Assembly (NCBI RefSeq): GCF_002159975.1
Contig: NZ_NFJR01000011.1
Span: forward strand, 1-64,000
DNA length: 64,000 nucleotides
Source: Barnesiella sp. An22
GTDB lineage: Bacteria; Bacteroidota; Bacteroidia; Bacteroidales; Barnesiellaceae
Direction of reading: 5' to 3'
Both the position numbers and the translations under genes were made by a program. This document shows, one piece after another, positions 1 through 64,000 of this stretch. The notes under the pieces were generated by a model. That model worked only from the letters and a program-made list of their open reading frames with translations, had not been told where the DNA came from and did not search any database. The stretch's first letter is position 1, and each line of letters opens with the position of its first letter.

Positions 1-31
1 ATTTTTTTGCCTCTCGGTTGTCCGGCCTTGG

Positions 32-109
32 TGGTGGGCGTTGACGGATTCGAACCGCCGACCCTCTGCTTGTAAGGCAGATGCTCTAAACCAGCTGAGC
101 TAAACGCCC
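32..109 (-). tRNA. tRNA-Val (anticodon UAC), copy 1
   Basis: Read on the minus strand this folds as a standard tRNA. The acceptor stem is GGGCGTT/AACGCCC, the anticodon arm is TCTGC-CTTACAA-GCAGA with anticodon TAC, the T-loop is GGTTCGAATCC, and the 3' CCA is encoded (positions 32-34). UAC reads GUA-type valine codons. The gene is identical to the copy at 192-269, which lies upstream of it in the direction of transcription. The two are probably cotranscribed. Confidence 0.95.
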
Positions 110-191
110 CTGTTTGTTGCGGCTTGTGACCGCTGTCAGGGATTTTCTCCGACCGTCAAGCGATTTTTGTCTATCGGTTGTCCGGCCTTGG

Positions 192-269
192 TGGTGGGCG
201 TTGACGGATTCGAACCGCCGACCCTCTGCTTGTAAGGCAGATGCTCTAAACCAGCTGAGCTAAACGCCC
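192..269 (-). tRNA. tRNA-Val (anticodon UAC), copy 2
   Basis: The sequence is identical to the tRNA at 32-109, including the encoded CCA, with the same acceptor, anticodon and T arms. It is the promoter-proximal copy: a minus-strand -7/-33 pair lies just upstream at 293-322. Confidence 0.95.
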
Positions 270-292
270 GGATTATTTTCCGAAAAGCGATG

Positions 293-322
293 CAAAGGTA
301 ATACAATTTTTTTATTTGCAAA
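293..322 (-). promoter_or_regulatory. Promoter of the tRNA-Val pair
   Basis: On the minus strand a -7 box TACCTTTG (293-300) is preceded, after 18 bases, by TTTG (319-322). This matches the Bacteroidales sigma-ABfr pattern TTTG-N19-TAnnTTTG. It lies 24 bases upstream of the first tRNA base. Confidence 0.65.
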
Positions 323-363
323 ACAAAAACGAAAATTATTCGATAAAATTACACAGGAAATCG

Positions 364-371
364 TATTTTTG
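364..371 (+). promoter_or_regulatory. -7 box of purB
   Basis: TATTTTTG matches TAnnTTTG and ends 28 bases before the purB ATG. No clear TTTG -33 box was seen. It lies back to back with the tRNA promoter. Confidence 0.5.
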
Positions 372-399
372 TGCTCTGTTTCATTCAAATCACAGGATT

Positions 400-1743
400 A
401 TGGAATTATCATCACTCACGGCTATATCGCCTATCGATGGCCGCTACCGCAACAAGGTGGAAAATTTGTCGCTTTATTTTTCGGAGTGGGCTCTTATCCG
501 GTACCGGGTACGGGTCGAAATCGAGTATTTCATCGCGTTGTGCGAGTTGCCTCTGCCTCAGCTCAAGGGGGTAGACCACAACCTCTTCCCGGCTTTGCGG
601 GCCATCTATCAAAACTTTACCGAGGCCGATGCCGCCCGGGTAAAGTCGATTGAGTCGGTCACCAACCACGACGTGAAAGCAGTCGAATATTTTTTGAAGG
701 AGAAGTTCGACGAGTTGCACCTCGAGGCCTACAAGGAGTTCATCCACTTCGGCCTCACCTCGCAAGATATTAACAACACGTCGGTGCCCTTGTTGATAAA
801 AGAGGCGTTGCACGACTGCTACATGCCGGTACTCGACGAGATGCTGTCGCTCATCAACCACTATGCCGAGGAGTGGAAAGATATTCCCATGCTGGCCAAG
901 ACGCACGGTCAACCGGCATCGCCTACCCGCCTGGGCAAGGAGATACGGGTTTTCGGATACCGTCTCGAGAAACAGATCGAGCTGCTCAAGGCTGTGCCCG
1001 TGAGCGGAAAGTTCGGCGGTGCCACGGGTAACTTCAACGCCCACCACTTTGCCTACCCCGACATCGACTGGCCTGCTTTCGGCAACCGTTTCCTGAAAGA
1101 ACGCCTCGGTATCGAGCGCGAAGCCTGGACCACCCAGATTTCGAACTATGACAATCTGGCCGCCCTCTTCGACGCCCTGCGCCGCATCAATACGATAGTC
1201 ATCGATCTCGACCGCGACTTCTGGCAATACATCTCGATGGAGTATTTCAAACAGAAAATCAAAGAGGGCGAGGTAGGTTCGTCGGCCATGCCTCACAAGG
1301 TGAACCCCATCGACTACGAGAACTCCGAGGGCAACCTGGGTCTGGCCAATGCCATTTTCGAGCACCTGGCCAAGAAATTGCCCATCTCGCGTCTGCAACG
1401 CGACCTCACCGACTCGACCGTGCTGCGCAACGTGGGTGTGCCCTTGGCTCATACGCTCATTGCCTTCCACAGCACCATCAAGGGGTTGAACAAGCTGTTG
1501 CTCAACGAGACGGCCATCTACCGCGACCTCGACCAGATGTGGAACGTGGTGGCCGAGGGTATCCAGACGATTCTGCGCCGCGAAGGCTATCCGCACCCCT
1601 ACGAGACGTTGAAGGCCCTCACCCGCACCAACTCGGTAGTCAATGCCGAGTCGATACGCGAGTTTATCGACACCCTCAACGTGTCGGAGTCGGTCAAGGA
1701 GGAGCTGCGCCGCATCACGCCGCACACCTACACCGGGTTCTAA
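400..1743 (+). CDS. purB: Adenylosuccinate lyase
   Basis: A 447-residue cytosolic enzyme of purine synthesis. It cleaves SAICAR to AICAR plus fumarate and adenylosuccinate to AMP plus fumarate. The lyase superfamily signature SSAMPHKVNP is at residues 294-303, and the N-terminal LTAISPIDGRY and internal KTHGQPASPT motifs are typical of the PurB branch found in E. coli. The reading frame is open upstream to 316, but the ATG at 400 starts at the conserved MELSSL region and lies just after a -7 box, so it is preferred. It is a single gene, divergent from the tRNAs. Confidence 0.95.
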   Translation: MELSSLTAISPIDGRYRNKVENLSLYFSEWALIRYRVRVEIEYFIALCELPLPQLKGVDHNLFPALRAIYQNFTEADAARVKSIESVTNHDVKAVEYFLKEKFDELHLEAYKEFIHFGLTSQDINNTSVPLLIKEALHDCYMPVLDEMLSLINHYAEEWKDIPMLAKTHGQPASPTRLGKEIRVFGYRLEKQIELLKAVPVSGKFGGATGNFNAHHFAYPDIDWPAFGNRFLKERLGIEREAWTTQISNYDNLAALFDALRRINTIVIDLDRDFWQYISMEYFKQKIKEGEVGSSAMPHKVNPIDYENSEGNLGLANAIFEHLAKKLPISRLQRDLTDSTVLRNVGVPLAHTLIAFHSTIKGLNKLLLNETAIYRDLDQMWNVVAEGIQTILRREGYPHPYETLKALTRTNSVVNAESIREFIDTLNVSESVKEELRRITPHTYTGF

Positions 1744-1881
1744 CAGGTACCGCCGGCCGGCACTCCTTGCAGGCTTTGCCGGGGTGGACTTGAAAATACC
1801 CCGAAATATTCCCGATTCTTCGGCTTCCCCGTTTATCGTTACCTGGTGAGCGGAGCCGAAGAATCGTCGTTTTGGACCGTT

Positions 1882-1928
1882 GGGGCAAGGGCGGGCGAAC
1901 AAACGCCCCGGGCTTTTGTTTTTTTTAA
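1882..1928 (+). terminator. Probable purB terminator
   Basis: GGGGC (1882-1886) pairs with GCCCC (1905-1909). The loop is GC-rich and is followed by GGGCTTTTGTTTTTTTT. The stem is short, so this is moderate support. Confidence 0.45.
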
Positions 1929-1982
1929 GAAGAAAACGATAACTTATTTGATTGTGAAAGAGATGAAATAAAAAATCATTTG

Positions 1983-1990
1983 TATCTTTG
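1983..1990 (+). promoter_or_regulatory. -7 box of the pseudouridine synthase gene
   Basis: TATCTTTG is a perfect TAnnTTTG box. It implies a 5' leader of roughly 85 bases before the ATG at 2082. No -33 box was seen at standard spacing. Confidence 0.55.
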
Positions 1991-2081
1991 CCGGCAAATA
2001 AGGTAAAAAACAATCGATAAGAAAATAGAATTTTTTTAGTTAGGCCGAGAGGCTTGTATTTTTTAATTACAAACAATTCCT

Positions 2082-3356
2082 ATGGAAAGCGAAAAAAGAG
2101 CTAAGCGCCCTCGTATCGGGGTATCGAACCGTGAAGGCATGACCGAACGATATGAGAAAGTAGAGTACAAAAGAGGTGGAGAAGAGGGTCACACCTCGTA
2201 TGGTGCCAATACCGAAAGACCTCATTACTCCCGTAACAACTATGGTGAAGGAGGCAATCGCTCCTATACCAACGACCGTCCCAACAATTATGGGAACCGT
2301 CAGGGAGGCTATGGCCAGAATCGTCAGGGTGGTTACAATCAGAACCGTCAGGGCGGATATGGCAACAATCGCCGCAATACCTACAACAACGGGCCGCGGT
2401 ACAACCAGGATTACAATCGCAACAACGAAGGGGGTGAGGGCTATCAACCGCGCTCTTACGGCGACAACGAGCGCCCCTACTATCCCAAACAGAATCGTCA
2501 GGGCGGCTACAATCAGAACCGTCAGGGCGGATATGGCAACAACCGTTACAACCAGAACCGGCCGCAACAACGCCGCAACAAGAACTACAACAGCCGTCCG
2601 CAACGCATCGAGTATGAGTTGCCCGAGGTAGATCCCAACGAACCGATTCGTCTCAACAAGTACATGGCCAATGCCGGTATCTGCTCGCGTCGTGAAGCCG
2701 ACGAGTATATCCAGGCCGGCGAGGTGCTGGTAAACGGTGAGCCGGTGACCGAGCTGGGTACGAAGATTACCCGCAACGACACGGTGACCTTCCGTGGCAA
2801 GGTGGTTACGCTCGAGCGCAAAATCTATGTGCTGTTGAACAAACCCAAGGACTGCGTCACCACATCGGACGACCCGCAGGGCCGCCTCACCGTGATGGAC
2901 ATCGTGCGCAACGCCTGCACCGAGCGCATCTACCCTGTAGGCCGTCTCGACCGCAACACCACGGGTGTGCTGCTGCTCACCAACGACGGCGACCTGGCCT
3001 CGAAGCTCACGCACCCCAAGTTCATCAAGAAGAAAATCTATCACGTATGGCTCGACCGCGACGTGAACGAAGAGGACATGCAACGTATCGCCGACGGTAT
3101 AGAGTTGGAGGATGGCCCCATACAACCCGATGCCGTGAGCTATGCCAATGATACCGACAAGAACCAGGTGGGCATCGAGATACACTCGGGCCGCAACCGC
3201 ATCGTGCGTCGTATATTCGAGGCGCTGGGTTACCGGGTAGTCAAACTCGACCGGGTCTATTTTGCCGGTCTCACGAAGAAGAACCTGCAACGCGGCCGCT
3301 GGCGTTACCTCACGCAACAAGAGGTGAACATGCTGCAGATGGGTTCGTTTGAATAA
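2082..3356 (+). CDS. RluB/RsuA-family rRNA pseudouridine synthase with a long Gln/Gly/Asn-rich N-terminal extension
   Basis: A 424-residue protein. Residues from about 185 form an S4 RNA-binding domain (RLNKYMANAGICSRREAD), followed by the RsuA/RluB catalytic domain. Its GRLDRNTTG motif carries the catalytic Asp at about residue 290. Family members of this branch make pseudouridine in 23S or 16S rRNA, probably RluB-like here. The first ~180 residues are low-complexity, with repeated QNRQGGY units plus Arg, Tyr and Asn. This resembles RGG-type disordered RNA-binding tails. The tail is encoded partly by a 53-bp DNA repeat. It precedes asnS by 82 bases on the same strand. Confidence 0.9.
   Translation: MESEKRAKRPRIGVSNREGMTERYEKVEYKRGGEEGHTSYGANTERPHYSRNNYGEGGNRSYTNDRPNNYGNRQGGYGQNRQGGYNQNRQGGYGNNRRNTYNNGPRYNQDYNRNNEGGEGYQPRSYGDNERPYYPKQNRQGGYNQNRQGGYGNNRYNQNRPQQRRNKNYNSRPQRIEYELPEVDPNEPIRLNKYMANAGICSRREADEYIQAGEVLVNGEPVTELGTKITRNDTVTFRGKVVTLERKIYVLLNKPKDCVTTSDDPQGRLTVMDIVRNACTERIYPVGRLDRNTTGVLLLTNDGDLASKLTHPKFIKKKIYHVWLDRDVNEEDMQRIADGIELEDGPIQPDAVSYANDTDKNQVGIEIHSGRNRIVRRIFEALGYRVVKLDRVYFAGLTKKNLQRGRWRYLTQQEVNMLQMGSFE
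2316..2542 (+). repeat. 53-bp imperfect direct repeat inside the disordered tail
   Basis: Positions 2316-2368 and 2490-2542 match at all but two bases. They encode two copies of QNRQGGYNQNRQGGYGNN. Third-position differences show the copies are under protein-level constraint. The repeat could expand or contract by slippage. Confidence 0.85.
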
Positions 3357-3438
3357 GTAATATAACCGAAATAGCCGCACGCCCCGCTCGGGAAAACCGT
3401 TCGGGGCGGTGGTGCTTAAACTAATAGATTGAAAGAGT

Positions 3439-4836
3439 ATGGAAACAATGAAAAGGACCAAAGTCGTCGATGCCTTCGACGCATCTCTTTACGGGACGAA
3501 GATCAATGTGAAAGGCTGGGTGCGTACGCGCCGGGGCAATAAGCATGTCAACTTTATTGCACTCAACGATGGTTCTACCATTAAGAATATACAGGTTGTA
3601 GTCGACCTCTCGAAGTTTACCGAGGCCGAGATGAAACCCATCACGACCGGTGCCTGCATCAGTGTGATAGGCACGTTGGTAGAGTCGCAGGGCAAAGGTC
3701 AGCAGGCCGAGATTCAGGCCGAGAGCATCGAGCTCTACGGCGGTGCCGACCCCGATGTATATCCCTTGCAGAAAAAGGGACACACCCTCGAGTTCCTGCG
3801 CGAAATCGCCCACCTGCGTCCCCGCACCAACACCTTCGGTGCCGTGTTCCGCATCCGTCACCACTTGGCCTACGCCATTCACAAATATTTCAACGACCGC
3901 GGTTTCTTCTATCTGAACACGCCGCTCATCACGGCCAGCGACTGCGAGGGAGCCGGTGCCATGTTTCAGGTAACGACGCTCGACCTCAACAACGTGCCCC
4001 GCACCGAAGATGGTGCCGTAGATTACAGCGCCGACTTCTTCGGCAAACCCACCAGCCTCACCGTGTCGGGTCAGCTCGAGGGTGAGCTCGGTGCCATGTC
4101 GCTCGGTGCCATCTACACCTTCGGTCCCACCTTCCGCGCCGAAAACTCCAACACGCCGCGTCACCTGGCCGAGTTCTGGATGGTAGAGCCCGAGGTGGCC
4201 TTCAACGAAATCGAAGAGAACATGGACCTGGCCGAGGACTTCCTCAAATACCTTATCCGCTACGCTCTCGACAACTGCCAGGACGACCTCGAGTTCCTCA
4301 GCCAGATGTACGACTCGGAGCTGATCGAGCGTCTGAAGTTTGTCGTCGAAAACGACTTCGTGCGCCTGCCCTACACCGAGGGTGTGAAGATTCTCGAAGA
4401 GTCGGGCCACAAGTTCGAGTATCCCGTCTACTGGGGTGCCGACCTGCAGAGCGAGCACGAGCGTTTCCTCGTCGAGGAGCACTTCAAGAAACCGGTTATC
4501 CTCACCGACTATCCCAAGGAGATCAAGGCCTTCTACATGAAACTCAACGACGACGGCAAGACCGTACGCGCCATGGATGTGCTCTTCCCCCGCATCGGCG
4601 AAATCATCGGTGGTTCGCAACGTGAGGAGAACTACGAGAAACTGCTCTCGCGTATCGAAGAGCTGCATATCCCCATGAAAGATATGTGGTGGTACCTCGA
4701 TACCCGTCGTTTCGGTACCGCACCCCACTCGGGCTTCGGCCTCGGGTTCGAGCGTCTGGTACTCTTCGTAACCGGCATGACCAACATCCGCGATGTGATA
4801 CCCTTCCCCCGTACGCCCAAGAACGCCGAGTTCTAA
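3439..4836 (+). CDS. asnS: Asparaginyl-tRNA synthetase
   Basis: A 465-residue class IIb aminoacyl-tRNA synthetase that charges tRNA-Asn in the cytosol. The N-terminal OB-fold anticodon-binding domain ([19 protein letters not shown]) is followed by the class II core. The core has motif 2 ([24 protein letters not shown]) and the C-terminal motif 3 ([13 protein letters not shown]). Length is normal for AsnRS. Start at ATG 3439 (METMKRTK); the ATG at 3448 is possible. A strong hairpin follows at 4873. Confidence 0.96.
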
Positions 4837-4872
4837 GCCGGGGCCTGCACAACGCAAGACCATACAAACAAG

Positions 4873-4905
4873 AGAGCCGCTTCGGGAGATTCCCGGGGCG
4901 GCTCT
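4873..4905. terminator. Bidirectional terminator hairpin between asnS and the DUF3256-type gene
   Basis: AGAGCCGC (4873-4880) pairs with GCGGCTCT (4898-4905), and inner CGGGA/TCCCG pairs extend the stem. It lies between convergent genes. The T-run is weak on the plus side (GCTGTTTCT). Confidence 0.6.
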
Positions 4906-4940
4906 GCTGTTTCTATAATAATATAAAAAGATAATGCTTT

Positions 4941-5576
4941 TTACTCCTTGAAATTCTTCCCGTTCCAGCGCAGGGTAATCGACTCGCGCAGGTAGGGCTT
5001 GAGGCGGTTGTAGGTCTCGCGGTCGAGGTATTCCTCCCACGACTGGCGGGCGCATATCGAGCCGTCGGGCTCGAAGGTGTACTCTATCAGGCAGATTTCC
5101 GTGGCCTGCATCAGCTCTTCGCGTTGGACCTTCGAGAGGCTGTCGGGGAAGAGAAAGAAATCGTCGCGGGTGGGCTGCTCGATATATTTCGAGGCGGGAA
5201 GCTCACGCCAGGCGCTGTCGAAGAACCGGATGCGGCTGTCGCCGGCCGGGGCATAGACCGTGTTGACCAGAGCAACGACAGAGTCGTTGCCGGTAGTCGT
5301 GTAGAGGTACAGGGCCATTCGGCTCTGCTCCGAGAGGTCGATGACGAGGCTCTGCTCCTGCAACTGGGTCATCTGAGCCTGGCCGCCGAGTTTGGTGGTG
5401 ACTTGGGCCGACTGCCCGGCGTGGAAGAGGTCGATGAGGTCTTTGCGTCGATTGACTTCGAGCGAGGGTATCAGCGAGTCGGGCATGGCCGCAAAAAGTT
5501 GTGCCGCCGGTTCAACAGCCTGCGACATCAGCGCCGTAGCCACGGCCGAGAGGAAAAACAGTCTTCTTAGTTTCAT
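4941..5576 (-). CDS. DUF3256-type secreted protein
   Basis: A 211-residue protein with an N-terminal signal peptide (LFFLSAVATALMSQAV, cleaved around residue 20-25) and no lipobox Cys. The remainder, including PDSLIPSLEVNRRKDLIDLF and a Leu/Glu-rich C-terminus, looks like the Bacteroidales-specific DUF3256 family, whose function is unknown. It probably acts in the periplasm. It is transcribed alone from a promoter at 5662-5691 and converges on asnS. Confidence 0.75.
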   Translation of the reverse strand: MKLRRLFFLSAVATALMSQAVEPAAQLFAAMPDSLIPSLEVNRRKDLIDLFHAGQSAQVTTKLGGQAQMTQLQEQSLVIDLSEQSRMALYLYTTTGNDSVVALVNTVYAPAGDSRIRFFDSAWRELPASKYIEQPTRDDFFLFPDSLSKVQREELMQATEICLIEYTFEPDGSICARQSWEEYLDRETYNRLKPYLRESITLRWNGKNFKE

Positions 5577-5661
5577 GACAATGGTTTGAACAAAGTAGTG
5601 AAAGGAGAGCGCAGAAAGTCAAGTTTACTTGAACTTTTGCCGAGCCCTATCCTCTCTTCTA

Positions 5662-5691
5662 CAAAAGTAGCTATTTCATTTTGAAGAGCAA
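5662..5691 (-). promoter_or_regulatory. Promoter of the DUF3256-type gene
   Basis: Minus-strand -7 box TACTTTTG (5662-5669) with TTG (5689-5691) 19 bases upstream. It lies in the 127-bp gap between the permease and DUF3256-type genes. Confidence 0.55.
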
Positions 5692-5703
5692 GAAACCCGA
5701 TGG

Positions 5704-6606
5704 CTATTTTGTGCCCAGATAGAGGAAGAACATACCCAGCAGCACCAGTATCAGGTCGAACGACTTGCTGCGGATATTCTTCTCCCTGAACAGGAAGGCA
5801 CCGGCAATGAAGCTCACCACCACGCTGCTGCGGCGTACCATCGAGACGATTGAAATCATCGAGTCGGGGTAGCTGAGGGCGTAGAAGTAGACAAAGTCGG
5901 CACAGACGAGAAAGAGCGAGATGAAGAATATCGAGGGGCGCCACACAAACGGGGTCGTGTGCTTGCGCTGCGGATACCACAGAACCAGCAGCACGACGGC
6001 CATCATGGCCATCTGGTAGTACGAGTACCACACCTGCACGGTCATGCGGTCGAAGCCGTGCGACATGAGGTATTTGTCGTACAGTCCGCTGGCGGCTCCC
6101 GTGATGGTGGCCAGCACGATGAAGAGTATCCACAGGTTGTGGCGGAAGTTGATGCCCTCTTTCTTTCCCGAGAAGGAGAGCATGATGAACGAGACGATGG
6201 CCAGCAGCACACCTATCCACTGGTAGAAGTTGAGCCGTTCGCCGAAGATGAGCAACGCCCCGATGAGGGTGAGTATCGGCTGCGACGCCTTGATGGGGCC
6301 GGCTATGGTGATGGGCAGGTGCTTGGTGGCAAAGTAGGCACAGGTCCACGAGGTGAGTACCAGCGCCGCCTTGCCGATGATGAAGAGGTGCTCGCGCAGG
6401 GTCGAAGGGGGCACGTAGAACATCGAGTCGCGCATCAGATCGGGAAACCCGTAGGAGAGGATGATGAGCGGGAGGAACAGCAGGCTGCAGAAAAGGGTGT
6501 TGAGAAACAACACGGGAATGACGGCGTTGCCGTTGAGCGACGTTTTTTTACATACCTCGTAGCAGCCCAACAGAAAGGCCGAGAGAAAAGCAAGCGATAA
6601 CCACAT
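5704..6606 (-). CDS. EamA/DMT-family permease
   Basis: A 300-residue inner-membrane protein with about ten hydrophobic segments arranged as two EamA repeats. The second repeat starts near LWILFIVLATITGAASGLYD, and the motif PITIAGPIKASQPILTLIGALLIFGERL is typical of the end of repeat 1. DMT carriers move small metabolites; the substrate cannot be read from sequence. It is divergent from lgt, with a minus-strand -7 box TACCTTTG at 6719-6726. Confidence 0.85.
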   Translation of the reverse strand: MWLSLAFLSAFLLGCYEVCKKTSLNGNAVIPVLFLNTLFCSLLFLPLIILSYGFPDLMRDSMFYVPPSTLREHLFIIGKAALVLTSWTCAYFATKHLPITIAGPIKASQPILTLIGALLIFGERLNFYQWIGVLLAIVSFIMLSFSGKKEGINFRHNLWILFIVLATITGAASGLYDKYLMSHGFDRMTVQVWYSYYQMAMMAVVLLVLWYPQRKHTTPFVWRPSIFFISLFLVCADFVYFYALSYPDSMISIVSMVRRSSVVVSFIAGAFLFREKNIRSKSFDLILVLLGMFFLYLGTK

Positions 6607-6718
6607 CTTTTTTTACCTTTTAAGTCTATTGACGTTGGACCCTTCGATGCCTCTCCGCCTGGGCGGGGATGGTCGGGGACCGCCTTTCTGCCACCACCGG
6701 GGGGGCGGTTTGCGAGTG

Positions 6719-6726
6719 CAAAGGTA
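6719..6726 (-). promoter_or_regulatory. -7 box of the DMT permease gene
   Basis: Minus-strand TACCTTTG about 113 bases upstream of the permease ATG. No good -33 box was seen. Confidence 0.4.
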
Positions 6727-6770
6727 GCTATTCTTTTCTCTGTATCATCTCTGTAAACCTAGATTTGTGT

Positions 6771-6778
6771 TATCTTTG
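6771..6778 (+). promoter_or_regulatory. -7 box of lgt
   Basis: TATCTTTG is a perfect TAnnTTTG box 40 bases upstream of the lgt ATG. It supports the start at 6819 over the open frame extending back to 6669. Confidence 0.6.
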
Positions 6779-6818
6779 CATCGCGTGTGGCAACGATGCC
6801 ACGATAGAGAATAGAATT

Positions 6819-7682
6819 ATGGAGCTGCTTTACATTCATTGGAATCCCGACCCGGTGCTCTTTTCGGTAGCGGGCATCGCTATACGTTGGTACAGTATCT
6901 TCTGGCTCATCGCCATTTGGGCGGGTTGCCAGGTGGTCTACAAACTGTATAAGCTGAAGGGGCTCCCGATGGATACGTTTCAGACCCTGTTCATGTACAG
7001 TTTTCTGGGTATTTTCATCGGTGCCCGGCTGGGGCATTGTCTCTTTTACGAACCCGATTATTACCTGAGCCATCCGCTCGAAATCATTCTGCCCATACGC
7101 GCTCTGCCCGATGGCGGGTGGCGCTTCACGGGCTATGCGGGGTTGGCCAGTCACGGGGGCACGCTGGGGTTGATTATCGCTCTGGCCCTCTTCTGCCGCA
7201 AGACCAAGATACACTACCTCGATATTCTCGACATGATGGGTGTAGCCGCACCGGTGGCTGCCGGCTTTATCCGGCTGGCCAACCTGATGAACTCCGAAAT
7301 CATAGGCATGCCGGCCGATGTGCCCTGGGCTTTTGTCTTCGAACGGGTGGATATGTTGCCTCGTCATCCGGCACAGCTTTACGAGGCGCTGGCCTATTTC
7401 ATCTTCTTCGGAGTGATGGTGTGGGTGGCCTGGCTCCGGCGCGACCGTTGCGGTCGGGGCTTCTATTTCGGGCTCTGCATCACGCTCATCTTCCTCTTCC
7501 GCTTTTTCATCGAGTTCCTCAAGGAGCGCCAGGTCGATTTCGAAAGCGCCATGCCTATCGACATGGGTCAGGTGTTGAGCATCCCGTTTGTGGTGCTGGG
7601 GCTCTACTTCGTGATTACGCGGTGGAATAATCCCGCTGGTGGCCGATTGTCGCAACCGGGACAGAGAAAATCCTCGAAATAG
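6819..7682 (+). CDS. lgt: Prolipoprotein diacylglyceryl transferase
   Basis: A 287-residue polytopic inner-membrane enzyme. It moves diacylglycerol from phosphatidylglycerol to the lipobox Cys of prolipoproteins, the first step of lipoprotein maturation. Seen: IRWYSIFWLIAIWAG near the N-terminus, GARLGHCLFYEPDYY, and the Lgt signature GLASHGGTLG followed by GFIRLANLMNSEIIG. Several other products in this window are predicted lipoproteins and so its substrates. The ATG at 6819 follows the promoter; upstream codons lack hydrophobic Lgt features. It converges on the GNAT gene. Confidence 0.95.
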   Translation: MELLYIHWNPDPVLFSVAGIAIRWYSIFWLIAIWAGCQVVYKLYKLKGLPMDTFQTLFMYSFLGIFIGARLGHCLFYEPDYYLSHPLEIILPIRALPDGGWRFTGYAGLASHGGTLGLIIALALFCRKTKIHYLDILDMMGVAAPVAAGFIRLANLMNSEIIGMPADVPWAFVFERVDMLPRHPAQLYEALAYFIFFGVMVWVAWLRRDRCGRGFYFGLCITLIFLFRFFIEFLKERQVDFESAMPIDMGQVLSIPFVVLGLYFVITRWNNPAGGRLSQPGQRKSSK

Positions 7683-7685
7683 TCG

Positions 7686-8126
7686 CTAAATCTCTTTCTT
7701 CAGATAAATCATGTCGACGAGCTGTCGGCCCCCCTCGAAGATGGGGTGAGGATAGTGGTCGGTAAAGAATCCGGGTACCCGGTGCGAATAACGGAATCCG
7801 CATCGCTCGTAAAAGGGTATGGTGAGGGGTGAATCGCCTGTGCCAACTTGCAAGGTCGCTCCGCGGGGATAGAGGCTTTCCACATATTCGATAAGTTTGC
7901 GGGCATAACCTCGACGCTGGAACGGGGGACAGGTAGCCAGGTTCTTGATTTCGTAAAGTCCTTGCCCCTCTTGTGTGACGACGCAGATACTCTTCAACCC
8001 CTCGTCGTACAAGGCAAACATTTCGCCCCGGTCGAGGTAGCGCTCGATCATCATTTCGCTTTCGTCGGCCAACAGCAGCAGGTCGAGAAAATCTTTCTTC
8101 CGGTTTGTTATGTGTCTGATTTCCAC
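7686..8126 (-). CDS. GNAT-family N-acetyltransferase
   Basis: A 146-residue cytosolic protein with the acetyl-CoA binding segment YEIKNLATCPPFQRRGYARKLIEYV (motif A, Q/RxxGxG/A-like) and a C-terminal FYERCGFRYSHR typical of GNAT motif B. The acceptor substrate is unknown. It starts 11 bases after truA on the same strand, so the two are probably cotranscribed. Confidence 0.85.
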   Translation of the reverse strand: MEIRHITNRKKDFLDLLLLADESEMMIERYLDRGEMFALYDEGLKSICVVTQEGQGLYEIKNLATCPPFQRRGYARKLIEYVESLYPRGATLQVGTGDSPLTIPFYERCGFRYSHRVPGFFTDHYPHPIFEGGRQLVDMIYLKKEI

Positions 8127-8137
8127 GAGTCGGTTCT

Positions 8138-8893
8138 TTATCGGGGCAGAAACAGGTTGTCGGGGTAGGTGATGTCGTGCAGGAACAGCGCCTTGCCCGG
8201 TACCGAGGTGCCGGCGGCGCAGCGGTCTTTCTGTTCGATGATGCGGCAGAACCCCTCGACGGTGAGTTTGCCGCGCCCCACGTCGAGCAGGGTGCCTACG
8301 ATGGCGCGCACCATGTTACGCAGGAATCGGTCGGCCGTGATGGTGAATACCTGTTGTTCCCCCTCGCGCTCCCAGCGGGCGAAGGTCACCCGGCAGTTGT
8401 TGGTCTTTACGTCGGTGTGCAGCTTGCTGAAGCTGGTAAAATCGGTGTATCGGTAGAGTTGCTCGGCCGCCTCGTTCATCCGGTCGAAGTCGAGCGTGCC
8501 GCGGTAGCGGCAGGCAAACGCCTCGAGAAAGGGCGACTTGTGGTCGATGAGGTAGTATTTGTAGGTGCGGCTGAGGGCGTCGAAACGGCTGTGAGCCTCG
8601 TCGGTAACAGGCCGTATGTCGTACACGGCCATGTCGGGGGGGAGCACCCGGTTCAGGCGGTCGGCTGTCTCGGCGGGATTGTCGAGCGGAGCCGGGGTGT
8701 CGAAGTGAGCCACCATGAGCCGGGCGTTGACTCCGGCATCGGTACGGCCCGCCCCGGTGACCGGCGTCTCGCGCCGCAGCAGGGTAGCCAACGCCTTTTC
8801 GAGCTCGGCCTGTACGGTGATTCCGTTGGGCTGTATCTGCCAGCCGTGGTAGCGGGCACCGTTGAACGATAGGTAGATGAAGTAGCGTGGCAT
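8138..8893 (-). CDS. truA: tRNA pseudouridine synthase A
   Basis: A 251-residue enzyme that converts U38-40 of the tRNA anticodon arm to pseudouridine. The catalytic Asp lies in [10 protein letters not shown] ([10 protein letters not shown]), preceded by [21 protein letters not shown] and followed by [19 protein letters not shown]. All are TruA hallmarks and the length is normal. It is followed closely by the GNAT gene. Upstream is the large inverted repeat that ends speA. Confidence 0.96.
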
Positions 8894-8900
8894 GAAGGTC

Positions 8901-8998
8901 TAAAAAAATAGAGATGGATTATCGGGCGGGGTTCGAGAGTGACAGCATGAGGAGTGTCTCCCCTTGCTCTGTGGCCCCTCCCCGGCCGATAATCCATC
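8901..8998 (-). terminator. Large structured speA terminator / inverted repeat
   Basis: Arms 8913-8931 and 8980-8998 are complementary over 19 bases with one mismatch (GATGGATTATCGG is perfect), with a 48-base interior that can fold further (GGAG/CTCC). On the minus strand the stem is followed by TCTATTTTTTTAG. This ends speA transcription just before truA. The arms are unusually long for an intrinsic terminator. Confidence 0.7.
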
Positions 8999-9007
8999 GG
9001 GTTGAGT

Positions 9008-10906
9008 TTAATCGTTTTCGAGATAGGTATATCCGTAGAGGCCCGAGCGGTAGTTCGAGAGGAACTCACGACCCTCTTCGGGGGTGATGACTCCCGCCTT
9101 CATCGACGAGGTAACCCATGTCTCTACGCTGCGCACCAGTTTCTTGGGCGAGAACTGTACGTAGTCGAGCACCTCGGCCACGGTCTCGCCGTCGATTACC
9201 TGATCGATTTCGTAGCGGTCCTTGTACACGCTCACATGCACGGCGTTGGTGTCGCCGAAGAGGTTGTGCATGTCGCCCAGAATCTCCTGATAGGCACCTA
9301 CCAGGAATACACCTATATAATAGGGTTCCTTGTTGTTAAGGGCATGCACGGCCAGATGCGAGTTGGAGCCGTGGGGCGAGATGAAGTTGTTGATCTTGCC
9401 GTCGGAGTCGCAGGTAATATCTTGTATGGTAGCCGTGCGGTCGGGACGTTCGTCGAGCCGGCTGATGGGCATGATGGGGAACAGCTGGTCGATCGACCAC
9501 GAGTCGGGCAACGACTGGAAGAGCGAGAAGTTGCAGAAGTATTTGTCGGGCAACAGCTTCGAAATCTTGCGCAACTCTTCGGGGGCATGCTTCATGTCCG
9601 AGGCGATTTCGCTTACCTCGCGGGCTACCGACCAGAAGAGCTGCTCGATTTGGGCCCGGGTGCGCAGGTCGAGCAGTCCCAGGCCGAAGAGGTCGAGTGC
9701 CTCCTCGCGAATCTGCAAGGCATCGTGCCACGACTCGAGCAGGCGCGGCTGGTTCATGTTGTCCCAGATTTTATAGAGTTCGTCTACCAGTTCGTGCGGG
9801 TTTTCGCCCAGCTCCTCCTTCTCGTCCCAGATGGGGAGCGAGGTAGTCTCGAGCACCTCGAATACCAGCACCGAGTGGTGTGCGGTGAGCGAGCGGCCCG
9901 ACTCGGTGATGATGTTGGGTTGCGGCAGGTCGTTCTTGACACAGGCATCGACCAGCGCCGAAACCGAGTCGTTCACATACTCCTGTATCGAGTAGTTCAT
10001 GCTGCTCTCGCTCGACGAAGAGCGGGTGCCGTCGTAGTCGACCCCCAGGCCGCCGCCTATGTCGACAAACTCGACGTGGAAGCCCATGTTCTGGAGCTGT
10101 ACGTAGAACTGCGAAGCCTCTTTCAGGGCATTCTTGATGCGACGTATTTTGGTTATCTGGCTACCGATGTGGAAGTGGATCAGCTTGAGGCAGTCGGTCA
10201 TCTTGGTTCTTTCGAGGAAATCGAGAGCGTCGAGCAGTTCGCTGGAGTTGAGGCCAAACTTGCTGCCGTCGCCGCCGCTCTCTTCCCACTTGCCGCTGCC
10301 CGAGCTGGCCAGCTTGATGCGGATGCCGATGTTGGGGCGAATCTTCAGCCGTTTCGAAATGTCGGCGATGAGTTTCAGTTCGTTCATCTTCTCGACCACG
10401 AGGAAGATGCGGCGTCCCATCTTCTGGGCCAGCAGGGCCAGCTCGATGTAGTTTTCGTCCTTGTAGCCGTTGCAGATGATGAGCGAGTTTTTGTCGGTAT
10501 TGATGGCCAGCACGGCGTGGAGCTCGGGTTTCGAACCGGCCTCCAGCCCGATGTTGAATTTCTTGCCGTGGCTCACGATCTCCTCGACCACCGGTCTCAT
10601 CTGGTTCACCTTGATGGGATAGATGATAAAGTTCTGGGCCGTGTAGCCATACTCGTCGGCCGCCTGTTTGAAGCATTTCGAGATTTTCTCGATACGGTTG
10701 TCGAGAATATCGGGGAAACGCAGCAGAACGGGTGCCGTTACGTCGCGCACCTGCAACTCGTCCATCAGCTCCTTCAGGTCGACCGAGGCATAACCCTCGC
10801 GGGGCGTTACAGCCACGTGACCCTTTTCGTTGATTGAAAAATATTTCAGGCCCCAACCGTTGATGTTGTACAGTTCGGCAGAGTCCTCAATACGCCATTT
10901 TCTCAT
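9008..10906 (-). CDS. speA: Biosynthetic arginine decarboxylase
   Basis: A 632-residue PLP enzyme of the alanine-racemase-fold (group IV) decarboxylases. It makes agmatine from arginine, the first step to putrescine and spermidine. The PLP lysine lies in YPIKVNQ (about residue 99). GLEAGSKPEL and the phosphate-binding Gly-rich segment VDIGGGLGVDYDGT are visible, as is the C-terminal ESGRSLTAHHSVLVFE. Length matches bacterial SpeA (about 630-660). Transcribed alone. Confidence 0.95.
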   Translation of the reverse strand: MRKWRIEDSAELYNINGWGLKYFSINEKGHVAVTPREGYASVDLKELMDELQVRDVTAPVLLRFPDILDNRIEKISKCFKQAADEYGYTAQNFIIYPIKVNQMRPVVEEIVSHGKKFNIGLEAGSKPELHAVLAINTDKNSLIICNGYKDENYIELALLAQKMGRRIFLVVEKMNELKLIADISKRLKIRPNIGIRIKLASSGSGKWEESGGDGSKFGLNSSELLDALDFLERTKMTDCLKLIHFHIGSQITKIRRIKNALKEASQFYVQLQNMGFHVEFVDIGGGLGVDYDGTRSSSSESSMNYSIQEYVNDSVSALVDACVKNDLPQPNIITESGRSLTAHHSVLVFEVLETTSLPIWDEKEELGENPHELVDELYKIWDNMNQPRLLESWHDALQIREEALDLFGLGLLDLRTRAQIEQLFWSVAREVSEIASDMKHAPEELRKISKLLPDKYFCNFSLFQSLPDSWSIDQLFPIMPISRLDERPDRTATIQDITCDSDGKINNFISPHGSNSHLAVHALNNKEPYYIGVFLVGAYQEILGDMHNLFGDTNAVHVSVYKDRYEIDQVIDGETVAEVLDYVQFSPKKLVRSVETWVTSSMKAGVITPEEGREFLSNYRSGLYGYTYLEND

Positions 10907-11311
10907 TTCTTATAAACAGGTTGAATAAAAGGTATTATAAAAAACATACAGTGAGCAAAAATACGGATAATAATTGAATAGAGAAAATGGAAAAGGGCGT
11001 ACATTGTTCCCGGTGATAAGGTTTTTTTGTATACTTGTCGGGAATTTCGGGTAATATGCCTGTTTTTGCATATATATAATATAAGTGGTGTGTCGGCCCC
11101 CCTCCGTCTCCTTCCGGGAGGAGTGGTCGAAAGGTTTGGAAAAAGAGAAAAGTTTCGATAGGTTCAAGACGAGACTAATGTGTTAAAATGTGTTATTTCT
11201 AAAATTTGTTGTAGTCTTTTCGGACCCCTTGAGGCTATACAACAACAAAGAAGATTCTTTATCGAGCATACACGTTTTGACCTTAGTCTTTGATTGGTAA
11301 GAGAAGGTTCT
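10907..11311. other. 405-bp intergenic region between speA and the sigma factor gene
   Basis: No gene is supported. A minus-strand TATTTTTG at 10956-10963 could serve speA. A GC hairpin CTCCT-TCCGGG-AGGAG lies near 11108-11123. The last 100 bases are the AT-rich leader of the sigma gene, and no canonical TAnnTTTG box was found there. This may mean that the PUL operon uses an alternative (auto-)sigma promoter. Confidence 0.5.
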
Positions 11312-11923
11312 ATGAAAAAGGAAGTGGATAGTGAGACTTTAAAAGGATTGAAGGAGGGTAAGATTTCCTCTTTTGAATCGATATATCAATACTATTCGGG
11401 GAAGGTGTATAATTTCATCAACTCCATAGTAAAAGATCGTATTCTCTCTAAAGATTTGACTCAAGACGTGTTTATGCAAATCTGGGATAAACGCAGAGGC
11501 ATACTCTGCGACGGGAATTTCGATTCCTATATCTTCACTATTGCCCGCAATAGGGTGTATCATCACATCAAGCGGGAGATGTGGATTCAGCAATACTTCG
11601 AGGCCGAGGCCAAGGAGCAGTCGCTCGAGGAGAAAGACGATGCCGATCACGAATTGGACAATCTGTTGCTCGAAGAGTATATTTTGAAATTGATCCGTGA
11701 GTTGCCCGAGTCGCGCCGCCGCATTTTCATGATGTACTGGAAAGAGGAGCTCAACTATATGGAGATTGCCAGGCAGTTGTCGATTTCGGAGAAAACGGTG
11801 GCTACTCAGGTACAACGCTCGTTGCAGTTCTTACGGTCGAAGATGCGTTATGTAGCCTTGGGGTTGTTGCTGATGAGTGTAGTGTGTGATACGTTTTTTG
11901 AAGTGTTAGATAGAGTTTTTTAA
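11312..11923 (+). CDS. ECF-type RNA polymerase sigma-70 factor
   Basis: A 203-residue sigma factor with region 2 (FESIYQYYSGKVYNFINSIVKDRILSKDLTQDVFMQIWDKR) and region 4 (IRELPESRRRIFMMYWKEELNYMEIARQLSISEKTVATQVQRSLQFLR). It belongs to the Bacteroidetes PUL-associated ECF group. The C-terminus ends in a hydrophobic stretch (YVALGLLLMSVVCDTFFEVL), a variable feature of this group. ATG 11312 is preferred over the TTG at 11294. The anti-sigma gene starts 2 bases after the stop, so the two are cotranscribed and translationally coupled. Confidence 0.92.
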   Translation: MKKEVDSETLKGLKEGKISSFESIYQYYSGKVYNFINSIVKDRILSKDLTQDVFMQIWDKRRGILCDGNFDSYIFTIARNRVYHHIKREMWIQQYFEAEAKEQSLEEKDDADHELDNLLLEEYILKLIRELPESRRRIFMMYWKEELNYMEIARQLSISEKTVATQVQRSLQFLRSKMRYVALGLLLMSVVCDTFFEVLDRVF

Positions 11924-11925
11924 GT

Positions 11926-12933
11926 ATGAAGAGAATGGAAAATATGGACTCGGAGCGGTTTATCGAAATGATGGAGCGATACCTTCGCCACGAAGCGACA
12001 GACGAAGAGAAGGTCGAACTGTCGCAATGGATCGGGACGTCTCGGATGCAGCGTGCCCTGGACGGGAAGTATACCGATTTGTGGCACTCGGTTTCGCCCG
12101 AACTCGATAGCGATACCCGCAGCGAGATGTGGCAGAACCTGTCGCAACATATCCGGGAGGAGCGTGCGATAGGCCGTCGGCAGGTGATGAAAACAATTTG
12201 TAAGATTGCGTCGGTCGTATTGTTGCCCGTAGCCGTATTTCTTGCCGTGGTCGCCTATTACGAGGGCGGACAGGCCAAGAGCGATACCACACCCTTCTCG
12301 TTTGTCGTCGATTCGGGACAAAAGGCCAGCATGACTCTTCCCGACGGGACCAAAGTGTGGCTCAACTCGGCCAGCAAACTGAGCTATTATCCTTCGTACA
12401 ATCGGGACGATCGGCGGGTATTCCTGACCGGCGAGGCCTACTTCGAGGTGGCCAAGAATCCCGATAAGAAATTTGTAGTCGCATGCCAGGGCGTGGAGGT
12501 CGAGGCCCTGGGTACCACTTTCGACGTGAAGGGCTATGACGATGACGCTATGGTGTCGACCTCGCTGATCGAAGGTTCGGTGCGGGTTTCGCACCAAAAT
12601 CAGTCGGTATTGCTTGCTCCGAGCGAGGAGGCATCGTTTGACAAAACGAAGTTGGTGTTTGCCAAATCGAAAATCGAGGATAGCCGGCAAGTCGATTTCT
12701 GGCGCCGGAATATCCTCTACTTCCGCTCGGCTACGCTGGCCGAGATAGCCAAGACCATGGAACGACTCTACGGAGTCTCGGTAGAGTTCGAGTCGGACGA
12801 ATTGAAAAACATCTCCTTCTCGGGAAGCATTCGCAACAACAGTCTCACGAATGCCTTCTACATCATCAGCCTCACCTATCCGCTCACCTACGAAATCGAT
12901 CGCGATGTCGTGAAGATAGGACTGAAGCAGTGA
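11926..12933 (+). CDS. FecR-family anti-sigma factor
   Basis: A 335-residue inner-membrane regulator. A cytoplasmic N-terminal ~85 residues (sigma-binding) are followed by a transmembrane segment (ASVVLLPVAVFLAVVAYY) and a periplasmic FecR domain (TLPDGTKVWLNSASKLSYY, GEAYFEVAKNPDKKFVV, VEALGTTFDVKGY). The C-terminal DUF4974-like domain ends the protein. In this family the periplasmic part senses the STN domain of the partner SusC. The adjacent STN-bearing SusC (13135) is the obvious partner. Start could also be the ATG at 11935. Confidence 0.92.
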   Translation: MKRMENMDSERFIEMMERYLRHEATDEEKVELSQWIGTSRMQRALDGKYTDLWHSVSPELDSDTRSEMWQNLSQHIREERAIGRRQVMKTICKIASVVLLPVAVFLAVVAYYEGGQAKSDTTPFSFVVDSGQKASMTLPDGTKVWLNSASKLSYYPSYNRDDRRVFLTGEAYFEVAKNPDKKFVVACQGVEVEALGTTFDVKGYDDDAMVSTSLIEGSVRVSHQNQSVLLAPSEEASFDKTKLVFAKSKIEDSRQVDFWRRNILYFRSATLAEIAKTMERLYGVSVEFESDELKNISFSGSIRNNSLTNAFYIISLTYPLTYEIDRDVVKIGLKQ

Positions 12934-13019
12934 CCCTGTTCGAGCATTTATGTTACCATATAATTGTTTGACGAATAATCTTTTATACTGTTTTACCATG
13001 AATATGTATTGGAATCATT

Positions 13020-13033
13020 CCCCCGATTGGGGG
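13020..13033 (+). promoter_or_regulatory. GC hairpin in the susC leader
   Basis: CCCCC-GATT-GGGGG, a perfect 5-bp stem with a 4-base loop, lies in the 201-bp gap between the anti-sigma and SusC genes. No T-run follows, so it is not a standard terminator. It might adjust the expression of susC relative to the regulators. Confidence 0.35.
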
Positions 13034-13134
13034 CGATAACCGTTTGCCAGGCAGTCGGTTAAAACCATCACAAATGCTTTTTGTGGATAGAGTGTATTGT
13101 TATCCTATGTCTAATATCGAAATTTTAATTAGTA

Positions 13135-16100
13135 ATGTTGAAACACACCAACTGGGCATTACGAATATGCTTATTGAGTTTCATTACCCTCGTATCGGTA
13201 ATGAATGTAAAAGCCCAAATCACATTTAATGCCTCGAATAAGTCTATCAAAGAGGTAATCGAGATGATTGAGGAAAAAGCCGATTACAGCTTTTTCTACT
13301 CCGATGAGCTGTCGGATTTGAATCGTAAGGTCAACTTGTCGTTTCACGACGAGAATATAGAAAATGTATTGAGAACTCTGTTCAAAGGTACGAATATCGT
13401 TTATAAAATCGAAGGCGACAAACAGGTCGTGCTCTCCCTGCAGTCGACTTTGAAAAAAGCAAAATCAAACAAGTCTGTAAGCGGAAAGATTGTCGACACG
13501 GAGGGTAACCCCTTGATTGGGGTTTCGATTGCCGTCGACAACGGTACGCGTGGAACCATGTCCGATGTAGACGGAAACTGGAAACTCGAGGCTCCCGAGG
13601 GCAGCCTCTTGACCTTTTCGTACATCGGCTATAACACCCACACGTTGAGAGTCGGCAGCAAAGATGTCTATACCGTATCGATGAGCGAAGACAACCAACT
13701 GCTCGACGAAGTGGTGGTGATTGGTTACGGTTCGATGAAACGGAAAGATATTACCACGGCCGTATCGGTCGTATCGACTTCCGATATTGACGAGCGCCCC
13801 ATTGTCGACGCAGCACAGGCTCTCCAGGGTAAAGCGGCCGGTATTCAGGTAGTGCAACCTTCGGGTGCTCCCGGTTCGGGCATGAGCATTCGTGTGCGTG
13901 GTGCTACGTCGGTACAGGCTTCGAACGAACCATTGTATATTGTCGACGGTATGCCCAGCGACGATATATCGGGTCTGAACCCGGGCGACATCGAGAGCAT
14001 GCAGGTACTGAAAGATGCTTCGTCGGCTGCCATTTACGGAGCCCGGGCCGCCAACGGTGTCGTATTGATTACCACCAAGCGGGGCGAGATAGGCAAACCT
14101 CAGGTCAAACTCAGTGCCTATGCCGGTATCTCCCGGCTGGGGAAAAAGATCGACGCCCTCAATACCGAGGAGTATAAGGATTTGATGAAGGAGTTGAAGA
14201 AATATTCCAACGTAGCCCCTACGATTCCCGAGGATGAGCACCGCTATGTCGACTGGACCGACATGTTTTTCAAAACCGGTATCAATCAGAACTATCAATT
14301 ATCGGTCTCGAACGGAACCGACAAACTGAAATATTTCATTTCGGGCGGATATACCGACGAGAAAGGTATCGTGAATAAAGCCTATTTCAAACGCTACAAT
14401 TTCCGTAGCAATATCGACAGCCAACAGACCAATTGGTTGAATATCGCCCTCAACCTGGCCTACTCCAATACCGAGGGGCGCGAGGTTTACGAGAGCCGCA
14501 GCTCCATGCGTGCGGGTTCTATTCTTTCGGTCATCAATACCCCGCCGTTCATGCAGGAGTGGGACCCCGAGAATCCCGGTCAATACGACGAGTCGGCCTA
14601 TGGTTCCCGCATCCTGAACCCGCTGGCTGCCAATGCTGCCGACAACGTGACTTCGACCGATTATCTGAAAGGGTCGCTGGCTCTTACTATCGACCTGTAC
14701 AAAGGGTTGAAATTCAAAACTATGTTTGGTATCGACCTGACCAATACCCGTTGGGATTTTTATCTGGATCCCCGCTCTACCTCCGACGGACGTTCGACCA
14801 AAGGTCGTGTCGAAGAGAGCTACTCGCGTAATTTCGAATGGCTGTTCGAAAACATTCTCACCTATGATTGCTCGATCAACAAACACAACCTCTCGTTGAT
14901 GGGTGGTGCTACCCAACAACGCTCCCAATACAATGGAGCCTGGCTGGCCGGATTCGACCTTCCCGACTCTTACCCCGACCTTCATTCGATAGCTGCCGCC
15001 AACCAGATAGACAAGGATGCCACTGGCTCTTCGGCTTCGGCCTGGACGTTGGCTTCGTTTTTGGGTCGTGTTGCCTACAACTACGACAGCCGCTACCTGT
15101 TGACCATGAACTTCCGTGCCGATGGTTCTTCGCGCTTTGCTCCGGGTCATCGTTGGGGTTACTTCCCTTCGGTTTCGGCCGGATGGCGCATGTCGAGCGA
15201 ATCGTTCATGGAGTCGCTTGCCGACGTGGTCGACGATTTGAAAATACGTGTGGGCTGGGGTATGAACGGTAACCAGAGCGGGATAGGCAACTACGCCTAT
15301 CTGGCCGGTATGACTGCCAGCAAGGTAGCCCCCACGACCGACAATCTCTATCCGGGATTGGCCATCACGCCCTATTCGGCCGCCAATACCGAGCTTACCT
15401 GGGAGAAGACCATGCAGTGGAATGCCGGTATCGACTTCTCGGCCTTTGATTCGCGCCTGACCCTGTCGGTCGATGCCTACTACAAGCGCACGACCGACCT
15501 GCTGCTCACCGTGAGCCTGCCCGACAACGTGAACCTCCCCGGCGGTATTACCCGCAACGATGGTGAGATGACCAACAAAGGTATTGAGTTGAACCTCTCT
15601 TCTCAAAACTTCAGAGGCGAGTTTCAATGGAATACCGATTTCAATATTTCGTTCAACAAAAATAAGCTGACCAAGCTGGGCCTGAACAAGGTGTACTACT
15701 ATGCCGAGATGTATGAGACCAAAGAGAATGCCATCATCTTGAAAGAGGGCTTGCCTCTGGGTACCTTCTTCGGCTATGTATCGGAGGGTGTCGACCCCGA
15801 AACGGGAAATATCATCTACAAAGACCTGAACAACAACGGTGTGTTCGACCCGGGCGACCGTACGACTATCGGTTGCGCACAACCCGATTTTATTTATGGT
15901 ATGACCAATACCTTTTCGTACAAAGGGATAGGCCTCTCGATTTTCTTGCAGGGAAGCCAAGGCAACGACATCTTCAATGCCTCGCGTATCGATACCGAGG
16001 GTATGTTCGACTTCCGCAACCAGTCGAAGGCCGTGCTCGACCGCTGGAAACGTCCGGGTATGATTACCGATATACCCCGTGCCGGCTCTATCGACAACAG

Positions 16101-16374
16101 CCACAACTCGACTCGCTTTGTCGAAGACGGTTCGTATCTGCGGTTGAAGACTTTGACTCTGTCGTATGACTTCGACCGGAAGCTGCTGCGCAAGATGCAC
16201 CTCTCCAAACTGCAGTTCTATGTAACCGGGCAAAATCTGTTGACCTTCACCAATTACAGCGGATACGACCCCGAAGTAAATGCCTATGGTGCCGATGCGG
16301 TAGCTCTGGGTGTAGACTACGGAACTTATCCTCAATCGAAAGCTGTGATCTTTGGTCTGAATGTTGAATTTTAA
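13135..16374 (+). CDS. SusC/RagA TonB-dependent outer-membrane transporter with STN signalling domain
   Basis: A 1079-residue protein. Signal peptide 1-28 is followed by an STN domain (about 30-105, FNASNKSIKEVIEMIEEKADYSFFY). Next come a CarboxypepD_reg-like beta-sandwich (VSGKIVDTEGNPLIGVSIAV, about 117-195), a plug domain beginning around LDEVVVIGYGSMKRKDIT, and a C-terminal 22-strand barrel ending in F. It imports oligosaccharides with the SusD lipoprotein, powered by TonB-ExbBD (a candidate set lies at 31527-33456). The STN domain fits transduction to the FecR anti-sigma factor. It lies 13 bases before susD. Confidence 0.95.
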   Translation: MLKHTNWALRICLLSFITLVSVMNVKAQITFNASNKSIKEVIEMIEEKADYSFFYSDELSDLNRKVNLSFHDENIENVLRTLFKGTNIVYKIEGDKQVVLSLQSTLKKAKSNKSVSGKIVDTEGNPLIGVSIAVDNGTRGTMSDVDGNWKLEAPEGSLLTFSYIGYNTHTLRVGSKDVYTVSMSEDNQLLDEVVVIGYGSMKRKDITTAVSVVSTSDIDERPIVDAAQALQGKAAGIQVVQPSGAPGSGMSIRVRGATSVQASNEPLYIVDGMPSDDISGLNPGDIESMQVLKDASSAAIYGARAANGVVLITTKRGEIGKPQVKLSAYAGISRLGKKIDALNTEEYKDLMKELKKYSNVAPTIPEDEHRYVDWTDMFFKTGINQNYQLSVSNGTDKLKYFISGGYTDEKGIVNKAYFKRYNFRSNIDSQQTNWLNIALNLAYSNTEGREVYESRSSMRAGSILSVINTPPFMQEWDPENPGQYDESAYGSRILNPLAANAADNVTSTDYLKGSLALTIDLYKGLKFKTMFGIDLTNTRWDFYLDPRSTSDGRSTKGRVEESYSRNFEWLFENILTYDCSINKHNLSLMGGATQQRSQYNGAWLAGFDLPDSYPDLHSIAAANQIDKDATGSSASAWTLASFLGRVAYNYDSRYLLTMNFRADGSSRFAPGHRWGYFPSVSAGWRMSSESFMESLADVVDDLKIRVGWGMNGNQSGIGNYAYLAGMTASKVAPTTDNLYPGLAITPYSAANTELTWEKTMQWNAGIDFSAFDSRLTLSVDAYYKRTTDLLLTVSLPDNVNLPGGITRNDGEMTNKGIELNLSSQNFRGEFQWNTDFNISFNKNKLTKLGLNKVYYYAEMYETKENAIILKEGLPLGTFFGYVSEGVDPETGNIIYKDLNNNGVFDPGDRTTIGCAQPDFIYGMTNTFSYKGIGLSIFLQGSQGNDIFNASRIDTEGMFDFRNQSKAVLDRWKRPGMITDIPRAGSIDNSHNSTRFVEDGSYLRLKTLTLSYDFDRKLLRKMHLSKLQFYVTGQNLLTFTNYSGYDPEVNAYGADAVALGVDYGTYPQSKAVIFGLNVEF

Positions 16375-16387
16375 ATGATGAACGAAA

Positions 16388-17869
16388 ATGAAAAAGTTAA
16401 TAATAAGAACGATATGCTTTACATTGCCCTGGTTGGGATTCAGTGCATGTAACGATTTTCTGGACGAAAGACCTCAGTCCGACTTTACCCAGGAGGGTAG
16501 CGAGGCCGGGGCGCTGGTATCGGAGTATCTCTCCATTTCAGATGCGCAAGCCGAGTTGCAGGGCGCTTACAACAGTTTCAAGAACGACATTTATCAGCTC
16601 GAGAACTATACGATCAACGACATTCAGTCCGACAACTGCTATGCCGGTAGCGACGGTGTGTACGATATAGAAGAAGACCTGCTCAAAATCACGGCTACCA
16701 ACTACAAGGTTTCGCTGGTATGGTCGCAATATCTGGCCATGGCCGGTTCTGCTACGAATGTAATCGAGAACGTGAAGCTAATGACTCCCGAGTCGGCTAC
16801 CGAAGCCGAGAAAAACAAGGTGATGGCCGAAGCCAAGTTTATCCGAGCCTGGGCCTACTTCGATATGGTGCGCCTGTGGGGCGGATTGCCTATGGTCCTG
16901 CAGTTGATACCCACCATTACGGCCGATAACCTCGACACCTGGTACCCGGTGATGTATCCGGCACGCAGTACCGAAGATGAGGTATATAAACAGATATTGG
17001 AAGACCTCGACGAAGAGGGTACCATACAGTATCTCGACAGCAAGAGCGTGGGTGCATTCCAGGCCACCAAAGGTGCTGCCTATGGTTTGTTGTCGAAGGT
17101 GTGGGCTACCATGGGTCCCAAAGAGAGCCGCGACTACAACAAGGTAGTGGAGTATGCCGACAAGACTATCGCCGAGGGGTATCAACTGGTAAGCAACTTT
17201 GACGACTTGTGGAACCCCGACAACAAGTTTACTACCGAGAGTATCTTCGAGGTTTACTATACCGCCGATTCGCCCAACTGGGCCTACTGGTGTCTGTTGA
17301 AGGAGGACGACGGCTCGGTAACCTGGCGTCGCTACTGTACCCCTACGCACGACCTGCTGGCCAAGTTCGACACCGAGAAGGATGTACGCTACACCTCGAG
17401 CATTCTGTGGAAAGAGGCTCCGTACGACACCTATTTCCCGGCCGACAACTATCCCTTCTCCTACAAGATTCGCGAGAAGAACTCCGATATTATCCTGATG
17501 CGTCTGGCCGATATTCTGTTGATGAAGGCCGAGGCTTTGGTCGAGCTGAACCAGGTTTCCGACGCTATTGTCATCGTCAATCGCATTCGCGAGCGTGCCG
17601 GTTTCGGCCCCTCGTCATTGGATGTAAACATGTCGCAGGCCGATGCCCGTCTGGCTGTGGAGAACGAGCGCCAGCTCGAGCTCTATATGGAGGCTCAGCG
17701 GTGGTACGACTTGTTGAGAAACGACCGTATGCTCGATGTCATGCGCAAGCATAAGGACGAGAAAGGTCAGTATATCTTCAGCGACCTGCAATCGTTCAGA
17801 GAGAAGTGGCCTGTGCCGCAGGAGGAAATCGACAAGAACAACAACCTTACGCAAAATGAAGGGTATTAA
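16388..17869 (+). CDS. SusD/RagB-family nutrient-binding lipoprotein
   Basis: A 493-residue surface lipoprotein. The signal peptide ends in LGFSAC with the lipid-anchored Cys at about residue 21. The SusD N-terminal TPR-type region (NEVIENVKLMTPESATEAEKNKVMAEAKFIRAWAYFDMVRLWGG) and the C-terminal RagB domain (IILMRLADILLMKAEALVELNQVSDAIVIVNRIRERAG) are clear. It forms the lid of the SusC transporter. Its ligand cannot be read directly; the neighbouring GH20 genes suggest hexosamine-containing glycans. Confidence 0.95.
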   Translation: MKKLIIRTICFTLPWLGFSACNDFLDERPQSDFTQEGSEAGALVSEYLSISDAQAELQGAYNSFKNDIYQLENYTINDIQSDNCYAGSDGVYDIEEDLLKITATNYKVSLVWSQYLAMAGSATNVIENVKLMTPESATEAEKNKVMAEAKFIRAWAYFDMVRLWGGLPMVLQLIPTITADNLDTWYPVMYPARSTEDEVYKQILEDLDEEGTIQYLDSKSVGAFQATKGAAYGLLSKVWATMGPKESRDYNKVVEYADKTIAEGYQLVSNFDDLWNPDNKFTTESIFEVYYTADSPNWAYWCLLKEDDGSVTWRRYCTPTHDLLAKFDTEKDVRYTSSILWKEAPYDTYFPADNYPFSYKIREKNSDIILMRLADILLMKAEALVELNQVSDAIVIVNRIRERAGFGPSSLDVNMSQADARLAVENERQLELYMEAQRWYDLLRNDRMLDVMRKHKDEKGQYIFSDLQSFREKWPVPQEEIDKNNNLTQNEGY

Positions 17870-17902
17870 CCTATTGTTTAATGTTTTGATAATAGTACGA
17901 TT

Positions 17903-19270
17903 ATGAAATTTAGCAATCATATATTTACATTCTTGTGCTGTGCATCTGTCCTCCTGACAGCATGCGAAGATGGCACGGGCCGTGTGGTCTATCCCTATTC
18001 CTGCCCCGAGATGTCGGAGGTCGACCTGTCGTCTACCGAATATGTCATGGCCAACGATACTCTCTATTTCTCGGTCGATATTAAGGATGAGCAGACCCCG
18101 CTTTCGACCCTCGAGGTTTCGCTGACTTCGGGCGAAGAGTCGATTTTTACCGAGTCGATACGTACCAAGGGCATGTCGGCATCGATTCAGAATCATGGAA
18201 TCTTTATCCCCTTTACCGCCGGTCTGGAAGACAACAAGGAGGCCCGGCTTACCCTCACGGCTATCAACGTAGAGGGTAGCGAAGTTTCCCGGAACTTCGA
18301 TCTCAAGATTCGGCGTCCCGAATTGCCCGAAACCATGTATCTGCACATCGAGGAGCAGGTGATTCCCATGAAACGTCAGGCCGATAATCCCTATTTGTAT
18401 GCTACGGAGACGGGCAGCTACATCACCCAGTTTACCGGCAAAGTATCGACGAGTGAGTCGCTCGAAGATTCGGAGCTGATATGGGGCTACTCCGAAACGG
18501 CCAACTATGCCGAGTTGTCGAGTGCGACGGGGGTAGGCTTCACCTTTGACTATCAAGGCTGGGAAATCGAACAGATTACTTTCGATGTCATGACTTTCAA
18601 GGTGGGCGCTATCGGTGAGTATCAGGTGTTTACAATCGACGGCGTAGAGCTCGAAGCCAGTGCGGGCTATTATCGGGCGGCTATCCAGTTTACTCAGGGT
18701 GCCGAGGTCGAAGTAACCGGCTTTGAGGATCTCGCCAATGCCTACAACCGCGACTTCTTCGAGTACAATGCCGAGACCGGCAAACTCACCTTCTTGCGCG
18801 AGAGCGGCAAGTGGGAGGTATACTACTCGAGCAAGTATAACTACATGTGGGTAATGCGTCTCGACGATGAGGCTCCTGTAGCCTACTGGCTGGTAGGTCA
18901 TGGCTTTACATCGGCTCCGGTTTGGAACGACGACTACAATACGGGCGGTTGGGATACCGAGGATGTGTCGCGTCTGGGCTATGTGGTCAAGATTGCCGAT
19001 AATACCTACCAAACGACTCTCTATCTGAGCAATACCCACGAATGGGAGTCGTTCGAAATCGAGATTTACAGCGACCGGTTGTGGAACAAAACGCTGGGTA
19101 TGGAGCTGAAAGAGGGCTCTATTACGGGCGATGCCACGGGATTTGCCGTCTCGATGTCCAACGGCTTTACCAACACGGCCGACTTTGTGCCGGGCTATTA
19201 CCGCCTGACCTTCGATACCTCGGGCGGAGTTGGTAACGAAAAGATGAATGTAGAGCGATTGTCCGATTGA
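17903..19270 (+). CDS. Putative surface glycan-binding lipoprotein of the PUL
   Basis: A 455-residue protein with lipoprotein signal CCASVLLTAC (Cys about residue 21) followed by Ig-like beta-rich sequence. There is a tandem of domains (about 30-140, 150-280 and 300-455) rich in aromatic residues (WGYSE, YQGWEIEQ, WVMRL, WESFEIEIYSDRLW). Position directly after SusD and before the hydrolases is where SGBP/SusE-like proteins sit. It resembles DUF5016/5121/5125-type PUL lipoproteins, but I cannot assign the family with certainty. No catalytic motif was seen. Confidence 0.7.
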   Translation: MKFSNHIFTFLCCASVLLTACEDGTGRVVYPYSCPEMSEVDLSSTEYVMANDTLYFSVDIKDEQTPLSTLEVSLTSGEESIFTESIRTKGMSASIQNHGIFIPFTAGLEDNKEARLTLTAINVEGSEVSRNFDLKIRRPELPETMYLHIEEQVIPMKRQADNPYLYATETGSYITQFTGKVSTSESLEDSELIWGYSETANYAELSSATGVGFTFDYQGWEIEQITFDVMTFKVGAIGEYQVFTIDGVELEASAGYYRAAIQFTQGAEVEVTGFEDLANAYNRDFFEYNAETGKLTFLRESGKWEVYYSSKYNYMWVMRLDDEAPVAYWLVGHGFTSAPVWNDDYNTGGWDTEDVSRLGYVVKIADNTYQTTLYLSNTHEWESFEIEIYSDRLWNKTLGMELKEGSITGDATGFAVSMSNGFTNTADFVPGYYRLTFDTSGGVGNEKMNVERLSD

Positions 19271-19315
19271 GATCGGCTCGAAAATATTACGTGCTGAATA
19301 GGTAAATTTTAGATG

Positions 19316-19369
19316 AGGAGAGACGAGACGAATGTATCCTTTCCCGGTGCATTCGTCTCTATCTCTCTG
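19316..19369 (+). promoter_or_regulatory. Intercistronic stem-loop between the binding lipoprotein and GH20 genes
   Basis: GAGACGAATG (19325-19334) pairs perfectly with CATTCGTCTC (19350-19359). An outer GGAGAG/CTCTCT pairing extends the stem across a small internal loop. No T-run follows. It lies in the 151-bp gap inside an otherwise tight operon. It may be an RNA-processing or stability element, or a partial terminator reducing hydrolase expression. Confidence 0.55.
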
Positions 19370-19421
19370 TTTAGCTCCTGCTCTGCCGGGCGGGTAAAAG
19401 GTTCATTAAATGCTTATGATT

Positions 19422-21908
19422 ATGAAAAAATGGATTTTATATTCGGTCGCAACCGTTTCGCTGTGGTGTTCGTGCACTACTTCTCACAAGGGCGAGGCTC
19501 CGGTTGCACTGGTCTGGGAAAACGGGGTATACGATGCTTCGACCCAGATGTATCGTCATCGGTTTGTTGTCAGAAATAAGACCGACCGGGAACTGGCGGG
19601 CGATTGGGAAATCTTTTATTCCCAGTTGCCGGTACGTGTCGCCAACGATTCGACATCACCGGTTTGTATTACGGCCGTGAATGCCAACTATTATAAAATG
19701 GCTCCGACCGACCGGTTCCGGAATATCCCGCCGCACGATTCGCTGGTGGTCGTCTATTATGCCGATAGCCGGGCTGTCAACCTGTCGCGGCAACCTGAGG
19801 GATGCTACTGGGTAGCAAAGGGGCAGAATACTCCGCTCCCGGTCGAGTTGGCAATCGTTCCGTTCTCCGATCGGGAACGTATGGGCGATCTCTCGGCTGA
19901 GGCTATTTATCGTCGCAATGCCAGTTATGCCTGCCCGTTTGATTCGACGGCTCCGGCCGTGTTGCCATCGGTCAAGCAGGCGGTTGCGAAGGGGGGCCGG
20001 GTATCGGTCCCTGCCGAGGTATCACTGCTGTATAATCAAGAGTTGGTCGATGAGGCACGTCTGTTGCAAGAGAAGCTGGAGCAGGAGTATGGAATAGCTG
20101 TCACCGAGGGTGCTTCGATGCACATCGAGCTTGACCTGGCAGCCGCTGGCCATACATGCAACCCCGAACAGTATAGGCTGGACATAGACAATCGCCAGAT
20201 TGCTGTCGTGGGGGATACGCCGCACGGCGTATTCAACGGTATACAGACTCTCCTGGCCTTGCTGAGGGGAAATAGCCATACTCTCGACCGGCAAACGATT
20301 ATCGATTATCCCGATTTGTCCTATCGCGGCTTCATGCTCGATGTGTCGCGCAACTTTATTCCGGCTGCCGATGTGAAACGCTGGATCGATATTCTGTCGT
20401 CTTACAAGATCGATGTGCTGCATCTGCATTTGACCGACGATGAAGGTTGGCGTATCGAGATTCCCGGTTTGGAAGAGCTGACTGCGGTCGGTGGCCATCG
20501 GGGTCATACGACCGACGAGTCGACCTGCCTATACCCGGGTTACGACGGCTCCTATTCGGTTACGGAGGGTACGGGTAACGGCTATTATACTCGCGACGAG
20601 TTTGTCGACTTGTTGCGTTATGCAGCACGCCGGCATGTGACGGTAGTCCCCGAAGTCGAGGCTCCGGGCCATGCTCGTGCAGCTATTGTGGCTATGAAAG
20701 CCCGTTATCGCAAGTATGCCGGTACCGACGAAGCGAAAGCTCGAGAATACCTGTTGAGCGAGCCGGGCGATACGTCGAAATACGTGTCGGCCCAGTCTTA
20801 TACCGACAATGTTATCAACGTGGCTTTGCCGTCGACCTATGCCTTTATGGAGAAGGTGGTGACCGAAATCGCGGCCATGTATGCCGAGGCTGGTGTAGCG
20901 TTGCATACGATACACCTGGGTGGCGACGAAGTTCCCGAGGGGGCCTGGTTGGGTTCGGCAGCTTGTGCCAAACTCATGCGCGACAATCGGATGGAGGGCC
21001 CTCACGACCTGTTTGAATACTTTTACAGCCGCATGGCCGGCCTGGTAGAGGCGCAAGGCGTGAAGCTGGCGGCCTGGCAAGAGGCTGCCCTGCACAACCG
21101 GGCGACGACCGACAGTCGGTTGAAACAGGTGGCCAGCAACATCTATTGCTGGAACACGGTGCCCGAGTGGGGTGGCGACGAGATTCCCTATCGGATAGCC
21201 AATAAGGGGTATCCCGTAGTGCTGTGCAACGTAAACAATTTCTATATGGACCTGGCTTATAGCTCTCACTACGAAGAGCGGGGACACTCCTGGGCCGGGT
21301 ATGTCGACGAGGTGAAGTCGTTCTCGATGTTGCCTTTCTCGATATACCGTTCGGCTCGATGCAACCTGCACGACAATCCGGTCGATTTGGACCGGGCCGA
21401 CGAGGGGAAAACCCGGTTGGACAGTCTGTCGAAAATCGTGGGTGTGCAGGCTCAGTTGTTCTCCGAGACGGTGCGTGGACCTCAATGGGCCGAGTACTAT
21501 ATCTTCCCCAAGATTCTCGGTCTGGTAGAGCGCGGGTGGAATGCGCATCCGCGTTGGGAGAGCTTACGGGGCGAGGTCGAGCAGCAAGCCTTCTGCCAAG
21601 ATGTGTCTCGTTTCTACCGGCAGTTGGATATGCAGGAATATCCCTACCTGATTCATTCCGGGGTAAATGTGCGGTTGCCTCACGTAGGGTTGTGTGTAAT
21701 CGACGGCCGTCTCTACGCCAACAGTCCGTTGTCGTCGGCCGTGATTCGCTATACTACCGACGGCAGCGAGCCCGGCACTCAATCGACCGTGTGGCGGGGC
21801 CCGGTAGTCTATCCTGCGGGCCGTGTGGTCAAGGCTCGGCTGTACTATTTAGGAAAAGAGAGTGTAACAACTGTTTTGTTCCCGACCGATACGAAGTCGG
21901 ATAAATAA
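19422..21908 (+). CDS. GH20 beta-N-acetylhexosaminidase lipoprotein (multi-domain)
   Basis: An 828-residue exo-hydrolase that removes terminal beta-GlcNAc/GalNAc. The lipoprotein signal ends in LWCSC. An N-terminal CHB_HEX-like beta domain (VALVWENGVYDASTQMYRHRF) is followed by a GH20b domain, then the GH20 barrel. The barrel has the catalytic D502-E503 pair in HLGGDEVPEGAW, and RGFMLDVSRNFIP and HLHLTDDEGWRIEI motifs. A C-terminal chitobiase/Fn3-like domain carries TDGSEPGTQS. Several in-frame ATGs exist (19410, 19416, 19422); 19422 gives the best signal peptide. It lies 13 bases before the second GH20 gene. Confidence 0.93.
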   Translation: MKKWILYSVATVSLWCSCTTSHKGEAPVALVWENGVYDASTQMYRHRFVVRNKTDRELAGDWEIFYSQLPVRVANDSTSPVCITAVNANYYKMAPTDRFRNIPPHDSLVVVYYADSRAVNLSRQPEGCYWVAKGQNTPLPVELAIVPFSDRERMGDLSAEAIYRRNASYACPFDSTAPAVLPSVKQAVAKGGRVSVPAEVSLLYNQELVDEARLLQEKLEQEYGIAVTEGASMHIELDLAAAGHTCNPEQYRLDIDNRQIAVVGDTPHGVFNGIQTLLALLRGNSHTLDRQTIIDYPDLSYRGFMLDVSRNFIPAADVKRWIDILSSYKIDVLHLHLTDDEGWRIEIPGLEELTAVGGHRGHTTDESTCLYPGYDGSYSVTEGTGNGYYTRDEFVDLLRYAARRHVTVVPEVEAPGHARAAIVAMKARYRKYAGTDEAKAREYLLSEPGDTSKYVSAQSYTDNVINVALPSTYAFMEKVVTEIAAMYAEAGVALHTIHLGGDEVPEGAWLGSAACAKLMRDNRMEGPHDLFEYFYSRMAGLVEAQGVKLAAWQEAALHNRATTDSRLKQVASNIYCWNTVPEWGGDEIPYRIANKGYPVVLCNVNNFYMDLAYSSHYEERGHSWAGYVDEVKSFSMLPFSIYRSARCNLHDNPVDLDRADEGKTRLDSLSKIVGVQAQLFSETVRGPQWAEYYIFPKILGLVERGWNAHPRWESLRGEVEQQAFCQDVSRFYRQLDMQEYPYLIHSGVNVRLPHVGLCVIDGRLYANSPLSSAVIRYTTDGSEPGTQSTVWRGPVVYPAGRVVKARLYYLGKESVTTVLFPTDTKSDK

Positions 21909-21921
21909 AAAAGAAAAGGTT

Positions 21922-23541
21922 ATGAAAAGATACATAGTGTGTTTGTGTGTGATTAGTGTACTGAGTTGGGGCTCCGTGGCCTCTTCATGTTCCGAGTCGC
22001 AAAATGATCTCTCCCGGCCGGTAAACGCTGCTTCGATAGCGTTTATTCCGCAACCGCAATCGGTCATCTACGACGGGGGTGGTATGGTTGTGCCTTCGTC
22101 GGTATCGGTAAGCGACGAGTTGACCGGCGGGCCCTATGCCTTGTTGGAGTCGACCGTAACCTCGTTGGGGGGCGAATTGGTTCGGCAGTCTGGCGGCCAG
22201 GCCTTTATTCGGCTTGTGGCCAATGCTTCGCTACAAGACGAGGAGTATAAGATAAAGACAACGCTCGACGGCATTACCCTTGAGTATGCGTCGTCACGAG
22301 GACTGTTGTGGGGTGTCCAGACCCTGCGTCAAATCTTGCTCCAGAGTTCGGCTTATGAAGGTGGCGGGCGTGTGTTACCGTTGCTCACATTATCCGATAA
22401 ACCCGAAAAGAGTTGGCGGGGATTCCATATCGATGTAGCCCGTCATGCTTTTACCATCGACTATCTGAAGAAGGTAATCGATATGCTTTCGTTCTACAAA
22501 ATCAACAAGTTGCAGATGCACTTGACCGACGACCAGGGTTGGCGCATGGAGATTAAGCGATACCCCGAACTGACGACAATAGGCGCCTGGCGCGAGTTCG
22601 ACGAGTACGACAAGCGTTGTCAGGAGCTGGCCCAGACCGACGCCTCGTTTGTAATCGACACCCGCTTCATTCGCAACAACAGCGAATATGGGGGCTATTA
22701 TACCCAGGAGGAGCTGTCGCAGTTGGTCGCATACGCTTCGGAGCGCGGTATCGAGATTATTCCCGAAATCGATATGCCGGGCCATTTCTCGGCGGCTATT
22801 CGGGCGTTTCCCAGTCTCTCCTGTACCAACGAGGCCGGCTGGGGGACCGAATTTTCATATCCCATCTGTGTAGGGAAGCCCGAGACCTATGAATTTTTGA
22901 AGAATATTCTGGACGAGGTGCTGAGTGTATTCCCGAGCGAATATATCCACATCGGAGCCGACGAGGTGGAGAAAGATAACTGGAAGAGTTGCCCTTATTG
23001 CCAGCAGATGATTCGCGACAAGGGGCTGATGAATGAGACCGAGTTGCAGAACTATTTTGTAGAACAGATGTCGGATTATGTCAAGAGCAAGGGGCGCAAG
23101 GTGATGGCTTGGGACGACGCCTTTTACAAGAACAGGCCGCTGGACTTGCTCTATACCTACTGGCGCGACTGGGAGTCGCAGCAGCCGGCCGATATTACCC
23201 AGAGCGGACATCCGCTGATATTTATGGAGTGGGGCCGTTTCTATTTGAGCGGGAACTCCTCTGACGAGTCGTTGAAGTCGCTTTACGAGTTTACCTTCGA
23301 GCCTCAGTTCCCCGGCATTGTACAGTCGCAGGTCCAGGGTTTCCAGGCTTGTGTGTGGACCGAAATGATACCCAACGAGCGCAAGTTCGGACAACACGTC
23401 TTCCCGGCATGTCAGGCATTCAGCGAAGTGGCTTGGGGAAGCAAGCGCGATTGGAGCCGGTTCACGAAAAACTTGCCGTGGCACTTGCAATGGCTCACCC
23501 GAAACGGATTGCATTACAGAACTCCCGGCTTTATCAAATAG
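21922..23541 (+). CDS. GH20 beta-N-acetylhexosaminidase lipoprotein
   Basis: A 539-residue exo-beta-N-acetylhexosaminidase. Lipoprotein signal with Cys in SVASSC. A GH20b domain is followed by the catalytic barrel: RGFHIDVARHAFTIDYLKKVIDML, MHLTDDQGWRMEIKRYPELT, and HIGADEVEKDNW with the D347-E348 catalytic pair. It lacks the extra N- and C-terminal domains of the neighbouring GH20, so the two probably differ in linkage or localisation. It also has a CPYC motif (SCPYCQQ) after the active-site acid. Confidence 0.93.
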   Translation: MKRYIVCLCVISVLSWGSVASSCSESQNDLSRPVNAASIAFIPQPQSVIYDGGGMVVPSSVSVSDELTGGPYALLESTVTSLGGELVRQSGGQAFIRLVANASLQDEEYKIKTTLDGITLEYASSRGLLWGVQTLRQILLQSSAYEGGGRVLPLLTLSDKPEKSWRGFHIDVARHAFTIDYLKKVIDMLSFYKINKLQMHLTDDQGWRMEIKRYPELTTIGAWREFDEYDKRCQELAQTDASFVIDTRFIRNNSEYGGYYTQEELSQLVAYASERGIEIIPEIDMPGHFSAAIRAFPSLSCTNEAGWGTEFSYPICVGKPETYEFLKNILDEVLSVFPSEYIHIGADEVEKDNWKSCPYCQQMIRDKGLMNETELQNYFVEQMSDYVKSKGRKVMAWDDAFYKNRPLDLLYTYWRDWESQQPADITQSGHPLIFMEWGRFYLSGNSSDESLKSLYEFTFEPQFPGIVQSQVQGFQACVWTEMIPNERKFGQHVFPACQAFSEVAWGSKRDWSRFTKNLPWHLQWLTRNGLHYRTPGFIK

Positions 23542-23568
23542 AATGAATGACCCGTTAAAAAAAGAGAG

Positions 23569-24723
23569 ATGATGAAAACCGAACGGTTAATGTCGTTAGA
23601 TGTGTTACGGGGTATCACGGTGGCCGGTATGATTCTGGTCAATAACCCCGGCGATTGGGGGCATATCTATGCCCCGCTGAAACATGCCGAGTGGAACGGG
23701 CTTACGCCCACCGACCTGGTGTTCCCGTTTTTTATGTTTGTAATGGGTGTCTCCATGTGCTTTTCGTTCCGGAAATTCGATTACCGGCCTACTCGGGAGT
23801 TTGTGGTCAAGCTGGTTAAGCGTACGGCCATTCTGTTCCTTCTGGGTGTAGCTCTTTCGTGGGTTTCGCTCGTGCTGTCGCGATGGATGTCGCCCGAAGG
23901 AACGATGTCGTGGAGCCAGATACTTTTCCCCTTCGAGCAGGTGCGCGTCTGGGGCGTATTGCAACGCCTGGCACTCTCTTACTTTTTTGCTTCCCTGCTG
24001 GTGGTTACGGTGCGTAACAGGCGGGTGCTGGGCTGTGTCGTAGCCGGTATTTTGCTGCTCTATGGGCTGGTCTTGGCCTGGGGGCATGGATTTGAATTGT
24101 CTACGGCCAATGTGATAGCCGTCGTCGACCGGGCATTGGTAGGCGAGAGTCACATGTATCTCGAGTGGCTGCCCGACGGGGGGCGCATCAGGTTCGACCC
24201 CGAGGGGCTTGTCAGCACGTTGCCGGGTATTGCGCATGTGTTGATAGGATTCTTTTGCGGACGTCTTTTGTTGAGCTCGAAATCCTTGAACGAGAAGATG
24301 GCCGACCTGGCCGTGGCGTGTGCCGCACTGCTCATCGTCGGGTTCTTGCTGGGGTATGGTTGCCCGATCAACAAAAAGGTGTGGAGCCCGTCGTATGTAC
24401 TGGTTACCTGTGGTTTTGCCATGCTCACCCTCATCTTGCTGATGTGGATTATCGATGTGCGCAAGATGCAACGCTGGACCTATCCGTTCCGGGCATTCGG
24501 GTGCAATCCGTTGTTTATCTATGTCTTTGCCAGTTTCCTGGCCATTGTGCTGGAGACGATTCCCTGCGGCGGCTTTTCGGTTAAGGATCAGGTGTACATG
24601 TGGATAGCCGGGTGGGCCGTCGTGCCTCAGTTGGCGTCGCTCATCTATGCACTGGTGTATGTGGCTTTCAACGGATTACTGGCCTGTGTGCTGCTGAAAA
24701 AAGAGATATTTGTCAAGGTGTAA
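23569..24723 (+). CDS. NagX/HGSNAT-like membrane acyltransferase (DUF5009/DUF1624 type)
   Basis: A 384-residue inner-membrane protein with about ten hydrophobic helices. The N-terminal signature SLDVLRGITVAGMILVNNPGDW and FPFFMFVMGVSM are those of the heparan-alpha-glucosaminide N-acetyltransferase-like family. Bacterial members (NagX) often occur in GlcNAc or chitin-oligosaccharide regulons. It starts 27 bases after the second GH20, so it belongs to the PUL operon. It may acetylate amino sugars or help move them across the inner membrane; neither role is shown by sequence. Confidence 0.85.
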   Translation: MMKTERLMSLDVLRGITVAGMILVNNPGDWGHIYAPLKHAEWNGLTPTDLVFPFFMFVMGVSMCFSFRKFDYRPTREFVVKLVKRTAILFLLGVALSWVSLVLSRWMSPEGTMSWSQILFPFEQVRVWGVLQRLALSYFFASLLVVTVRNRRVLGCVVAGILLLYGLVLAWGHGFELSTANVIAVVDRALVGESHMYLEWLPDGGRIRFDPEGLVSTLPGIAHVLIGFFCGRLLLSSKSLNEKMADLAVACAALLIVGFLLGYGCPINKKVWSPSYVLVTCGFAMLTLILLMWIIDVRKMQRWTYPFRAFGCNPLFIYVFASFLAIVLETIPCGGFSVKDQVYMWIAGWAVVPQLASLIYALVYVAFNGLLACVLLKKEIFVKV

Positions 24724-24843
24724 CACCTGGAAGTCGAGTATCCTTTGGGTAGTTGTCTTAAAATAGCGGCTAAATTTTAATAAAAAAGTGAGCCGTGTAT
24801 ATGTTTTTTAAGTTTGTAGATAGAGGTAGTCGCTAAAAATGTT

Positions 24844-24851
24844 TATCTTTG
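24844..24851 (+). promoter_or_regulatory. -7 box of the aldolase gene
   Basis: TATCTTTG 34 bases upstream of the ATG at 24886. A TTTG at 24813-24816 is too far upstream (27 bases) to be an ideal -33 box. Confidence 0.55.
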
Positions 24852-24885
24852 CGGTAGAATTTACTAACCAATAATTTATAATAAG

Positions 24886-25884
24886 ATGGTAAGCTACAAA
24901 GAATTAGGATTGGTAAACACCAGAGAGATGTTTGCCAAGGCTATCAAAGGCGGATATGCTATCCCTGCTTTCAACTTCAACAACATGGAACAGATGCAGG
25001 CAATTATCCAAGCAGCCGTAGAAACGAAATCGCCTGTGATTCTGCAAGTATCGAAAGGCGCTCGTAATTATGCCAACCAGACGTTGCTCCGTTATATGGC
25101 ACAAGGCGCCGTAGAATACGCCAAAGAGTTGGGTTGCGAACATCCTCAAATCGTGTTGCACCTCGACCACGGCGATTCGTTCGAATTGTGCAAATCGTGT
25201 ATCGACACAGGTTTCTCTTCGGTGATGATCGACGGTTCTCACCTGCCTTACGAAGAGAATGTAGCCCTCACGAAAAAAGTAGTTGACTATGCACACCAGT
25301 TCGATGTAACCGTTGAAGGTGAGCTGGGCGTTCTCGCCGGTGTTGAGGATGAGGTTTCGGCCGAACACCACACCTACACCAACCCCGAAGAGGTTATCGA
25401 CTTCGCACACCGCACGGGTTGCGACTCGCTGGCTATCTCGATCGGTACTTCGCACGGTGCCTACAAGTTCAAACCCGAGCAATGCCACGTAGACCCCGCT
25501 ACGGGTCGTCTGGTACCTCCTCCCTTGGCATTCGACGTTCTCGACGCCGTTATGGAGAAACTCCCGGGCTTCCCCATCGTACTGCACGGCTCTTCGTCGG
25601 TTCCCCAAGAAGAGGTCGACACCATCAACAAATACGGAGGCAAACTCGAAGCTGCTATCGGTATCCCCGAAGAGGAGCTGCGTAAAGCTGCCAAATCGGC
25701 CGTTTGCAAAATCAACATCGACTCCGACAGCCGTCTGGCCATGACCGCTGCTATCCGCGAGGTATTCGCTACGAAACCCGCCGAGTTCGATCCTCGTAAA
25801 TACCTGGGTCCGGCTCGTGAAAACATGAAGAAACTCTACATTCACAAAATCGAGAATGTATTGGGTAGCGCCGGCAAACTCTAA
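24886..25884 (+). CDS. fba: Class II fructose-bisphosphate aldolase
   Basis: A 332-residue zinc-dependent glycolytic enzyme (FBP to DHAP plus G3P). PAFNFNNMEQMQAI, the zinc-site HLDHGDSFE segment, SVMIDGSHLPYEENV, and EGELGVLAGVEDEVSAEHHTYTNPEE are class II hallmarks. HGSSSVPQ and the C-terminal KINIDSDSRLAMTAA complete the active site. Codons favour GTA, GCT and CGT forms more than in the flanking genes, as expected for a highly expressed gene. It has its own promoter and a strong terminator, so it is separate from the PUL. Confidence 0.95.
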   Translation: MVSYKELGLVNTREMFAKAIKGGYAIPAFNFNNMEQMQAIIQAAVETKSPVILQVSKGARNYANQTLLRYMAQGAVEYAKELGCEHPQIVLHLDHGDSFELCKSCIDTGFSSVMIDGSHLPYEENVALTKKVVDYAHQFDVTVEGELGVLAGVEDEVSAEHHTYTNPEEVIDFAHRTGCDSLAISIGTSHGAYKFKPEQCHVDPATGRLVPPPLAFDVLDAVMEKLPGFPIVLHGSSSVPQEEVDTINKYGGKLEAAIGIPEEELRKAAKSAVCKINIDSDSRLAMTAAIREVFATKPAEFDPRKYLGPARENMKKLYIHKIENVLGSAGKL

Positions 25885-25912
25885 TCGATAGTTCGAATAG
25901 GCTTTATAAAGG

Positions 25913-25950
25913 CCGCCGATTTCCGTCAGGGAGATCGGCGGTTTTTTTTT
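25913..25950 (+). terminator. Intrinsic terminator of fba
   Basis: CCGCCGAT (25913-25920) pairs with ATCGGCGG (25934-25941) and is followed immediately by nine T. This is a textbook terminator 29 bases after the stop codon. Confidence 0.9.
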
Positions 25951-26060
25951 CACTTAGGGGCAAGAGGCCAGAGTTGCGGTAGGTCTGATGACATCGGCAC
26001 ATGTCTCGTCTGTTGGGCAAGAATGAGAGATTGCTTGGGTCGGGGAGTGTGTGAGGATTT

Positions 26061-26231
26061 AAAAAAAAAAGTTCTGCCGGAATCTCGATATCATAAAAAA
26101 AGGGGACTGATAGTATAACGATTCACATCGTTGTTTTTTCCGGCAGAACTGTATAGATATTCAGTAAAAAATATTTTGCATCTTTTTTCGCTCTTTCCTT
26201 TTATTGAAAGGGAGTATCGCGATTTTGAATC
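26061..26231 (-). ncRNA. Candidate small RNA (~170 nt), unknown family
   Basis: On the minus strand a full promoter (26237-26268) is followed by about 170 bases without a convincing ORF. These end in a long-range stem, AGTTCTGCCGGAA (26138-26150) with TTCCGGCAGAACT (26070-26082), 13 perfect pairs, then about ten T. Inside the loop a second perfect hairpin (AACGAT-GTGA-ATCGTT) lies at 26117-26132. A tiny ATG frame of six codons (MQNIFY) occurs in the 5' half and could be chance. Promoter plus terminator with no gene between convergent neighbours supports an independent transcript. I cannot match it to a known RNA class. Confidence 0.6.
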
Positions 26232-26236
26232 CGAGA

Positions 26237-26268
26237 CAAAGGTAGTATTTTCAAATGATAAAACAAAA
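26237..26268 (-). promoter_or_regulatory. Promoter of the candidate small RNA
   Basis: Minus-strand -7 box TACCTTTG (26237-26244) and TTTTG (26264-26268) separated by 19 bases. This is the best match to the Bacteroidales promoter consensus in the window. No gene lies downstream of it on that strand. Confidence 0.7.
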
Positions 26269-26461
26269 TTATATTTGGATTCTGTGCATGAATAAAAATT
26301 TTTTCTTTCCTCGTCGGGACGGCCTTTTACGGAGGATTCACCCCAACCGGGAGAGGTGTATCTAAATAATTGTCACTCCCTTATCGCGGGCGTTATCGGC
26401 CCGATGGAATCGGTATAATCGCTTGTCTGCGTTAATAAGAAAATACAAGTGTTTTGTAATT

Positions 26462-27331
26462 TTATATTTTGGGAGCGCTTGTAGGCTGCTTGGCGAGGAC
26501 TTCGGTGATTCTTTTCCCGGTCTCCTCGTATAGCCACAGGGCCTTGGGCAGATGAACGACCCGGGGAGGAATGGGGGTGTGTTTCCGCTTTTTGAATATT
26601 TCGCCGGTGACGCCATAGGCTTCGGGGGCGGTGGCGGCATAGAGGGCTCCTGACGCTCCCTCTTGCGGGGTGCTGATGAAGGGGCGGAAGAACCGGTTGG
26701 CCAGCGGGTCGACCCACGAGTGCATGGTGATCATGTCGGTGTCGACTACCCCCGGGTCGGCGGCATTGACCCAGATGCCCCGCGGGCGAAGCTCCTGAGC
26801 CAGGCGTGCGGTATAGAGGGTGAGGGCGAGTTTCGACTTGCTGTATGCCTCGAACCGTTTGTACTTGTGCGGCGGTGCCCCGAAGAAGGTATCGTCGATT
26901 TTGCCGATGTAGCGGGTGAGCGAGGTGGTGGTGACGATGCGGCTGCCGGGGTGCATGAGGGGGAGCAGCATGCGGGTGAGCAGTACGGTGCCTATGTAGT
27001 TGACCCCGATGGTCGACTCGAAGCCGTCGGCCGTTTGGCTGTAATGCTGGTTCATGACGCCGGCATTGTTGAGTAGCGCCTGTATCGAGATGGACTCTTG
27101 CGACAGGTGTTCGGCAAAACTGATAATCGAGGCAAACGAGGCGAGGTCGAGCGGCAGCAGGGTGATGTCGGTATTGCCCGTCTTTTCGATGATGCGCTGT
27201 TGCACGGGTTGCGATTTGGCCAGATTGCGGCAGGCCATGATTACGGGCTGCCCTTGTGCAGCGATGGCCTCGGTGAGAGCCTGCCCTATGCTGCCGTTGG
27301 CTCCGGTGATGATGTAATACTCTTTATTCAT
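26462..27331 (-). CDS. Short-chain dehydrogenase/reductase, last gene of the steroid-type operon
   Basis: A 289-residue Rossmann-fold oxidoreductase of the retinol-dehydrogenase/protochlorophyllide-reductase-like SDR branch. TGANGSIG is at 9-16, ACRN at 33-36 (Arg favours NADPH), NNAG at 88-91, and catalytic Y163-SKS-K167, with TTTSLTR supplying the Ser. Its start overlaps the stop of the preceding SDR by 8 bases, so translation is coupled. In this operon a hydroxysteroid (3-, 7-, 12- or 17-) dehydrogenase role is likely, but position and stereochemistry cannot be read from sequence. Confidence 0.85.
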   Translation of the reverse strand: MNKEYYIITGANGSIGQALTEAIAAQGQPVIMACRNLAKSQPVQQRIIEKTGNTDITLLPLDLASFASIISFAEHLSQESISIQALLNNAGVMNQHYSQTADGFESTIGVNYIGTVLLTRMLLPLMHPGSRIVTTTSLTRYIGKIDDTFFGAPPHKYKRFEAYSKSKLALTLYTARLAQELRPRGIWVNAADPGVVDTDMITMHSWVDPLANRFFRPFISTPQEGASGALYAATAPEAYGVTGEIFKKRKHTPIPPRVVHLPKALWLYEETGKRITEVLAKQPTSAPKI

Positions 27332-28121
27332 CGAGCATGCGGTGTTTGACTATGAGACGTACCCGGGTGGGCATGACGGCCGCCAGCGGGATGAGCAGGC
27401 GGTTGAACAGGCCCGGGATGAGTTGTTTTTTCCCTCGGAAGAGGGCATTGAGAGCTTTTCGCACGAGGCGTTCGGGAGTCATGAGTACCCCGAGCCGTAC
27501 CCCCAGTTTCAACAGCCGGGGCGGCAGGCCGTACAGCCCGGTGGCTATTCCGCCGGGACATACGACGGTGGCATGCACGCCATAGTCGTGCAGTTCGCAG
27601 GCCAGGGCCCGGGTGAATACCCGTATGTAGGCTTTGGTAGCCGTGTAGAGGGCGATGCCGGGATAGGGTGTCCAGCACGAGAGCGACGACATGTTGAGCA
27701 GATAGCCGCGGCGACGGGCGCACATGTCGGCGGCAAACAGTCGCGACAGCCGGGTGACGGTGCCGATGTGCAGCTGCAGCATGGTCTCGATTTTGGCCGG
27801 GTCGGTGCGGGCAACCTCGCGGAAGGAGAAGATGCCGGCGTTGTTGATGAGAATGTCGATGGTCAGCTCCTTCTCCCAGCAATAGCGATAGAGTTCGTTG
27901 GCTGCTTCGGGGCGGGCCAGGTCCATGCAGAGGGTCTCGACCGGCACCCGATAGTCGTTGGCAATGCGGGCCGCTTCGCGCTCGAGGTCGTCGCGGTCGA
28001 TGCTCACCATCACGAGGGCGGCTCCCCAGGCTGCCAGTTGCCGGGCAAACTCGAGGCCGATGCCCGAGCTGGCGCCGGTCACGAGGGCCGTGCCCGGTGC
28101 AAGATCTCTATTTCGCATCAT
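27324..28121 (-). CDS. Short-chain dehydrogenase/reductase, putative hydroxysteroid dehydrogenase
   Basis: A 265-residue classical SDR: TGASSGIG 15-22, NNAG 93-96, Ser in MSSLS near 145, and Y159-TAT-K163. The remaining C-terminus (LIPGLFNRLLIPLAAVMPTRVRLIVKH) is hydrophobic and resembles the 17-beta-HSD12/3-ketosteroid group. Overlaps the stop of the flavin reductase gene by 14 bases and the start of the next SDR by 8 bases. Best guess is a 3-hydroxysteroid (3-alpha or 3-beta) dehydrogenase working with the neighbouring delta4-reductases. Confidence 0.85.
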   Translation of the reverse strand: MMRNRDLAPGTALVTGASSGIGLEFARQLAAWGAALVMVSIDRDDLEREAARIANDYRVPVETLCMDLARPEAANELYRYCWEKELTIDILINNAGIFSFREVARTDPAKIETMLQLHIGTVTRLSRLFAADMCARRRGYLLNMSSLSCWTPYPGIALYTATKAYIRVFTRALACELHDYGVHATVVCPGGIATGLYGLPPRLLKLGVRLGVLMTPERLVRKALNALFRGKKQLIPGLFNRLLIPLAAVMPTRVRLIVKHRMLDE

Positions 28122-29358
28122 GGCGGTGTATCCTTTCTATCTCTTTGACGATGCAGGGGGGCAGCTGCCCTTCGAGGTGTTTGTGACAGGCCATCTCGAT
28201 GGAGTACATGCGGGCTATGCAGTAGTTGGTGTGGTCGCATCCGCAGCGCACCTCTTCTTCGTTTTTCATGCGGTTGACAAAGTCGGGTTCGTTGATGAGG
28301 GCACGTCCCATCTGCACAAACTCGAATCCGTGGTCGAGCACCTTGTCGATGGTGGGTCGCGATACCAGACCGCCCACGTAGATGAGGGGGAGCCTGAGCG
28401 CTTCGCGGAACTTGAGGGCATCGTCGAGGAAGTAGGCTTCGCGGAAGGGAACGGTCGGAATCATGAACCGTCCGGCCAGCTTCACGCCGTATTTGAGCCA
28501 CCACGTCTTCATGTAGTAGGTGAGGGTGGTGATGGGCATCTCGCCCCGCATCACATACATGGGGGCCTTGCTCACGAAACCGCCGCTCAATACCAGGGCA
28601 TGGGCCCCCAGTTGCTCGAGCTCGCGGGCGATGAGGATGCCTTCGTCGATTTCGATGCCTCCTTTGAATCCGTCGCGCATGTTGGTCTTGACGATGACAG
28701 CCATGTCGTTACCGGCCGCCTTCATCACCTGCTCCATGCACATGCGCATGAACCGCATGCGGTTGTCGAGCGAACCGCCGTACTCGTCGTGACGGTGGTT
28801 GGTATAGGGCGAGAGGAACTGGCTGATGAGGTAGCCGTGTCCGGCGTGAATCTCTACGGCATCGAATCCGGCATCGCGGGCGTTGTTGACCGCCTCGCCG
28901 AAGGCACGGGCCATCGCCTCGATTTCGTCCTTGTGCATGCCTCGTACGAAGGTGGGCGAGTAGAGGTTGAATCCGGTCGAGGCCGAGATGGGTATCTGCC
29001 CGGCCGTGCTGCGGTGCGACATGTTGCCGCAGTGTCCCAGCTGGATGGAGGCTTTGGCTCCCTCGGCATGAATGGCGTCGGTGATGCGGCGCAACGGTTT
29101 CACGATTTCGGGGCGCATCCACAACTGGTGTTTGAACGAGAGCCCGTTGCGGGTAACCGAGGCGTAGGCGAGCGTGGTCATGCCTATGCCGCCGGCAGCC
29201 ACGCTGCGGTGGTAGTCATACAGTTTTTGGGTAGGGGCGTTGTTGTCGCACATCCCTTCGAAGGCGGCCGACCGTATGGTGCGGTTGCGCAGGGTGACGG
29301 GCCCTATCGAGGCCGGTGTAAAGAGTATGGACTCTTTGGGAGCAGTATCGTTGTTCAT
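28108..29358 (-). CDS. Old-Yellow-Enzyme-type NADH:flavin oxidoreductase (putative steroid/bile acid delta4-reductase, 5-beta type)
   Basis: A 416-residue FMN TIM-barrel enzyme. Active-site H171-AGH-G-Y176 and FLSPYTNHRHDEYGGSLDNR are typical of the 2,4-dienoyl-CoA reductase/BaiCD branch. That branch normally has ~640-680 residues with a 4Fe-4S site and a C-terminal FAD/NAD domain. Here the protein ends soon after a Cys-rich tail (C372, C374, C380, C391), so the NAD(P)H-binding module is absent. It starts 4 bases downstream of the 5-alpha-reductase stop. Proteins of this kind beside a 5-alpha-reductase in gut Bacteroidales have been reported as 5-beta-reductases of 3-oxo-delta4 bile acids; I infer the same here. 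Confidence 0.85.
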   Translation of the reverse strand: MNNDTAPKESILFTPASIGPVTLRNRTIRSAAFEGMCDNNAPTQKLYDYHRSVAAGGIGMTTLAYASVTRNGLSFKHQLWMRPEIVKPLRRITDAIHAEGAKASIQLGHCGNMSHRSTAGQIPISASTGFNLYSPTFVRGMHKDEIEAMARAFGEAVNNARDAGFDAVEIHAGHGYLISQFLSPYTNHRHDEYGGSLDNRMRFMRMCMEQVMKAAGNDMAVIVKTNMRDGFKGGIEIDEGILIARELEQLGAHALVLSGGFVSKAPMYVMRGEMPITTLTYYMKTWWLKYGVKLAGRFMIPTVPFREAYFLDDALKFREALRLPLIYVGGLVSRPTIDKVLDHGFEFVQMGRALINEPDFVNRMKNEEEVRCGCDHTNYCIARMYSIEMACHKHLEGQLPPCIVKEIERIHRHDAK

Positions 29359-29362
29359 GATT

Positions 29363-30136
29363 TCAATAGATGAAAGGGATTATCTTTTTACGTTTTTCGC
29401 GGGTAAATTCTTCGCCGAACTCCTGGGTGTAGCGTTTGTAGAGCGATGCCGAACGGGGAGCCAGGTTGGCAAAGGTCCACCAGGCAAAGACGGCTCCGGC
29501 CCACGACCAGGTGAAGATGGCGAAGCCTACCCACTCGAGAAACTCGCCGAAGTAGTTGGCCGACGATACCCAGCGGAACATGCCGCCCCGCGGTATGTAG
29601 TGCTTGCGGTCGCCCGGTTTGCGCAGATGGCGTATGATGGAGTCGGACTGGATGTTGATGAACATGCCGGCCGCAAAGGCGATGACACCGATGATAAACT
29701 GAGGCGAGGTGAACCAGGCCGGGGTATAGTAGTCGAGCGGCGAGATGTAGAAAATCCAGCCGCCTTGCATGAAGGCGTTGAGCAGGTTGAAGACGATGCC
29801 CATGCTCACGATGCTGAGCGGCATGCGGCTGTTGCCCTTGATGAGGAAGGGGAAGATGAACGAGCGTTGGAAATAGTGCAACTCGAACAGCACCAGAAAG
29901 ACGATGCGCACCGGGTCGTAGCGGTATTCGGCCGGAGCCAGCAGCCACAACACGAGCATGGCGACGAATACCGGTGCCTCCATCACCACCCACCCGATGC
30001 GGTTGGAGAGGGAGATTCCCCACTTGCGGTCGAAGAGCATGCCGTAGCCGGCACTTACGAAGTGGAGGGCGATGAACACGATGAGAGCCGTGACGGCCAT
30101 CACAATCAGAAAGATATTGAATGTGGCGGTTTCCAT
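29363..30136 (-). CDS. Steroid 5-alpha-reductase family membrane protein (3-oxo-5-alpha-steroid 4-dehydrogenase)
   Basis: A 257-residue protein with about seven hydrophobic helices. The C-terminal half reads like human SRD5A: NIQSDSIIRHLRKPG (161-175), YIPRGGMF (180-187), SSANYFGEFLEWVGF (191-205), TWS, and the end KKIIPFIY. Aligned by eye with SRD5A2, catalytic E57, Y91 and E197 correspond to E53, Y88 and E198, while Q56 is Met52. It should reduce the delta4 double bond of 3-oxo-delta4 steroids or bile acids with NADPH, giving the 5-alpha (allo) product. First gene of a four-gene minus-strand operon. Confidence 0.9.
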   Translation of the reverse strand: METATFNIFLIVMAVTALIVFIALHFVSAGYGMLFDRKWGISLSNRIGWVVMEAPVFVAMLVLWLLAPAEYRYDPVRIVFLVLFELHYFQRSFIFPFLIKGNSRMPLSIVSMGIVFNLLNAFMQGGWIFYISPLDYYTPAWFTSPQFIIGVIAFAAGMFINIQSDSIIRHLRKPGDRKHYIPRGGMFRWVSSANYFGEFLEWVGFAIFTWSWAGAVFAWWTFANLAPRSASLYKRYTQEFGEEFTREKRKKIIPFIY

Positions 30137-30180
30137 GGGCGGTTGAAAAATGAATTGATTATTATATGGTTATCAATAGA

Positions 30181-30211
30181 CAAAGATAGTAAAAGGTAAG
30201 GGCAGAGACAA
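30181..30211 (-). promoter_or_regulatory. Promoter of the steroid-type reductase operon
   Basis: Minus-strand -7 box TATCTTTG (30181-30188) with TTG (30209-30211) 20 bases upstream. The operon start is 44 bases downstream of the -7 box. A second TATCTTTG (30271-30278) lies 90 bases further upstream and may be an alternative start. Both sit in a sequence that is repeated at 62594-62705. Confidence 0.65.
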
Positions 30212-30291
30212 CTGGAAAACCAAGTTTTCAACATTTGACCATGTCGAACCCCCATCTTGTCTTTGAGTAACAAAGATAGTGAAAATCGGGG
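30181..30291 (-). repeat. Dispersed promoter-associated repeat, copy A
   Basis: Two related boxes, both reading CAAAGATAGTRAAA on the plus strand, lie 90 bases apart (30181 and 30271). The first continues as AGGTAAGGGCAGAGACAA. It is closely similar to 62594-62626, and the second box resembles 62678-62705. Both copies are oriented so that the -7 motif faces the minus-strand gene. Confidence 0.7.
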
Positions 30292-30452
30292 AGATACGTT
30301 TGCATTTAAATACTTTTCTTAAAAGCTCTGTATTTTTACATAAAGAAACATTTTCCCGCTTATTATAAGCGGAGAGAGAGGGTTTTGCATTCGAAACGGG
30401 CGGATAAATATTTAAAAATAGATAATTGCCCCGAATAAATCGACGGAGCGTT

Positions 30453-30460
30453 TAATTTTG
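30453..30460 (+). promoter_or_regulatory. -7 box of the PCMD-type gene
   Basis: TAATTTTG 20 bases upstream of the ATG at 30481. This implies a very short leader. No clear -33 box was seen. Confidence 0.5.
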
Positions 30461-30480
30461 CACCTTCTGAATTTGTGAAA

Positions 30481-31458
30481 ATGGATATGAAGAAGATGCA
30501 AAAAACAACACTGTGGATGGCTCTGTGCAGCCTGTTGTCGGTGAGCAGTGCCTATGCCCAGCGTGTAGAGCCGCTGCCTTTTGCCGATTTTGAACATTGG
30601 GTAACCCGCGAAATCAAAGAGTCGGCCCTGTTGGGAGGCAAGACCAAGACAGTCTATGCCATAGCTCCTACCCAACACATCAAGGGAAACAAAGCCTATC
30701 GGAACATGGGCGGTTCGCCCTGGGCTTCGTCGAATGTAATGGCCAACGTGATGGGGGTGGTGAAGACCAGTAATACCGTCCGCCCCGAGAAACGCGAGGG
30801 GGGAGGCACCTGTGCCCGCATGGAGACCGTGATTGAGGATTGCTGCGTGCTGGGCATGATGAATCTGCACGTGCTGGTGAGCGGCAGTATCTTCCTGGGC
30901 GAGGTCGACGAGCCTATCCGCTCGACCAACAGTCCGTACAGCAAGATGGAGATGGGTATCCCCTTTACCAAGCGACCCACCCGATTGATTTTCGATTACA
31001 AGTATCAGGCTTCGCCCGACAACTTCCGTACCCAGTCGACCGGTTTCAGCTCGCGCAAGCAGTTGCCCGGTCGCGACAATGGCGAGGTCTATATTCTGTT
31101 GCAGCACCGTTGGGAAGATGCCGACGGCAATGTGTACGCTCACCGGGTAGGTACCGGGCGTGAGCGCTACGGCAAGAGTACTGCCGGTTGGGTGAATGGT
31201 CATAGCCTTACCATTCACTATGGCGACATCACTGACAAGCCCTTCTACAAATCGTACATGGGGCTTATTCCCGAAGAGAGTTCGTACTATTGCCGCAACA
31301 GCAAGGGCAAGATGGTGCCCGTAATCGAGGTGGGCTGGGGCAAGCCCGACGAGCCGGTCACGCACATGCTTGTGATGGCTTCGGCCACTTGCGGCACCGC
31401 CTATGTGGGCGGATTGGGCAGTACCCTCTGGATCGACAATATCGCTCTGGGGTATTAG
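30481..31458 (+). CDS. Secreted PCMD-like (putative carbohydrate metabolism domain) protein
   Basis: A protein of about 325 residues with a signal peptide (TTLWMALCSLLSVSSAYAQ, cleaved after AYA). The mature part starts LPFADFEHWVTREIKES, with the motifs TNSPYSKMEMGIPFTKRPTRLIFDYKY and GWGKPDEPVTHMLVMASATCGTAYVGGLGSTLWIDNIALGY. The last is the end expected of PCMD-type beta-sandwich domains, a Bacteroidetes family of unproven function. Start is ATG 30481; an in-frame GTG at 30475 is less likely. It is divergent from the reductase operon and ends in a strong terminator. Confidence 0.75.
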   Translation: MDMKKMQKTTLWMALCSLLSVSSAYAQRVEPLPFADFEHWVTREIKESALLGGKTKTVYAIAPTQHIKGNKAYRNMGGSPWASSNVMANVMGVVKTSNTVRPEKREGGGTCARMETVIEDCCVLGMMNLHVLVSGSIFLGEVDEPIRSTNSPYSKMEMGIPFTKRPTRLIFDYKYQASPDNFRTQSTGFSSRKQLPGRDNGEVYILLQHRWEDADGNVYAHRVGTGRERYGKSTAGWVNGHSLTIHYGDITDKPFYKSYMGLIPEESSYYCRNSKGKMVPVIEVGWGKPDEPVTHMLVMASATCGTAYVGGLGSTLWIDNIALGY

Positions 31459-31484
31459 GCTAGTAAGAGTTTATGGAGATATAG

Positions 31485-31519
31485 AGGGCTCGGATGGATT
31501 GGATTCGGGCCCTTTTTTT
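31485..31519 (+). terminator. Intrinsic terminator of the PCMD-type gene
   Basis: AGGGCTCGGAT (31485-31495) pairs with ATTCGGGCCCT (31503-31513), including two G-T pairs, and runs into seven T. Confidence 0.8.
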
Positions 31520-31526
31520 GTGTGGT

Positions 31527-32279
31527 TCAGTTCTGTTTGAAGATATAGACGATAACCCCTGTCTGGTTCGACGAGCGGTTGCTGCGTTCGAATCGCGAGC
31601 GGCGGGCGGCCGCTTCGGCCGAGGCCCGCAGTTTGGGGTTGGAGAAGGCGGTGCCTTCGCTGCCTTTGACGGTGGCGATGGCGCTGATGACCTGTCCCTG
31701 GGGGTTGACTGTAATCGAAATGGCTATGGTGCCGGCGTCGTTGCTGTTGTCGTATTGGGGATAGGGCAGGGAGCCAACCAGCCCGCGGCCGCCCAGGTTG
31801 TAGCCGCCGTAGCCGCCCACGCCGGTGAGTTCGCCGGTCGATGCGTTGCCGAAGGGGTTGCCCTGTGTGCCGCTGCCCTTGTCGCTGTCGCCGCGGCTGC
31901 CGTCGTTCGACACACCTTTGCCAAAGGCATTCTTCACCTGATTGGCAATGCGGTCGTCCTTTTTGTTTTCCTGAACGGCTTTTTTCTTTTTATCCTCCTC
32001 TTTCTTCTTCTCGATTTGGATGCTCTCCTCGTCGGTCTGGGTTATCAGCTCGTCGTCGTTTTCGCGCGGTTGCTCGGCCTGTGGCCGCTGCGGCTCGGTG
32101 GCGTTCGACTCGAACATGCCCGAGGCTTCGTCGACCAGTCCCACTTGTACCAGCACGCCGCTGCCCGACCCCATGGGCTCGGGTCCCAGCAGGGTAAACC
32201 ACAAGACGAGCAGCACTACCAGATGCACGGCAACGGTAGCGGCAATGGCTTGTATCTTATCTCTTTTCTGTGGTTCCAT
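31527..32279 (-). CDS. TonB-family energy transducer
   Basis: A 250-residue protein with one N-terminal transmembrane helix (IQAIAATVAVHLVVLLVLWFTLL, about 9-31). A charged, Glu/Lys-rich and Gly/Asn-rich periplasmic linker follows. The C-terminal domain (TIAISITVNPQGQVISAIATVKGSEGTAFSNPKLRASAEAAARRSRF) is TonB/TolA-like. With the ExbB and ExbD proteins encoded just upstream it should couple the proton gradient to outer-membrane SusC-type transporters. Last gene of the pdxJ-exbB-exbD-tonB operon. Confidence 0.85.
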   Translation of the reverse strand: MEPQKRDKIQAIAATVAVHLVVLLVLWFTLLGPEPMGSGSGVLVQVGLVDEASGMFESNATEPQRPQAEQPRENDDELITQTDEESIQIEKKKEEDKKKKAVQENKKDDRIANQVKNAFGKGVSNDGSRGDSDKGSGTQGNPFGNASTGELTGVGGYGGYNLGGRGLVGSLPYPQYDNSNDAGTIAISITVNPQGQVISAIATVKGSEGTAFSNPKLRASAEAAARRSRFERSNRSSNQTGVIVYIFKQN

Positions 32280-32319
32280 GGGTGGGGTGTTCGATTCTGT
32301 TTTTGAGGTGGTGTTCGGT

Positions 32320-32736
32320 TTACGGGTTACGCACCGGTTTGGTGGCCAGTACCATCTTCAGGTGGTTGTCGTTGGCGACATTGAGTATCTTGACAATCTC
32401 GCGATAGGGTACCGTCTCGTCGGCATAGAGGGCTATGTAGCGCTCGCTATCCTGCTGGGGCGTTTCGGCGAGCCGTTGCACCAGCTGATCGTAGGTAACG
32501 GGCTGCGGGGCCTCGTTGCCGAAAGCGATGTAGTAGTCGTTGTGCTCGTCGATTACTACCCGGGTGAGGGGCTTGGCTGCCGCCTGCTGGTTGCTTTGCG
32601 GCAGGTTCACCTTGATGGAGTTGGGAAAGACAATCGTCGAGGTAATCATAAAGAAGATGAGCAACAGAAAGATGACATCGGTCATCGATGCCATGCTGAA
32701 TGTGGCCTCTATCTTGTGTCTTCGTTTCAGTGCCAT
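32320..32736 (-). CDS. exbD: ExbD/TolR-family biopolymer transport protein
   Basis: A 138-residue inner-membrane protein. A short cytoplasmic N-terminus (RRHKIEATFSMASMTDVIFLLLIFFMITSTIV) carries the conserved Asp of the ExbD/TolR transmembrane helix (MTDVIFLLLIFFM). A periplasmic domain follows. It is part of the proton channel with ExbB. Encoded 18 bases after exbB and 40 bases before the tonB-like gene. Confidence 0.92.
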   Translation of the reverse strand: MALKRRHKIEATFSMASMTDVIFLLLIFFMITSTIVFPNSIKVNLPQSNQQAAAKPLTRVVIDEHNDYYIAFGNEAPQPVTYDQLVQRLAETPQQDSERYIALYADETVPYREIVKILNVANDNHLKMVLATKPVRNP

Positions 32737-32754
32737 GGTCGTGTCTCCCTCGGG

Positions 32755-33456
32755 TTATTCGGCCGGCTCGTTGAGCAGGTCCATAAATTCCATTGTCTTG
32801 GACTCGAGCTGGTTCATCACGCCGTCGACGCGCGACACCAGGTAGTTGTAGGCAAAGAGGGCGATGATGCCCACGATAAGGCCGGCTACGGTGGTGACCA
32901 GAGCCTCGTAGATACCGCCCGAGAGGGTGGAGATGTCGGCGTTGTTACCGGCCGAAGCCATGTTGTAGAAGGCCCGTACCATACCGGTTACGGTACCGAG
33001 GAAGCCAATCATGGGAGCACCGGCTGCGGTGGTGGCGAGCCAGGGGAAACCCTTTTCGAGTTTGGCAATCTCGATGTTGCCCACGTTTTCGATGGCTACC
33101 AGTACGTCGTTCATGGGGCGACCCAGTCGCGAGATGCCTTTGGCAATGAGGCGCGAGTAGGGGGTGTTGGTCTTCTTGCAGAGCTTCAGGGCACTGTCGA
33201 TGTTCCCTTCGTGGATGTAGTCTTTGATGCGTTCCATGAACGAGTTGTCTTCGCGGGCGGCACGTCGGATGACTTGCAGTCGCTCGACGAAGATATAGAT
33301 CGAGAGCAGGGAGAGGAGCAACAGGGGTATCATGATGATTCCTCCCTTGCAGGCAAGGTCCCAGAGGTTCAAGTCGTTGGCGGCCTCGACCGGGGTAAGT
33401 ACGGGAGGCGTCACGATTGTGTCGGTAGTTTGCAGAAGCAACGTAAGCAGATTCAT
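32755..33456 (-). CDS. exbB: ExbB/TolQ/MotA-family proton channel protein
   Basis: A 233-residue inner-membrane protein with three transmembrane helices. The first is IIMIPLLLLSLLSIYIFVERL. The family core GFPWLATTAAGAPMIGFLGTVTGMVRAFYNMA and ALVTTVAGLIVGIIALFAYNYLVSRVD form the proton path. Encoded 18 bases downstream of pdxJ. Confidence 0.92.
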   Translation of the reverse strand: MNLLTLLLQTTDTIVTPPVLTPVEAANDLNLWDLACKGGIIMIPLLLLSLLSIYIFVERLQVIRRAAREDNSFMERIKDYIHEGNIDSALKLCKKTNTPYSRLIAKGISRLGRPMNDVLVAIENVGNIEIAKLEKGFPWLATTAAGAPMIGFLGTVTGMVRAFYNMASAGNNADISTLSGGIYEALVTTVAGLIVGIIALFAYNYLVSRVDGVMNQLESKTMEFMDLLNEPAE

Positions 33457-33474
33457 GATATAGCGTTTAATCGG

Positions 33475-34188
33475 TTATTTCAAGCACTCTTTGTATTGTC
33501 TGATAGTCTCTTTCAACCCCAGGTAGAGGGCGTCGCAGATGAGGCAGTGGCCTATGGAGACCTCGCTCAGGAAGGGGATGCGTTCGTGAAGAAAGCGCAA
33601 GTTCTCGAGGTTGAGGTCGTGGCCGGCATTCACGCCCAGCCCCAGGCTGCGGGCATGTTCGGCTGCCTTGACAAAGGGAGCCACGGCAGCTTCGCGGTCT
33701 TGTGCGTAGTGTGCGGCATAGGGTTCGGTGTAGAGCTCTATTCGGTCGGTGCCGGTCTTGGCGGCATACTCGACCATCTCGAGGTCGGGCTCGACAAAAA
33801 TCGAGGTGCGAATGTTGGCCGCCTTGCAGCGGTCGATAATCTTGGAGAGGAAGTCGAAGTGTGCCCGCGTGTCCCACCCGGCATTCGAGGTGATGACATT
33901 CTCGGCATCGGGCACCAGCGTCACCTGGTCGGGCTTCACCTTGAGTACCAGGTCGAGAAATTTTTCGGAGGGATATCCCTCGATATTGAACTCGGTGCTG
34001 ACGGCCGGCCTCAGCTCGTACACGTCGGCATAGCGAATGTGCCGCTCGTCGGGGCGCGGGTGCACGGTGATGCCCTCGGCTCCAAAGGATTCGCAATCGA
34101 GCGTGACTTTCAATACATTCGGAATATTGCCGCCTCGTGCGTTGCGCAAGGTAGCTATTTTGTTGACATTAACACTTAACTTGGTCAT
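33475..34188 (-). CDS. pdxJ: Pyridoxine 5'-phosphate synthase
   Basis: A 237-residue TIM-barrel enzyme that condenses 1-deoxyxylulose 5-phosphate with 3-amino-2-oxopropyl phosphate in the DXP-dependent vitamin B6 route. [17 protein letters not shown] and [20 protein letters not shown] at the N-terminus and [11 protein letters not shown] near the C-terminus are PdxJ signatures. First gene of the operon with exbBD and tonB, an arrangement common in Bacteroidales. Divergent from the CBS/nadK pair. Confidence 0.95.
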
Positions 34189-34285
34189 TTTCTCTTTTTA
34201 CCCTAATCGCTTTTTCCGGTGTGGCACTTTGTCGCTCGGTTTCAATGAAAAGAAACGGACTGCAGTATCAACCGAAAAAAATAGC

Positions 34286-34293
34286 TATCTTTG
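34286..34293 (+). promoter_or_regulatory. -7 box of the CBS-nadK operon
   Basis: TATCTTTG 49 bases upstream of the CBS-gene ATG at 34343. No good -33 box was seen. Confidence 0.55.
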
Positions 34294-34342
34294 TATAACT
34301 TTCGTGCAAAAATAATACGAATTACAGAAATATGCGCAATAA

Positions 34343-34999
34343 ATGAAAGCAAAAGATATGATATTGCCCGAAATACCCGTCTTGCTGGCCACGATGTCGG
34401 TGAACGAGGCGCGTGCGGCGCTGGAAAGCTCGGCCTGGTCGAGCCTGCCGGTGGTCGACGCGGGCGAGTATGTGGGCATTCTTCAGGCCGGGGAGTTGGC
34501 CGATGTGAACGGCGAAGAGACCGTGGGGCGGGAGAACTGGCGACGTCCGGCCGTGCGTGAGGAGACGCACCTGCTCGATGTGGTGAATCAGTTTGCCCAA
34601 TACACCGACGATGTGCTCCCCGTGGTCGATCAGCATCGCCGCTACGTGGGGGCTATCCCCATCCATGCGGTTATGGTGGCTGTGGCCCGGTTGTGCCAGA
34701 CGTCGTCGCCGGGAGCCATCATCGAACTGGAGATTCCGCGGGCCGACTATTCGGCTACCGAACTTACCCGCCTGGTCGAGGACAATGATTGTCGGGTGAT
34801 GAATTTGATGATACGTCCCGACGAGGAGTCGGGCATGTGGCGGGCTTGCCTGCGTATCGACCGCGAGGATGCCACGCCGGTGCTTCGCTCGCTCGAACGG
34901 TTCGACTACCGGGTGCTGAGTTGCTACCAGTTGCACAGTGCTATGGACGACCGCATCGAACAGCGTATCAAGGAGTTGATGTATTATCTGGAAATGTAG
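34343..34999 (+). CDS. CBS-domain protein with ACT-like C-terminus
   Basis: A 218-residue cytosolic protein. Two CBS motifs occupy about residues 1-125 (LLATMSVNEARAALESSAWSSLPVVD and THLLDVVNQFAQYTDDVLPVVDQHRRYVGAI). A C-terminal ACT-like part (GAIIELEIPRADYSATELTRLVEDNDCRVM) follows. Such pairs usually bind adenosine nucleotides or amino acids and regulate a partner. It ends 5 bases before nadK, so control of NADP supply is a reasonable inference. Confidence 0.8.
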   Translation: MKAKDMILPEIPVLLATMSVNEARAALESSAWSSLPVVDAGEYVGILQAGELADVNGEETVGRENWRRPAVREETHLLDVVNQFAQYTDDVLPVVDQHRRYVGAIPIHAVMVAVARLCQTSSPGAIIELEIPRADYSATELTRLVEDNDCRVMNLMIRPDEESGMWRACLRIDREDATPVLRSLERFDYRVLSCYQLHSAMDDRIEQRIKELMYYLEM

Positions 35000-35004
35000 G
35001 AGGG

Positions 35005-35883
35005 ATGATGAAGATATTGTTGTTTGGCCATAACTACCAGGGAGCCCGCCTGGCACAGGTACACCGGGTGTTGCAGGTCTTGTCGCGCACCGAGGCTTCG
35101 TTGGCGGCGCATCGCGATTTTTACGAACTTCTTTCGCGCGAGCTTCCCGACGTGTGCCGGGGTATCGAGCCGATTGACTGTTGCCGCGACTACCCGGCCG
35201 ACATGGCCTTGAGTATCGGGGGTGACGGCACCTTTTTGCGGGCTGCCGAAAAGATAGGCGACCGGGGTATCCCGGTATTGGGGGTCAATATCGGTCGTCT
35301 GGGTTTTCTGGCCGATGTACCGGCCGAAGAGACCGAGCGGGTCATGAACGAGATTGTGGCCGGTCGGTACAAAATCGAGGAGCGCTCGCTGCTGCAGGTC
35401 GAGCTGTCGGGATTGCCCGAAGGCTTTTGGCCCTATGCCCTCAACGAGGTGGCGGTGCTCAAGCAGGATACCTCGTCGATGATTTCGATTCATACGACGG
35501 TGGGCGAGAGCTATCTCAATACCTATCAGGCCGACGGCCTTATCGTGGCTACCCCCACAGGCTCTACGGCCTACTCGATGAGTGTGGGCGGCCCCATTCT
35601 CATGCCGCAGGCGGCCAACTGGGTTATTTCGCCGGTAGCCCCTCACAGCCTCACCGTGCGGCCATTGGTGGTGAACGACGACGCCTGCATTACCCTGCGG
35701 GTTGACAGCCGCAACCACAGCTATCTGCTGAGTCTCGACGGCCGCTCCATCATGCTCGATACCGATACGCAGGTGGTGCTGCGCAAGGCTCCTTTCCCCA
35801 TCCGGGTGGTGAAGCGGCTGGGCCACAGCTTTGCCGAGACGTTGCGGGCCAAGCTGATGTGGGGGGTCGACAAGCGCGAGTGA
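35005..35883 (+). CDS. nadK: NAD kinase
   Basis: A 292-residue cytosolic enzyme (NAD + ATP to NADP + ADP). The GGDGT motif is at 72-76, and NIGRLGFLAD, LNEVAVLKQDTSSMISI and DGLIVATPTGSTAYSMSVGGPI follow, as in all bacterial NadK. The start is one of two adjacent ATGs (35005/35008), preceded by AGGAGGG. The same frame is open back into the CBS gene, but that part is a shadow. Cotranscribed with the CBS gene. Confidence 0.95.
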   Translation: MMKILLFGHNYQGARLAQVHRVLQVLSRTEASLAAHRDFYELLSRELPDVCRGIEPIDCCRDYPADMALSIGGDGTFLRAAEKIGDRGIPVLGVNIGRLGFLADVPAEETERVMNEIVAGRYKIEERSLLQVELSGLPEGFWPYALNEVAVLKQDTSSMISIHTTVGESYLNTYQADGLIVATPTGSTAYSMSVGGPILMPQAANWVISPVAPHSLTVRPLVVNDDACITLRVDSRNHSYLLSLDGRSIMLDTDTQVVLRKAPFPIRVVKRLGHSFAETLRAKLMWGVDKRE

Positions 35884-35920
35884 GTCGTTGCGCTTTATTA
35901 TCTTCGACCGAATGAAATAG

Positions 35921-35965
35921 CGAACGCCCCGGCGGCCGGTTTGAATCCGGTTGCCGGGGCGTTCG
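35921..35965. terminator. Bidirectional terminator between nadK and the PspC-type gene
   Basis: CGAACGCCCCGGC (35921-35933) pairs perfectly with GCCGGGGCGTTCG (35953-35965); CCGG/CCGG extends the pairing within the loop. There is no T-run. It lies between convergent genes. Confidence 0.65.
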
Positions 35966-35984
35966 GGTGTTTAGGAAGCTATTG

Positions 35985-37058
35985 TTATATGACGAGCAAA
36001 GCGTGTTCGGGGAAGGCGACGAAGGTGGCAAAGAAGAGTCCGGCCAGCGAGAGCAGCCACAGCACCAGCAGCGTGATGTTGAGGGCCGACGATTGCGGTT
36101 GCCAGTGGAAGATGGAGCCCAGTACCAGCCGCAGGATGGCGTAGAGAGGTATCCCGAAGGTGAGCAGCAGCGAGACGGTGAACAGCACCAGTTCCCAGTG
36201 GCCGTTGAGGGCTTCGATGTTTCCGGGGAAAATCGAGATGAATGGTGTGGTGATGGTTGTGGTGCCCAGAACGAAGATACCCAGCAGACTGACGATGCAG
36301 GCAACCAGTGTCGCGATAATCGAGAGGGCAATGATGCCACCGATGACGATAAAGAAAATCTTGAATATGCTGCGGAAAATCTCGCCTGCCGTGCTGCTCA
36401 GCGAGCTGCCGGTCGACTGTCCGCTCGTGTGCTCCTCTTCGACGGCACGGCGTATGTTGTCGACGGTGGGCGTCTCGCCCCGCATCTCAAGCTTCTGAGC
36501 CGTGGTGCGGGCCTCGGGAACGCAAATCCACAACAGCAGATAAATCCATATCGACGAAGCCCACAAAGGCAGCAGCAGAACCAGAATGACGCGCACGAGT
36601 ACTACGTCGACCCCGATGTAGTAGGCAATACCCGAGGCTACACCGCCCAGTACGCGGTTGTCGGGGTCGCGGTAGAGCCGGCGGCTGCGCCGATTGGGTT
36701 CGGGTGTGTTGCCGCCGTTGTTCTCATCGGCGGGTGACGAGGCCGAGGCGGCCTCCCCGGAGGTTTCGCCTTCGTCGGAAGTTTCGTTCTCGAGAGGAGT
36801 CTCTATCTCGTCGGGGCGCCCCATGATGGCAATTACCTCGTTCACCTCCTGGCGGGTAATCACCTGCATGCCGAATCCCAGCCGCTCCTTGAAGAGTTCG
36901 GCAATGCGGCTTTCGATGTCGTTCAGAATCTCCTGTCCGCCCTCTTCGTGGGCAAAGTGCTCGTTGAGCGATTGCAGATAGGCTTCGAGCAGTTCGTAGG
37001 CATCGTCGTCTATGTTGAAGATGGTCTTGTCGAGATTGATGGTTACGGTCTTTTTCAT
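35985..37058 (-). CDS. PspC-domain membrane protein
   Basis: A 357-residue inner-membrane protein. Residues 1-90 are a soluble N-terminal module (MKKTVTINLDKTIFNIDDDAYELLEAYL, GRPDEIE). A PspC domain follows at about 125-190 (RRLYRDPDNRVLGGVASGIAYYIGVDVVLVRVILVLLL). Then come two to four further hydrophobic helices. PspC-type proteins are linked to envelope stress. Encoded just downstream of a PadR regulator (15-base gap), a pairing common in Bacteroidetes. Confidence 0.85.
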   Translation of the reverse strand: MKKTVTINLDKTIFNIDDDAYELLEAYLQSLNEHFAHEEGGQEILNDIESRIAELFKERLGFGMQVITRQEVNEVIAIMGRPDEIETPLENETSDEGETSGEAASASSPADENNGGNTPEPNRRSRRLYRDPDNRVLGGVASGIAYYIGVDVVLVRVILVLLLPLWASSIWIYLLLWICVPEARTTAQKLEMRGETPTVDNIRRAVEEEHTSGQSTGSSLSSTAGEIFRSIFKIFFIVIGGIIALSIIATLVACIVSLLGIFVLGTTTITTPFISIFPGNIEALNGHWELVLFTVSLLLTFGIPLYAILRLVLGSIFHWQPQSSALNITLLVLWLLSLAGLFFATFVAFPEHALLVI

Positions 37059-37073
37059 ATGACAGTCTGGTTT

Positions 37074-37400
37074 TTATTGTTCTTTGATGTGGGCGACAAC
37101 CTGGTTCAGTTCGTTCCAGGCGGTGTCGAGCTCCTGGAGGAAGTGTTCCCCTTCGGGGGTAAGCTCGTAGTATTTGCGGGGAGGGCCCTGGGTCGACTCC
37201 TCCCACACGTAGGTGAGCAGCCCCGAGTTCTTGAGCCGGGTAAGCAGCGGGTAGAGGGTACCTTCGACCACGATGAGCTTCGAGGCTTTGAGCGATTGGA
37301 TAATATCCGACACGTAGGCCCTCCGCTTTTGCAGGATGAGCAGCGTGCAATATTCCAGTATCCCTTTTCGCATCTGCGATTTTACATTGTCTGTATTCAT
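37074..37400 (-). CDS. PadR-family transcriptional regulator
   Basis: A 108-residue winged-helix protein: MRKGILEYCTLLILQKRRAYVSDIIQSLKASKLIVVEGTLYPLLTRLKNSGLLTYVWEES is the PadR N-terminal domain, ending in a short dimerisation helix (DTAWNELNQVVAHIKEQ). It is small, like the PadR-s2 type. It probably represses its own operon with pspC; the upstream DNA has several TAGTAC-like elements. Confidence 0.92.
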   Translation of the reverse strand: MNTDNVKSQMRKGILEYCTLLILQKRRAYVSDIIQSLKASKLIVVEGTLYPLLTRLKNSGLLTYVWEESTQGPPRKYYELTPEGEHFLQELDTAWNELNQVVAHIKEQ

Positions 37401-37420
37401 GCTTAGTACCTTTTACGACA

Positions 37421-37428
37421 CAAATATA
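37421..37428 (-). promoter_or_regulatory. -7 box of the padR-pspC operon
   Basis: Minus-strand TATATTTG 20 bases upstream of the padR ATG. Upstream DNA (37429-37500) has repeated ATAGTA/TAGTAC motifs (near 37433, 37455 and 37491) that could be PadR operators. Confidence 0.5.
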
Positions 37429-37780
37429 GGTATAGTATGGTAACTTGTATTACATAGTACTTGTAAAATAATATATTTTAACACACTGAATAGTACGTAT
37501 AGGGGTGTTTGCCGGCTTGGTATGGATGGATTGGGAGCGGAGTGAGGTAGGGTGGGCGGGGAAGGCCGGTGGTGGCAGTGGCCCATGTGCCGCTGGAGGT
37601 CGAATGGTCCGGGAGTAAGGGGTATGACCGGGGTGGATTTCTGTGGCGGTTTATGTGCGGTTTGGGATTGTGTGTCGGTAGAAGTAGCAGGAGGGGGTGA
37701 ACCTGTGCGGGGCCTTATGGCATGGTTGGGGGATGGTTTGGGGTGGAGGCGGCATTCGTATTTTTGCAACGCCCTATGTA

Positions 37781-37811
37781 TTGTTTAGGTATAGCCGTTG
37801 CACTATCTTTG
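37781..37811 (+). promoter_or_regulatory. Promoter of the YgjP-type gene
   Basis: TTG (37781-37783) and TATCTTTG (37804-37811) are 20 bases apart. The ATG is 23 bases downstream at 37835. This rules out the longer open frame starting at 37697. Confidence 0.6.
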
Positions 37812-37834
37812 TCGGGAAAAGGAGATTTGTTCCG

Positions 37835-38545
37835 ATGGAGACATTTGACGACGAAGAGTTCGGTACGGTACAGGTTCGGCCCGACAGCAGGGCCCGACGT
37901 CTGATATTCCGCGTGAAGGAGGGGGTGATGCAGATTACCTGTCCGACCGGATACTCGCTGGGGCGGGTGCAGACAATTGTCGACGAGAATCGGGAGCGGC
38001 TGCGGCGGCTGATGGTCCGGGGCGAGGTGGTGCAGCAACGGCGGCAGCTCACGGTGGGCGACCGCATTCCCTGCTACGGCGGTCATATCGAGCTGTTGTC
38101 CGGTCGGTTGCCCGACTGTATTCTCTTCCGATACGAGGGTACTACCTTGCAGGTGCTCTGCCCGCCGGGTACCGATCTGAACGAGCCCCGGGTGCGGCAG
38201 CAGCTCTCGCGCGGGGTTTGCCGCCTCATGTACCGGCGGGCTCAGGAGGTGTTACCCCGTCGGTTGGCCGAGGTGGCCCGTCGGGTAGGCGCCTCGCCGA
38301 GAGAGGTGACCATCGGGCGGGGCCGGCGTAAATTGGGGCACTGCACCCGCAGCAAGTCGATACAGTTGTCGTATTGTCTCATGTTCCTGCCCGAGCCGTT
38401 GATCGACTATGTCATCTGTCACGAACTGGCTCATTTACAACAGATGAATCACGGGCCACAGTTTCACGCGCTGTGTAACCGATATTGTGGCGGCGAAGAG
38501 CTTGCGCTGCGCAAACAGTTGCGGGCATTCACCTTTTTGTTCTAA
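37835..38545 (+). CDS. YgjP/DUF45-family metal-dependent hydrolase
   Basis: A 236-residue protein. The C-terminal zinc motif H196-ELA-H200 with NHGPQFHALCNRYC following is that of the YgjP (M48-like) family. Upstream, GRGRRKLGHCTRSKSIQLSYCLMFLPEPLIDYVICHELAH is characteristic. Its substrate is unknown. The N-terminal ~100 residues are the family beta domain. Single gene. Confidence 0.88.
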   Translation: METFDDEEFGTVQVRPDSRARRLIFRVKEGVMQITCPTGYSLGRVQTIVDENRERLRRLMVRGEVVQQRRQLTVGDRIPCYGGHIELLSGRLPDCILFRYEGTTLQVLCPPGTDLNEPRVRQQLSRGVCRLMYRRAQEVLPRRLAEVARRVGASPREVTIGRGRRKLGHCTRSKSIQLSYCLMFLPEPLIDYVICHELAHLQQMNHGPQFHALCNRYCGGEELALRKQLRAFTFLF

Positions 38546-38626
38546 TAAATAAGATTATATAATGCAAAAAATATTTAAATTATAGGCGCGAAATATTCTA
38601 TTTCGAGGGCTGTCAGGCCGGTAGAG

Positions 38627-38657
38627 TTGTGTATTATATAATATTGTACTATCTTTG
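38627..38657 (+). promoter_or_regulatory. Promoter of the rimP-nusA-infB operon
   Basis: TTGT (38627-38630) and TATCTTTG (38650-38657) have 19-20-base spacing. The leader to the rimP ATG is about 60 bases. Confidence 0.65.
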
Positions 38658-38720
38658 TGGCGATAGGAATGGAAGAGGGGGCAATGATGTCCCCTCGTTT
38701 TTTTCACTACAATAACCGTT

Positions 38721-39188
38721 ATGATAGACAAAAAAGAGTTAGCGACATGGGTCGAGGAGGGGTTGGCCGGTACCGACTGTTTTCTGGTCGATGTACAGGT
38801 GAGTCCCGACAACGTATTGACCGTAGAGATTGATAACGAAGAGGGGGTAGATATAGACCGCTGTGTGGCCCTGCACCGTTTTTTGGAATCGAAACTCGAT
38901 CGCGATGTCGAGGATTATGAACTGGAGGTAGGCTCGGCCGGAATCACTTCGCCCTTCAAGGTCTTGGGGCAGTACAAGAAGAATATAGGCAACGAGGTCG
39001 AGGTGCTGACCAAAGACGGCCGCAAGCTGACCGGCGTATTGAAGAGCGCCGATGCCGACCGGTTTGTCGTGACGGTAACCCGGAAGGTGAAGAGCGAAAC
39101 CAGCAAACGCAAAGTCGAGGTGGAGGAAGACATCGTTCTGGGATACGACGAAGTAAAATATACAAAATATCTAATCAGATTTAAATAA
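38721..39188 (+). CDS. rimP: Ribosome maturation factor RimP
   Basis: A 155-residue 30S-assembly factor. The N-terminal alpha/beta domain (LAGTDCFLVDVQVSPDNVLTVEIDNEEGVDIDRCVALHRFLESKLD) and DYELEVGSAGITSPFKVLGQYKKNIGNEVEV (the RimP core leading to the SH3-like C-terminal domain) are clear. First gene of an operon whose next gene is nusA, starting 1 base after the rimP stop. Confidence 0.93.
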   Translation: MIDKKELATWVEEGLAGTDCFLVDVQVSPDNVLTVEIDNEEGVDIDRCVALHRFLESKLDRDVEDYELEVGSAGITSPFKVLGQYKKNIGNEVEVLTKDGRKLTGVLKSADADRFVVTVTRKVKSETSKRKVEVEEDIVLGYDEVKYTKYLIRFK

Positions 39189-39189
39189 T

Positions 39190-40443
39190 ATGGCAAAAAA
39201 AGAGGAACCCGTAAGCATGGTCGATACCTTTGCTGAGTTCAAAGAGTTGAAGAACATCGAGATAACCACGATGATCAGTGTGCTGGAAGAATCTTTCCGG
39301 AATGTGTTGGCAAAGATGTTCGGGACCGACGAAAATTTCGATATAATCGTGAACCCCACCAAGGGCGATTTTGAGATATGGCGCAACCGCGAAATCGTGG
39401 AGGATGGTGCCGTGACCGACAGCAACCTGCAGGTATCGCTCTCGGAGGCCCGCAAGACCGACCCCGACTTCGAGGTGGGCGAGGAGATGACCGACGAGGT
39501 TCACTTCGAGAAGTTCGGCCGTCGTGCCATTCTGAACCTGCGTCAGACGCTGGCTTCGAAGATTCTCGATTTGCAGAAAGATGCCATTTACAACAAATAC
39601 AAGGATAAAATCGGCGAGTTGGTAAGCGCCGAAGTTTACCAGATCTGGAAAAAAGAGATGTTGCTCATCGACGACGACAACAATGAGTTGCTGCTGCCGA
39701 AGACCGAGCAGATTCCGTCGGACTTCTACCGGAAGGGCGAGACCGTGCGGGCTGTGGTGCTCGACGTCGATAACAAGAACAACAATCCCAAGATTATCGT
39801 TTCGCGTACGTCGAACGACTTCTTGCGCCGGTTGTTCGAACTCGAGGTGCCCGAGATTCACGACGGGCTCATCATTATCCGCGCCATTGCCCGCATCCCG
39901 GGCGAGCGTGCCAAGATAGCCGTCGAGTCGTACGACGACCGCATCGACCCCGTAGGAGCCTGCGTGGGTGTGAAGGGGTCGCGTATCCACGGTATCGTGC
40001 GCGAACTGCGCAACGAGAATATCGACGTGATCAACTACACCTCCAACCCCTCGCTGTTTATCCAGCGTGCCCTGAGCCCTGCCAAAATCTCGTCCATCCG
40101 CTTGAACGAGGAGGAGAAGAAGGCCGAGGTATTCCTCAAGCCCGAGGAGGTTTCGCTGGCCATCGGTAAGGGCGGTTTGAATATCAAGCTGGCCTGCATG
40201 CTTACCGGCTACAACATCGATGTATATCGCGACATCGACGAGGATGAAGAGGAGGATATCTACCTCGACGAGTTCAGAGACGAGATCGACGACTGGGTAA
40301 TCGAGGCCCTGAAGGGTATCGGTTGCGCCACGGCCAAGAGTGTGCTGGCCTTGCCGCGTGAGACCTTGATCGAAAAAGCCGACCTCGAAGAGAACACCGT
40401 AGACGAGGTGCTCTCTATCCTGAAAGCGGAGTTTGAAGAATAA
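39190..40443 (+). CDS. nusA: Transcription elongation/termination factor NusA
   Basis: A 417-residue cytosolic RNA polymerase cofactor. The N-terminal domain is followed by S1 ([38 protein letters not shown]) and KH1/KH2 ([55 protein letters not shown]). A short acidic C-terminus contains one helix-hairpin-like segment ([28 protein letters not shown]). Shorter than E. coli NusA because the two acidic repeats are absent, as is usual in Bacteroidetes. Confidence 0.95.
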
Positions 40444-40535
40444 TCCGCTTCGGGGCCGCCATGGTGTGCGGCCTCGCGCCCCTGGGGCGAAAGGCCCCTT
40501 TTCATTCTTCCATTATTTATAAACTAAAACTGAGT

Positions 40536-43460
40536 ATGTCGATAAGGTTAAATAAAGTAGCAAGAGATTTGAATGTGGGAATTCAGACGGCTGTCGAATT
40601 CCTTCAAAAGAAAGGTTTCACGGTAGAGGCCAACCCCAACGCCAAGATAACCGACGAACAGTATGCCCTGCTCGTTAAGGAGTTCAGTAAGGATAAAAGT
40701 CTGAAACTCGAGTCGGAAAGTATCAGCCTTGAGCGGCATAAGGAGAGAGCGAAAGCCGCGGCTTCGGCCGAACCCGAAACGGCTCCGGTCAAAGAGGAGC
40801 CGAAAGAGGTGAAAACGGTTATCCCCGAGCCGCAGCGTCCCAAAGTGGTGGGCCATGTTGATCTCGATGCCCTCAATCGACCCAAGTCGGCCGACCACAG
40901 CAAGCCTCGGGAGACGCCTGTCGAGAAGAAAGAGGAGCCCAAGCCTGCCGAGAAACCGGTCGAAGAGAAGAAGAGCGAGGCAACTCCTGCCCTCGAGGTT
41001 CCCAAGCCTCAGGTCGAGAAGCCCGCTCAGCCTGTGCAACCGGCTCAACCGGTGCAGCCTGCTGCTCCCGCCGAGCCCCAAAAGCCCGAGCCCGCACCGG
41101 CTGCCGAAGCTCCGGCCGCGCCGGCAAAATCCCAGGAATCTCCCGCTGCTCCTGCTCAGGAATCTCCCGAAACGGTCGAAAAGCGCGACGACGAAGTCTT
41201 TACGCTGGGTCGTCCTGCCTTCACCTCGAGCATCAATGTGGTAGGCCGTATCGACCTCGATGCGTTGAACCAGCAGACTCGCCCGAAGAAAAAGAGCAAG
41301 GAGGAGAAACGCAAAGAGCGTGAGAACAAGGAGAAACAGCGTCAGGAAGCTCACAAGGCTGCTACGGGCGGAAACGACGATGCCAACTCGCAAGGCGGCG
41401 AACGTCGTAAACGTCAACGCATCAACAAGGAGAAAGTCGACATCTCGAAGAGCATTTCGTCGATGGGCGGCAACCAGCCGGCCCGGGGCGGAAACGGTAA
41501 GAACAACGGTGGCGGCAACAAACCGAATAAGCAGAAACAACGTCCCATCAAAGCCGAAGTGAGCGAAGAGGACGTTCAGAAACAAATCAAGGAGACGCTG
41601 GCCCGCCTGACTACCAAGGGTCAGAAGAAGTCGGCCAAATGGCGTAAGGAGAAACGCGAGGCCTTCTCGAATCGCGAGCGCGAACTCGCCGAAATGGAAG
41701 AGGCCGAAAGCAAGGTATTGAAATTGACCGAATTTGTGACGGCTAACGACCTGGCTTCGATGATGAATGTGCCGGTGAACGAAGTAATTGCTACTTGCAT
41801 GAGCATTGGCATGATGGTGTCGATCAACCAGCGCCTCGATGCCGAGACCATCAATATCGTGGCCGAGGAGTTTGGTTTCAAGACCGAGTATGTGAGTGCC
41901 GAGGTAGTCGAAGCCATTCACGAAGAGGAGGACAAGGAGGAAGACCTGCAGTCGCGTCCGCCGGTAGTTACCGTGATGGGTCACGTAGACCACGGTAAAA
42001 CCTCGTTGCTCGACTACATCCGCAACTCCAACGTGATTGCCGGCGAGGCCGGTGGTATCACGCAGCACATTGGTGCCTACAATGTGAAGCTCGACGACGG
42101 CCGTCGCATCACCTTCCTCGATACGCCGGGTCACGAAGCCTTCACCGCCATGCGTGCCCGCGGTGCCCAGATGACCGATATTGCCATCATCATCGTGGCA
42201 GCCGACGACAACGTGATGCCGCAGACGGTCGAGGCCATCAACCACGCTTCGGCTGCCGGTGTGCCCATTGTCTTTGCCATCAACAAAATCGATAAACCCA
42301 ATGCCAACCCCGACAAAATCAAGGAGGAGCTGGCCAATATGAACTATCTGGTCGAAGACTGGGGCGGAAAATATCAGTCGCAGGAGATTTCGGCCAAGAA
42401 GGGTACCGGAGTGCACGAACTCATGGAGAAGGTGCTGCTCGAGGCCGAACTGCTCGATCTGAAGGCCAACCCCAACCGCAAGGCCACGGGTACGATTATC
42501 GAGTCGACCCTCGACAAGGGCCGGGGCTATGTAGCCACCGTGCTGGTACAGAACGGAACCCTGCACAAGGGCGATGTGGTGCTGGCCGGTACCAACCACG
42601 GCCGTGTGAAGGCGATGTTCAACGAGCGTAATGCCCGCATCGAGTCGGCCGGTCCGTCGGCCCCGGTACAGATACTGGGCTTGAACGGAGCCCCGCAGGC
42701 CGGTGATACCTTCCACGTGATGGATACCGAGCAAGAGGCTCGCGAGATTGCCAACAAGCGTGAGCAACTGCAACGCGAGCTGGGCCTGCGTACCCACAAG
42801 CTGCTTACGCTCGACGACATAGGCCGTCGTATTGCCGTAGGCAACTTCCAGGAGTTGAACCTGGTTGTGAAGGGCGACGTAGACGGTTCGGTCGAGGCTC
42901 TGAGCGACTCGCTCATCAAACTCTCCACCCCCGAGATTCAGATCAACGTGCTGCACAAGGCCGTGGGTCAAATCTCCGAGTCGGATATTACGCTGGCCGC
43001 CGCCTCCAACGCCATCATCATCGGCTTCCAGGTGCGTCCCTCGGTAGCCGCCCGCCGGTTGGCCGAGAAAGAGGGCGTAGACATCCGTCTCTACTCCATC
43101 ATCTACGATGCCATCGAAGAGGTGAAGGCCGCCATGGAGGGTATGTTGTCGCCCGAAATCAAAGAAGAGATTCTGGGTACGGCCGAGGTTCTCGAGACCT
43201 ACCACATCACCAAGGTGGGCACGGTAGCCGGCTGTATCGTGAAGGAGGGCAAGATCAAACGCTCGAGCAAGATACGGTTGATTCGCGACGGTATCGTTAT
43301 TTACAGCGGCGACCTGGGCTCGTTGAAACGCTTCAAGGACGATGTCAAAGAGGTGACTACCGGCTTTGAGTGTGGTTTGAACATTGCCAACTACAACGAT
43401 GTGAAAGTGGGCGACCTCGTCGAAGCCTACGAAGAGGTAGAAGTGAAGAAAACCCTGTAA
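40536..43460 (+). CDS. infB: Translation initiation factor IF-2
   Basis: A 974-residue GTPase that loads fMet-tRNA on the 30S subunit. IF2N ([27 protein letters not shown]) is followed by a long Pro/Ala/Glu/Lys linker (about 70-270). A Lys/Arg-rich stretch precedes a second IF2N. The G domain has GHVDHGKTS (near 480), DTPGHEAFT and NKIDKP, then the EF-Tu-like domains II-IV. Start ATG 40536 (MSIRLNKV) matches the family; the frame is open back to 40461. Cotranscribed with nusA. Confidence 0.95.
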
Positions 43461-43490
43461 GCCGTCAGGCCCAGGGCAAATGAGATAGAC

Positions 43491-43525
43491 AAGGCTGCTC
43501 CGGGAGACGGGGCGGCCTTTGTTTT
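43491..43525 (+). terminator. Intrinsic terminator of the rimP-nusA-infB operon
   Basis: AAGGCTGCTCC (43491-43501) pairs with GGGGCGGCCTT (43509-43519), with two G-T pairs, then TGTTTTCCC. It separates this operon from cvpA-suf. Confidence 0.7.
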
Positions 43526-43597
43526 CCCGCTTCATGTGTGTTATCCCTCTTTAACGGATAATAAGACCGAAAACTCTGCTATTCAAAATAAAAAAAG

Positions 43598-43605
43598 TAA
43601 TTTTG
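43598..43605 (+). promoter_or_regulatory. -7 box of the cvpA-sufBCDS operon
   Basis: TAATTTTG 28 bases upstream of the cvpA ATG. The -33 region is weak. Confidence 0.5.
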
Positions 43606-43633
43606 CACCATTAACCAAACGCGAGCCGAAGCG

Positions 43634-44209
43634 ATGAACTATATCGATTTTATCATAGTGCTGATTGTCCTTATAGGTGCCTTGTACGGACTCATCAAGG
43701 GGGTGTTCCGCCAATTGGGTTCGTTGGGGGGCTTCGTAGCGGGTGTGTTGGTCTCGCGGTTGTTCGGCGGTTCGTTTGCCTCGTTGCTGCAACAGATGTT
43801 CGACTTGCCTGCCGGTGTAAGCCGCATAGCCGCCTACTCGCTGCTCTTCCTGCTGGTCTATCTCATCTGCTTGCAGTTGATGCGGCTCATCCACCACATC
43901 TCCCACCAGGTGGCGCTGGGGTGGCTCGACCGCTTGGCCGGAGCTCTGTTTGGTGCCCTCAAATACCTGGTTATCTTTAGTATACTGTTGAATCTCGTCC
44001 ATATCATCGATCCCAAAGTGCGAATGCTCCCGGCCCGCGAGGTATCCACCTCGCATCTCTACGGATATGCCTTGCGCATTGCTCCGGCTCTTTTTGCCAT
44101 AGCTCAGGAGCAGCTCTCGGCCGAAAACAAACCCGCTCTCCGGTTGTTAACACCTTGTACGATATGCGACGACTCCTATCTCTGTTGTGAAAATTGTAAA
44201 GCCGATTGA
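43634..44209 (+). CDS. CvpA-family membrane protein
   Basis: A 191-residue inner-membrane protein with four hydrophobic helices; the N-terminal [40 protein letters not shown] is the CvpA signature. The soluble C-terminus is Cys-rich ([14 protein letters not shown]), which is not typical of CvpA and could bind metal. Its stop is 2 bases before the sufB ATG, so it is cotranscribed with the suf genes. CvpA proteins have been linked to colicin V export and envelope integrity. Confidence 0.85.
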
Positions 44210-44211
44210 AA

Positions 44212-45663
<1,452 letters not shown>

Positions 45664-45734
45664 ACTGCCGTACCCCACATCGGCGACAGGCTGCGGCCGA
45701 ATAGTAAAACAGAAAAAAATAAAACCAGATATCT

Positions 45735-46490
45735 ATGTTGAAGATTACAGACTTGCATGCCAGTATCAATGGCAAAGAGATATTGAAAGGCATCGACCTC
45801 GTGGTGAAACCGGGCGAGGTGCATGCCATTATGGGTCCCAACGGTTCGGGCAAGAGCACGCTCTCGGCCGTACTGACCGGAAATCCCGCCTATGAGGTGA
45901 CTCGCGGTTCGGTCGAGTTCTACGGCAAGGACCTGTTGGCCCTCTCGCCCGAAGACCGTTCGCACGAAGGGCTCTTCCTCAGTTTCCAGTATCCGGTCGA
46001 AATCCCGGGTGTGAGCATGGTCAACTTCATGCGTACGGCGGTGAACGAGCAGCGCAAGTATCGCGGACTCGAGCCCCTCTCGGCTACCGATTTCCTGAAA
46101 CTCATGCGCGAGAAACGGGCGATTGTCGAGCTCGACAACAAGCTGGCCAGCCGCTCGGTCAACGAGGGTTTCTCGGGCGGTGAGAAGAAACGCAACGAGA
46201 TTTTCCAGATGGCCATGCTGGAGCCCCGCCTCTCGATTCTCGACGAGACCGACAGCGGTCTCGACATCGATGCCCTGCGCATCGTGGCCGGGGGTGTGAA
46301 CAAACTCAAGAGCGAGAAGAATGCCACCATCGTCATCACCCACTACCAACGGTTGCTCGACTACATCGCTCCCGATTTCGTGCACGTGCTCTACAAAGGC
46401 CGCATCGTGAAGTCGGGCGGGCCCGAACTGGCTCTGGAGCTCGAGGAGCGCGGATATGACTGGATTAAAAAAGAGTTGGGCGAAATTTAA
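45735..46490 (+). CDS. sufC: Fe-S cluster assembly ATPase SufC
   Basis: A 251-residue ABC-type ATPase: Walker [10 protein letters not shown], the signature [14 protein letters not shown], Walker [15 protein letters not shown] (SufC-type), and the H-loop [11 protein letters not shown]. It drives conformational change in the SufBCD scaffold. It ends 9 bases before sufD. Confidence 0.96.
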
Positions 46491-46499
46491 GAGACCGTT

Positions 46500-47849
46500 A
46501 TGAGTGCAGTACAGCAATATATAGATTTATACCATTCGCAGAAGAACTTGATTGCGGGCCATTCGTCGCCGGTGATGAATGCCTTGCGCGACGAGGCGAT
46601 GGCTCTGCTCGAGAGCAAGGGGTTGCCCACGCTCAAGGACGAGGAGTATCGCCGCACCGACATCGAGGCCCTCTATGCCCCCGACTACGGGTTGAACCTG
46701 GGCCGGGTCAATATCGAAATCAATCCCTACGAAGTGTTCCGTTGCGATGTGCCCAACCTGAGCACATTGCTCTACTTTGTCGTGAACGATACCTTCTACA
46801 CCCAGGCACAGCCCGCTGCGGCCAAGTTGCCCGAGGGTGTCGTGGCCGGCAGCTTGTGCGAGATGGCCCGGCAATACCCGCAACTGGTAGCCCGCTACTA
46901 CGGGAAGGCCGCCGACATGAAACGCGACGGCACGGTGGCGCTCAACACCGCCTTTGCCCAGGACGGATTCTTCCTCTATATCCCCGACGGGGTGGTGGTC
47001 GAGAAGCCCATCCAGCTGGTGAATATACTGCGGGGTAACGTCGACTTCATGGTCAACCGCCGGTTGCTCATTGTCGTAGGCAAGGGTGCCCAGGCCAAAC
47101 TGCTGGTGTGCGACCACTCCGACGAGTCGTCGGTGCGTTTCCTCGCCTCGCAGGTGTGCGAGATATTTGTCGACGACGATGCCGTGTTCGACTACTACGA
47201 CATGGAAGAGTCGTCGGAGAATACGGCCAAGGTGGCCTCGGTGTTTGTGCGCCAGGGGGCCCGGTCGAACGTGCTGGTCAACGGCATCGTGTTGCACAAC
47301 GGGGTAACCCGCAGCAACTACTACTCGACCTTCGACGGCGAGCACGCCGAACTGTCGCTCTGCGGCATGGGCATCGTCGACAAGGAGCAGTCGGTCGACA
47401 CTTATACTTATATCGACCACGCCGTTTCGCATTGCCACAGCAACGAGCTGTTCAAATATGTGCTTAACGACTCGGCCCGCGGGTCGTTCTGCGGCCGTAT
47501 TCTGGTGCGCCACGGAGCCCAGAAGACCGAGGCCTATCAGGGTAACAAGAACCTGTGTGCCTCGCCGCTGGCCAAGATGTACACCAAGCCGCAACTCGAG
47601 ATTTATGCCGACGACGTGAAGTGCAGCCACGGAGCCACCATCGGGCAGCTCGACCAGAACGCCCTGTTCTACATGCGGTCGCGCGGTATCACCGAGGCCG
47701 AGGCCCGCATGCTGCTGATGTTTGCCTTTACCAACGATGTCATCGAGCAGGTGCGTCTCGACGCCCTCAAGGATCGCTTGCGCCAGTTGGTCGAGAAGCG
47801 GTTCCGCGGCGAGCTGGCCAAATGTTCGGGTTGCCAGGCCTGCCGTTAA
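46500..47849 (+). CDS. sufD: Fe-S cluster assembly protein SufD
   Basis: A 449-residue paralogue of SufB. The N-terminal helix region (YHSQKNLIAGHSSPVMNALRDEAMALL, LKDEEYRRTDIEAL) is followed by the beta-helix core and the C-terminal segment KCSHGATIGQLDQNALFYMRSRGITEAEARMLL, which is the SufD/SufB family motif. The extreme C-terminus ends CSGCQAC, a possible redox or metal site. Directly upstream of sufS. Confidence 0.94.
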   Translation: MSAVQQYIDLYHSQKNLIAGHSSPVMNALRDEAMALLESKGLPTLKDEEYRRTDIEALYAPDYGLNLGRVNIEINPYEVFRCDVPNLSTLLYFVVNDTFYTQAQPAAAKLPEGVVAGSLCEMARQYPQLVARYYGKAADMKRDGTVALNTAFAQDGFFLYIPDGVVVEKPIQLVNILRGNVDFMVNRRLLIVVGKGAQAKLLVCDHSDESSVRFLASQVCEIFVDDDAVFDYYDMEESSENTAKVASVFVRQGARSNVLVNGIVLHNGVTRSNYYSTFDGEHAELSLCGMGIVDKEQSVDTYTYIDHAVSHCHSNELFKYVLNDSARGSFCGRILVRHGAQKTEAYQGNKNLCASPLAKMYTKPQLEIYADDVKCSHGATIGQLDQNALFYMRSRGITEAEARMLLMFAFTNDVIEQVRLDALKDRLRQLVEKRFRGELAKCSGCQACR

Positions 47850-47878
47850 CATGAAGAAAAGAAGAAAGGAGTTCCACT

Positions 47879-49096
47879 ATGTTGGATATTGAGAAGATAA
47901 GAGCCGATTTTCCCATTCTGAAACGTGAGGTGTCGGGCCGTCCGCTCATCTATCTGGACAACGCCGCCACCTCGCAGACCCCCCGCTGCGTGGTCGACCA
48001 CATTGCCGATACCTACTATCGGGTGAATGCCAACGTGCATCGTGGGGTGCATACCCTCAGCCAGGAGGCTACCGATGCCCACGAGGCGGCCCGTCGCCGG
48101 GTGCAGCAGTTTATCGGGGCCGCTTCGCCCGCCGAAATTGTCTTTACGCGGGGCACGACCGAAGCCATCAATCTGGTGGCCTCGTCGTTTGGCGACGAGT
48201 TCCTGCACGACGGCGACGAGGTGATTCTCACCGTCATGGAGCACCATGCCGATATTGTGCCGTGGCAGCTCTTGCAGCGCCGCCGCAAAATCAAGTTGCA
48301 GGTGGTCCCCATCAACGAGCGGGGCGAACTCGAACTCGAGGTCTACAAGCAGCTCTTCAACGAGCACACGCGGTTGGTGTGTGTGGCTCACGTCTCCAAC
48401 GTGCTGGGCACCATCAACCCGGTGCGCGAGATGATTGCCTACGCCCATGCACAAGGGGTGCCGGTGTTGGTCGACGGGGCTCAGGCCATCCCTCACCTGC
48501 GGGTGAACGTGCAGGAGCTCGATGCCGATTTCTACGCCTTCTCGGCTCATAAGGTATATGGTCCCACGGGGATAGGTATCCTCTATGGCAAGGAGAAGTG
48601 GCTCGATGCCATACCTCCCTATCAGGGAGGTGGCGAGATGATTGCGCATGTCGACTTCTCGGGGACGACCTTCGGCGAACTGCCCTTCAAGTTCGAGGCC
48701 GGTACGCCCGACTATGTGGGTACGGCCGCTTTTGCCTCGGCGCTCGACTATGTCGACAGCATCGGGCTGGAGGCTATCGCCGCTCACGAAAACGAGTTGT
48801 TGCGCTACACCACCGCGCAGATGGAGCAAATCGAGGGGATGCGTATCTTCGGCACCTCGCCGCACAAGAGTTCGGTCATCTCGTTTCTGGTCGACGGTAT
48901 CCACCACTACGACATGGGCATGTTGCTCGACAAGCTGGGTGTGGCCGTCCGCACGGGTCACCACTGTGCCCAGCCGCTGATGACCTCGCTCGGTATCGAG
49001 GGCACGGTGCGGGTGTCGTTTGCCGTGTACAATACCCAGGCCGAGGCCGACGCCTTCATCGCCGCCTTGAAACGGGTAGTACAGATGTTTCGATAA
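47879..49096 (+). CDS. sufS: Cysteine desulfurase SufS
   Basis: A 405-residue PLP enzyme that supplies sulfur by turning Cys into Ala plus persulfide. The PLP lysine lies in FYAFSAHKVYGPTGIG (K225), and the persulfide Cys in RTGHHCAQPLM (C363). EIVFTRGTTEAINLVASSF and HHADIVPWQLL are class V motifs. The SufE or SufU partner is not in this window, so a separate sulfur-acceptor gene must lie elsewhere. Ends in a strong terminator. Confidence 0.95.
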   Translation: MLDIEKIRADFPILKREVSGRPLIYLDNAATSQTPRCVVDHIADTYYRVNANVHRGVHTLSQEATDAHEAARRRVQQFIGAASPAEIVFTRGTTEAINLVASSFGDEFLHDGDEVILTVMEHHADIVPWQLLQRRRKIKLQVVPINERGELELEVYKQLFNEHTRLVCVAHVSNVLGTINPVREMIAYAHAQGVPVLVDGAQAIPHLRVNVQELDADFYAFSAHKVYGPTGIGILYGKEKWLDAIPPYQGGGEMIAHVDFSGTTFGELPFKFEAGTPDYVGTAAFASALDYVDSIGLEAIAAHENELLRYTTAQMEQIEGMRIFGTSPHKSSVISFLVDGIHHYDMGMLLDKLGVAVRTGHHCAQPLMTSLGIEGTVRVSFAVYNTQAEADAFIAALKRVVQMFR

Positions 49097-49122
49097 CGAA
49101 AATATTCACTTGCAATAGCAGC

Positions 49123-49161
49123 ATTCTGAGGCGGCCGACGGTTGCCTCAGAATTTTTTTTT
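49123..49161 (+). terminator. Intrinsic terminator of the suf operon
   Basis: ATTCTGAGGC (49123-49132) pairs with GCCTCAGAAT (49144-49153), then a run of T. It overlaps the 3' end of the convergent glycosyltransferase gene (stop at 49147-49149). Confidence 0.88.
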
Positions 49162-50142
49162 GCCCTTCAGGAAGTACTCCATCGTGATGTTTCGCCGGGC
49201 TTCGGGGAAGGTGTTCAACAGGTTCTCCTGGGGGTGACGGGTGTATTGCTTGCGCATCTTGCGGAAGTCGTTGTGTGCTTTCAGAATGGCGCGGGCATGA
49301 GGTATCTGTCCCAGGGCAACGAACCGGGCGAAAGCCAGCGTGTCGTAGAGCCGGCGGATGAACAGCACCTTTTTCCCCTCCTGTCGGGGCAGGTTCTTGT
49401 GGAGCATGAGCAGGTTGTTGCGGAAGTTGAGGTAGGTCTTCTGCGGATTGGCCGCATCGAGCGAGGCCCCGCCCTGGTGGTGCACCCGGCTTTGCGGCAC
49501 GACAGCTATGCGATAGCCCGCCAGGTGGATGCGCCAGCAGAGGTCTATCTCCTCCATGTGGGCAAAGAAACCGGGGTCGAGACCACCCACCTCGCGGTAG
49601 ACGGCGGTGCGCACGAAGAGGGCGGCACCGCTGGCCCAGAAGATGTCGAGCGGGTCGTCGTACTGCCCGCAGTCGGTCTCGAGGGTACCGAAGAGGCGCC
49701 CGCGGCAGAAGGGGTAGCCGTAGCGGTCGATGAATCCGCCGGCGGCTCCGGCATATTCGAATTTCTCGGGTTCTCGCAGCGACCGTATTTTGGGCTGGCA
49801 GGCAGCCACGTCGGGGTGACTCTCGACAAACTCGAGCAGCGGCTCGAGCCAGTGGGCCGTCACCTCCACGTCGGAGTTGAGCAGCACTGCATATTCGTAG
49901 TCCAGTTCGTCGAGAGCCTGGTTGTACCCCTCGGCAAAACCGTAGTTGCGGGGGAAGGGCAGCAGGAGCACCTGGGGAAATTCGCGGGTGAGGAGTTCGA
50001 CCGAGTTGTCGGTCGAGCCGTTGTCGGCCACCACGATGTCGGCCAGATGAGCCGGCGTGTGAGCACACACCGAGGGGAGGAAGCGTTGCAGCAGGGCGGC
50101 CCCGTTCCAGTTGAGTATGACGACGGCGACTTTCTTTTTCAT
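49147..50142 (-). CDS. Family 2 glycosyltransferase
   Basis: A 331-residue GT-A-fold enzyme: VAVVILNWNGAALLQRFLPSV, DIVVADNGSTDNSVELL and LLNSDVEVTAHWLEPLL give the nucleotide and metal (DxD-like) region, as in rhamnosyltransferase-type GT2 proteins. No transmembrane helices; probably peripheral at the inner membrane for LPS or O-antigen-type sugars. It starts 1 base after the LpxL-type gene stop, and the pair is followed upstream by mtaB, so these three form an operon (order mtaB, acyltransferase, GT2). Confidence 0.85.
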   Translation of the reverse strand: MKKKVAVVILNWNGAALLQRFLPSVCAHTPAHLADIVVADNGSTDNSVELLTREFPQVLLLPFPRNYGFAEGYNQALDELDYEYAVLLNSDVEVTAHWLEPLLEFVESHPDVAACQPKIRSLREPEKFEYAGAAGGFIDRYGYPFCRGRLFGTLETDCGQYDDPLDIFWASGAALFVRTAVYREVGGLDPGFFAHMEEIDLCWRIHLAGYRIAVVPQSRVHHQGGASLDAANPQKTYLNFRNNLLMLHKNLPRQEGKKVLFIRRLYDTLAFARFVALGQIPHARAILKAHNDFRKMRKQYTRHPQENLLNTFPEARRNITMEYFLKGKKKF

Positions 50143-50143
50143 A

Positions 50144-51055
50144 TCAGGTATTGGGGAAATCTTCGTGTTTGTATTTCCAGCGTTTGTGGGTCCACAGCCA
50201 GGCCCAGGGGTTGCGCAGGATGGTCTTCTCCATCAGGGCGGTATAGCGGTCGGTGATTTCGAACTCGGGCAGCTCGTTGGGGTGCAGGGCCACCTCGCGG
50301 ATGGTCGCTTTGTAGTACCCGCGTTTTACCACTTCGACATCGAAATAGAGCACGGCAAAGTCGGTTTTGCGGGCAATCTTTTCGTAGCCGGTGAGCACGG
50401 GCGAGTCTTGCGAAAGGAACCGGGCCCAATGGTGGATGTTGGCCGGCGACGGCGTCTGGTCCGACATGAACCCCGTAATCGAGGGGCGTCCCGAGCGCTT
50501 CATCTGCAAGATGGCCCGCAGCGACTCTTTCTTGGCGATGCAGATGGTGCCGAAACGCGAGCGCAGCTTCAGGAAGAAGCGGTCGAACCACTCGTTTTTC
50601 AGCGGCCGGTATATCTGGCCCGAGATGGCCTCGGGGTGGTGTATCCACAGCGTGACCGAGGGTACCCACTCCCAGTTGCCGAAGTGGCCCAGCAGGATGA
50701 TGATGGAGCGGTTCTGGTCGAAGAGGCGGTCGATGATGTCGGTCTGTTCGAAGACCATGCGGCGGCGCATCTCCTCGTCGGAGATGTGCAGGAGCTTGAT
50801 GGTCTCTACGATGTAGTCGCAGAAGTGGCGGTAGAATTTCTTCTCGAGCCGTATCAGCTCCTGCTCGCTCTTGTCGGGGAAGGCGTTGCGCATGTTCTCC
50901 AGCACCAGCCGGCGGCGGTAGTGCACCACATAGTAGAGCGGGTAGTAGAGCAGGTCGGCCAGCAGGTAGAGCACCCGCATGGGCAGCAGGGCGTGCAGCT
51001 TGAACCAGAGGTACAGCGGCGAGTAGATGATATTTTGCAAAGTCTCTTTTTTCAT
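50144..51055 (-). CDS. LpxL/HtrB-family lysophospholipid (lipid A) acyltransferase
   Basis: A 303-residue inner-membrane-associated protein. The N-terminal helix is followed by the catalytic HFGNWE (H-x4-E type) in IILLGHFGNWEWVPS and a late-acyltransferase core (GFMSDQTPSPANIHHWARFL). It probably adds a secondary acyl chain to lipid A. Start ATG at 51055 (MKKETLQN) leaves a 10-base gap to mtaB; an upstream start at 51115 would overlap mtaB. Confidence 0.88.
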   Translation of the reverse strand: MKKETLQNIIYSPLYLWFKLHALLPMRVLYLLADLLYYPLYYVVHYRRRLVLENMRNAFPDKSEQELIRLEKKFYRHFCDYIVETIKLLHISDEEMRRRMVFEQTDIIDRLFDQNRSIIILLGHFGNWEWVPSVTLWIHHPEAISGQIYRPLKNEWFDRFFLKLRSRFGTICIAKKESLRAILQMKRSGRPSITGFMSDQTPSPANIHHWARFLSQDSPVLTGYEKIARKTDFAVLYFDVEVVKRGYYKATIREVALHPNELPEFEITDRYTALMEKTILRNPWAWLWTHKRWKYKHEDFPNT

Positions 51056-51065
51056 GTCGCTCGGT

Positions 51066-52385
51066 TTAAATCTCGGTGGCGATGAGGGCGTCGCCGGCCT
51101 CGTTGAAATCGCCAAGCCGCACGGGCCGGCAGGTGTTGACCCACTCCTTGCGGTAGGGCATCTCTACCCGTATGTAGTTGTCGGTGAAGCCGTGCATGGG
51201 GGCACCCTTGCGCGGTTGCTCGAACAGTACGGGGCGCGTGGTGCCCTGGAACCGGGTATAGAAATCGTGCAACTTCCGCTCCGAAATCTCGAGCATGCGG
51301 CGGCAACGCTCGTGCCGCTCGGGTATGGGCACGACCGGCTCTATCTTCAAGGCCTGGGTACCCGGTCGTTCGGAGTAAGTGAAGACATGCAGTTGCGAAA
51401 TGTCGAGCCCCTCGACAAACCGGCGGCTCTCCTCGAACAGCTCTTCGGTCTCGCCCCGTACGCCGGTGATGAGGTCGACCCCGATGAAGGCGTCGGGAAT
51501 GAGACGGCGTATGGTCTCTATCTTGTGGGCGAAGAGAGCCGTGTCGTAGTGACGGTGCATCAGCTTCAGCACCGTGTCGCTGCCCGATTGCAGGGGTATG
51601 TGGAAGTGTGGGGCAAACCGCTGCGACTGGGCTACGAAGGCGATAATCTCGTCGGTGAGCAGGTTGGGCTCAATCGAGGAGATGCGGTAGTGCGCGATGC
51701 CCTCGACCTGGTCGAGCGAGCGGATGAGGTCGAGGAAGGTCTCGCCCGTCTGTTTGCCGAAGTCGCCGATGTTCACCCCCGTGATGACAATCTCCTTACC
51801 CCCGGCGGCAGCCACTTCGCGAGCCTGTGCGGTGAGCTGCTCGATGGTGCCGCTGCGGCTCCGGCCCCGGGCAAAGGGTATGGTGCAGTAGGTGCAGAAG
51901 TAGTCGCAGCCGTCCTGTACCTTGAGGAAGTAGCGGGTGCGGTCGCCCCGCGAACACGAGGGCGAGAACTTGCGGATGTCGCGGGTAGGGGTGGTAATCA
52001 CCTCGCCCACCTCCTGTCGCTTGTGCAGGTCGCCCAGATATTGCAGGATGTCGAGCTTCTGTTCGGCACCCAGAATCAGGTCCACGTCGGGGATGTGGGC
52101 AATCTCGTCGGGTTTGAGCTGCGCATAGCAGCCGGTCACCACGATAAAGGCCTGCGGGTGTTGTCGGGCGATGCGACGGATGGTCTGCCGGCATTTCTTG
52201 TCGGCCAGTTCGGTCACCGAGCAGGTGTTGATTACGCAGATGTCGGCCTTTTCGCCGGGTCGTGCCTTGCGAATGCCGTGAGCCTCGAGGGTCTTCCCGA
52301 TGGTGGAAGTTTCGGCAAAGTTGAGTTTGCAGCCCAGTGTGTAGTAGGCTGCGGTCTTATTCTGGAATGTGTTGACGTCTATCAT
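51066..52385 (-). CDS. mtaB: tRNA t6A37 methylthiotransferase MtaB
   Basis: A 439-residue radical-SAM methylthiotransferase making ms2t6A37 in tRNAs. The N-terminal UPF0004 domain has TLGCKLNFAE, INTCSVTELADKKCRQTIRR and VTGCYAQLKP Cys residues for one cluster. The radical-SAM triad is CDYFCTYCTIPFARGRSRSG. A C-terminal TRAM-like domain follows. The CKLN form and length indicate MtaB rather than MiaB or RimO. First gene of a minus-strand operon with the acyltransferase and GT2. Confidence 0.9.
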   Translation of the reverse strand: MIDVNTFQNKTAAYYTLGCKLNFAETSTIGKTLEAHGIRKARPGEKADICVINTCSVTELADKKCRQTIRRIARQHPQAFIVVTGCYAQLKPDEIAHIPDVDLILGAEQKLDILQYLGDLHKRQEVGEVITTPTRDIRKFSPSCSRGDRTRYFLKVQDGCDYFCTYCTIPFARGRSRSGTIEQLTAQAREVAAAGGKEIVITGVNIGDFGKQTGETFLDLIRSLDQVEGIAHYRISSIEPNLLTDEIIAFVAQSQRFAPHFHIPLQSGSDTVLKLMHRHYDTALFAHKIETIRRLIPDAFIGVDLITGVRGETEELFEESRRFVEGLDISQLHVFTYSERPGTQALKIEPVVPIPERHERCRRMLEISERKLHDFYTRFQGTTRPVLFEQPRKGAPMHGFTDNYIRVEMPYRKEWVNTCRPVRLGDFNEAGDALIATEI

Positions 52386-52416
52386 AATCGGTGGGTCGAA
52401 ATGCCAATATAGGCGA

Positions 52417-52424
52417 CAAAGTTA
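52417..52424 (-). promoter_or_regulatory. -7 box of the mtaB operon
   Basis: Minus-strand TAACTTTG 31 bases upstream of the mtaB start. Confidence 0.45.
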
Positions 52425-52500
52425 CTCATTTCATTTAAAAATGTGTAGTCCCTCTATTCTAATAGTTGTATAAGAATGAATGATTTTACAAACAAAGTCG

Positions 52501-52508
52501 TATATTTG
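52501..52508 (+). promoter_or_regulatory. -7 box of the acyl-CoA ligase gene
   Basis: TATATTTG 25 bases upstream of the ATG at 52534. The -33 region is weak. Confidence 0.5.
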
Positions 52509-52533
52509 CTACCGAACTAATTAAATTCGGGAT

Positions 52534-54195
52534 ATGATTTCTGAAAATTTCATCAAGATATATGAGTCGAGCTTTCGGGAAAACTGGGACTTACCTGCAT
52601 TGACCGACTATAACGAACAGCGCACATATACCTATCAGGATATGGCGCGCGAAATCGCCAAGCTGCACATTCTTTTCCGCCATTGCCAAATCAGACGGGG
52701 CGACAAAATCGCTCTCGTGGGGAAAAACACCCCCAACTGGTGCATCGCCTTCATGGCTACGGTTACCTATGGCGCCATACTGGTACCCATTCTGCAGGAG
52801 TTCAATCCGCACGATATACACCACATTATCAACCACTCCGACTCGGTGATGCTCTTTGTGGGCGAAAACATCTGGGAGAATATCGAGATGGAGAAGTTGC
52901 CCGAGGTGCGTGCCGCCATTTCGCTGCAAGACTTCTCGTGCCTCGTACAGCGCGACGGCGAAGAGATAGCCCGGTGCCTGCGCGACATGAAGCGCCGGTT
53001 CAAAAATACCTATCCCAACGGCTTCAGCCGGTCGGACATCCGCTATGCCGACCTCGACAACGACAAGGTGATACTGATCAACTACACCTCGGGAACCACG
53101 GGTTTCAGCAAAGGGGTGATGCTCACGGGCAACAACCTGGCGGGCAATGTGATGTTCGGCGTGCGTTCGCACCTGCACTACAAGGGGAGCAAGTGCATCT
53201 CGTTCCTGCCGTTGGCCCATGCCTACGGGTGTGCCTTCGACCTGCTCACGCCGCTGGCCGTGGGTACGCACATCACGCTGCTGGGTAAGATTCCTTCGCC
53301 CAAAATCCTGTTGAAGGCGCTCGGGGAGGTGCGGCCCAATCTCATTATTTGCGTGCCGCTGATTCTCGAGAAGATTTACAAGAAACAGATACAACCCTTG
53401 CTCAACAAGACGCCCATGCGTTGGGCCTTGAATATTCCCATTCTCGACACCCGTATCTACGGGCAGGTGCGCAAGAAACTGATCGATGCCTTCGGCGGCC
53501 GCTTCGAAGAGGTGATTGTGGGTGGTGCTCCCATCAATCGTGAGGTCGAGGAGTTTCTGCACAAAATCAAATTCCCCTTTACCGTGGGCTATGGCATGAC
53601 CGAGTGTGCTCCGCTGGTGAGCTACACGTCGCACCGTGAGTTCCGTCCCGGTTCGGCCGGCCGCACGCTCTTCGGCTATGTCGAGACCAAAATCGACTCG
53701 CTCGACCCCGAGAATATCCCGGGCGAAATCTGTGTGCGGGGCGAACATGTGATGAAGGGTTACTACAAAAACGAAGAGGCCACCAAAGCCGTGCTCGACG
53801 AAGAGGGTTGGCTGCACACCGGCGACATGGGAACCATGACCCCCGACGGTACCATCTACATCAAGGGGCGCAGCAAGACGATGATTCTCACCTCGAACGG
53901 CCAGAACATCTATCCCGAGGAGATTGAGGCCAAGTTGAACAACATGCCTTTCGTGATGGAGAGCCTGGTGGTCGAACGTGATGGCAAACTGGTGGCTCTC
54001 GTCTGTCCCGACTACGAGGCGATGGACAGTTACGGCGTTTCGAATCACGATTTGCCCATGACCATGGAGGAGGTGCGGTGCAACCTGAACAAGATGTTGG
54101 CTCCCTATGAGCAAATAACCCGTATCCAACTCTATCCGAATGAGTTTGAAAAGACCCCGAAGCGAAGCATAAAACGCTATTTATATGATAATTGA
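52534..54195 (+). CDS. AMP-binding long-chain acyl-CoA ligase-type enzyme
   Basis: A 553-residue adenylate-forming enzyme. The P-loop-like INYTSGTTGFSKGVMLTGNNL, the A5 motif YGMTECAPLVSY, DEEGWLHTGDMG, and C-terminal KGRSKTMILTSNGQNIYPEEIE are those of the ANL superfamily. It probably activates fatty acids to acyl-CoA (or acyl-AMP). Single gene. It ends 142 bases before the small lipoprotein. Confidence 0.88.
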   Translation: MISENFIKIYESSFRENWDLPALTDYNEQRTYTYQDMAREIAKLHILFRHCQIRRGDKIALVGKNTPNWCIAFMATVTYGAILVPILQEFNPHDIHHIINHSDSVMLFVGENIWENIEMEKLPEVRAAISLQDFSCLVQRDGEEIARCLRDMKRRFKNTYPNGFSRSDIRYADLDNDKVILINYTSGTTGFSKGVMLTGNNLAGNVMFGVRSHLHYKGSKCISFLPLAHAYGCAFDLLTPLAVGTHITLLGKIPSPKILLKALGEVRPNLIICVPLILEKIYKKQIQPLLNKTPMRWALNIPILDTRIYGQVRKKLIDAFGGRFEEVIVGGAPINREVEEFLHKIKFPFTVGYGMTECAPLVSYTSHREFRPGSAGRTLFGYVETKIDSLDPENIPGEICVRGEHVMKGYYKNEEATKAVLDEEGWLHTGDMGTMTPDGTIYIKGRSKTMILTSNGQNIYPEEIEAKLNNMPFVMESLVVERDGKLVALVCPDYEAMDSYGVSNHDLPMTMEEVRCNLNKMLAPYEQITRIQLYPNEFEKTPKRSIKRYLYDN

Positions 54196-54205
54196 GTTTT
54201 TTGGG

Positions 54206-54228
54206 TTGATTTTTCCCAGAAAAATCAA
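54206..54228 (+). terminator. Possible terminator hairpin after the acyl-CoA ligase gene
   Basis: TTGATTTTTC-CCA-GAAAAATCAA is a perfect 10-bp stem with a 3-base loop, starting 11 bases after the stop. There is no T-run after it on the plus strand, so the assignment is tentative. Confidence 0.45.
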
Positions 54229-54280
54229 AATATTCTGAAAAAAAAATAAGATTAGGAGTACAACATATAAAAAGAATGTA

Positions 54281-54288
54281 TACCTTTG
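54281..54288 (+). promoter_or_regulatory. -7 box of the small lipoprotein gene
   Basis: TACCTTTG 49 bases upstream of the ATG, in an AT-rich region. Confidence 0.5.
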
Positions 54289-54337
54289 TAGCGTTTTTGA
54301 AGCAAAAAAATATTGTTTTATCTTTAATTTGAAGGAA

Positions 54338-54535
54338 ATGAAAAAGTTAGTTTTGTTCTTCGCTGTTGCATTTGCAATGTCTTTCGCTTCTTGCGGCAAT
54401 AAAGCTGCTGAATCTACTGAAGCTGTTGATAGCACTGCCGTTGTAGAAGAAGTTGCAGTTGAAACTGTTGACTCTGCTGCTGTTGACTCTGCTGCTGCTG
54501 ACACTGTAGTTGAAGCTGCTGCTGTTGCTGAATAA
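54338..54535 (+). CDS. Small acidic Ala/Val/Glu-rich lipoprotein
   Basis: A 65-residue product. The signal peptide ends AMSFASC (lipid Cys about residue 19). The mature part is a simple-sequence tail of Ala, Val, Glu, Asp, Ser and Thr with repeated VDSAA and VEE units, strongly acidic with almost no basic residues. Nothing catalytic. Codons are mostly GCT, GTT, GAA and TCT, unlike the GC-rich neighbours, suggesting very high expression rather than transfer. Own promoter and terminator. Function unknown; a space-filling or charge-bearing surface or periplasmic lipoprotein is possible. Confidence 0.8.
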   Translation: MKKLVLFFAVAFAMSFASCGNKAAESTEAVDSTAVVEEVAVETVDSAAVDSAAADTVVEAAAVAE

Positions 54536-54560
54536 TTTACAGCAAAGACTAAAAGAATTG

Positions 54561-54595
54561 GGGCTATCCCTCGGTGAGGGTTAGCTCTTTTTTTG
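54561..54595 (+). terminator. Intrinsic terminator of the small lipoprotein gene
   Basis: GGCTATCCCTC (54562-54572) and GAGGGTTAGCT (54576-54586), with one mismatch and one G-T pair, form a stem followed by CTTTTTTTG. Confidence 0.82.
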
Positions 54596-54722
54596 TTTTA
54601 AAACCAATGTAGGGTTTGTCTTGTAATCTACTGATAAACAGTTTACTATTGCTTGCTGGGTAGGCCTGTTTGTCTGGAATGGATGTGGAGGGGTGCTTCT
54701 GAAAGAGAGGGGAGAAGAGAGG

Positions 54723-55868
54723 TTATCCCTGTGGGTAGAGCAGGTGAATGATTTGGGCCGTTGTCTGTTTGAGGTTCTCGGCGGCAATATGTGGCTGCAG
54801 GGCTCTCTTGAGCGGCATGGCCGATGACTGTATGCAGAAGATGCCCCGGAACCCGGCCTGGAGCAGGGTGTCGTGGTCTTCGACCGCTCCTCCCAAGACT
54901 ACGACCGGGATACCTTTTTCGCGAGCCGGGAGCAGTACACCGTAGGGGGCTTTCCCCATGAGGGTCTGCCGGTCTATCTTTCCTTCGCCCGTAATCACCA
55001 GGTCGGCCCCGTCGATGAGGCGCGAAAATTGCAGCGTCTCCAACACGGTTTCGATGCCCGGTTTCAGGGTGGCCTGGAGGAAGGCCAGGCAGGCAGCGCC
55101 TACTCCTCCGGCCGCTCCGGCTCCTTGGGTTTGGCTGATATCCCGATGCAACATGGATTCTACACAGGTGGCAAAACGCCTTAATCCGTTGTCGAGGGTA
55201 ACGACATCGTGAGGGGTAGCCCCCTTTTGTGGGGCAAATATGTAGGCGGCCCCGCTGGGACCGAAGAGGGGATTGTCGACATCGCAGATGATGGTGAAGC
55301 GGCAACCGGCCACGCGAGGGTTCATGCCGCTGGTGTCGATTGTCGTCAGGTCGTTGAGCGATTTGCCGCCCGGTTTCAGCTCTGCACCCGCCGCGTCGAG
55401 AAACCGACAGCCCAGAGCCTCGAGCATCCCTTTGCCGGCATCGTTGGTGGCACTGCCGCCAATGCCCATCACCACGTGGCGGCACCCGCGGGTGCAGGCG
55501 TCGGCAATGAGCTGGCCCGTGCCGTAGGTGGTGGTGACGAGCGGGTTGCGCTCCTCCTGCGACAGAAGGGTGAGGCCGCTGGCCGAGGCCAGATCGATAA
55601 TGGCCGTCGGCTCTCCGTGAGTGTGCACGATGCCGTATGCCGCTGGAATTTGCCGCATGAGCGGGTCGTTCACCAGGCAGTTGACATACTCTCCGCCCAG
55701 GGCCTCGACCAAAGTCTCCATCGTCCCCTCACCGCCGTCGGCAACAGGTACCTTGATGACCTGAGCCTGGGGTAGTGTGAGACGGATGCCGGCCTCGATG
55801 GCGGCTGCCACCTGAGGGGCCGACAAGGAGTCTTTGAACGAGTCGGGAGCTACGACGATTTTTCTCAT
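54723..55868 (-). CDS. Glycerate kinase (type I, GlxK/GarK)
   Basis: A 381-residue cytosolic kinase of glycerate (ATP + glycerate to phosphoglycerate). RKIVVAPDSFKDSLSAPQVAAAIEAG and VADGGEGTMETLVEALGG at the N-terminus and GIGGSATNDAGKGMLEALG identify the GlxK/GarK fold. Start ATG at 55868 (MRKIVV) matches the family, while the upstream ATG 55883 adds five residues. Last gene of a minus-strand group with alkaline phosphatase and metallophosphoesterase, 36 bases after the phosphatase stop. Confidence 0.92.
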   Translation of the reverse strand: MRKIVVAPDSFKDSLSAPQVAAAIEAGIRLTLPQAQVIKVPVADGGEGTMETLVEALGGEYVNCLVNDPLMRQIPAAYGIVHTHGEPTAIIDLASASGLTLLSQEERNPLVTTTYGTGQLIADACTRGCRHVVMGIGGSATNDAGKGMLEALGCRFLDAAGAELKPGGKSLNDLTTIDTSGMNPRVAGCRFTIICDVDNPLFGPSGAAYIFAPQKGATPHDVVTLDNGLRRFATCVESMLHRDISQTQGAGAAGGVGAACLAFLQATLKPGIETVLETLQFSRLIDGADLVITGEGKIDRQTLMGKAPYGVLLPAREKGIPVVVLGGAVEDHDTLLQAGFRGIFCIQSSAMPLKRALQPHIAAENLKQTTAQIIHLLYPQG

Positions 55869-55904
55869 GGGGAGGTATGGCAAATGAGAGATGTGTCGGT
55901 CGGG

Positions 55905-57302
55905 TTATTTGATTTTCATAATCTTACGTATCGTTTGGGGGATGTCGGTGTTGTCGCCCACGGTAGCAAATCGGGTGGCTTCGCAGCCGATGGCATAGAA
56001 GGGCACGAAGCCGCCGGTGTGCGAGGTGCTGCTCCAGGCTACCCCGATTTTTTTATCGAGCAGGGCGATGGCTTGAGCCACCAACGGCTCGGTTTGGGCA
56101 TACAGCGTGACCTCCTGCTCCTTGCTTTTTTGAATGACGGTGCGGTAGTAGCACTGCATGAGTGCGGCCTCTTCGCCGGCGTTGACCGGAATCTTTGTCC
56201 ACAAACCGGTATGGTCGGCCAAGACCTTTCGGGCTTTCTCCCAGCTATCTACCTGGCCGTTCTTTTTCAACGACCGGAACAGGTCGGAGAGCGACTCTTT
56301 GGAGAGAGTCTGGTAGTTGACATATTCCCAGTAGAAGGGTCGCATATTGGTTTCGCCCATCGTCAGGCCTCCGGTTTCGTGGTCGGCAGTGACGATGATG
56401 AGGGTCTCGTCGGGGTGCTTCTTGTAAAATTCGTAGGCGATTCGCACGCTGCGGTCAAACTCGGCCGTCTCGAAGATGGCGGTCGCCAGGTCGTCGGGGT
56501 GCGAGGCGTGGTCGATGCTGGCCCCCTCGATCATCATGAAAAATCCCTTTTTCCCTTTTTCGCGATAGAGTTTGTCGATGCCGGCCTGTACCATAAATTC
56601 CAGACCCATCGCTTCGGGTTTCCGCTCGAGAGCGTAGGGCAGCCACGAGCGCGAGGCGGTATCGGTGTCGAGCAGGAGCATCTTGCCGGTAGCCCGGTTG
56701 GCGTTGTATCCGTCGATACCGCGGCATATGGTGTAGCCCTGTTGGCGGTAGTAGTCGTAGAGCGAGGGTTGCGAGGGTGCATACGGTTGCTTCAGGGCGC
56801 TGCCGGCCAGGAAATCGAATTGGCTGTCGGCCCCTTCCTTGCCGATGAGGTAGGCCTCCTTACGCATTTGCGAGGCATAGAAGGCTGCCGGGGTAGCGTC
56901 GTCGATTTGTCCGCTGGTTACGAGCCCTATGGCATACCCTTTGTCGCGCAACTGTTTGGCGATAGAGGTGAGCGGTTTTTTGTCGGGCGAGATGCCTACG
57001 TGGTCGATGTTTGTCTTGTGTCCCGTGGCCAGAGCCGTGGCGGCAGCAGCCGAGCAGGTGATGAGGCTGTTGTTGGCGTGGGTTCTGACGGCCGAGTGCA
57101 CGGGAAAGTCGAGAAAGGCAATCGACTCGTTGCCGGCCTTGTAGTTGCCGTGTTCGTAGTAGAGTTGGGTAGCCAGCACGTGCGAGAAGCTCATGCCGTC
57201 GCCTATGCAGAAAAAGATGTATTTGGGTGTTTTGGCCGAGAGTGAGGTCGAGCAAAGAGCGACCACCAGGGCTACAATCCAGAGTTGAACGGTTTTTTTC
57301 AT
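55905..57302 (-). CDS. Alkaline phosphatase (PhoA superfamily)
   Basis: A 465-residue secreted phosphomonoesterase with N-terminal signal peptide (LWIVALVVALCSTSLSA). FCIGDGMSFSHV and nucleophile Ser84 in ITCSAAAATALATGHKTN are seen. E. coli PhoA has Asp just before the Ser, while here it is Cys83. Metal residues lie in MIEGASIDHASHPDD and TADHETGG. It may be periplasmic. It starts 24 bases downstream of the metallophosphoesterase stop. Confidence 0.92.
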   Translation of the reverse strand: MKKTVQLWIVALVVALCSTSLSAKTPKYIFFCIGDGMSFSHVLATQLYYEHGNYKAGNESIAFLDFPVHSAVRTHANNSLITCSAAAATALATGHKTNIDHVGISPDKKPLTSIAKQLRDKGYAIGLVTSGQIDDATPAAFYASQMRKEAYLIGKEGADSQFDFLAGSALKQPYAPSQPSLYDYYRQQGYTICRGIDGYNANRATGKMLLLDTDTASRSWLPYALERKPEAMGLEFMVQAGIDKLYREKGKKGFFMMIEGASIDHASHPDDLATAIFETAEFDRSVRIAYEFYKKHPDETLIIVTADHETGGLTMGETNMRPFYWEYVNYQTLSKESLSDLFRSLKKNGQVDSWEKARKVLADHTGLWTKIPVNAGEEAALMQCYYRTVIQKSKEQEVTLYAQTEPLVAQAIALLDKKIGVAWSSTSHTGGFVPFYAIGCEATRFATVGDNTDIPQTIRKIMKIK

Positions 57303-57326
57303 GGGGTAACGGTTGTTTATGACAGG

Positions 57327-59312
57327 TTATTGCATGGAACATTCGAGGGTTTTGGGGCGGGCCATCGATTCGGTATAGACGTTGCCGAATCGGTCGGTCA
57401 CTCTGATTTCGACGGTCGAGGTGGCACTCGAGGCGGTTGCCTTGAACATGTGGGCCGTGGTGCAGGTGACAAAGTCGGCCGTAGGTGTAGAGCCCACGTT
57501 CAGCCGTTTGGCTTCGTAGGATATGATGTGCAGCGGGTCTTTCGTCACGACCCGGGTGACTTCCAGCGGTTTTCCGTCTTCATACATTTCGACACTCCAC
57601 TGCGGGTCGTAATCCCACACGTTGACGAGTATCTCGTTGTTGCTGTTGGATTGGGCATATACGTCGCTGTAATTCTCCATTTTGGCTTCGGTCGAGTTGG
57701 GCGCGAACTTGGCCGCCGTGATATGGCACTGGTTGAGGTCGTAGCTGCGGAACTGTTTCGACTCCTCTTCGCCGATGCCCTTGTATCGCCATTTCACCAG
57801 GTTGCCGTCGACGGTGAAAATCTTGTAGCCGCCGGGCGATCCGTCCTTGCAGATGTGGTTGCCGGCATATCCGTTCTTCCCGGTCCACCACCAGGTGGCG
57901 CATATGGCGGCTATGTTGTGCTCGATGAGGCGGTCGCTGGGGGTGATGGTGTAGTTGATATGGGTATGGCCGGTAATGACGTGGGCGTTGGTAAACTCCT
58001 TGAGATAGTTTACGAGGGTGGTCCCGCCGCTCATCGATATGCTGCTGACTTGCGGCAGCGAGGTGGGATTGGCGTAGAGTTGGGCGTGCATGGCGACGAA
58101 TACCGGCCGGCTCTTGTCGGTAATCGTGGCCAGGTCGTTTTTGAGCCAGATGAGCTGGTTTTCGGTCAGTTTTTTGTTGTAGTTGCGTTTGCCCACGGTA
58201 CCCTCGCTGGCTCCGGTGTTGATATACTGGATGTTGTCGAGTACGATGTAATGGACATTTCCCAGATTGAACGAGTAGTAGGTAGGGCCGATGATGTCCT
58301 TGAAGGCCTGTTCGGCCAGCCAGTCATCGGCGCAATAGGGGTCGTTGTCGTGATTGCCCGTACTGTTGAAGAGGGGAATATCTACCGACTGGATGGTCGA
58401 CAGGTAGTTGGAGAGGTCGTAGTGGTTGTCGTACCAATAGAGGTCCCAGGTCATGTCGCCCAACGTGAGGCCATATACCTTCTTTCCCTCGCCCCGGTAC
58501 TTTTCGATCGAGGCTTTCAGGTCGGGGAGGAATTTCCCGGAGAATTGGGAGAGGTCGTTGTTGCGGTTGGCCAGGTGCATGTCGGCCAGAGCCAGGAGCA
58601 CATGGTTGGTATTGTCGGTCGCCGTGAGCTTGAAGTCGTGTTGCTCTACAGAGTCGTCGCTTTTCAGCCGGTAGAAGAATTGGGGCCGGTTGTTGGCCTT
58701 GATGTCGACTTCGTAGTTGCCCGGTACGGAGATGAATACAAAGCCGCTCTCTTTGTCCGATGCGATGTAGTACCGCCCGTTTTCGTCGGTGAGGGTCACT
58801 TGTCGGCCGTCCGATACGGCTACGTCGGGCAACGGTTTGTCGCCGCAATATACTACCCCCTTGAGGGTCATGCCTGCGATGTCGGGGATATTGAAATCGA
58901 CCTTCTTGTCGACGATCAGTCTGGTCTCGCCCAGCAGGCAGGAGTCTGCCTCGCGTTTGAGCCATAGGCTGTAGGTCGACGATACGATATTCCGGGGCAT
59001 GACGATTCCTGCCCGGTTGGCGGTAACGTCGACAAGCGGCAGCGTGAACCGCAGGGAGTCTGCCGCCGGGGCAGCCAGGGTAAGGCTGTCCGACTGCAGG
59101 AAGCCCTCGCCTTGCATGACTACCGTACTGTCGGGCCAGGTGTGTATCTCGGCCTCGATGGCAAAGTCTTTAATCTCTATGCCACTCTCGATTGTGTCGG
59201 TCGCGGGTGCGGCAATCTCGGGCATATCCTCTTTTTCGGTGCAGTTGTGGAACAGCAGCGGCAGACCGGCGAGGAGAACAATCGGGACAATGGGGTTGAA
59301 ACGGAGTCTCAT
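57327..59312 (-). CDS. Calcineurin-like metallophosphoesterase lipoprotein
   Basis: A 661-residue protein with lipobox LFHNC (Cys24). An N-terminal beta-sandwich domain and a carboxypeptidase-regulatory-like module (MTLKGVVYCGDKPLPDVAVSDG) occupy residues up to about 230. The metallophosphatase core carries all five motifs: ALADMH (D244/H246), GDMTWD (285-290), GNHD (319-322), VAMHAQ and ITGHTH. A C-terminal beta domain of ~170 residues follows. It resembles the MetallophosN/MetallophosC Bacteroidetes type. Two-metal phosphomono- or phosphodiesterase, substrate unknown. It starts 9 bases after the glycosidase stop. Confidence 0.88.
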   Translation of the reverse strand: MRLRFNPIVPIVLLAGLPLLFHNCTEKEDMPEIAAPATDTIESGIEIKDFAIEAEIHTWPDSTVVMQGEGFLQSDSLTLAAPAADSLRFTLPLVDVTANRAGIVMPRNIVSSTYSLWLKREADSCLLGETRLIVDKKVDFNIPDIAGMTLKGVVYCGDKPLPDVAVSDGRQVTLTDENGRYYIASDKESGFVFISVPGNYEVDIKANNRPQFFYRLKSDDSVEQHDFKLTATDNTNHVLLALADMHLANRNNDLSQFSGKFLPDLKASIEKYRGEGKKVYGLTLGDMTWDLYWYDNHYDLSNYLSTIQSVDIPLFNSTGNHDNDPYCADDWLAEQAFKDIIGPTYYSFNLGNVHYIVLDNIQYINTGASEGTVGKRNYNKKLTENQLIWLKNDLATITDKSRPVFVAMHAQLYANPTSLPQVSSISMSGGTTLVNYLKEFTNAHVITGHTHINYTITPSDRLIEHNIAAICATWWWTGKNGYAGNHICKDGSPGGYKIFTVDGNLVKWRYKGIGEEESKQFRSYDLNQCHITAAKFAPNSTEAKMENYSDVYAQSNSNNEILVNVWDYDPQWSVEMYEDGKPLEVTRVVTKDPLHIISYEAKRLNVGSTPTADFVTCTTAHMFKATASSATSTVEIRVTDRFGNVYTESMARPKTLECSMQ

Positions 59313-59321
59313 GGCAGTCGC

Positions 59322-60218
59322 TTATTGGGGCAGGGCGACGATGGCATTGACTACCTCGCGCTCGCCTTCGTGGTCGAACTTCTTGTTGTCGTAGGGGTGG
59401 TTGATGATGCCCGTGTGGTTGTTCCACAGCGTGGCCGAGCCGCCTCCATCGAGGTTAAGGGCGTCGGTCATGCCCAGTTGCTGGGCCAGGTACGAGAGTT
59501 CGTCGATAGACATGCCGGCGGCTTTCCCCTTGAACCGGCCGTCGACAACCACCATCATCACCTGATGATCTTTCGTGATGCCGATAAAGGCTCGCGGGTG
59601 GCGTTTGTAGAAACCTTGCGGTACGTCGGAGCTGAAGGAGTTGCCTCCCTTGGCAGCTTGATTGTCGTTGGCCTCGAAGGTGGGAGCCATTTGCCGCACA
59701 CCGTCTTTCAAGAGCAGCGGCCCGGCAGTGAGTATGTTTTTATATCTCTTTTTCAGTTTTTTAGCCGAGATGGAGTCGAAGGGGTGAATCTCGATTCGGT
59801 TGTGGTCGGTCGTGATGGCACCGGTGGTGCGGAAGGCATCGGCCTGCGTCGTTTCGCCATAGACCTTGCCCTCGAGTTGGACGAAAGTCGAGGGGAGCCC
59901 CGTCTTGACATTGAAGTACCCCCCGTTTACGGCCACTTCTGCACCGCTCTTGCGAGCCAGGTCGCTGGTCATGGCGATGTGCGGAGCCTGTACGATTCGA
60001 GTTTTGTATTTGCGGGCATCGTATTTGATGATGGCAATCTGTTGAGGCGAGTCGAACAGTTGCAGGTTGGCACTCAGGCACACGGCTCCGTGAGCCAGGG
60101 TGTCGGTTTCCCATTGCGCGTGGGCGATGGTCAGGGAGTCTTGTTGGGTTTGAGCCTCTCCGCCGAGGGCAAAAAGCAGCAGTAACGCTGTCGAGAAAAT
60201 AAGCTTAATGTGTTTCAT
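59322..60218 (-). CDS. Phosphodiester glycosidase (NAGPA-domain) secreted protein
   Basis: A 298-residue protein with a signal peptide (IKLIFSTALLLLFALGGEAQ). It carries VNGGYFNVKTGLPSTFVQLEGKV and the NAGPA hallmark ALNLDGGGSATLWNN. Human NAGPA and bacterial phosphodiester glycosidases cleave GlcNAc-1-phosphodiesters; the likely reaction is uncapping of a sugar phosphodiester. It is the first gene of the four-gene minus-strand group with metallophosphoesterase, alkaline phosphatase and glycerate kinase. Confidence 0.88.
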   Translation of the reverse strand: MKHIKLIFSTALLLLFALGGEAQTQQDSLTIAHAQWETDTLAHGAVCLSANLQLFDSPQQIAIIKYDARKYKTRIVQAPHIAMTSDLARKSGAEVAVNGGYFNVKTGLPSTFVQLEGKVYGETTQADAFRTTGAITTDHNRIEIHPFDSISAKKLKKRYKNILTAGPLLLKDGVRQMAPTFEANDNQAAKGGNSFSSDVPQGFYKRHPRAFIGITKDHQVMMVVVDGRFKGKAAGMSIDELSYLAQQLGMTDALNLDGGGSATLWNNHTGIINHPYDNKKFDHEGEREVVNAIVALPQ

Positions 60219-60353
60219 AGGTGTAAAGTAAAATAGTATGATTTCAGGGGGATAAAAGTATAAAAATTTTATAACAAAAAAGTTTCATCCGACCGCTAAC
60301 GCAAGTATACCGGCCGGAATTTATGAAAAATTAAGGGGCGTTTCGGCGCTGTT

Positions 60354-61724
60354 TCAACGGGTCGCACGGTCGGCTTCGGTGTGGTGGAACGTGAGCCGTT
60401 TGCCCCGGCTCGTACCCACGGGTTTACCCTCGGCAAATACCTCGTTGCCATTGACAAAGGTGCGTTCGATGGTAGCCGGGAAGGTGTGCCCCTCGAAGGG
60501 CGACCATCCGCACTTCGACAGGATGTTGTCGCGTGTGACGGTATAGGGTTTGTGCGGGTCGACCACCACGACGTCGGCATAGTAGCCGGGGCGCAGATAG
60601 CCTCTCCGGTCGATGCGGTAGAGCAGGGCCGGAGCATGGCACATCTTCTCTACCAACAGTTCGAGGGGGAATTCGCCCCGTTGTGCCAACTCGAGCATCA
60701 CTTGCAGCGAATGCTGTACGAGGGGGCCTCCCGAGGCCGCTTTGAGGCACGACCCCTGCTTCTCGCTCCACAGGTGCGGAGCGTGGTCGGTCGCTACCAC
60801 GTCGAGCTTGCCGCTGCGCAGGGCTTCGAGCAGGGCTTTGCGGTCGCCGCAGGTTTTGACGGCCGGGTTCCATTTGATGCGGTTGCCATATTGGGCGTAG
60901 TCGTTGTCGTCGAACCACAAGTGGTGCACACACACTTCGCCGGTGATGCGCTTTTGTGCCAGTGGTGCCGTGTCGAGCAGCGACATTTCGCGGGCGGTCG
61001 AGAGGTGCAGCAGGTGCAGCCGGGTGCCGTATTGCGAAGCCAGTTCGGCGGCACGCGACGACGAGGCATAGCAGGCTTCGGCACTGCGTATGAGCGGGTG
61101 GAAGAAGATGGGCAGGTCGTTGCCGAACCGCTCGGTATAATATTTTTTATTGGCCTGGATGATGCTCTCCTCTTCGCAGTGTACGGCGATGAGGGCTGGT
61201 ATCTCGGCAAAGATGCGGCGCAGGGTCTGCTCGTTGTCGACGAGCATGTTGCCGGTCGATGAGCCCATGAAGATCTTGACTCCGCAAACCTGCGTGAAAT
61301 CGGTCTGCCGGAGCACCTCGAAGTTGTCGTTGGTAGCTCCGATGTAGAACGAGTAGTTGGCCGGCGATACCTGGGCGGCCCGTTCGTATTTCCATTCGAG
61401 GGCCTCGAGGGTCGTAGTCTGGGGCAGGGTGTTGGGCATGTCCATAAACGAGGTGACGCCACCGGCCACGGCAGCCACCGACTCGGTAGCGATTTCGGCC
61501 TTGTGGGTGAGACCCGGTTCCCTGAAGTGTACCTGGTCGTCGATAGCTCCGGGCAAAACCCATTTCCCCGTGGCATCGACTATGCGTTGGGCGGTACAGG
61601 CCTCCGCTTCGGGCAGTTCGCCCCGGATAATCGATTCGATACATTCACCGTCGATGACAATCGAGCCCACGAATTGCTCGCCATCGTTTACTATTGTTCC
61701 GTTTTTGATAATTGTTTTGCCCAT
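60354..61724 (-). CDS. Dihydroorotase-type amidohydrolase
   Basis: A 456-residue amidohydrolase-superfamily enzyme of pyrimidine synthesis (N-carbamoyl-L-aspartate to dihydroorotate). The motifs are PGAIDDQVHFREPGLTHKAEI (residues 58 on), GGVTSFMDMPNT, AVHCEEE, LHLLHLSTARE and ATDHAPH. The usual HxH metal pair at the N-terminus reads Q64-V-H66, so one His is missing; similar Gln variants are widespread in Bacteroidetes as far as I recall. It ends 135 bases before the glycosidase gene and starts 40 bases after the mannosyltransferase gene, a common Bacteroidales pairing. Confidence 0.88.
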   Translation of the reverse strand: MGKTIIKNGTIVNDGEQFVGSIVIDGECIESIIRGELPEAEACTAQRIVDATGKWVLPGAIDDQVHFREPGLTHKAEIATESVAAVAGGVTSFMDMPNTLPQTTTLEALEWKYERAAQVSPANYSFYIGATNDNFEVLRQTDFTQVCGVKIFMGSSTGNMLVDNEQTLRRIFAEIPALIAVHCEEESIIQANKKYYTERFGNDLPIFFHPLIRSAEACYASSSRAAELASQYGTRLHLLHLSTAREMSLLDTAPLAQKRITGEVCVHHLWFDDNDYAQYGNRIKWNPAVKTCGDRKALLEALRSGKLDVVATDHAPHLWSEKQGSCLKAASGGPLVQHSLQVMLELAQRGEFPLELLVEKMCHAPALLYRIDRRGYLRPGYYADVVVVDPHKPYTVTRDNILSKCGWSPFEGHTFPATIERTFVNGNEVFAEGKPVGTSRGKRLTFHHTEADRATR

Positions 61725-61764
61725 GGCCGATAGATGTTTAAGGCGGTTCCTTATCCCGGTGGGG

Positions 61765-62520
61765 TTACCGCTTGGGGTATTTGCGGAACCAACTGTCTAT
61801 TTTCAGTTTGATGACACCGAACACAGCCTCGCCGAAGATGCTGCTGTTCATTTTGCTTTCGCCCAGTACCCGGTTGATAAATATGATAGGCACCTCTTTG
61901 ATGGTGAATCCACATTTGTAGGTGGTGAACTTCATCTCGATCTGGAAGGCATAGCCTTTGAACCGAATCGAGTCGAGGCCGATGGTCTCGAGTACCCGGC
62001 GACGGTAGCAGACAAAACCGGCGGTGGTGTCGTGTATCTTCATGCCGGTGATGAAGCGCACATATTTCGAGGCGAAGTAAGACATCATGACCCGGCCCAT
62101 CGGCCAGTTCACGACATTTACCCCCGTCACGTACCGCGAGCCGATGGCCATATCGGCGCCGCCCGTCTTGCAGGCCGCCAACAGTTTCATCAAGTCTTGC
62201 GGGTTGTGCGAAAAGTCGGCATCCATCTCGAAGATATATTCGTATTTGCGGGCGATAGCCCATTTGAATCCCGCAATGTAGGCTGTGCCCAATCCCTGTT
62301 TGCCGGCACGCTCCATCAGGTGCAGGGCTCCGGGGAATTGCTTTTGCAGCGACCGCACGATTTCGGCGGTCCCGTCGGGCGAATTGTCGTCGATTACGAG
62401 GATATGGAACTGGCGGGGCAGTTCGAATACGGCATGGATGATGGCAGCGATGTTCTCCTTCTCGTTGTAGGTAGGAATGAGAACAATATTCTCTGATCTC
62501 GAAGACGCAGTGTGGTCCAT
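61765..62520 (-). CDS. Polyprenyl-phosphate mannose synthase-type glycosyltransferase
   Basis: A 251-residue GT2 enzyme. VLIPTYNEKENIAAIIHAVF, HILVIDDNSPDGTAEIVRSLQ, and FEMDADFSHNPQDLMKLL with AIGSRYVTG match dolichyl-phosphate-mannose synthase. No membrane anchor helices, so the short (DPM1-like) form. It likely makes polyprenyl-P-mannose for glycosylation or envelope glycans. Cotranscribed with dihydroorotase from the promoter at 62594-62625. Confidence 0.88.
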   Translation of the reverse strand: MDHTASSRSENIVLIPTYNEKENIAAIIHAVFELPRQFHILVIDDNSPDGTAEIVRSLQKQFPGALHLMERAGKQGLGTAYIAGFKWAIARKYEYIFEMDADFSHNPQDLMKLLAACKTGGADMAIGSRYVTGVNVVNWPMGRVMMSYFASKYVRFITGMKIHDTTAGFVCYRRRVLETIGLDSIRFKGYAFQIEMKFTTYKCGFTIKEVPIIFINRVLGESKMNSSIFGEAVFGVIKLKIDSWFRKYPKR

Positions 62521-62593
62521 ATAACTCTCTGGTTTGGGTGTTTATCACAACTCATGCAGGCAGCCCGTGAGCCTCGCCCGCATTTTATCCATA

Positions 62594-62625
62594 CAAATAT
62601 AGTGAAAGGTGAGAGCAGAGGCAAA
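62594..62625 (-). promoter_or_regulatory. Promoter of the mannosyltransferase-dihydroorotase operon
   Basis: Minus-strand -7 box TATATTTG (62594-62601) with TTTG (62622-62625) 20 bases upstream. It lies 73 bases before the mannosyltransferase start. Confidence 0.6.
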
Positions 62626-62705
62626 CAAAAACGAAGTTTTTCAGTTTGCCTGTGCCGAGCCGCCTCCTATATTCTGGAAATATAGTGAAAGGTGAGAGTC
62701 GGGGC
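62594..62705 (-). repeat. Dispersed promoter-associated repeat, copy B
   Basis: A 21-base perfect direct repeat (62595-62615 and 62678-62698) reads on the plus strand AAATATAGTGAAAGGTGAGAG. It is flanked by GCAGAGGCAAAC at the first copy. The first box and its flank match 30181-30212 closely, so the element is dispersed. Both copies sit just upstream of a minus-strand gene. Confidence 0.75.
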
Positions 62706-62731
62706 TATGGTATGGCACAGGGTGAAAACCC

Positions 62732-64000
62732 TTATCGAGGAGCGATGCCGTGGCGTTCGAAAGCCTGTCGATCTTCGTCGTCGAAGGGGAGATACTTCAC
62801 GGGTACAGGTATGTTGCGCTCGCCCAGATAGTATCGTTTGTCCAGGTGGAACGAGGGACTCACGAGCGAGAGACTGTCGATGCGATAGTCGGTCTCGATG
62901 CCGCCGATAGACAGCAAGGTGTGGAATACGACCCGTGAGTCGAAGGGCGTTTTGTGCTGCTCGCGAGCCTGTTGGGTGTCGAGTGGGAACTGGCTGACAT
63001 ATTGGGGCGAGAACCACAAGACAAACGGAATGTGCAACTGATAGTAGGTGGGGATGGGCGAGGCATGCAGAAAGCGGTCGCGGTCGTCGTCGAGCAAATC
63101 TTCGCCATGGTCCGATAGGTAGAGCAGGGCCGAGGTCTTCCCCGTGCGGTCGAGCCGTTCGATCAGCTGGTCGAGTAACCAGTCGGTTGCCACAATCGAG
63201 TTGTCGTAGGCATTGATCATGGCCTGCCTGTCTTTCCGGTTGATTTCGTTGATGTAGTCGGGCGTAAAGCTGCGGTTCTCGGCCGTATAGCGTTCGCAAT
63301 AGTTGAAGTGAGAACCGTAGGTATGCAGCACGATGAGCTGCTTGGCGGGTCCGCTGCGAAGCAGCGAGTCGACCACCGGCAACAAGGCGTTGTCGTAGAG
63401 GTGAGTCTTGTTTTTGGGAGCCAGCAGGTAGAGGGTACAGTCGGCCTCGTCGGCAAAGAAGTCGGTAAACGAGCCGTTGTGCAACTGGTTCGAGATGAAT
63501 GCCGTGCGGAATCCGGCCTGTTTGAAGGCCGTGATGAGGCTCTTCTGCCGGTAGATTTGGTTGAAGTCGAGGGCGTCGGCCGGACTGAGCATGAGGGGTA
63601 CGCTCTTGTGGGTGGCGTTGATTTGGGTCAGCACATCGTCGAAGTGGATGACGTCGTGTCGGGCACCGAGGCGTGGGGTGGTGTTGCGTTCGTAGCCGTA
63701 GAGCCCCCAGTTGCCGGCGCGGGCCGTCTCTCCTATGACGAAGATATAGACCTCGGGCATTTGCGGGTCGCGCGACGACGAAGCCCGGTAGTCAAAGTCG
63801 CGCGAGGTGAGGTGGTAGTTCTTGGCCGCCTTCCAGCTGCTCACGGCAAACCGCGCGTTGTTGAAGGCGTTGATGGGGTAGAGGTTGTCGAGCCGGGCCC
63901 GGTGGGGCGCCTGCCGGTGTGCCGGGGTATAGATGAGCAGGCCTGTACCCAGCAGGAGCATGGAGAGCATGAAGGCCCGTTTTTGGAAAAGGGGCGTGAG
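62732..64000 (-). CDS. EptA-like phosphoethanolamine transferase (5' end outside the window)
   Basis: At least 422 residues. The frame remains open to the window edge, so the N-terminal membrane domain continues beyond 64000. The soluble sulfatase-fold domain holds VYIFVIGETARAGNWGLYGYERNTTPRL (with the metal and catalytic Thr region) and YLSDHGEDLLDD. It would transfer phosphoethanolamine to lipid A or another glycan in the outer leaflet of the inner membrane. No C-terminal truncation; the stop is at 62732. Confidence 0.88.
   Translation of the reverse strand, partial: LTPLFQKRAFMLSMLLLGTGLLIYTPAHRQAPHRARLDNLYPINAFNNARFAVSSWKAAKNYHLTSRDFDYRASSSRDPQMPEVYIFVIGETARAGNWGLYGYERNTTPRLGARHDVIHFDDVLTQINATHKSVPLMLSPADALDFNQIYRQKSLITAFKQAGFRTAFISNQLHNGSFTDFFADEADCTLYLLAPKNKTHLYDNALLPVVDSLLRSGPAKQLIVLHTYGSHFNYCERYTAENRSFTPDYINEINRKDRQAMINAYDNSIVATDWLLDQLIERLDRTGKTSALLYLSDHGEDLLDDDRDRFLHASPIPTYYQLHIPFVLWFSPQYVSQFPLDTQQAREQHKTPFDSRVVFHTLLSIGGIETDYRIDSLSLVSPSFHLDKRYYLGERNIPVPVKYLPFDDEDRQAFERHGIAPR

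Follow-up and report, generated by a model that had tools for sequence, protein, structure and literature searches.

A four-gene Barnesiella operon with two non-interchangeable dehydrogenases, each paired with a different reductase of a probable steroid ring A pathway

Within the window, by which we mean the whole 64,000-nucleotide stretch of Barnesiella sp. An22 DNA analyzed here, the minus strand carries four consecutive open reading frames, encoding an SRD5A-like 5α-reductase (5AR), an OYE-type flavoprotein (OYE) and two short-chain dehydrogenases, SDR-A and SDR-B, in that order. The new element is a pairing rule seen across Bacteroidales genomes: SDR-B follows 5AR and SDR-A follows OYE, and the two SDRs are not interchangeable. 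Taken with gene order, protein families, active-site residues and co-occurrence, this makes it probable that the four genes form one transcription unit that remodels ring A of steroids oxygenated at C3, with bile acids the likeliest substrates, and that is organized as two half-pathways meeting at a 3-oxo-Δ4 intermediate. The second SDR seems to complete the second pathway branch.

The first gene, 5AR (29363..30136, minus strand), encodes 257 aa and matches PF02544 (Steroid_dh) with an E-value of 5.5e-43. A 4-base gap (29359-29362) separates it from OYE (28108..29358, minus strand; 416 aa; PF00724, E 2.1e-55), a presumed Δ4-3-oxo 5β-reductase/dehydrogenase (5BR-like). OYE overlaps by 14 bases (28108-28121) with SDR-A (27324..28121, minus strand; 265 aa; adh_short, E 2e-40), presumably a 3-hydroxysteroid dehydrogenase of the 5β branch, most likely 3α, which in turn overlaps by 8 bases (27324-27331) with SDR-B (26462..27331, minus strand; 289 aa; adh_short, E 5.7e-30), a presumed 3β-hydroxysteroid dehydrogenase of the 5α branch. 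The original prediction of a four-gene operon with this gap and these overlaps was exact to the base, and its assignment of an SRD5A-like reductase, an OYE-type partner and two SDRs is borne out by Pfam calls far above chance. All eight other genomes of the window's GTDB family, which is represented by a single genus in this data set, share the identical gene order and tight spacing. Chance or mis-called frames were ruled out, since each of the four family matches clears its cut-off by a wide margin and the gene order is kept in 9/9 genomes of the genus. The Bacteroidota −7 promoter element has the consensus TANNTTTG, and a fitting TATCTTTG is predicted as such an element at 30181..30188 on the minus strand, ∼45 bases before the 5AR start; a second TATCTTTG lies at 30271..30278 on the same strand, ∼135 bases before it. 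No Rfam match reached gathering score in 20000-36000, and a scan for an intrinsic terminator 3' of SDR-B on the minus strand returned none, with scan totals not above those of shuffles. The GC content of the window is 51-61%; the genome measures 3.35 Mb and has one choloylglycine-hydrolase family gene.

The 5AR protein scored 147 bits against PF02544 (cut-off 22.6) and matched two steroid 5α-reductases of solved structure over its full length, PbSRD5A from a bacterium (7c83, E 4.4e-51) and the human enzyme SRD5A2 (7bw1, E 5.2e-39), with a weaker match to an enoyl-CoA reductase (22of, E 8e-11). Steroid 5α-reductases carry a QEY signature, Gln-Glu...Tyr at human positions 56, 57 and 91 (PMC7815742). 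The proposed residues E53, Y88 and E198 do align with human E57, Y91 and E197 and are kept in 173/173 aligned rows, a set that contains duplicates because the two locus sets share some genomes (L097 and L128, for instance). In the same 173 rows, however, Met52 replaces human Gln56, giving Met-Glu...Tyr in place of the signature, so that family membership is claimed here and the QEY type is not. Of the NADPH residues at human N160, D164, R171, N193, E197, R227, H231 and Y235, seven of eight are present in the window's 5AR; Leu232 occupies the H231 position, and the full set is therefore incomplete. The protein thus resembles PbSRD5A and SRD5A2 in its catalytic Glu and Tyr and most NADPH residues, and differs from them at the QEY Gln and the H231 place.

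Along with the Met of 5AR, two further departures from textbook enzymes were found, a halved OYE and a His in the SDR-A catalytic tetrad. The second half of BaiCD-type flavoproteins binds FAD and NAD(P)H. Like BaiCD, FadH and trimethylamine dehydrogenase, OYE has the FMN barrel and a C-terminal segment that aligns to residue 414-416, but it stops at 416 aa, against the 642 positions of the BaiCD model, and the second half is absent. Its score against that model (NF041087) was 190.5 bits, below the equivalog cut-off of 825, and its predicted structure (pLDDT 90.6) gave the flavoproteins 6qkg, 2tmd and 1ps9 as top matches. In Fe-S flavoproteins of the OYE type, four Cys bind a 4Fe-4S cluster. 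Judged by sequence position and not by geometry, OYE has three invariant Cys in its C-terminal segment (Cys374, 380 and 391; 47/47 rows) plus an invariant C110, while the first cluster position, C372, is not conserved (Cys in 41/114 rows).

Both SDRs carry the classical TGxxxGxG, NNAG and Ser-Tyr-Lys motifs. SDR-B retains the tetrad Asn (N111 in 55/56 rows; S137, Y163 and K167 in 56/56), whereas SDR-A, with S146-Y159-K163 in 92/92 rows, has His118 at that place in 91/92. A tetrad His also occurs in the solved SDRs 2et6 and 3ai1; it is thus not unprecedented, and gives no ground for excluding SDR-A from the superfamily. Recent duplication of one SDR into the other was not supported, as BLAST-called SDRs favored one type by at least 46 bits, and SDR-B calls by at least 124. 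The closest structural match to the SDR-A model was 5gt9 (Z 31.6, rmsd 2.7, 256 aligned residues, 25% identity), followed by 5fyd (Z 31.3), the bulky-ketone alcohol dehydrogenase 6ze0 (Z 30.4) and HSD17B13 (8g9v, Z 30.2). We take 5gt9 and 5fyd to be the 7β-HSDH of Collinsella aerofaciens; although this enzyme gave the highest structural score, at 25% identity the match does not allow specificity to be deduced.

The pairing rule was drawn from 393 sampled Bacteroidales genomes, with close matches called at E<1e-80 for 5AR, E≤1e-100 for OYE, <1e-80 for SDR-A and <1e-70 for SDR-B. The second SDR had been singled out beforehand as noteworthy, but it proved not to be unusual, the four-gene set being present in all nine genomes of the window's genus and in 16/393 sampled genomes, 11 of them outside that genus. 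A close 5AR was found in 47/393 genomes, which also held OYE (46), SDR-A (37), SDR-B (30) or either SDR or both (46). In the family of Parabacteroides, 5AR and SDR-B were found in the same 11/59 genomes and were adjacent in each (in one, both frames are in pieces), and in three of the 11 OYE was not beside the pair; among genomes of this family with 5AR, an SDR-A-like match was weak in two and strong in one. OYE-SDR-A pairs without an adjacent 5AR were seen in 8/393 genomes, seven clearly apart and the eighth, G248, included despite a same-strand 5AR 2.2 kb upstream. Elsewhere in the seven genomes a distant-type 5AR (four), a close-type 5AR (two) or none (one) was found, and three more genomes of the Parabacteroides family have the pair and lack 5AR. 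Neither OYE-SDR-B without 5AR nor 5AR-SDR-A without OYE was seen in the 393 genomes. Solitary SDRs did occur (13 genome entries for SDR-A, eight for SDR-B), as did SDR-A with neither 5AR nor OYE (three genomes), SDR-B without 5AR (two) and 5AR-OYE without an SDR within 600 bases (seven). Shared ancestry means that these genomes cannot be counted as independent cases: one genus contributes three of the seven separate OYE-SDR-A pairs.

The named loci represent the best 80 among 579 candidates that were confirmed, so their tallies are biased to close relatives, and 12 of the 80 with <3.5 kb downstream were excluded from arrangement counts. Among these best 80 of 579, SDR-A was the only SDR in 21/22 Alistipes loci with enough sequence, and the two named Parabacteroides loci, which do not include P. 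merdae, had 5AR-OYE-SDR-B only, making SDR-B the SDR type in 2/2. This fits published listings, in which P. merdae and Odoribacteraceae are assigned 3β-HSD, while Alistipes appears under 5AR and not under 3β-HSD (PMC12789469 Table 3, PMC12692668 Table 1). A remote SDR (47-55 bits, 24-25% identity) adjoins three distant-type 5AR loci and was not scored as SDR-A. On a tree of 109 5AR rows, with weak inner support and an arbitrary root, the minimum number of changes was 11 for SDR-A, 9 for SDR-B and 6 for OYE; L142 and L191 were scored there as having no SDR-A, yet in both the gene is found immediately upstream.

A 5AR/5BR/3β-HSDH gene cluster of Bacteroidota was reportedly described by Sato et al. 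in Nature in 2021. That the pathway type is not wholly new, as had been anticipated, agrees with reviews of a similar cluster (PMC10382948, PMC10672800): in P. merdae it comprises 5AR, a flavin oxidoreductase and 3β-HSDH, disruption of 5AR stops allo products, and the NADH:flavin oxidoreductase is likened to BaiCD/BaiH (PMC10382948). The window shares the SRD5A-like gene and an adjoining flavin oxidoreductase of this kind, but has four genes where three are described, with SDR-A between OYE and SDR-B. No description of a fourth gene was found in the available portions of the reviews, a set that does not extend to Sato 2021 or Li 2021, and the available text of a paper on gut steroid reductases (PMC12238238) gave no match for Bacteroidota terms. 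By analogy with the reviewed three-gene cluster, 5AR would use NADPH to convert 3-oxo-Δ4 to 3-oxo-5α steroids, which SDR-B would reduce to the 3β-alcohol. On the 5β side, SDR-A, most likely a 3α-HSDH, would interconvert the 3-hydroxyl (most likely 3α) and 3-ketone of 5β steroids, and OYE the 3-oxo-5β and 3-oxo-Δ4 forms. Substrate, direction, the C3 specificity of each SDR, and the position and face at which SDR-A acts are inferred; on this reading the four genes together could take an LCA/DCA-type acid (3α, 5β) to its isoallo form (3β, 5α) in one organism. The original prediction was right about the makeup of the cluster, but its proposal that both C5 forms could be made from Δ4 may need revision: in one review the flavoprotein runs backwards, from 3-oxoLCA to 3-oxo-Δ4-LCA (PMC10672800), and the set may therefore be a 5β-to-5α converter and not a dual C5 maker. 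The solitary SDRs, the genomes with SDR-A but neither 5AR nor OYE or with SDR-B but no 5AR, the SDR-less 5AR-OYE pairs, the non-independent counts and Met for Gln in 5AR speak against two half-pathways. More tentatively, OYE with a 3α-HSDH (SDR-A) and 5AR with a 3β-HSDH (SDR-B) might be fused modules that make their hosts self-sufficient for LCA/DCA to isoallo conversion, with a Met-Glu-Tyr 5AR and a halved, BaiCD-like OYE served by a separate electron carrier.

It is possible, if doubtful, that this core is correct and SDR-A instead acts as a 3β-HSDH on 5β substrates of the isoLCA type, is redundant at C3, or serves as an HSDH at position 7β, 17β or 20. Its model would suggest as much, lying nearest the Collinsella enzyme and close to HSD17B13 and the bulky-ketone alcohol dehydrogenase, but these scores lie almost level and say nothing about regiochemistry; and while three genomes have SDR-A without 5AR and OYE, its preference for OYE over 5AR as a neighbor favors the C3 ketone of the 5β series. 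In favor of the two half-pathways, P. distasonis is reported to perform 5BR plus 3α/3β-HSDH chemistry on LCA forms (PMC11647740), a likeness at the level of phenotype, but it is also listed for 3β-HSDH (PMC12692668), as the alternative would have it, and this phenotype therefore cannot settle which face SDR-A uses. Against the two half-pathways, one review has P. merdae turning LCA directly into isoalloLCA (PMC12916643); with Parabacteroides loci lacking SDR-A, this would make SDR-A unnecessary, whereas others have 3-oxoLCA supplied by another species (PMC10672800). B. dorei is reported in two reviews to make isoalloLCA (PMC10382948, PMC12916643), yet is unlisted for 3β-HSD in a third (PMC12789469).

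It is rather unlikely that the natural substrates are steroids of host or dietary origin (androgens, progestins, sterols) and not bile acids. Solved SRD5A relatives act on 3-oxo-Δ4 hormones (PMC7815742), and in women the abundance of 5AR genes in the gut has been linked to circulating DHT/T (PMC12589954); the latter paper also connects P. distasonis with that abundance, while the P. distasonis isolate of PMC6069880 is reported to lack 5AR. Against this, related Bacteroidota clusters have been shown with bile acids (PMC10382948), and the choloylglycine-hydrolase family gene fits bile acid exposure without proving it. Very improbable is action on a non-steroid lipid (isoprenoid or enoyl-CoA) with likeness to SRD5A by fold only: Met stands where human Gln56 is needed and 22of is matched weakly, but all 173 rows retain Glu, Tyr and most of the NADPH residues, the SRD5A2 match is far stronger, and a P. 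merdae 5AR mutant loses allo bile acids (PMC10382948).

IsoalloLCA-type acids reportedly inhibit Gram-positive pathogens, C. difficile among them (PMC10382948), and affect regulatory T cells (PMC12697870, PMC12916643). Next to the three-gene form already known, the present analysis describes a four-gene form, found throughout the window's genus and beyond it, and the variant 5AR motif and halved flavoprotein pose testable questions of enzymology. If the pairing rule is true, the C3/C5 isomer of a bile acid or steroid that a gut Bacteroidales species makes could be predicted from its SDR type, and species with all four genes would be candidate single-organism producers.

Four minus-strand ORFs run head to tail in the operon: an SRD5A-like 5-alpha-reductase (5AR, 29363-30136), an old-yellow-enzyme-type flavoprotein (OYE, 28108-29358), and two SDRs, SDR-A (27324-28121) and SDR-B (26462-27331). 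Their coordinates bear out the predicted spacing: 4 bases separate 5AR from OYE, OYE overlaps SDR-A by 14, and the two SDRs overlap by 8. The motif TATCTTTG, which fits the Bacteroidota -7 element, occurs twice upstream of 5AR, 45 and 135 bases from its start; its frequency across the window is double that in shuffled sequence. A class II fructose-bisphosphate aldolase (24886-25884) and a PCMD-domain protein (30475-31458) lie on the opposite strand, and no steroid-related family was found at the flanking genes checked by family. A family 20 glycoside hydrolase, then a membrane protein that matches DUF5009 below threshold, occupy 21922-24723, and a tandem tRNA-Val (tac) pair lies at 32-269, minus strand. 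The operon holds two of the genome's four SDRs over the Pfam cut-off and its sole Oxidored_FMN protein, the OYE; the one choloylglycine-hydrolase-family gene lies outside it.

5AR was found (E<=1e-15) in 90 of 393 Bacteroidales genomes, 47 with the close type (E<1e-80); anywhere in the genome, these 47 carry OYE (46), SDR-A (37), SDR-B (30) and at least one SDR (46). Conversely, 62 of 65 OYE genomes have 5AR. The second SDR, to which the original prediction drew attention, recurs: the full set is adjacent (same strand, <600 bases) in 16/393 genomes, alongside 5AR-OYE-SDR-B (8), 5AR-OYE-SDR-A (8), OYE-SDR-A (8), 5AR-OYE (7) and single 5AR (51), OYE (18), SDR-A (13) and SDR-B (8). Neither OYE-SDR-B without 5AR nor 5AR with either SDR without OYE occurs as an adjacent set in the 393 genomes; 5AR-SDR-B without OYE was found outside this sample (L236, L239, L240) and at two named loci (L160, L187) among the best 80 of 579 candidates. 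The distant 5AR type (<48% identity; L057-L094) accounts for 43 of the 90 genomes and adjoins OYE at none of the 31 loci whose downstream sequence reaches 3.5 kb or more; several such genomes carry an OYE relative elsewhere, and in G341 and three genomes that share a genus it is paired with SDR-A. Two genomes of family f2 (G009, G127) each hold two close-type 5AR copies, none adjoining OYE or SDRs. One four-gene locus (L167) is titled Pseudoflavonifractor (Bacillota), yet its 5AR groups with Heminiphilus, and the record is probably a mislabelled metagenome bin.

The SDRs keep different company. In family f106, which we infer to be Tannerellaceae since coordinates in genome G450 coincide with those of L204, the named locus of P. 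massiliensis, 5AR and SDR-B occur in the same 11 of 59 genomes, adjacent in every one. SDR-A occurs in seven of the 59 (E<=1e-40; five strong), and all four strong-SDR-A genomes without 5AR have an OYE-SDR-A pair (L226-L229). OYE-SDR-A pairs further apart from 5AR number seven in the 393 genomes, from five families, three from one genus. Among the best 80 candidates, 21 of 22 Alistipes loci with enough sequence carry 5AR-OYE-SDR-A, and an uncultured Odoribacter locus (L202) has all four genes. Published tables (PMC12789469 Table 3; PMC12692668 Table 1) list Alistipes for 5AR and not for 3beta-HSD, and P. merdae and Odoribacteraceae for both; therefore, within this small set of taxa, 3beta-HSD activity follows SDR-B.

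Nearly the whole of 5AR aligns with PbSRD5A and human SRD5A2. Glu53 and Tyr88, named in the original prediction, are conserved in all 173 aligned rows (duplicate genomes included). Of the eight named SRD5A NADPH residues, the window's 5AR has seven (H231 is Leu). The PbSRD5A paper gives the human SRD5A2 catalytic motif as Gln56, Glu57 and Tyr91, with activity lost in Gln56 mutants (PMC7815742), whereas all 173 rows, close and distant, have Met at the Gln56 place. The Met form is probably active, because reviews report loss of allo products in a P. merdae 5AR mutant (PMC10382948) and P. massiliensis L204 is a Met row.

The OYE scores 190.5 bits against the BaiCD equivalog cut-off of 825 because it stops at 416 aa and, unlike BaiCD, has no second half. 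Its predicted model (pLDDT 90.6) best matches 2-naphthoyl-CoA reductase (6qkg, Z 48.3), trimethylamine dehydrogenase (2tmd, 47.7) and E. coli dienoyl-CoA reductase (1ps9, 45.8), scores tied within about 2.5, with several OYEs at 44-45. These three alignments run through residue 415-416, whereas those to single-domain OYEs (e.g. 3kru) stop at 369-370; Cys110, 374, 380 and 391 are invariant in 47/47 aligned sequences. SDR-B has the usual Asn-Ser-Tyr-Lys and, in 48/56 rows, Arg at the NADPH-type place. In SDR-A the tetrad Asn is replaced by His (91/92 rows), a residue that the solved SDRs 2et6 and 3ai1 also carry there. The SDR-A model (pLDDT 91.4) lies nearest, with near-tied scores, to Collinsella 7beta-HSDH, a bulky-ketone dehydrogenase and HSD17B13, which supports a bulky or steroid ketone as substrate; the matches do not give the position on it.

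Neither SDR-A nor the pairing rule turned up in the literature searched; the gene maps of the primary three-gene-cluster papers may already carry the fourth gene. One review has 5BR convert 3-oxoLCA to 3-oxo-delta4-LCA, and 5AR plus 3beta-HSDH then yield isoalloLCA (PMC10672800). The simplest model would have two half-pathways sharing a 3-oxo-delta4 intermediate, with SDR-A feeding the pathway by converting the 3alpha form to the 3-oxo 5-beta acid. Counting against it, P. merdae begins from LCA in one review's account (PMC12916643), both 3alpha- and 3beta-HSDH are ascribed to P. distasonis (PMC11647740, PMC12692668), and three of the 393 genomes have SDR-A without the other operon genes. Because of these points we lean only modestly towards the whole statement, that the operon would remodel ring A through two half-pathways.
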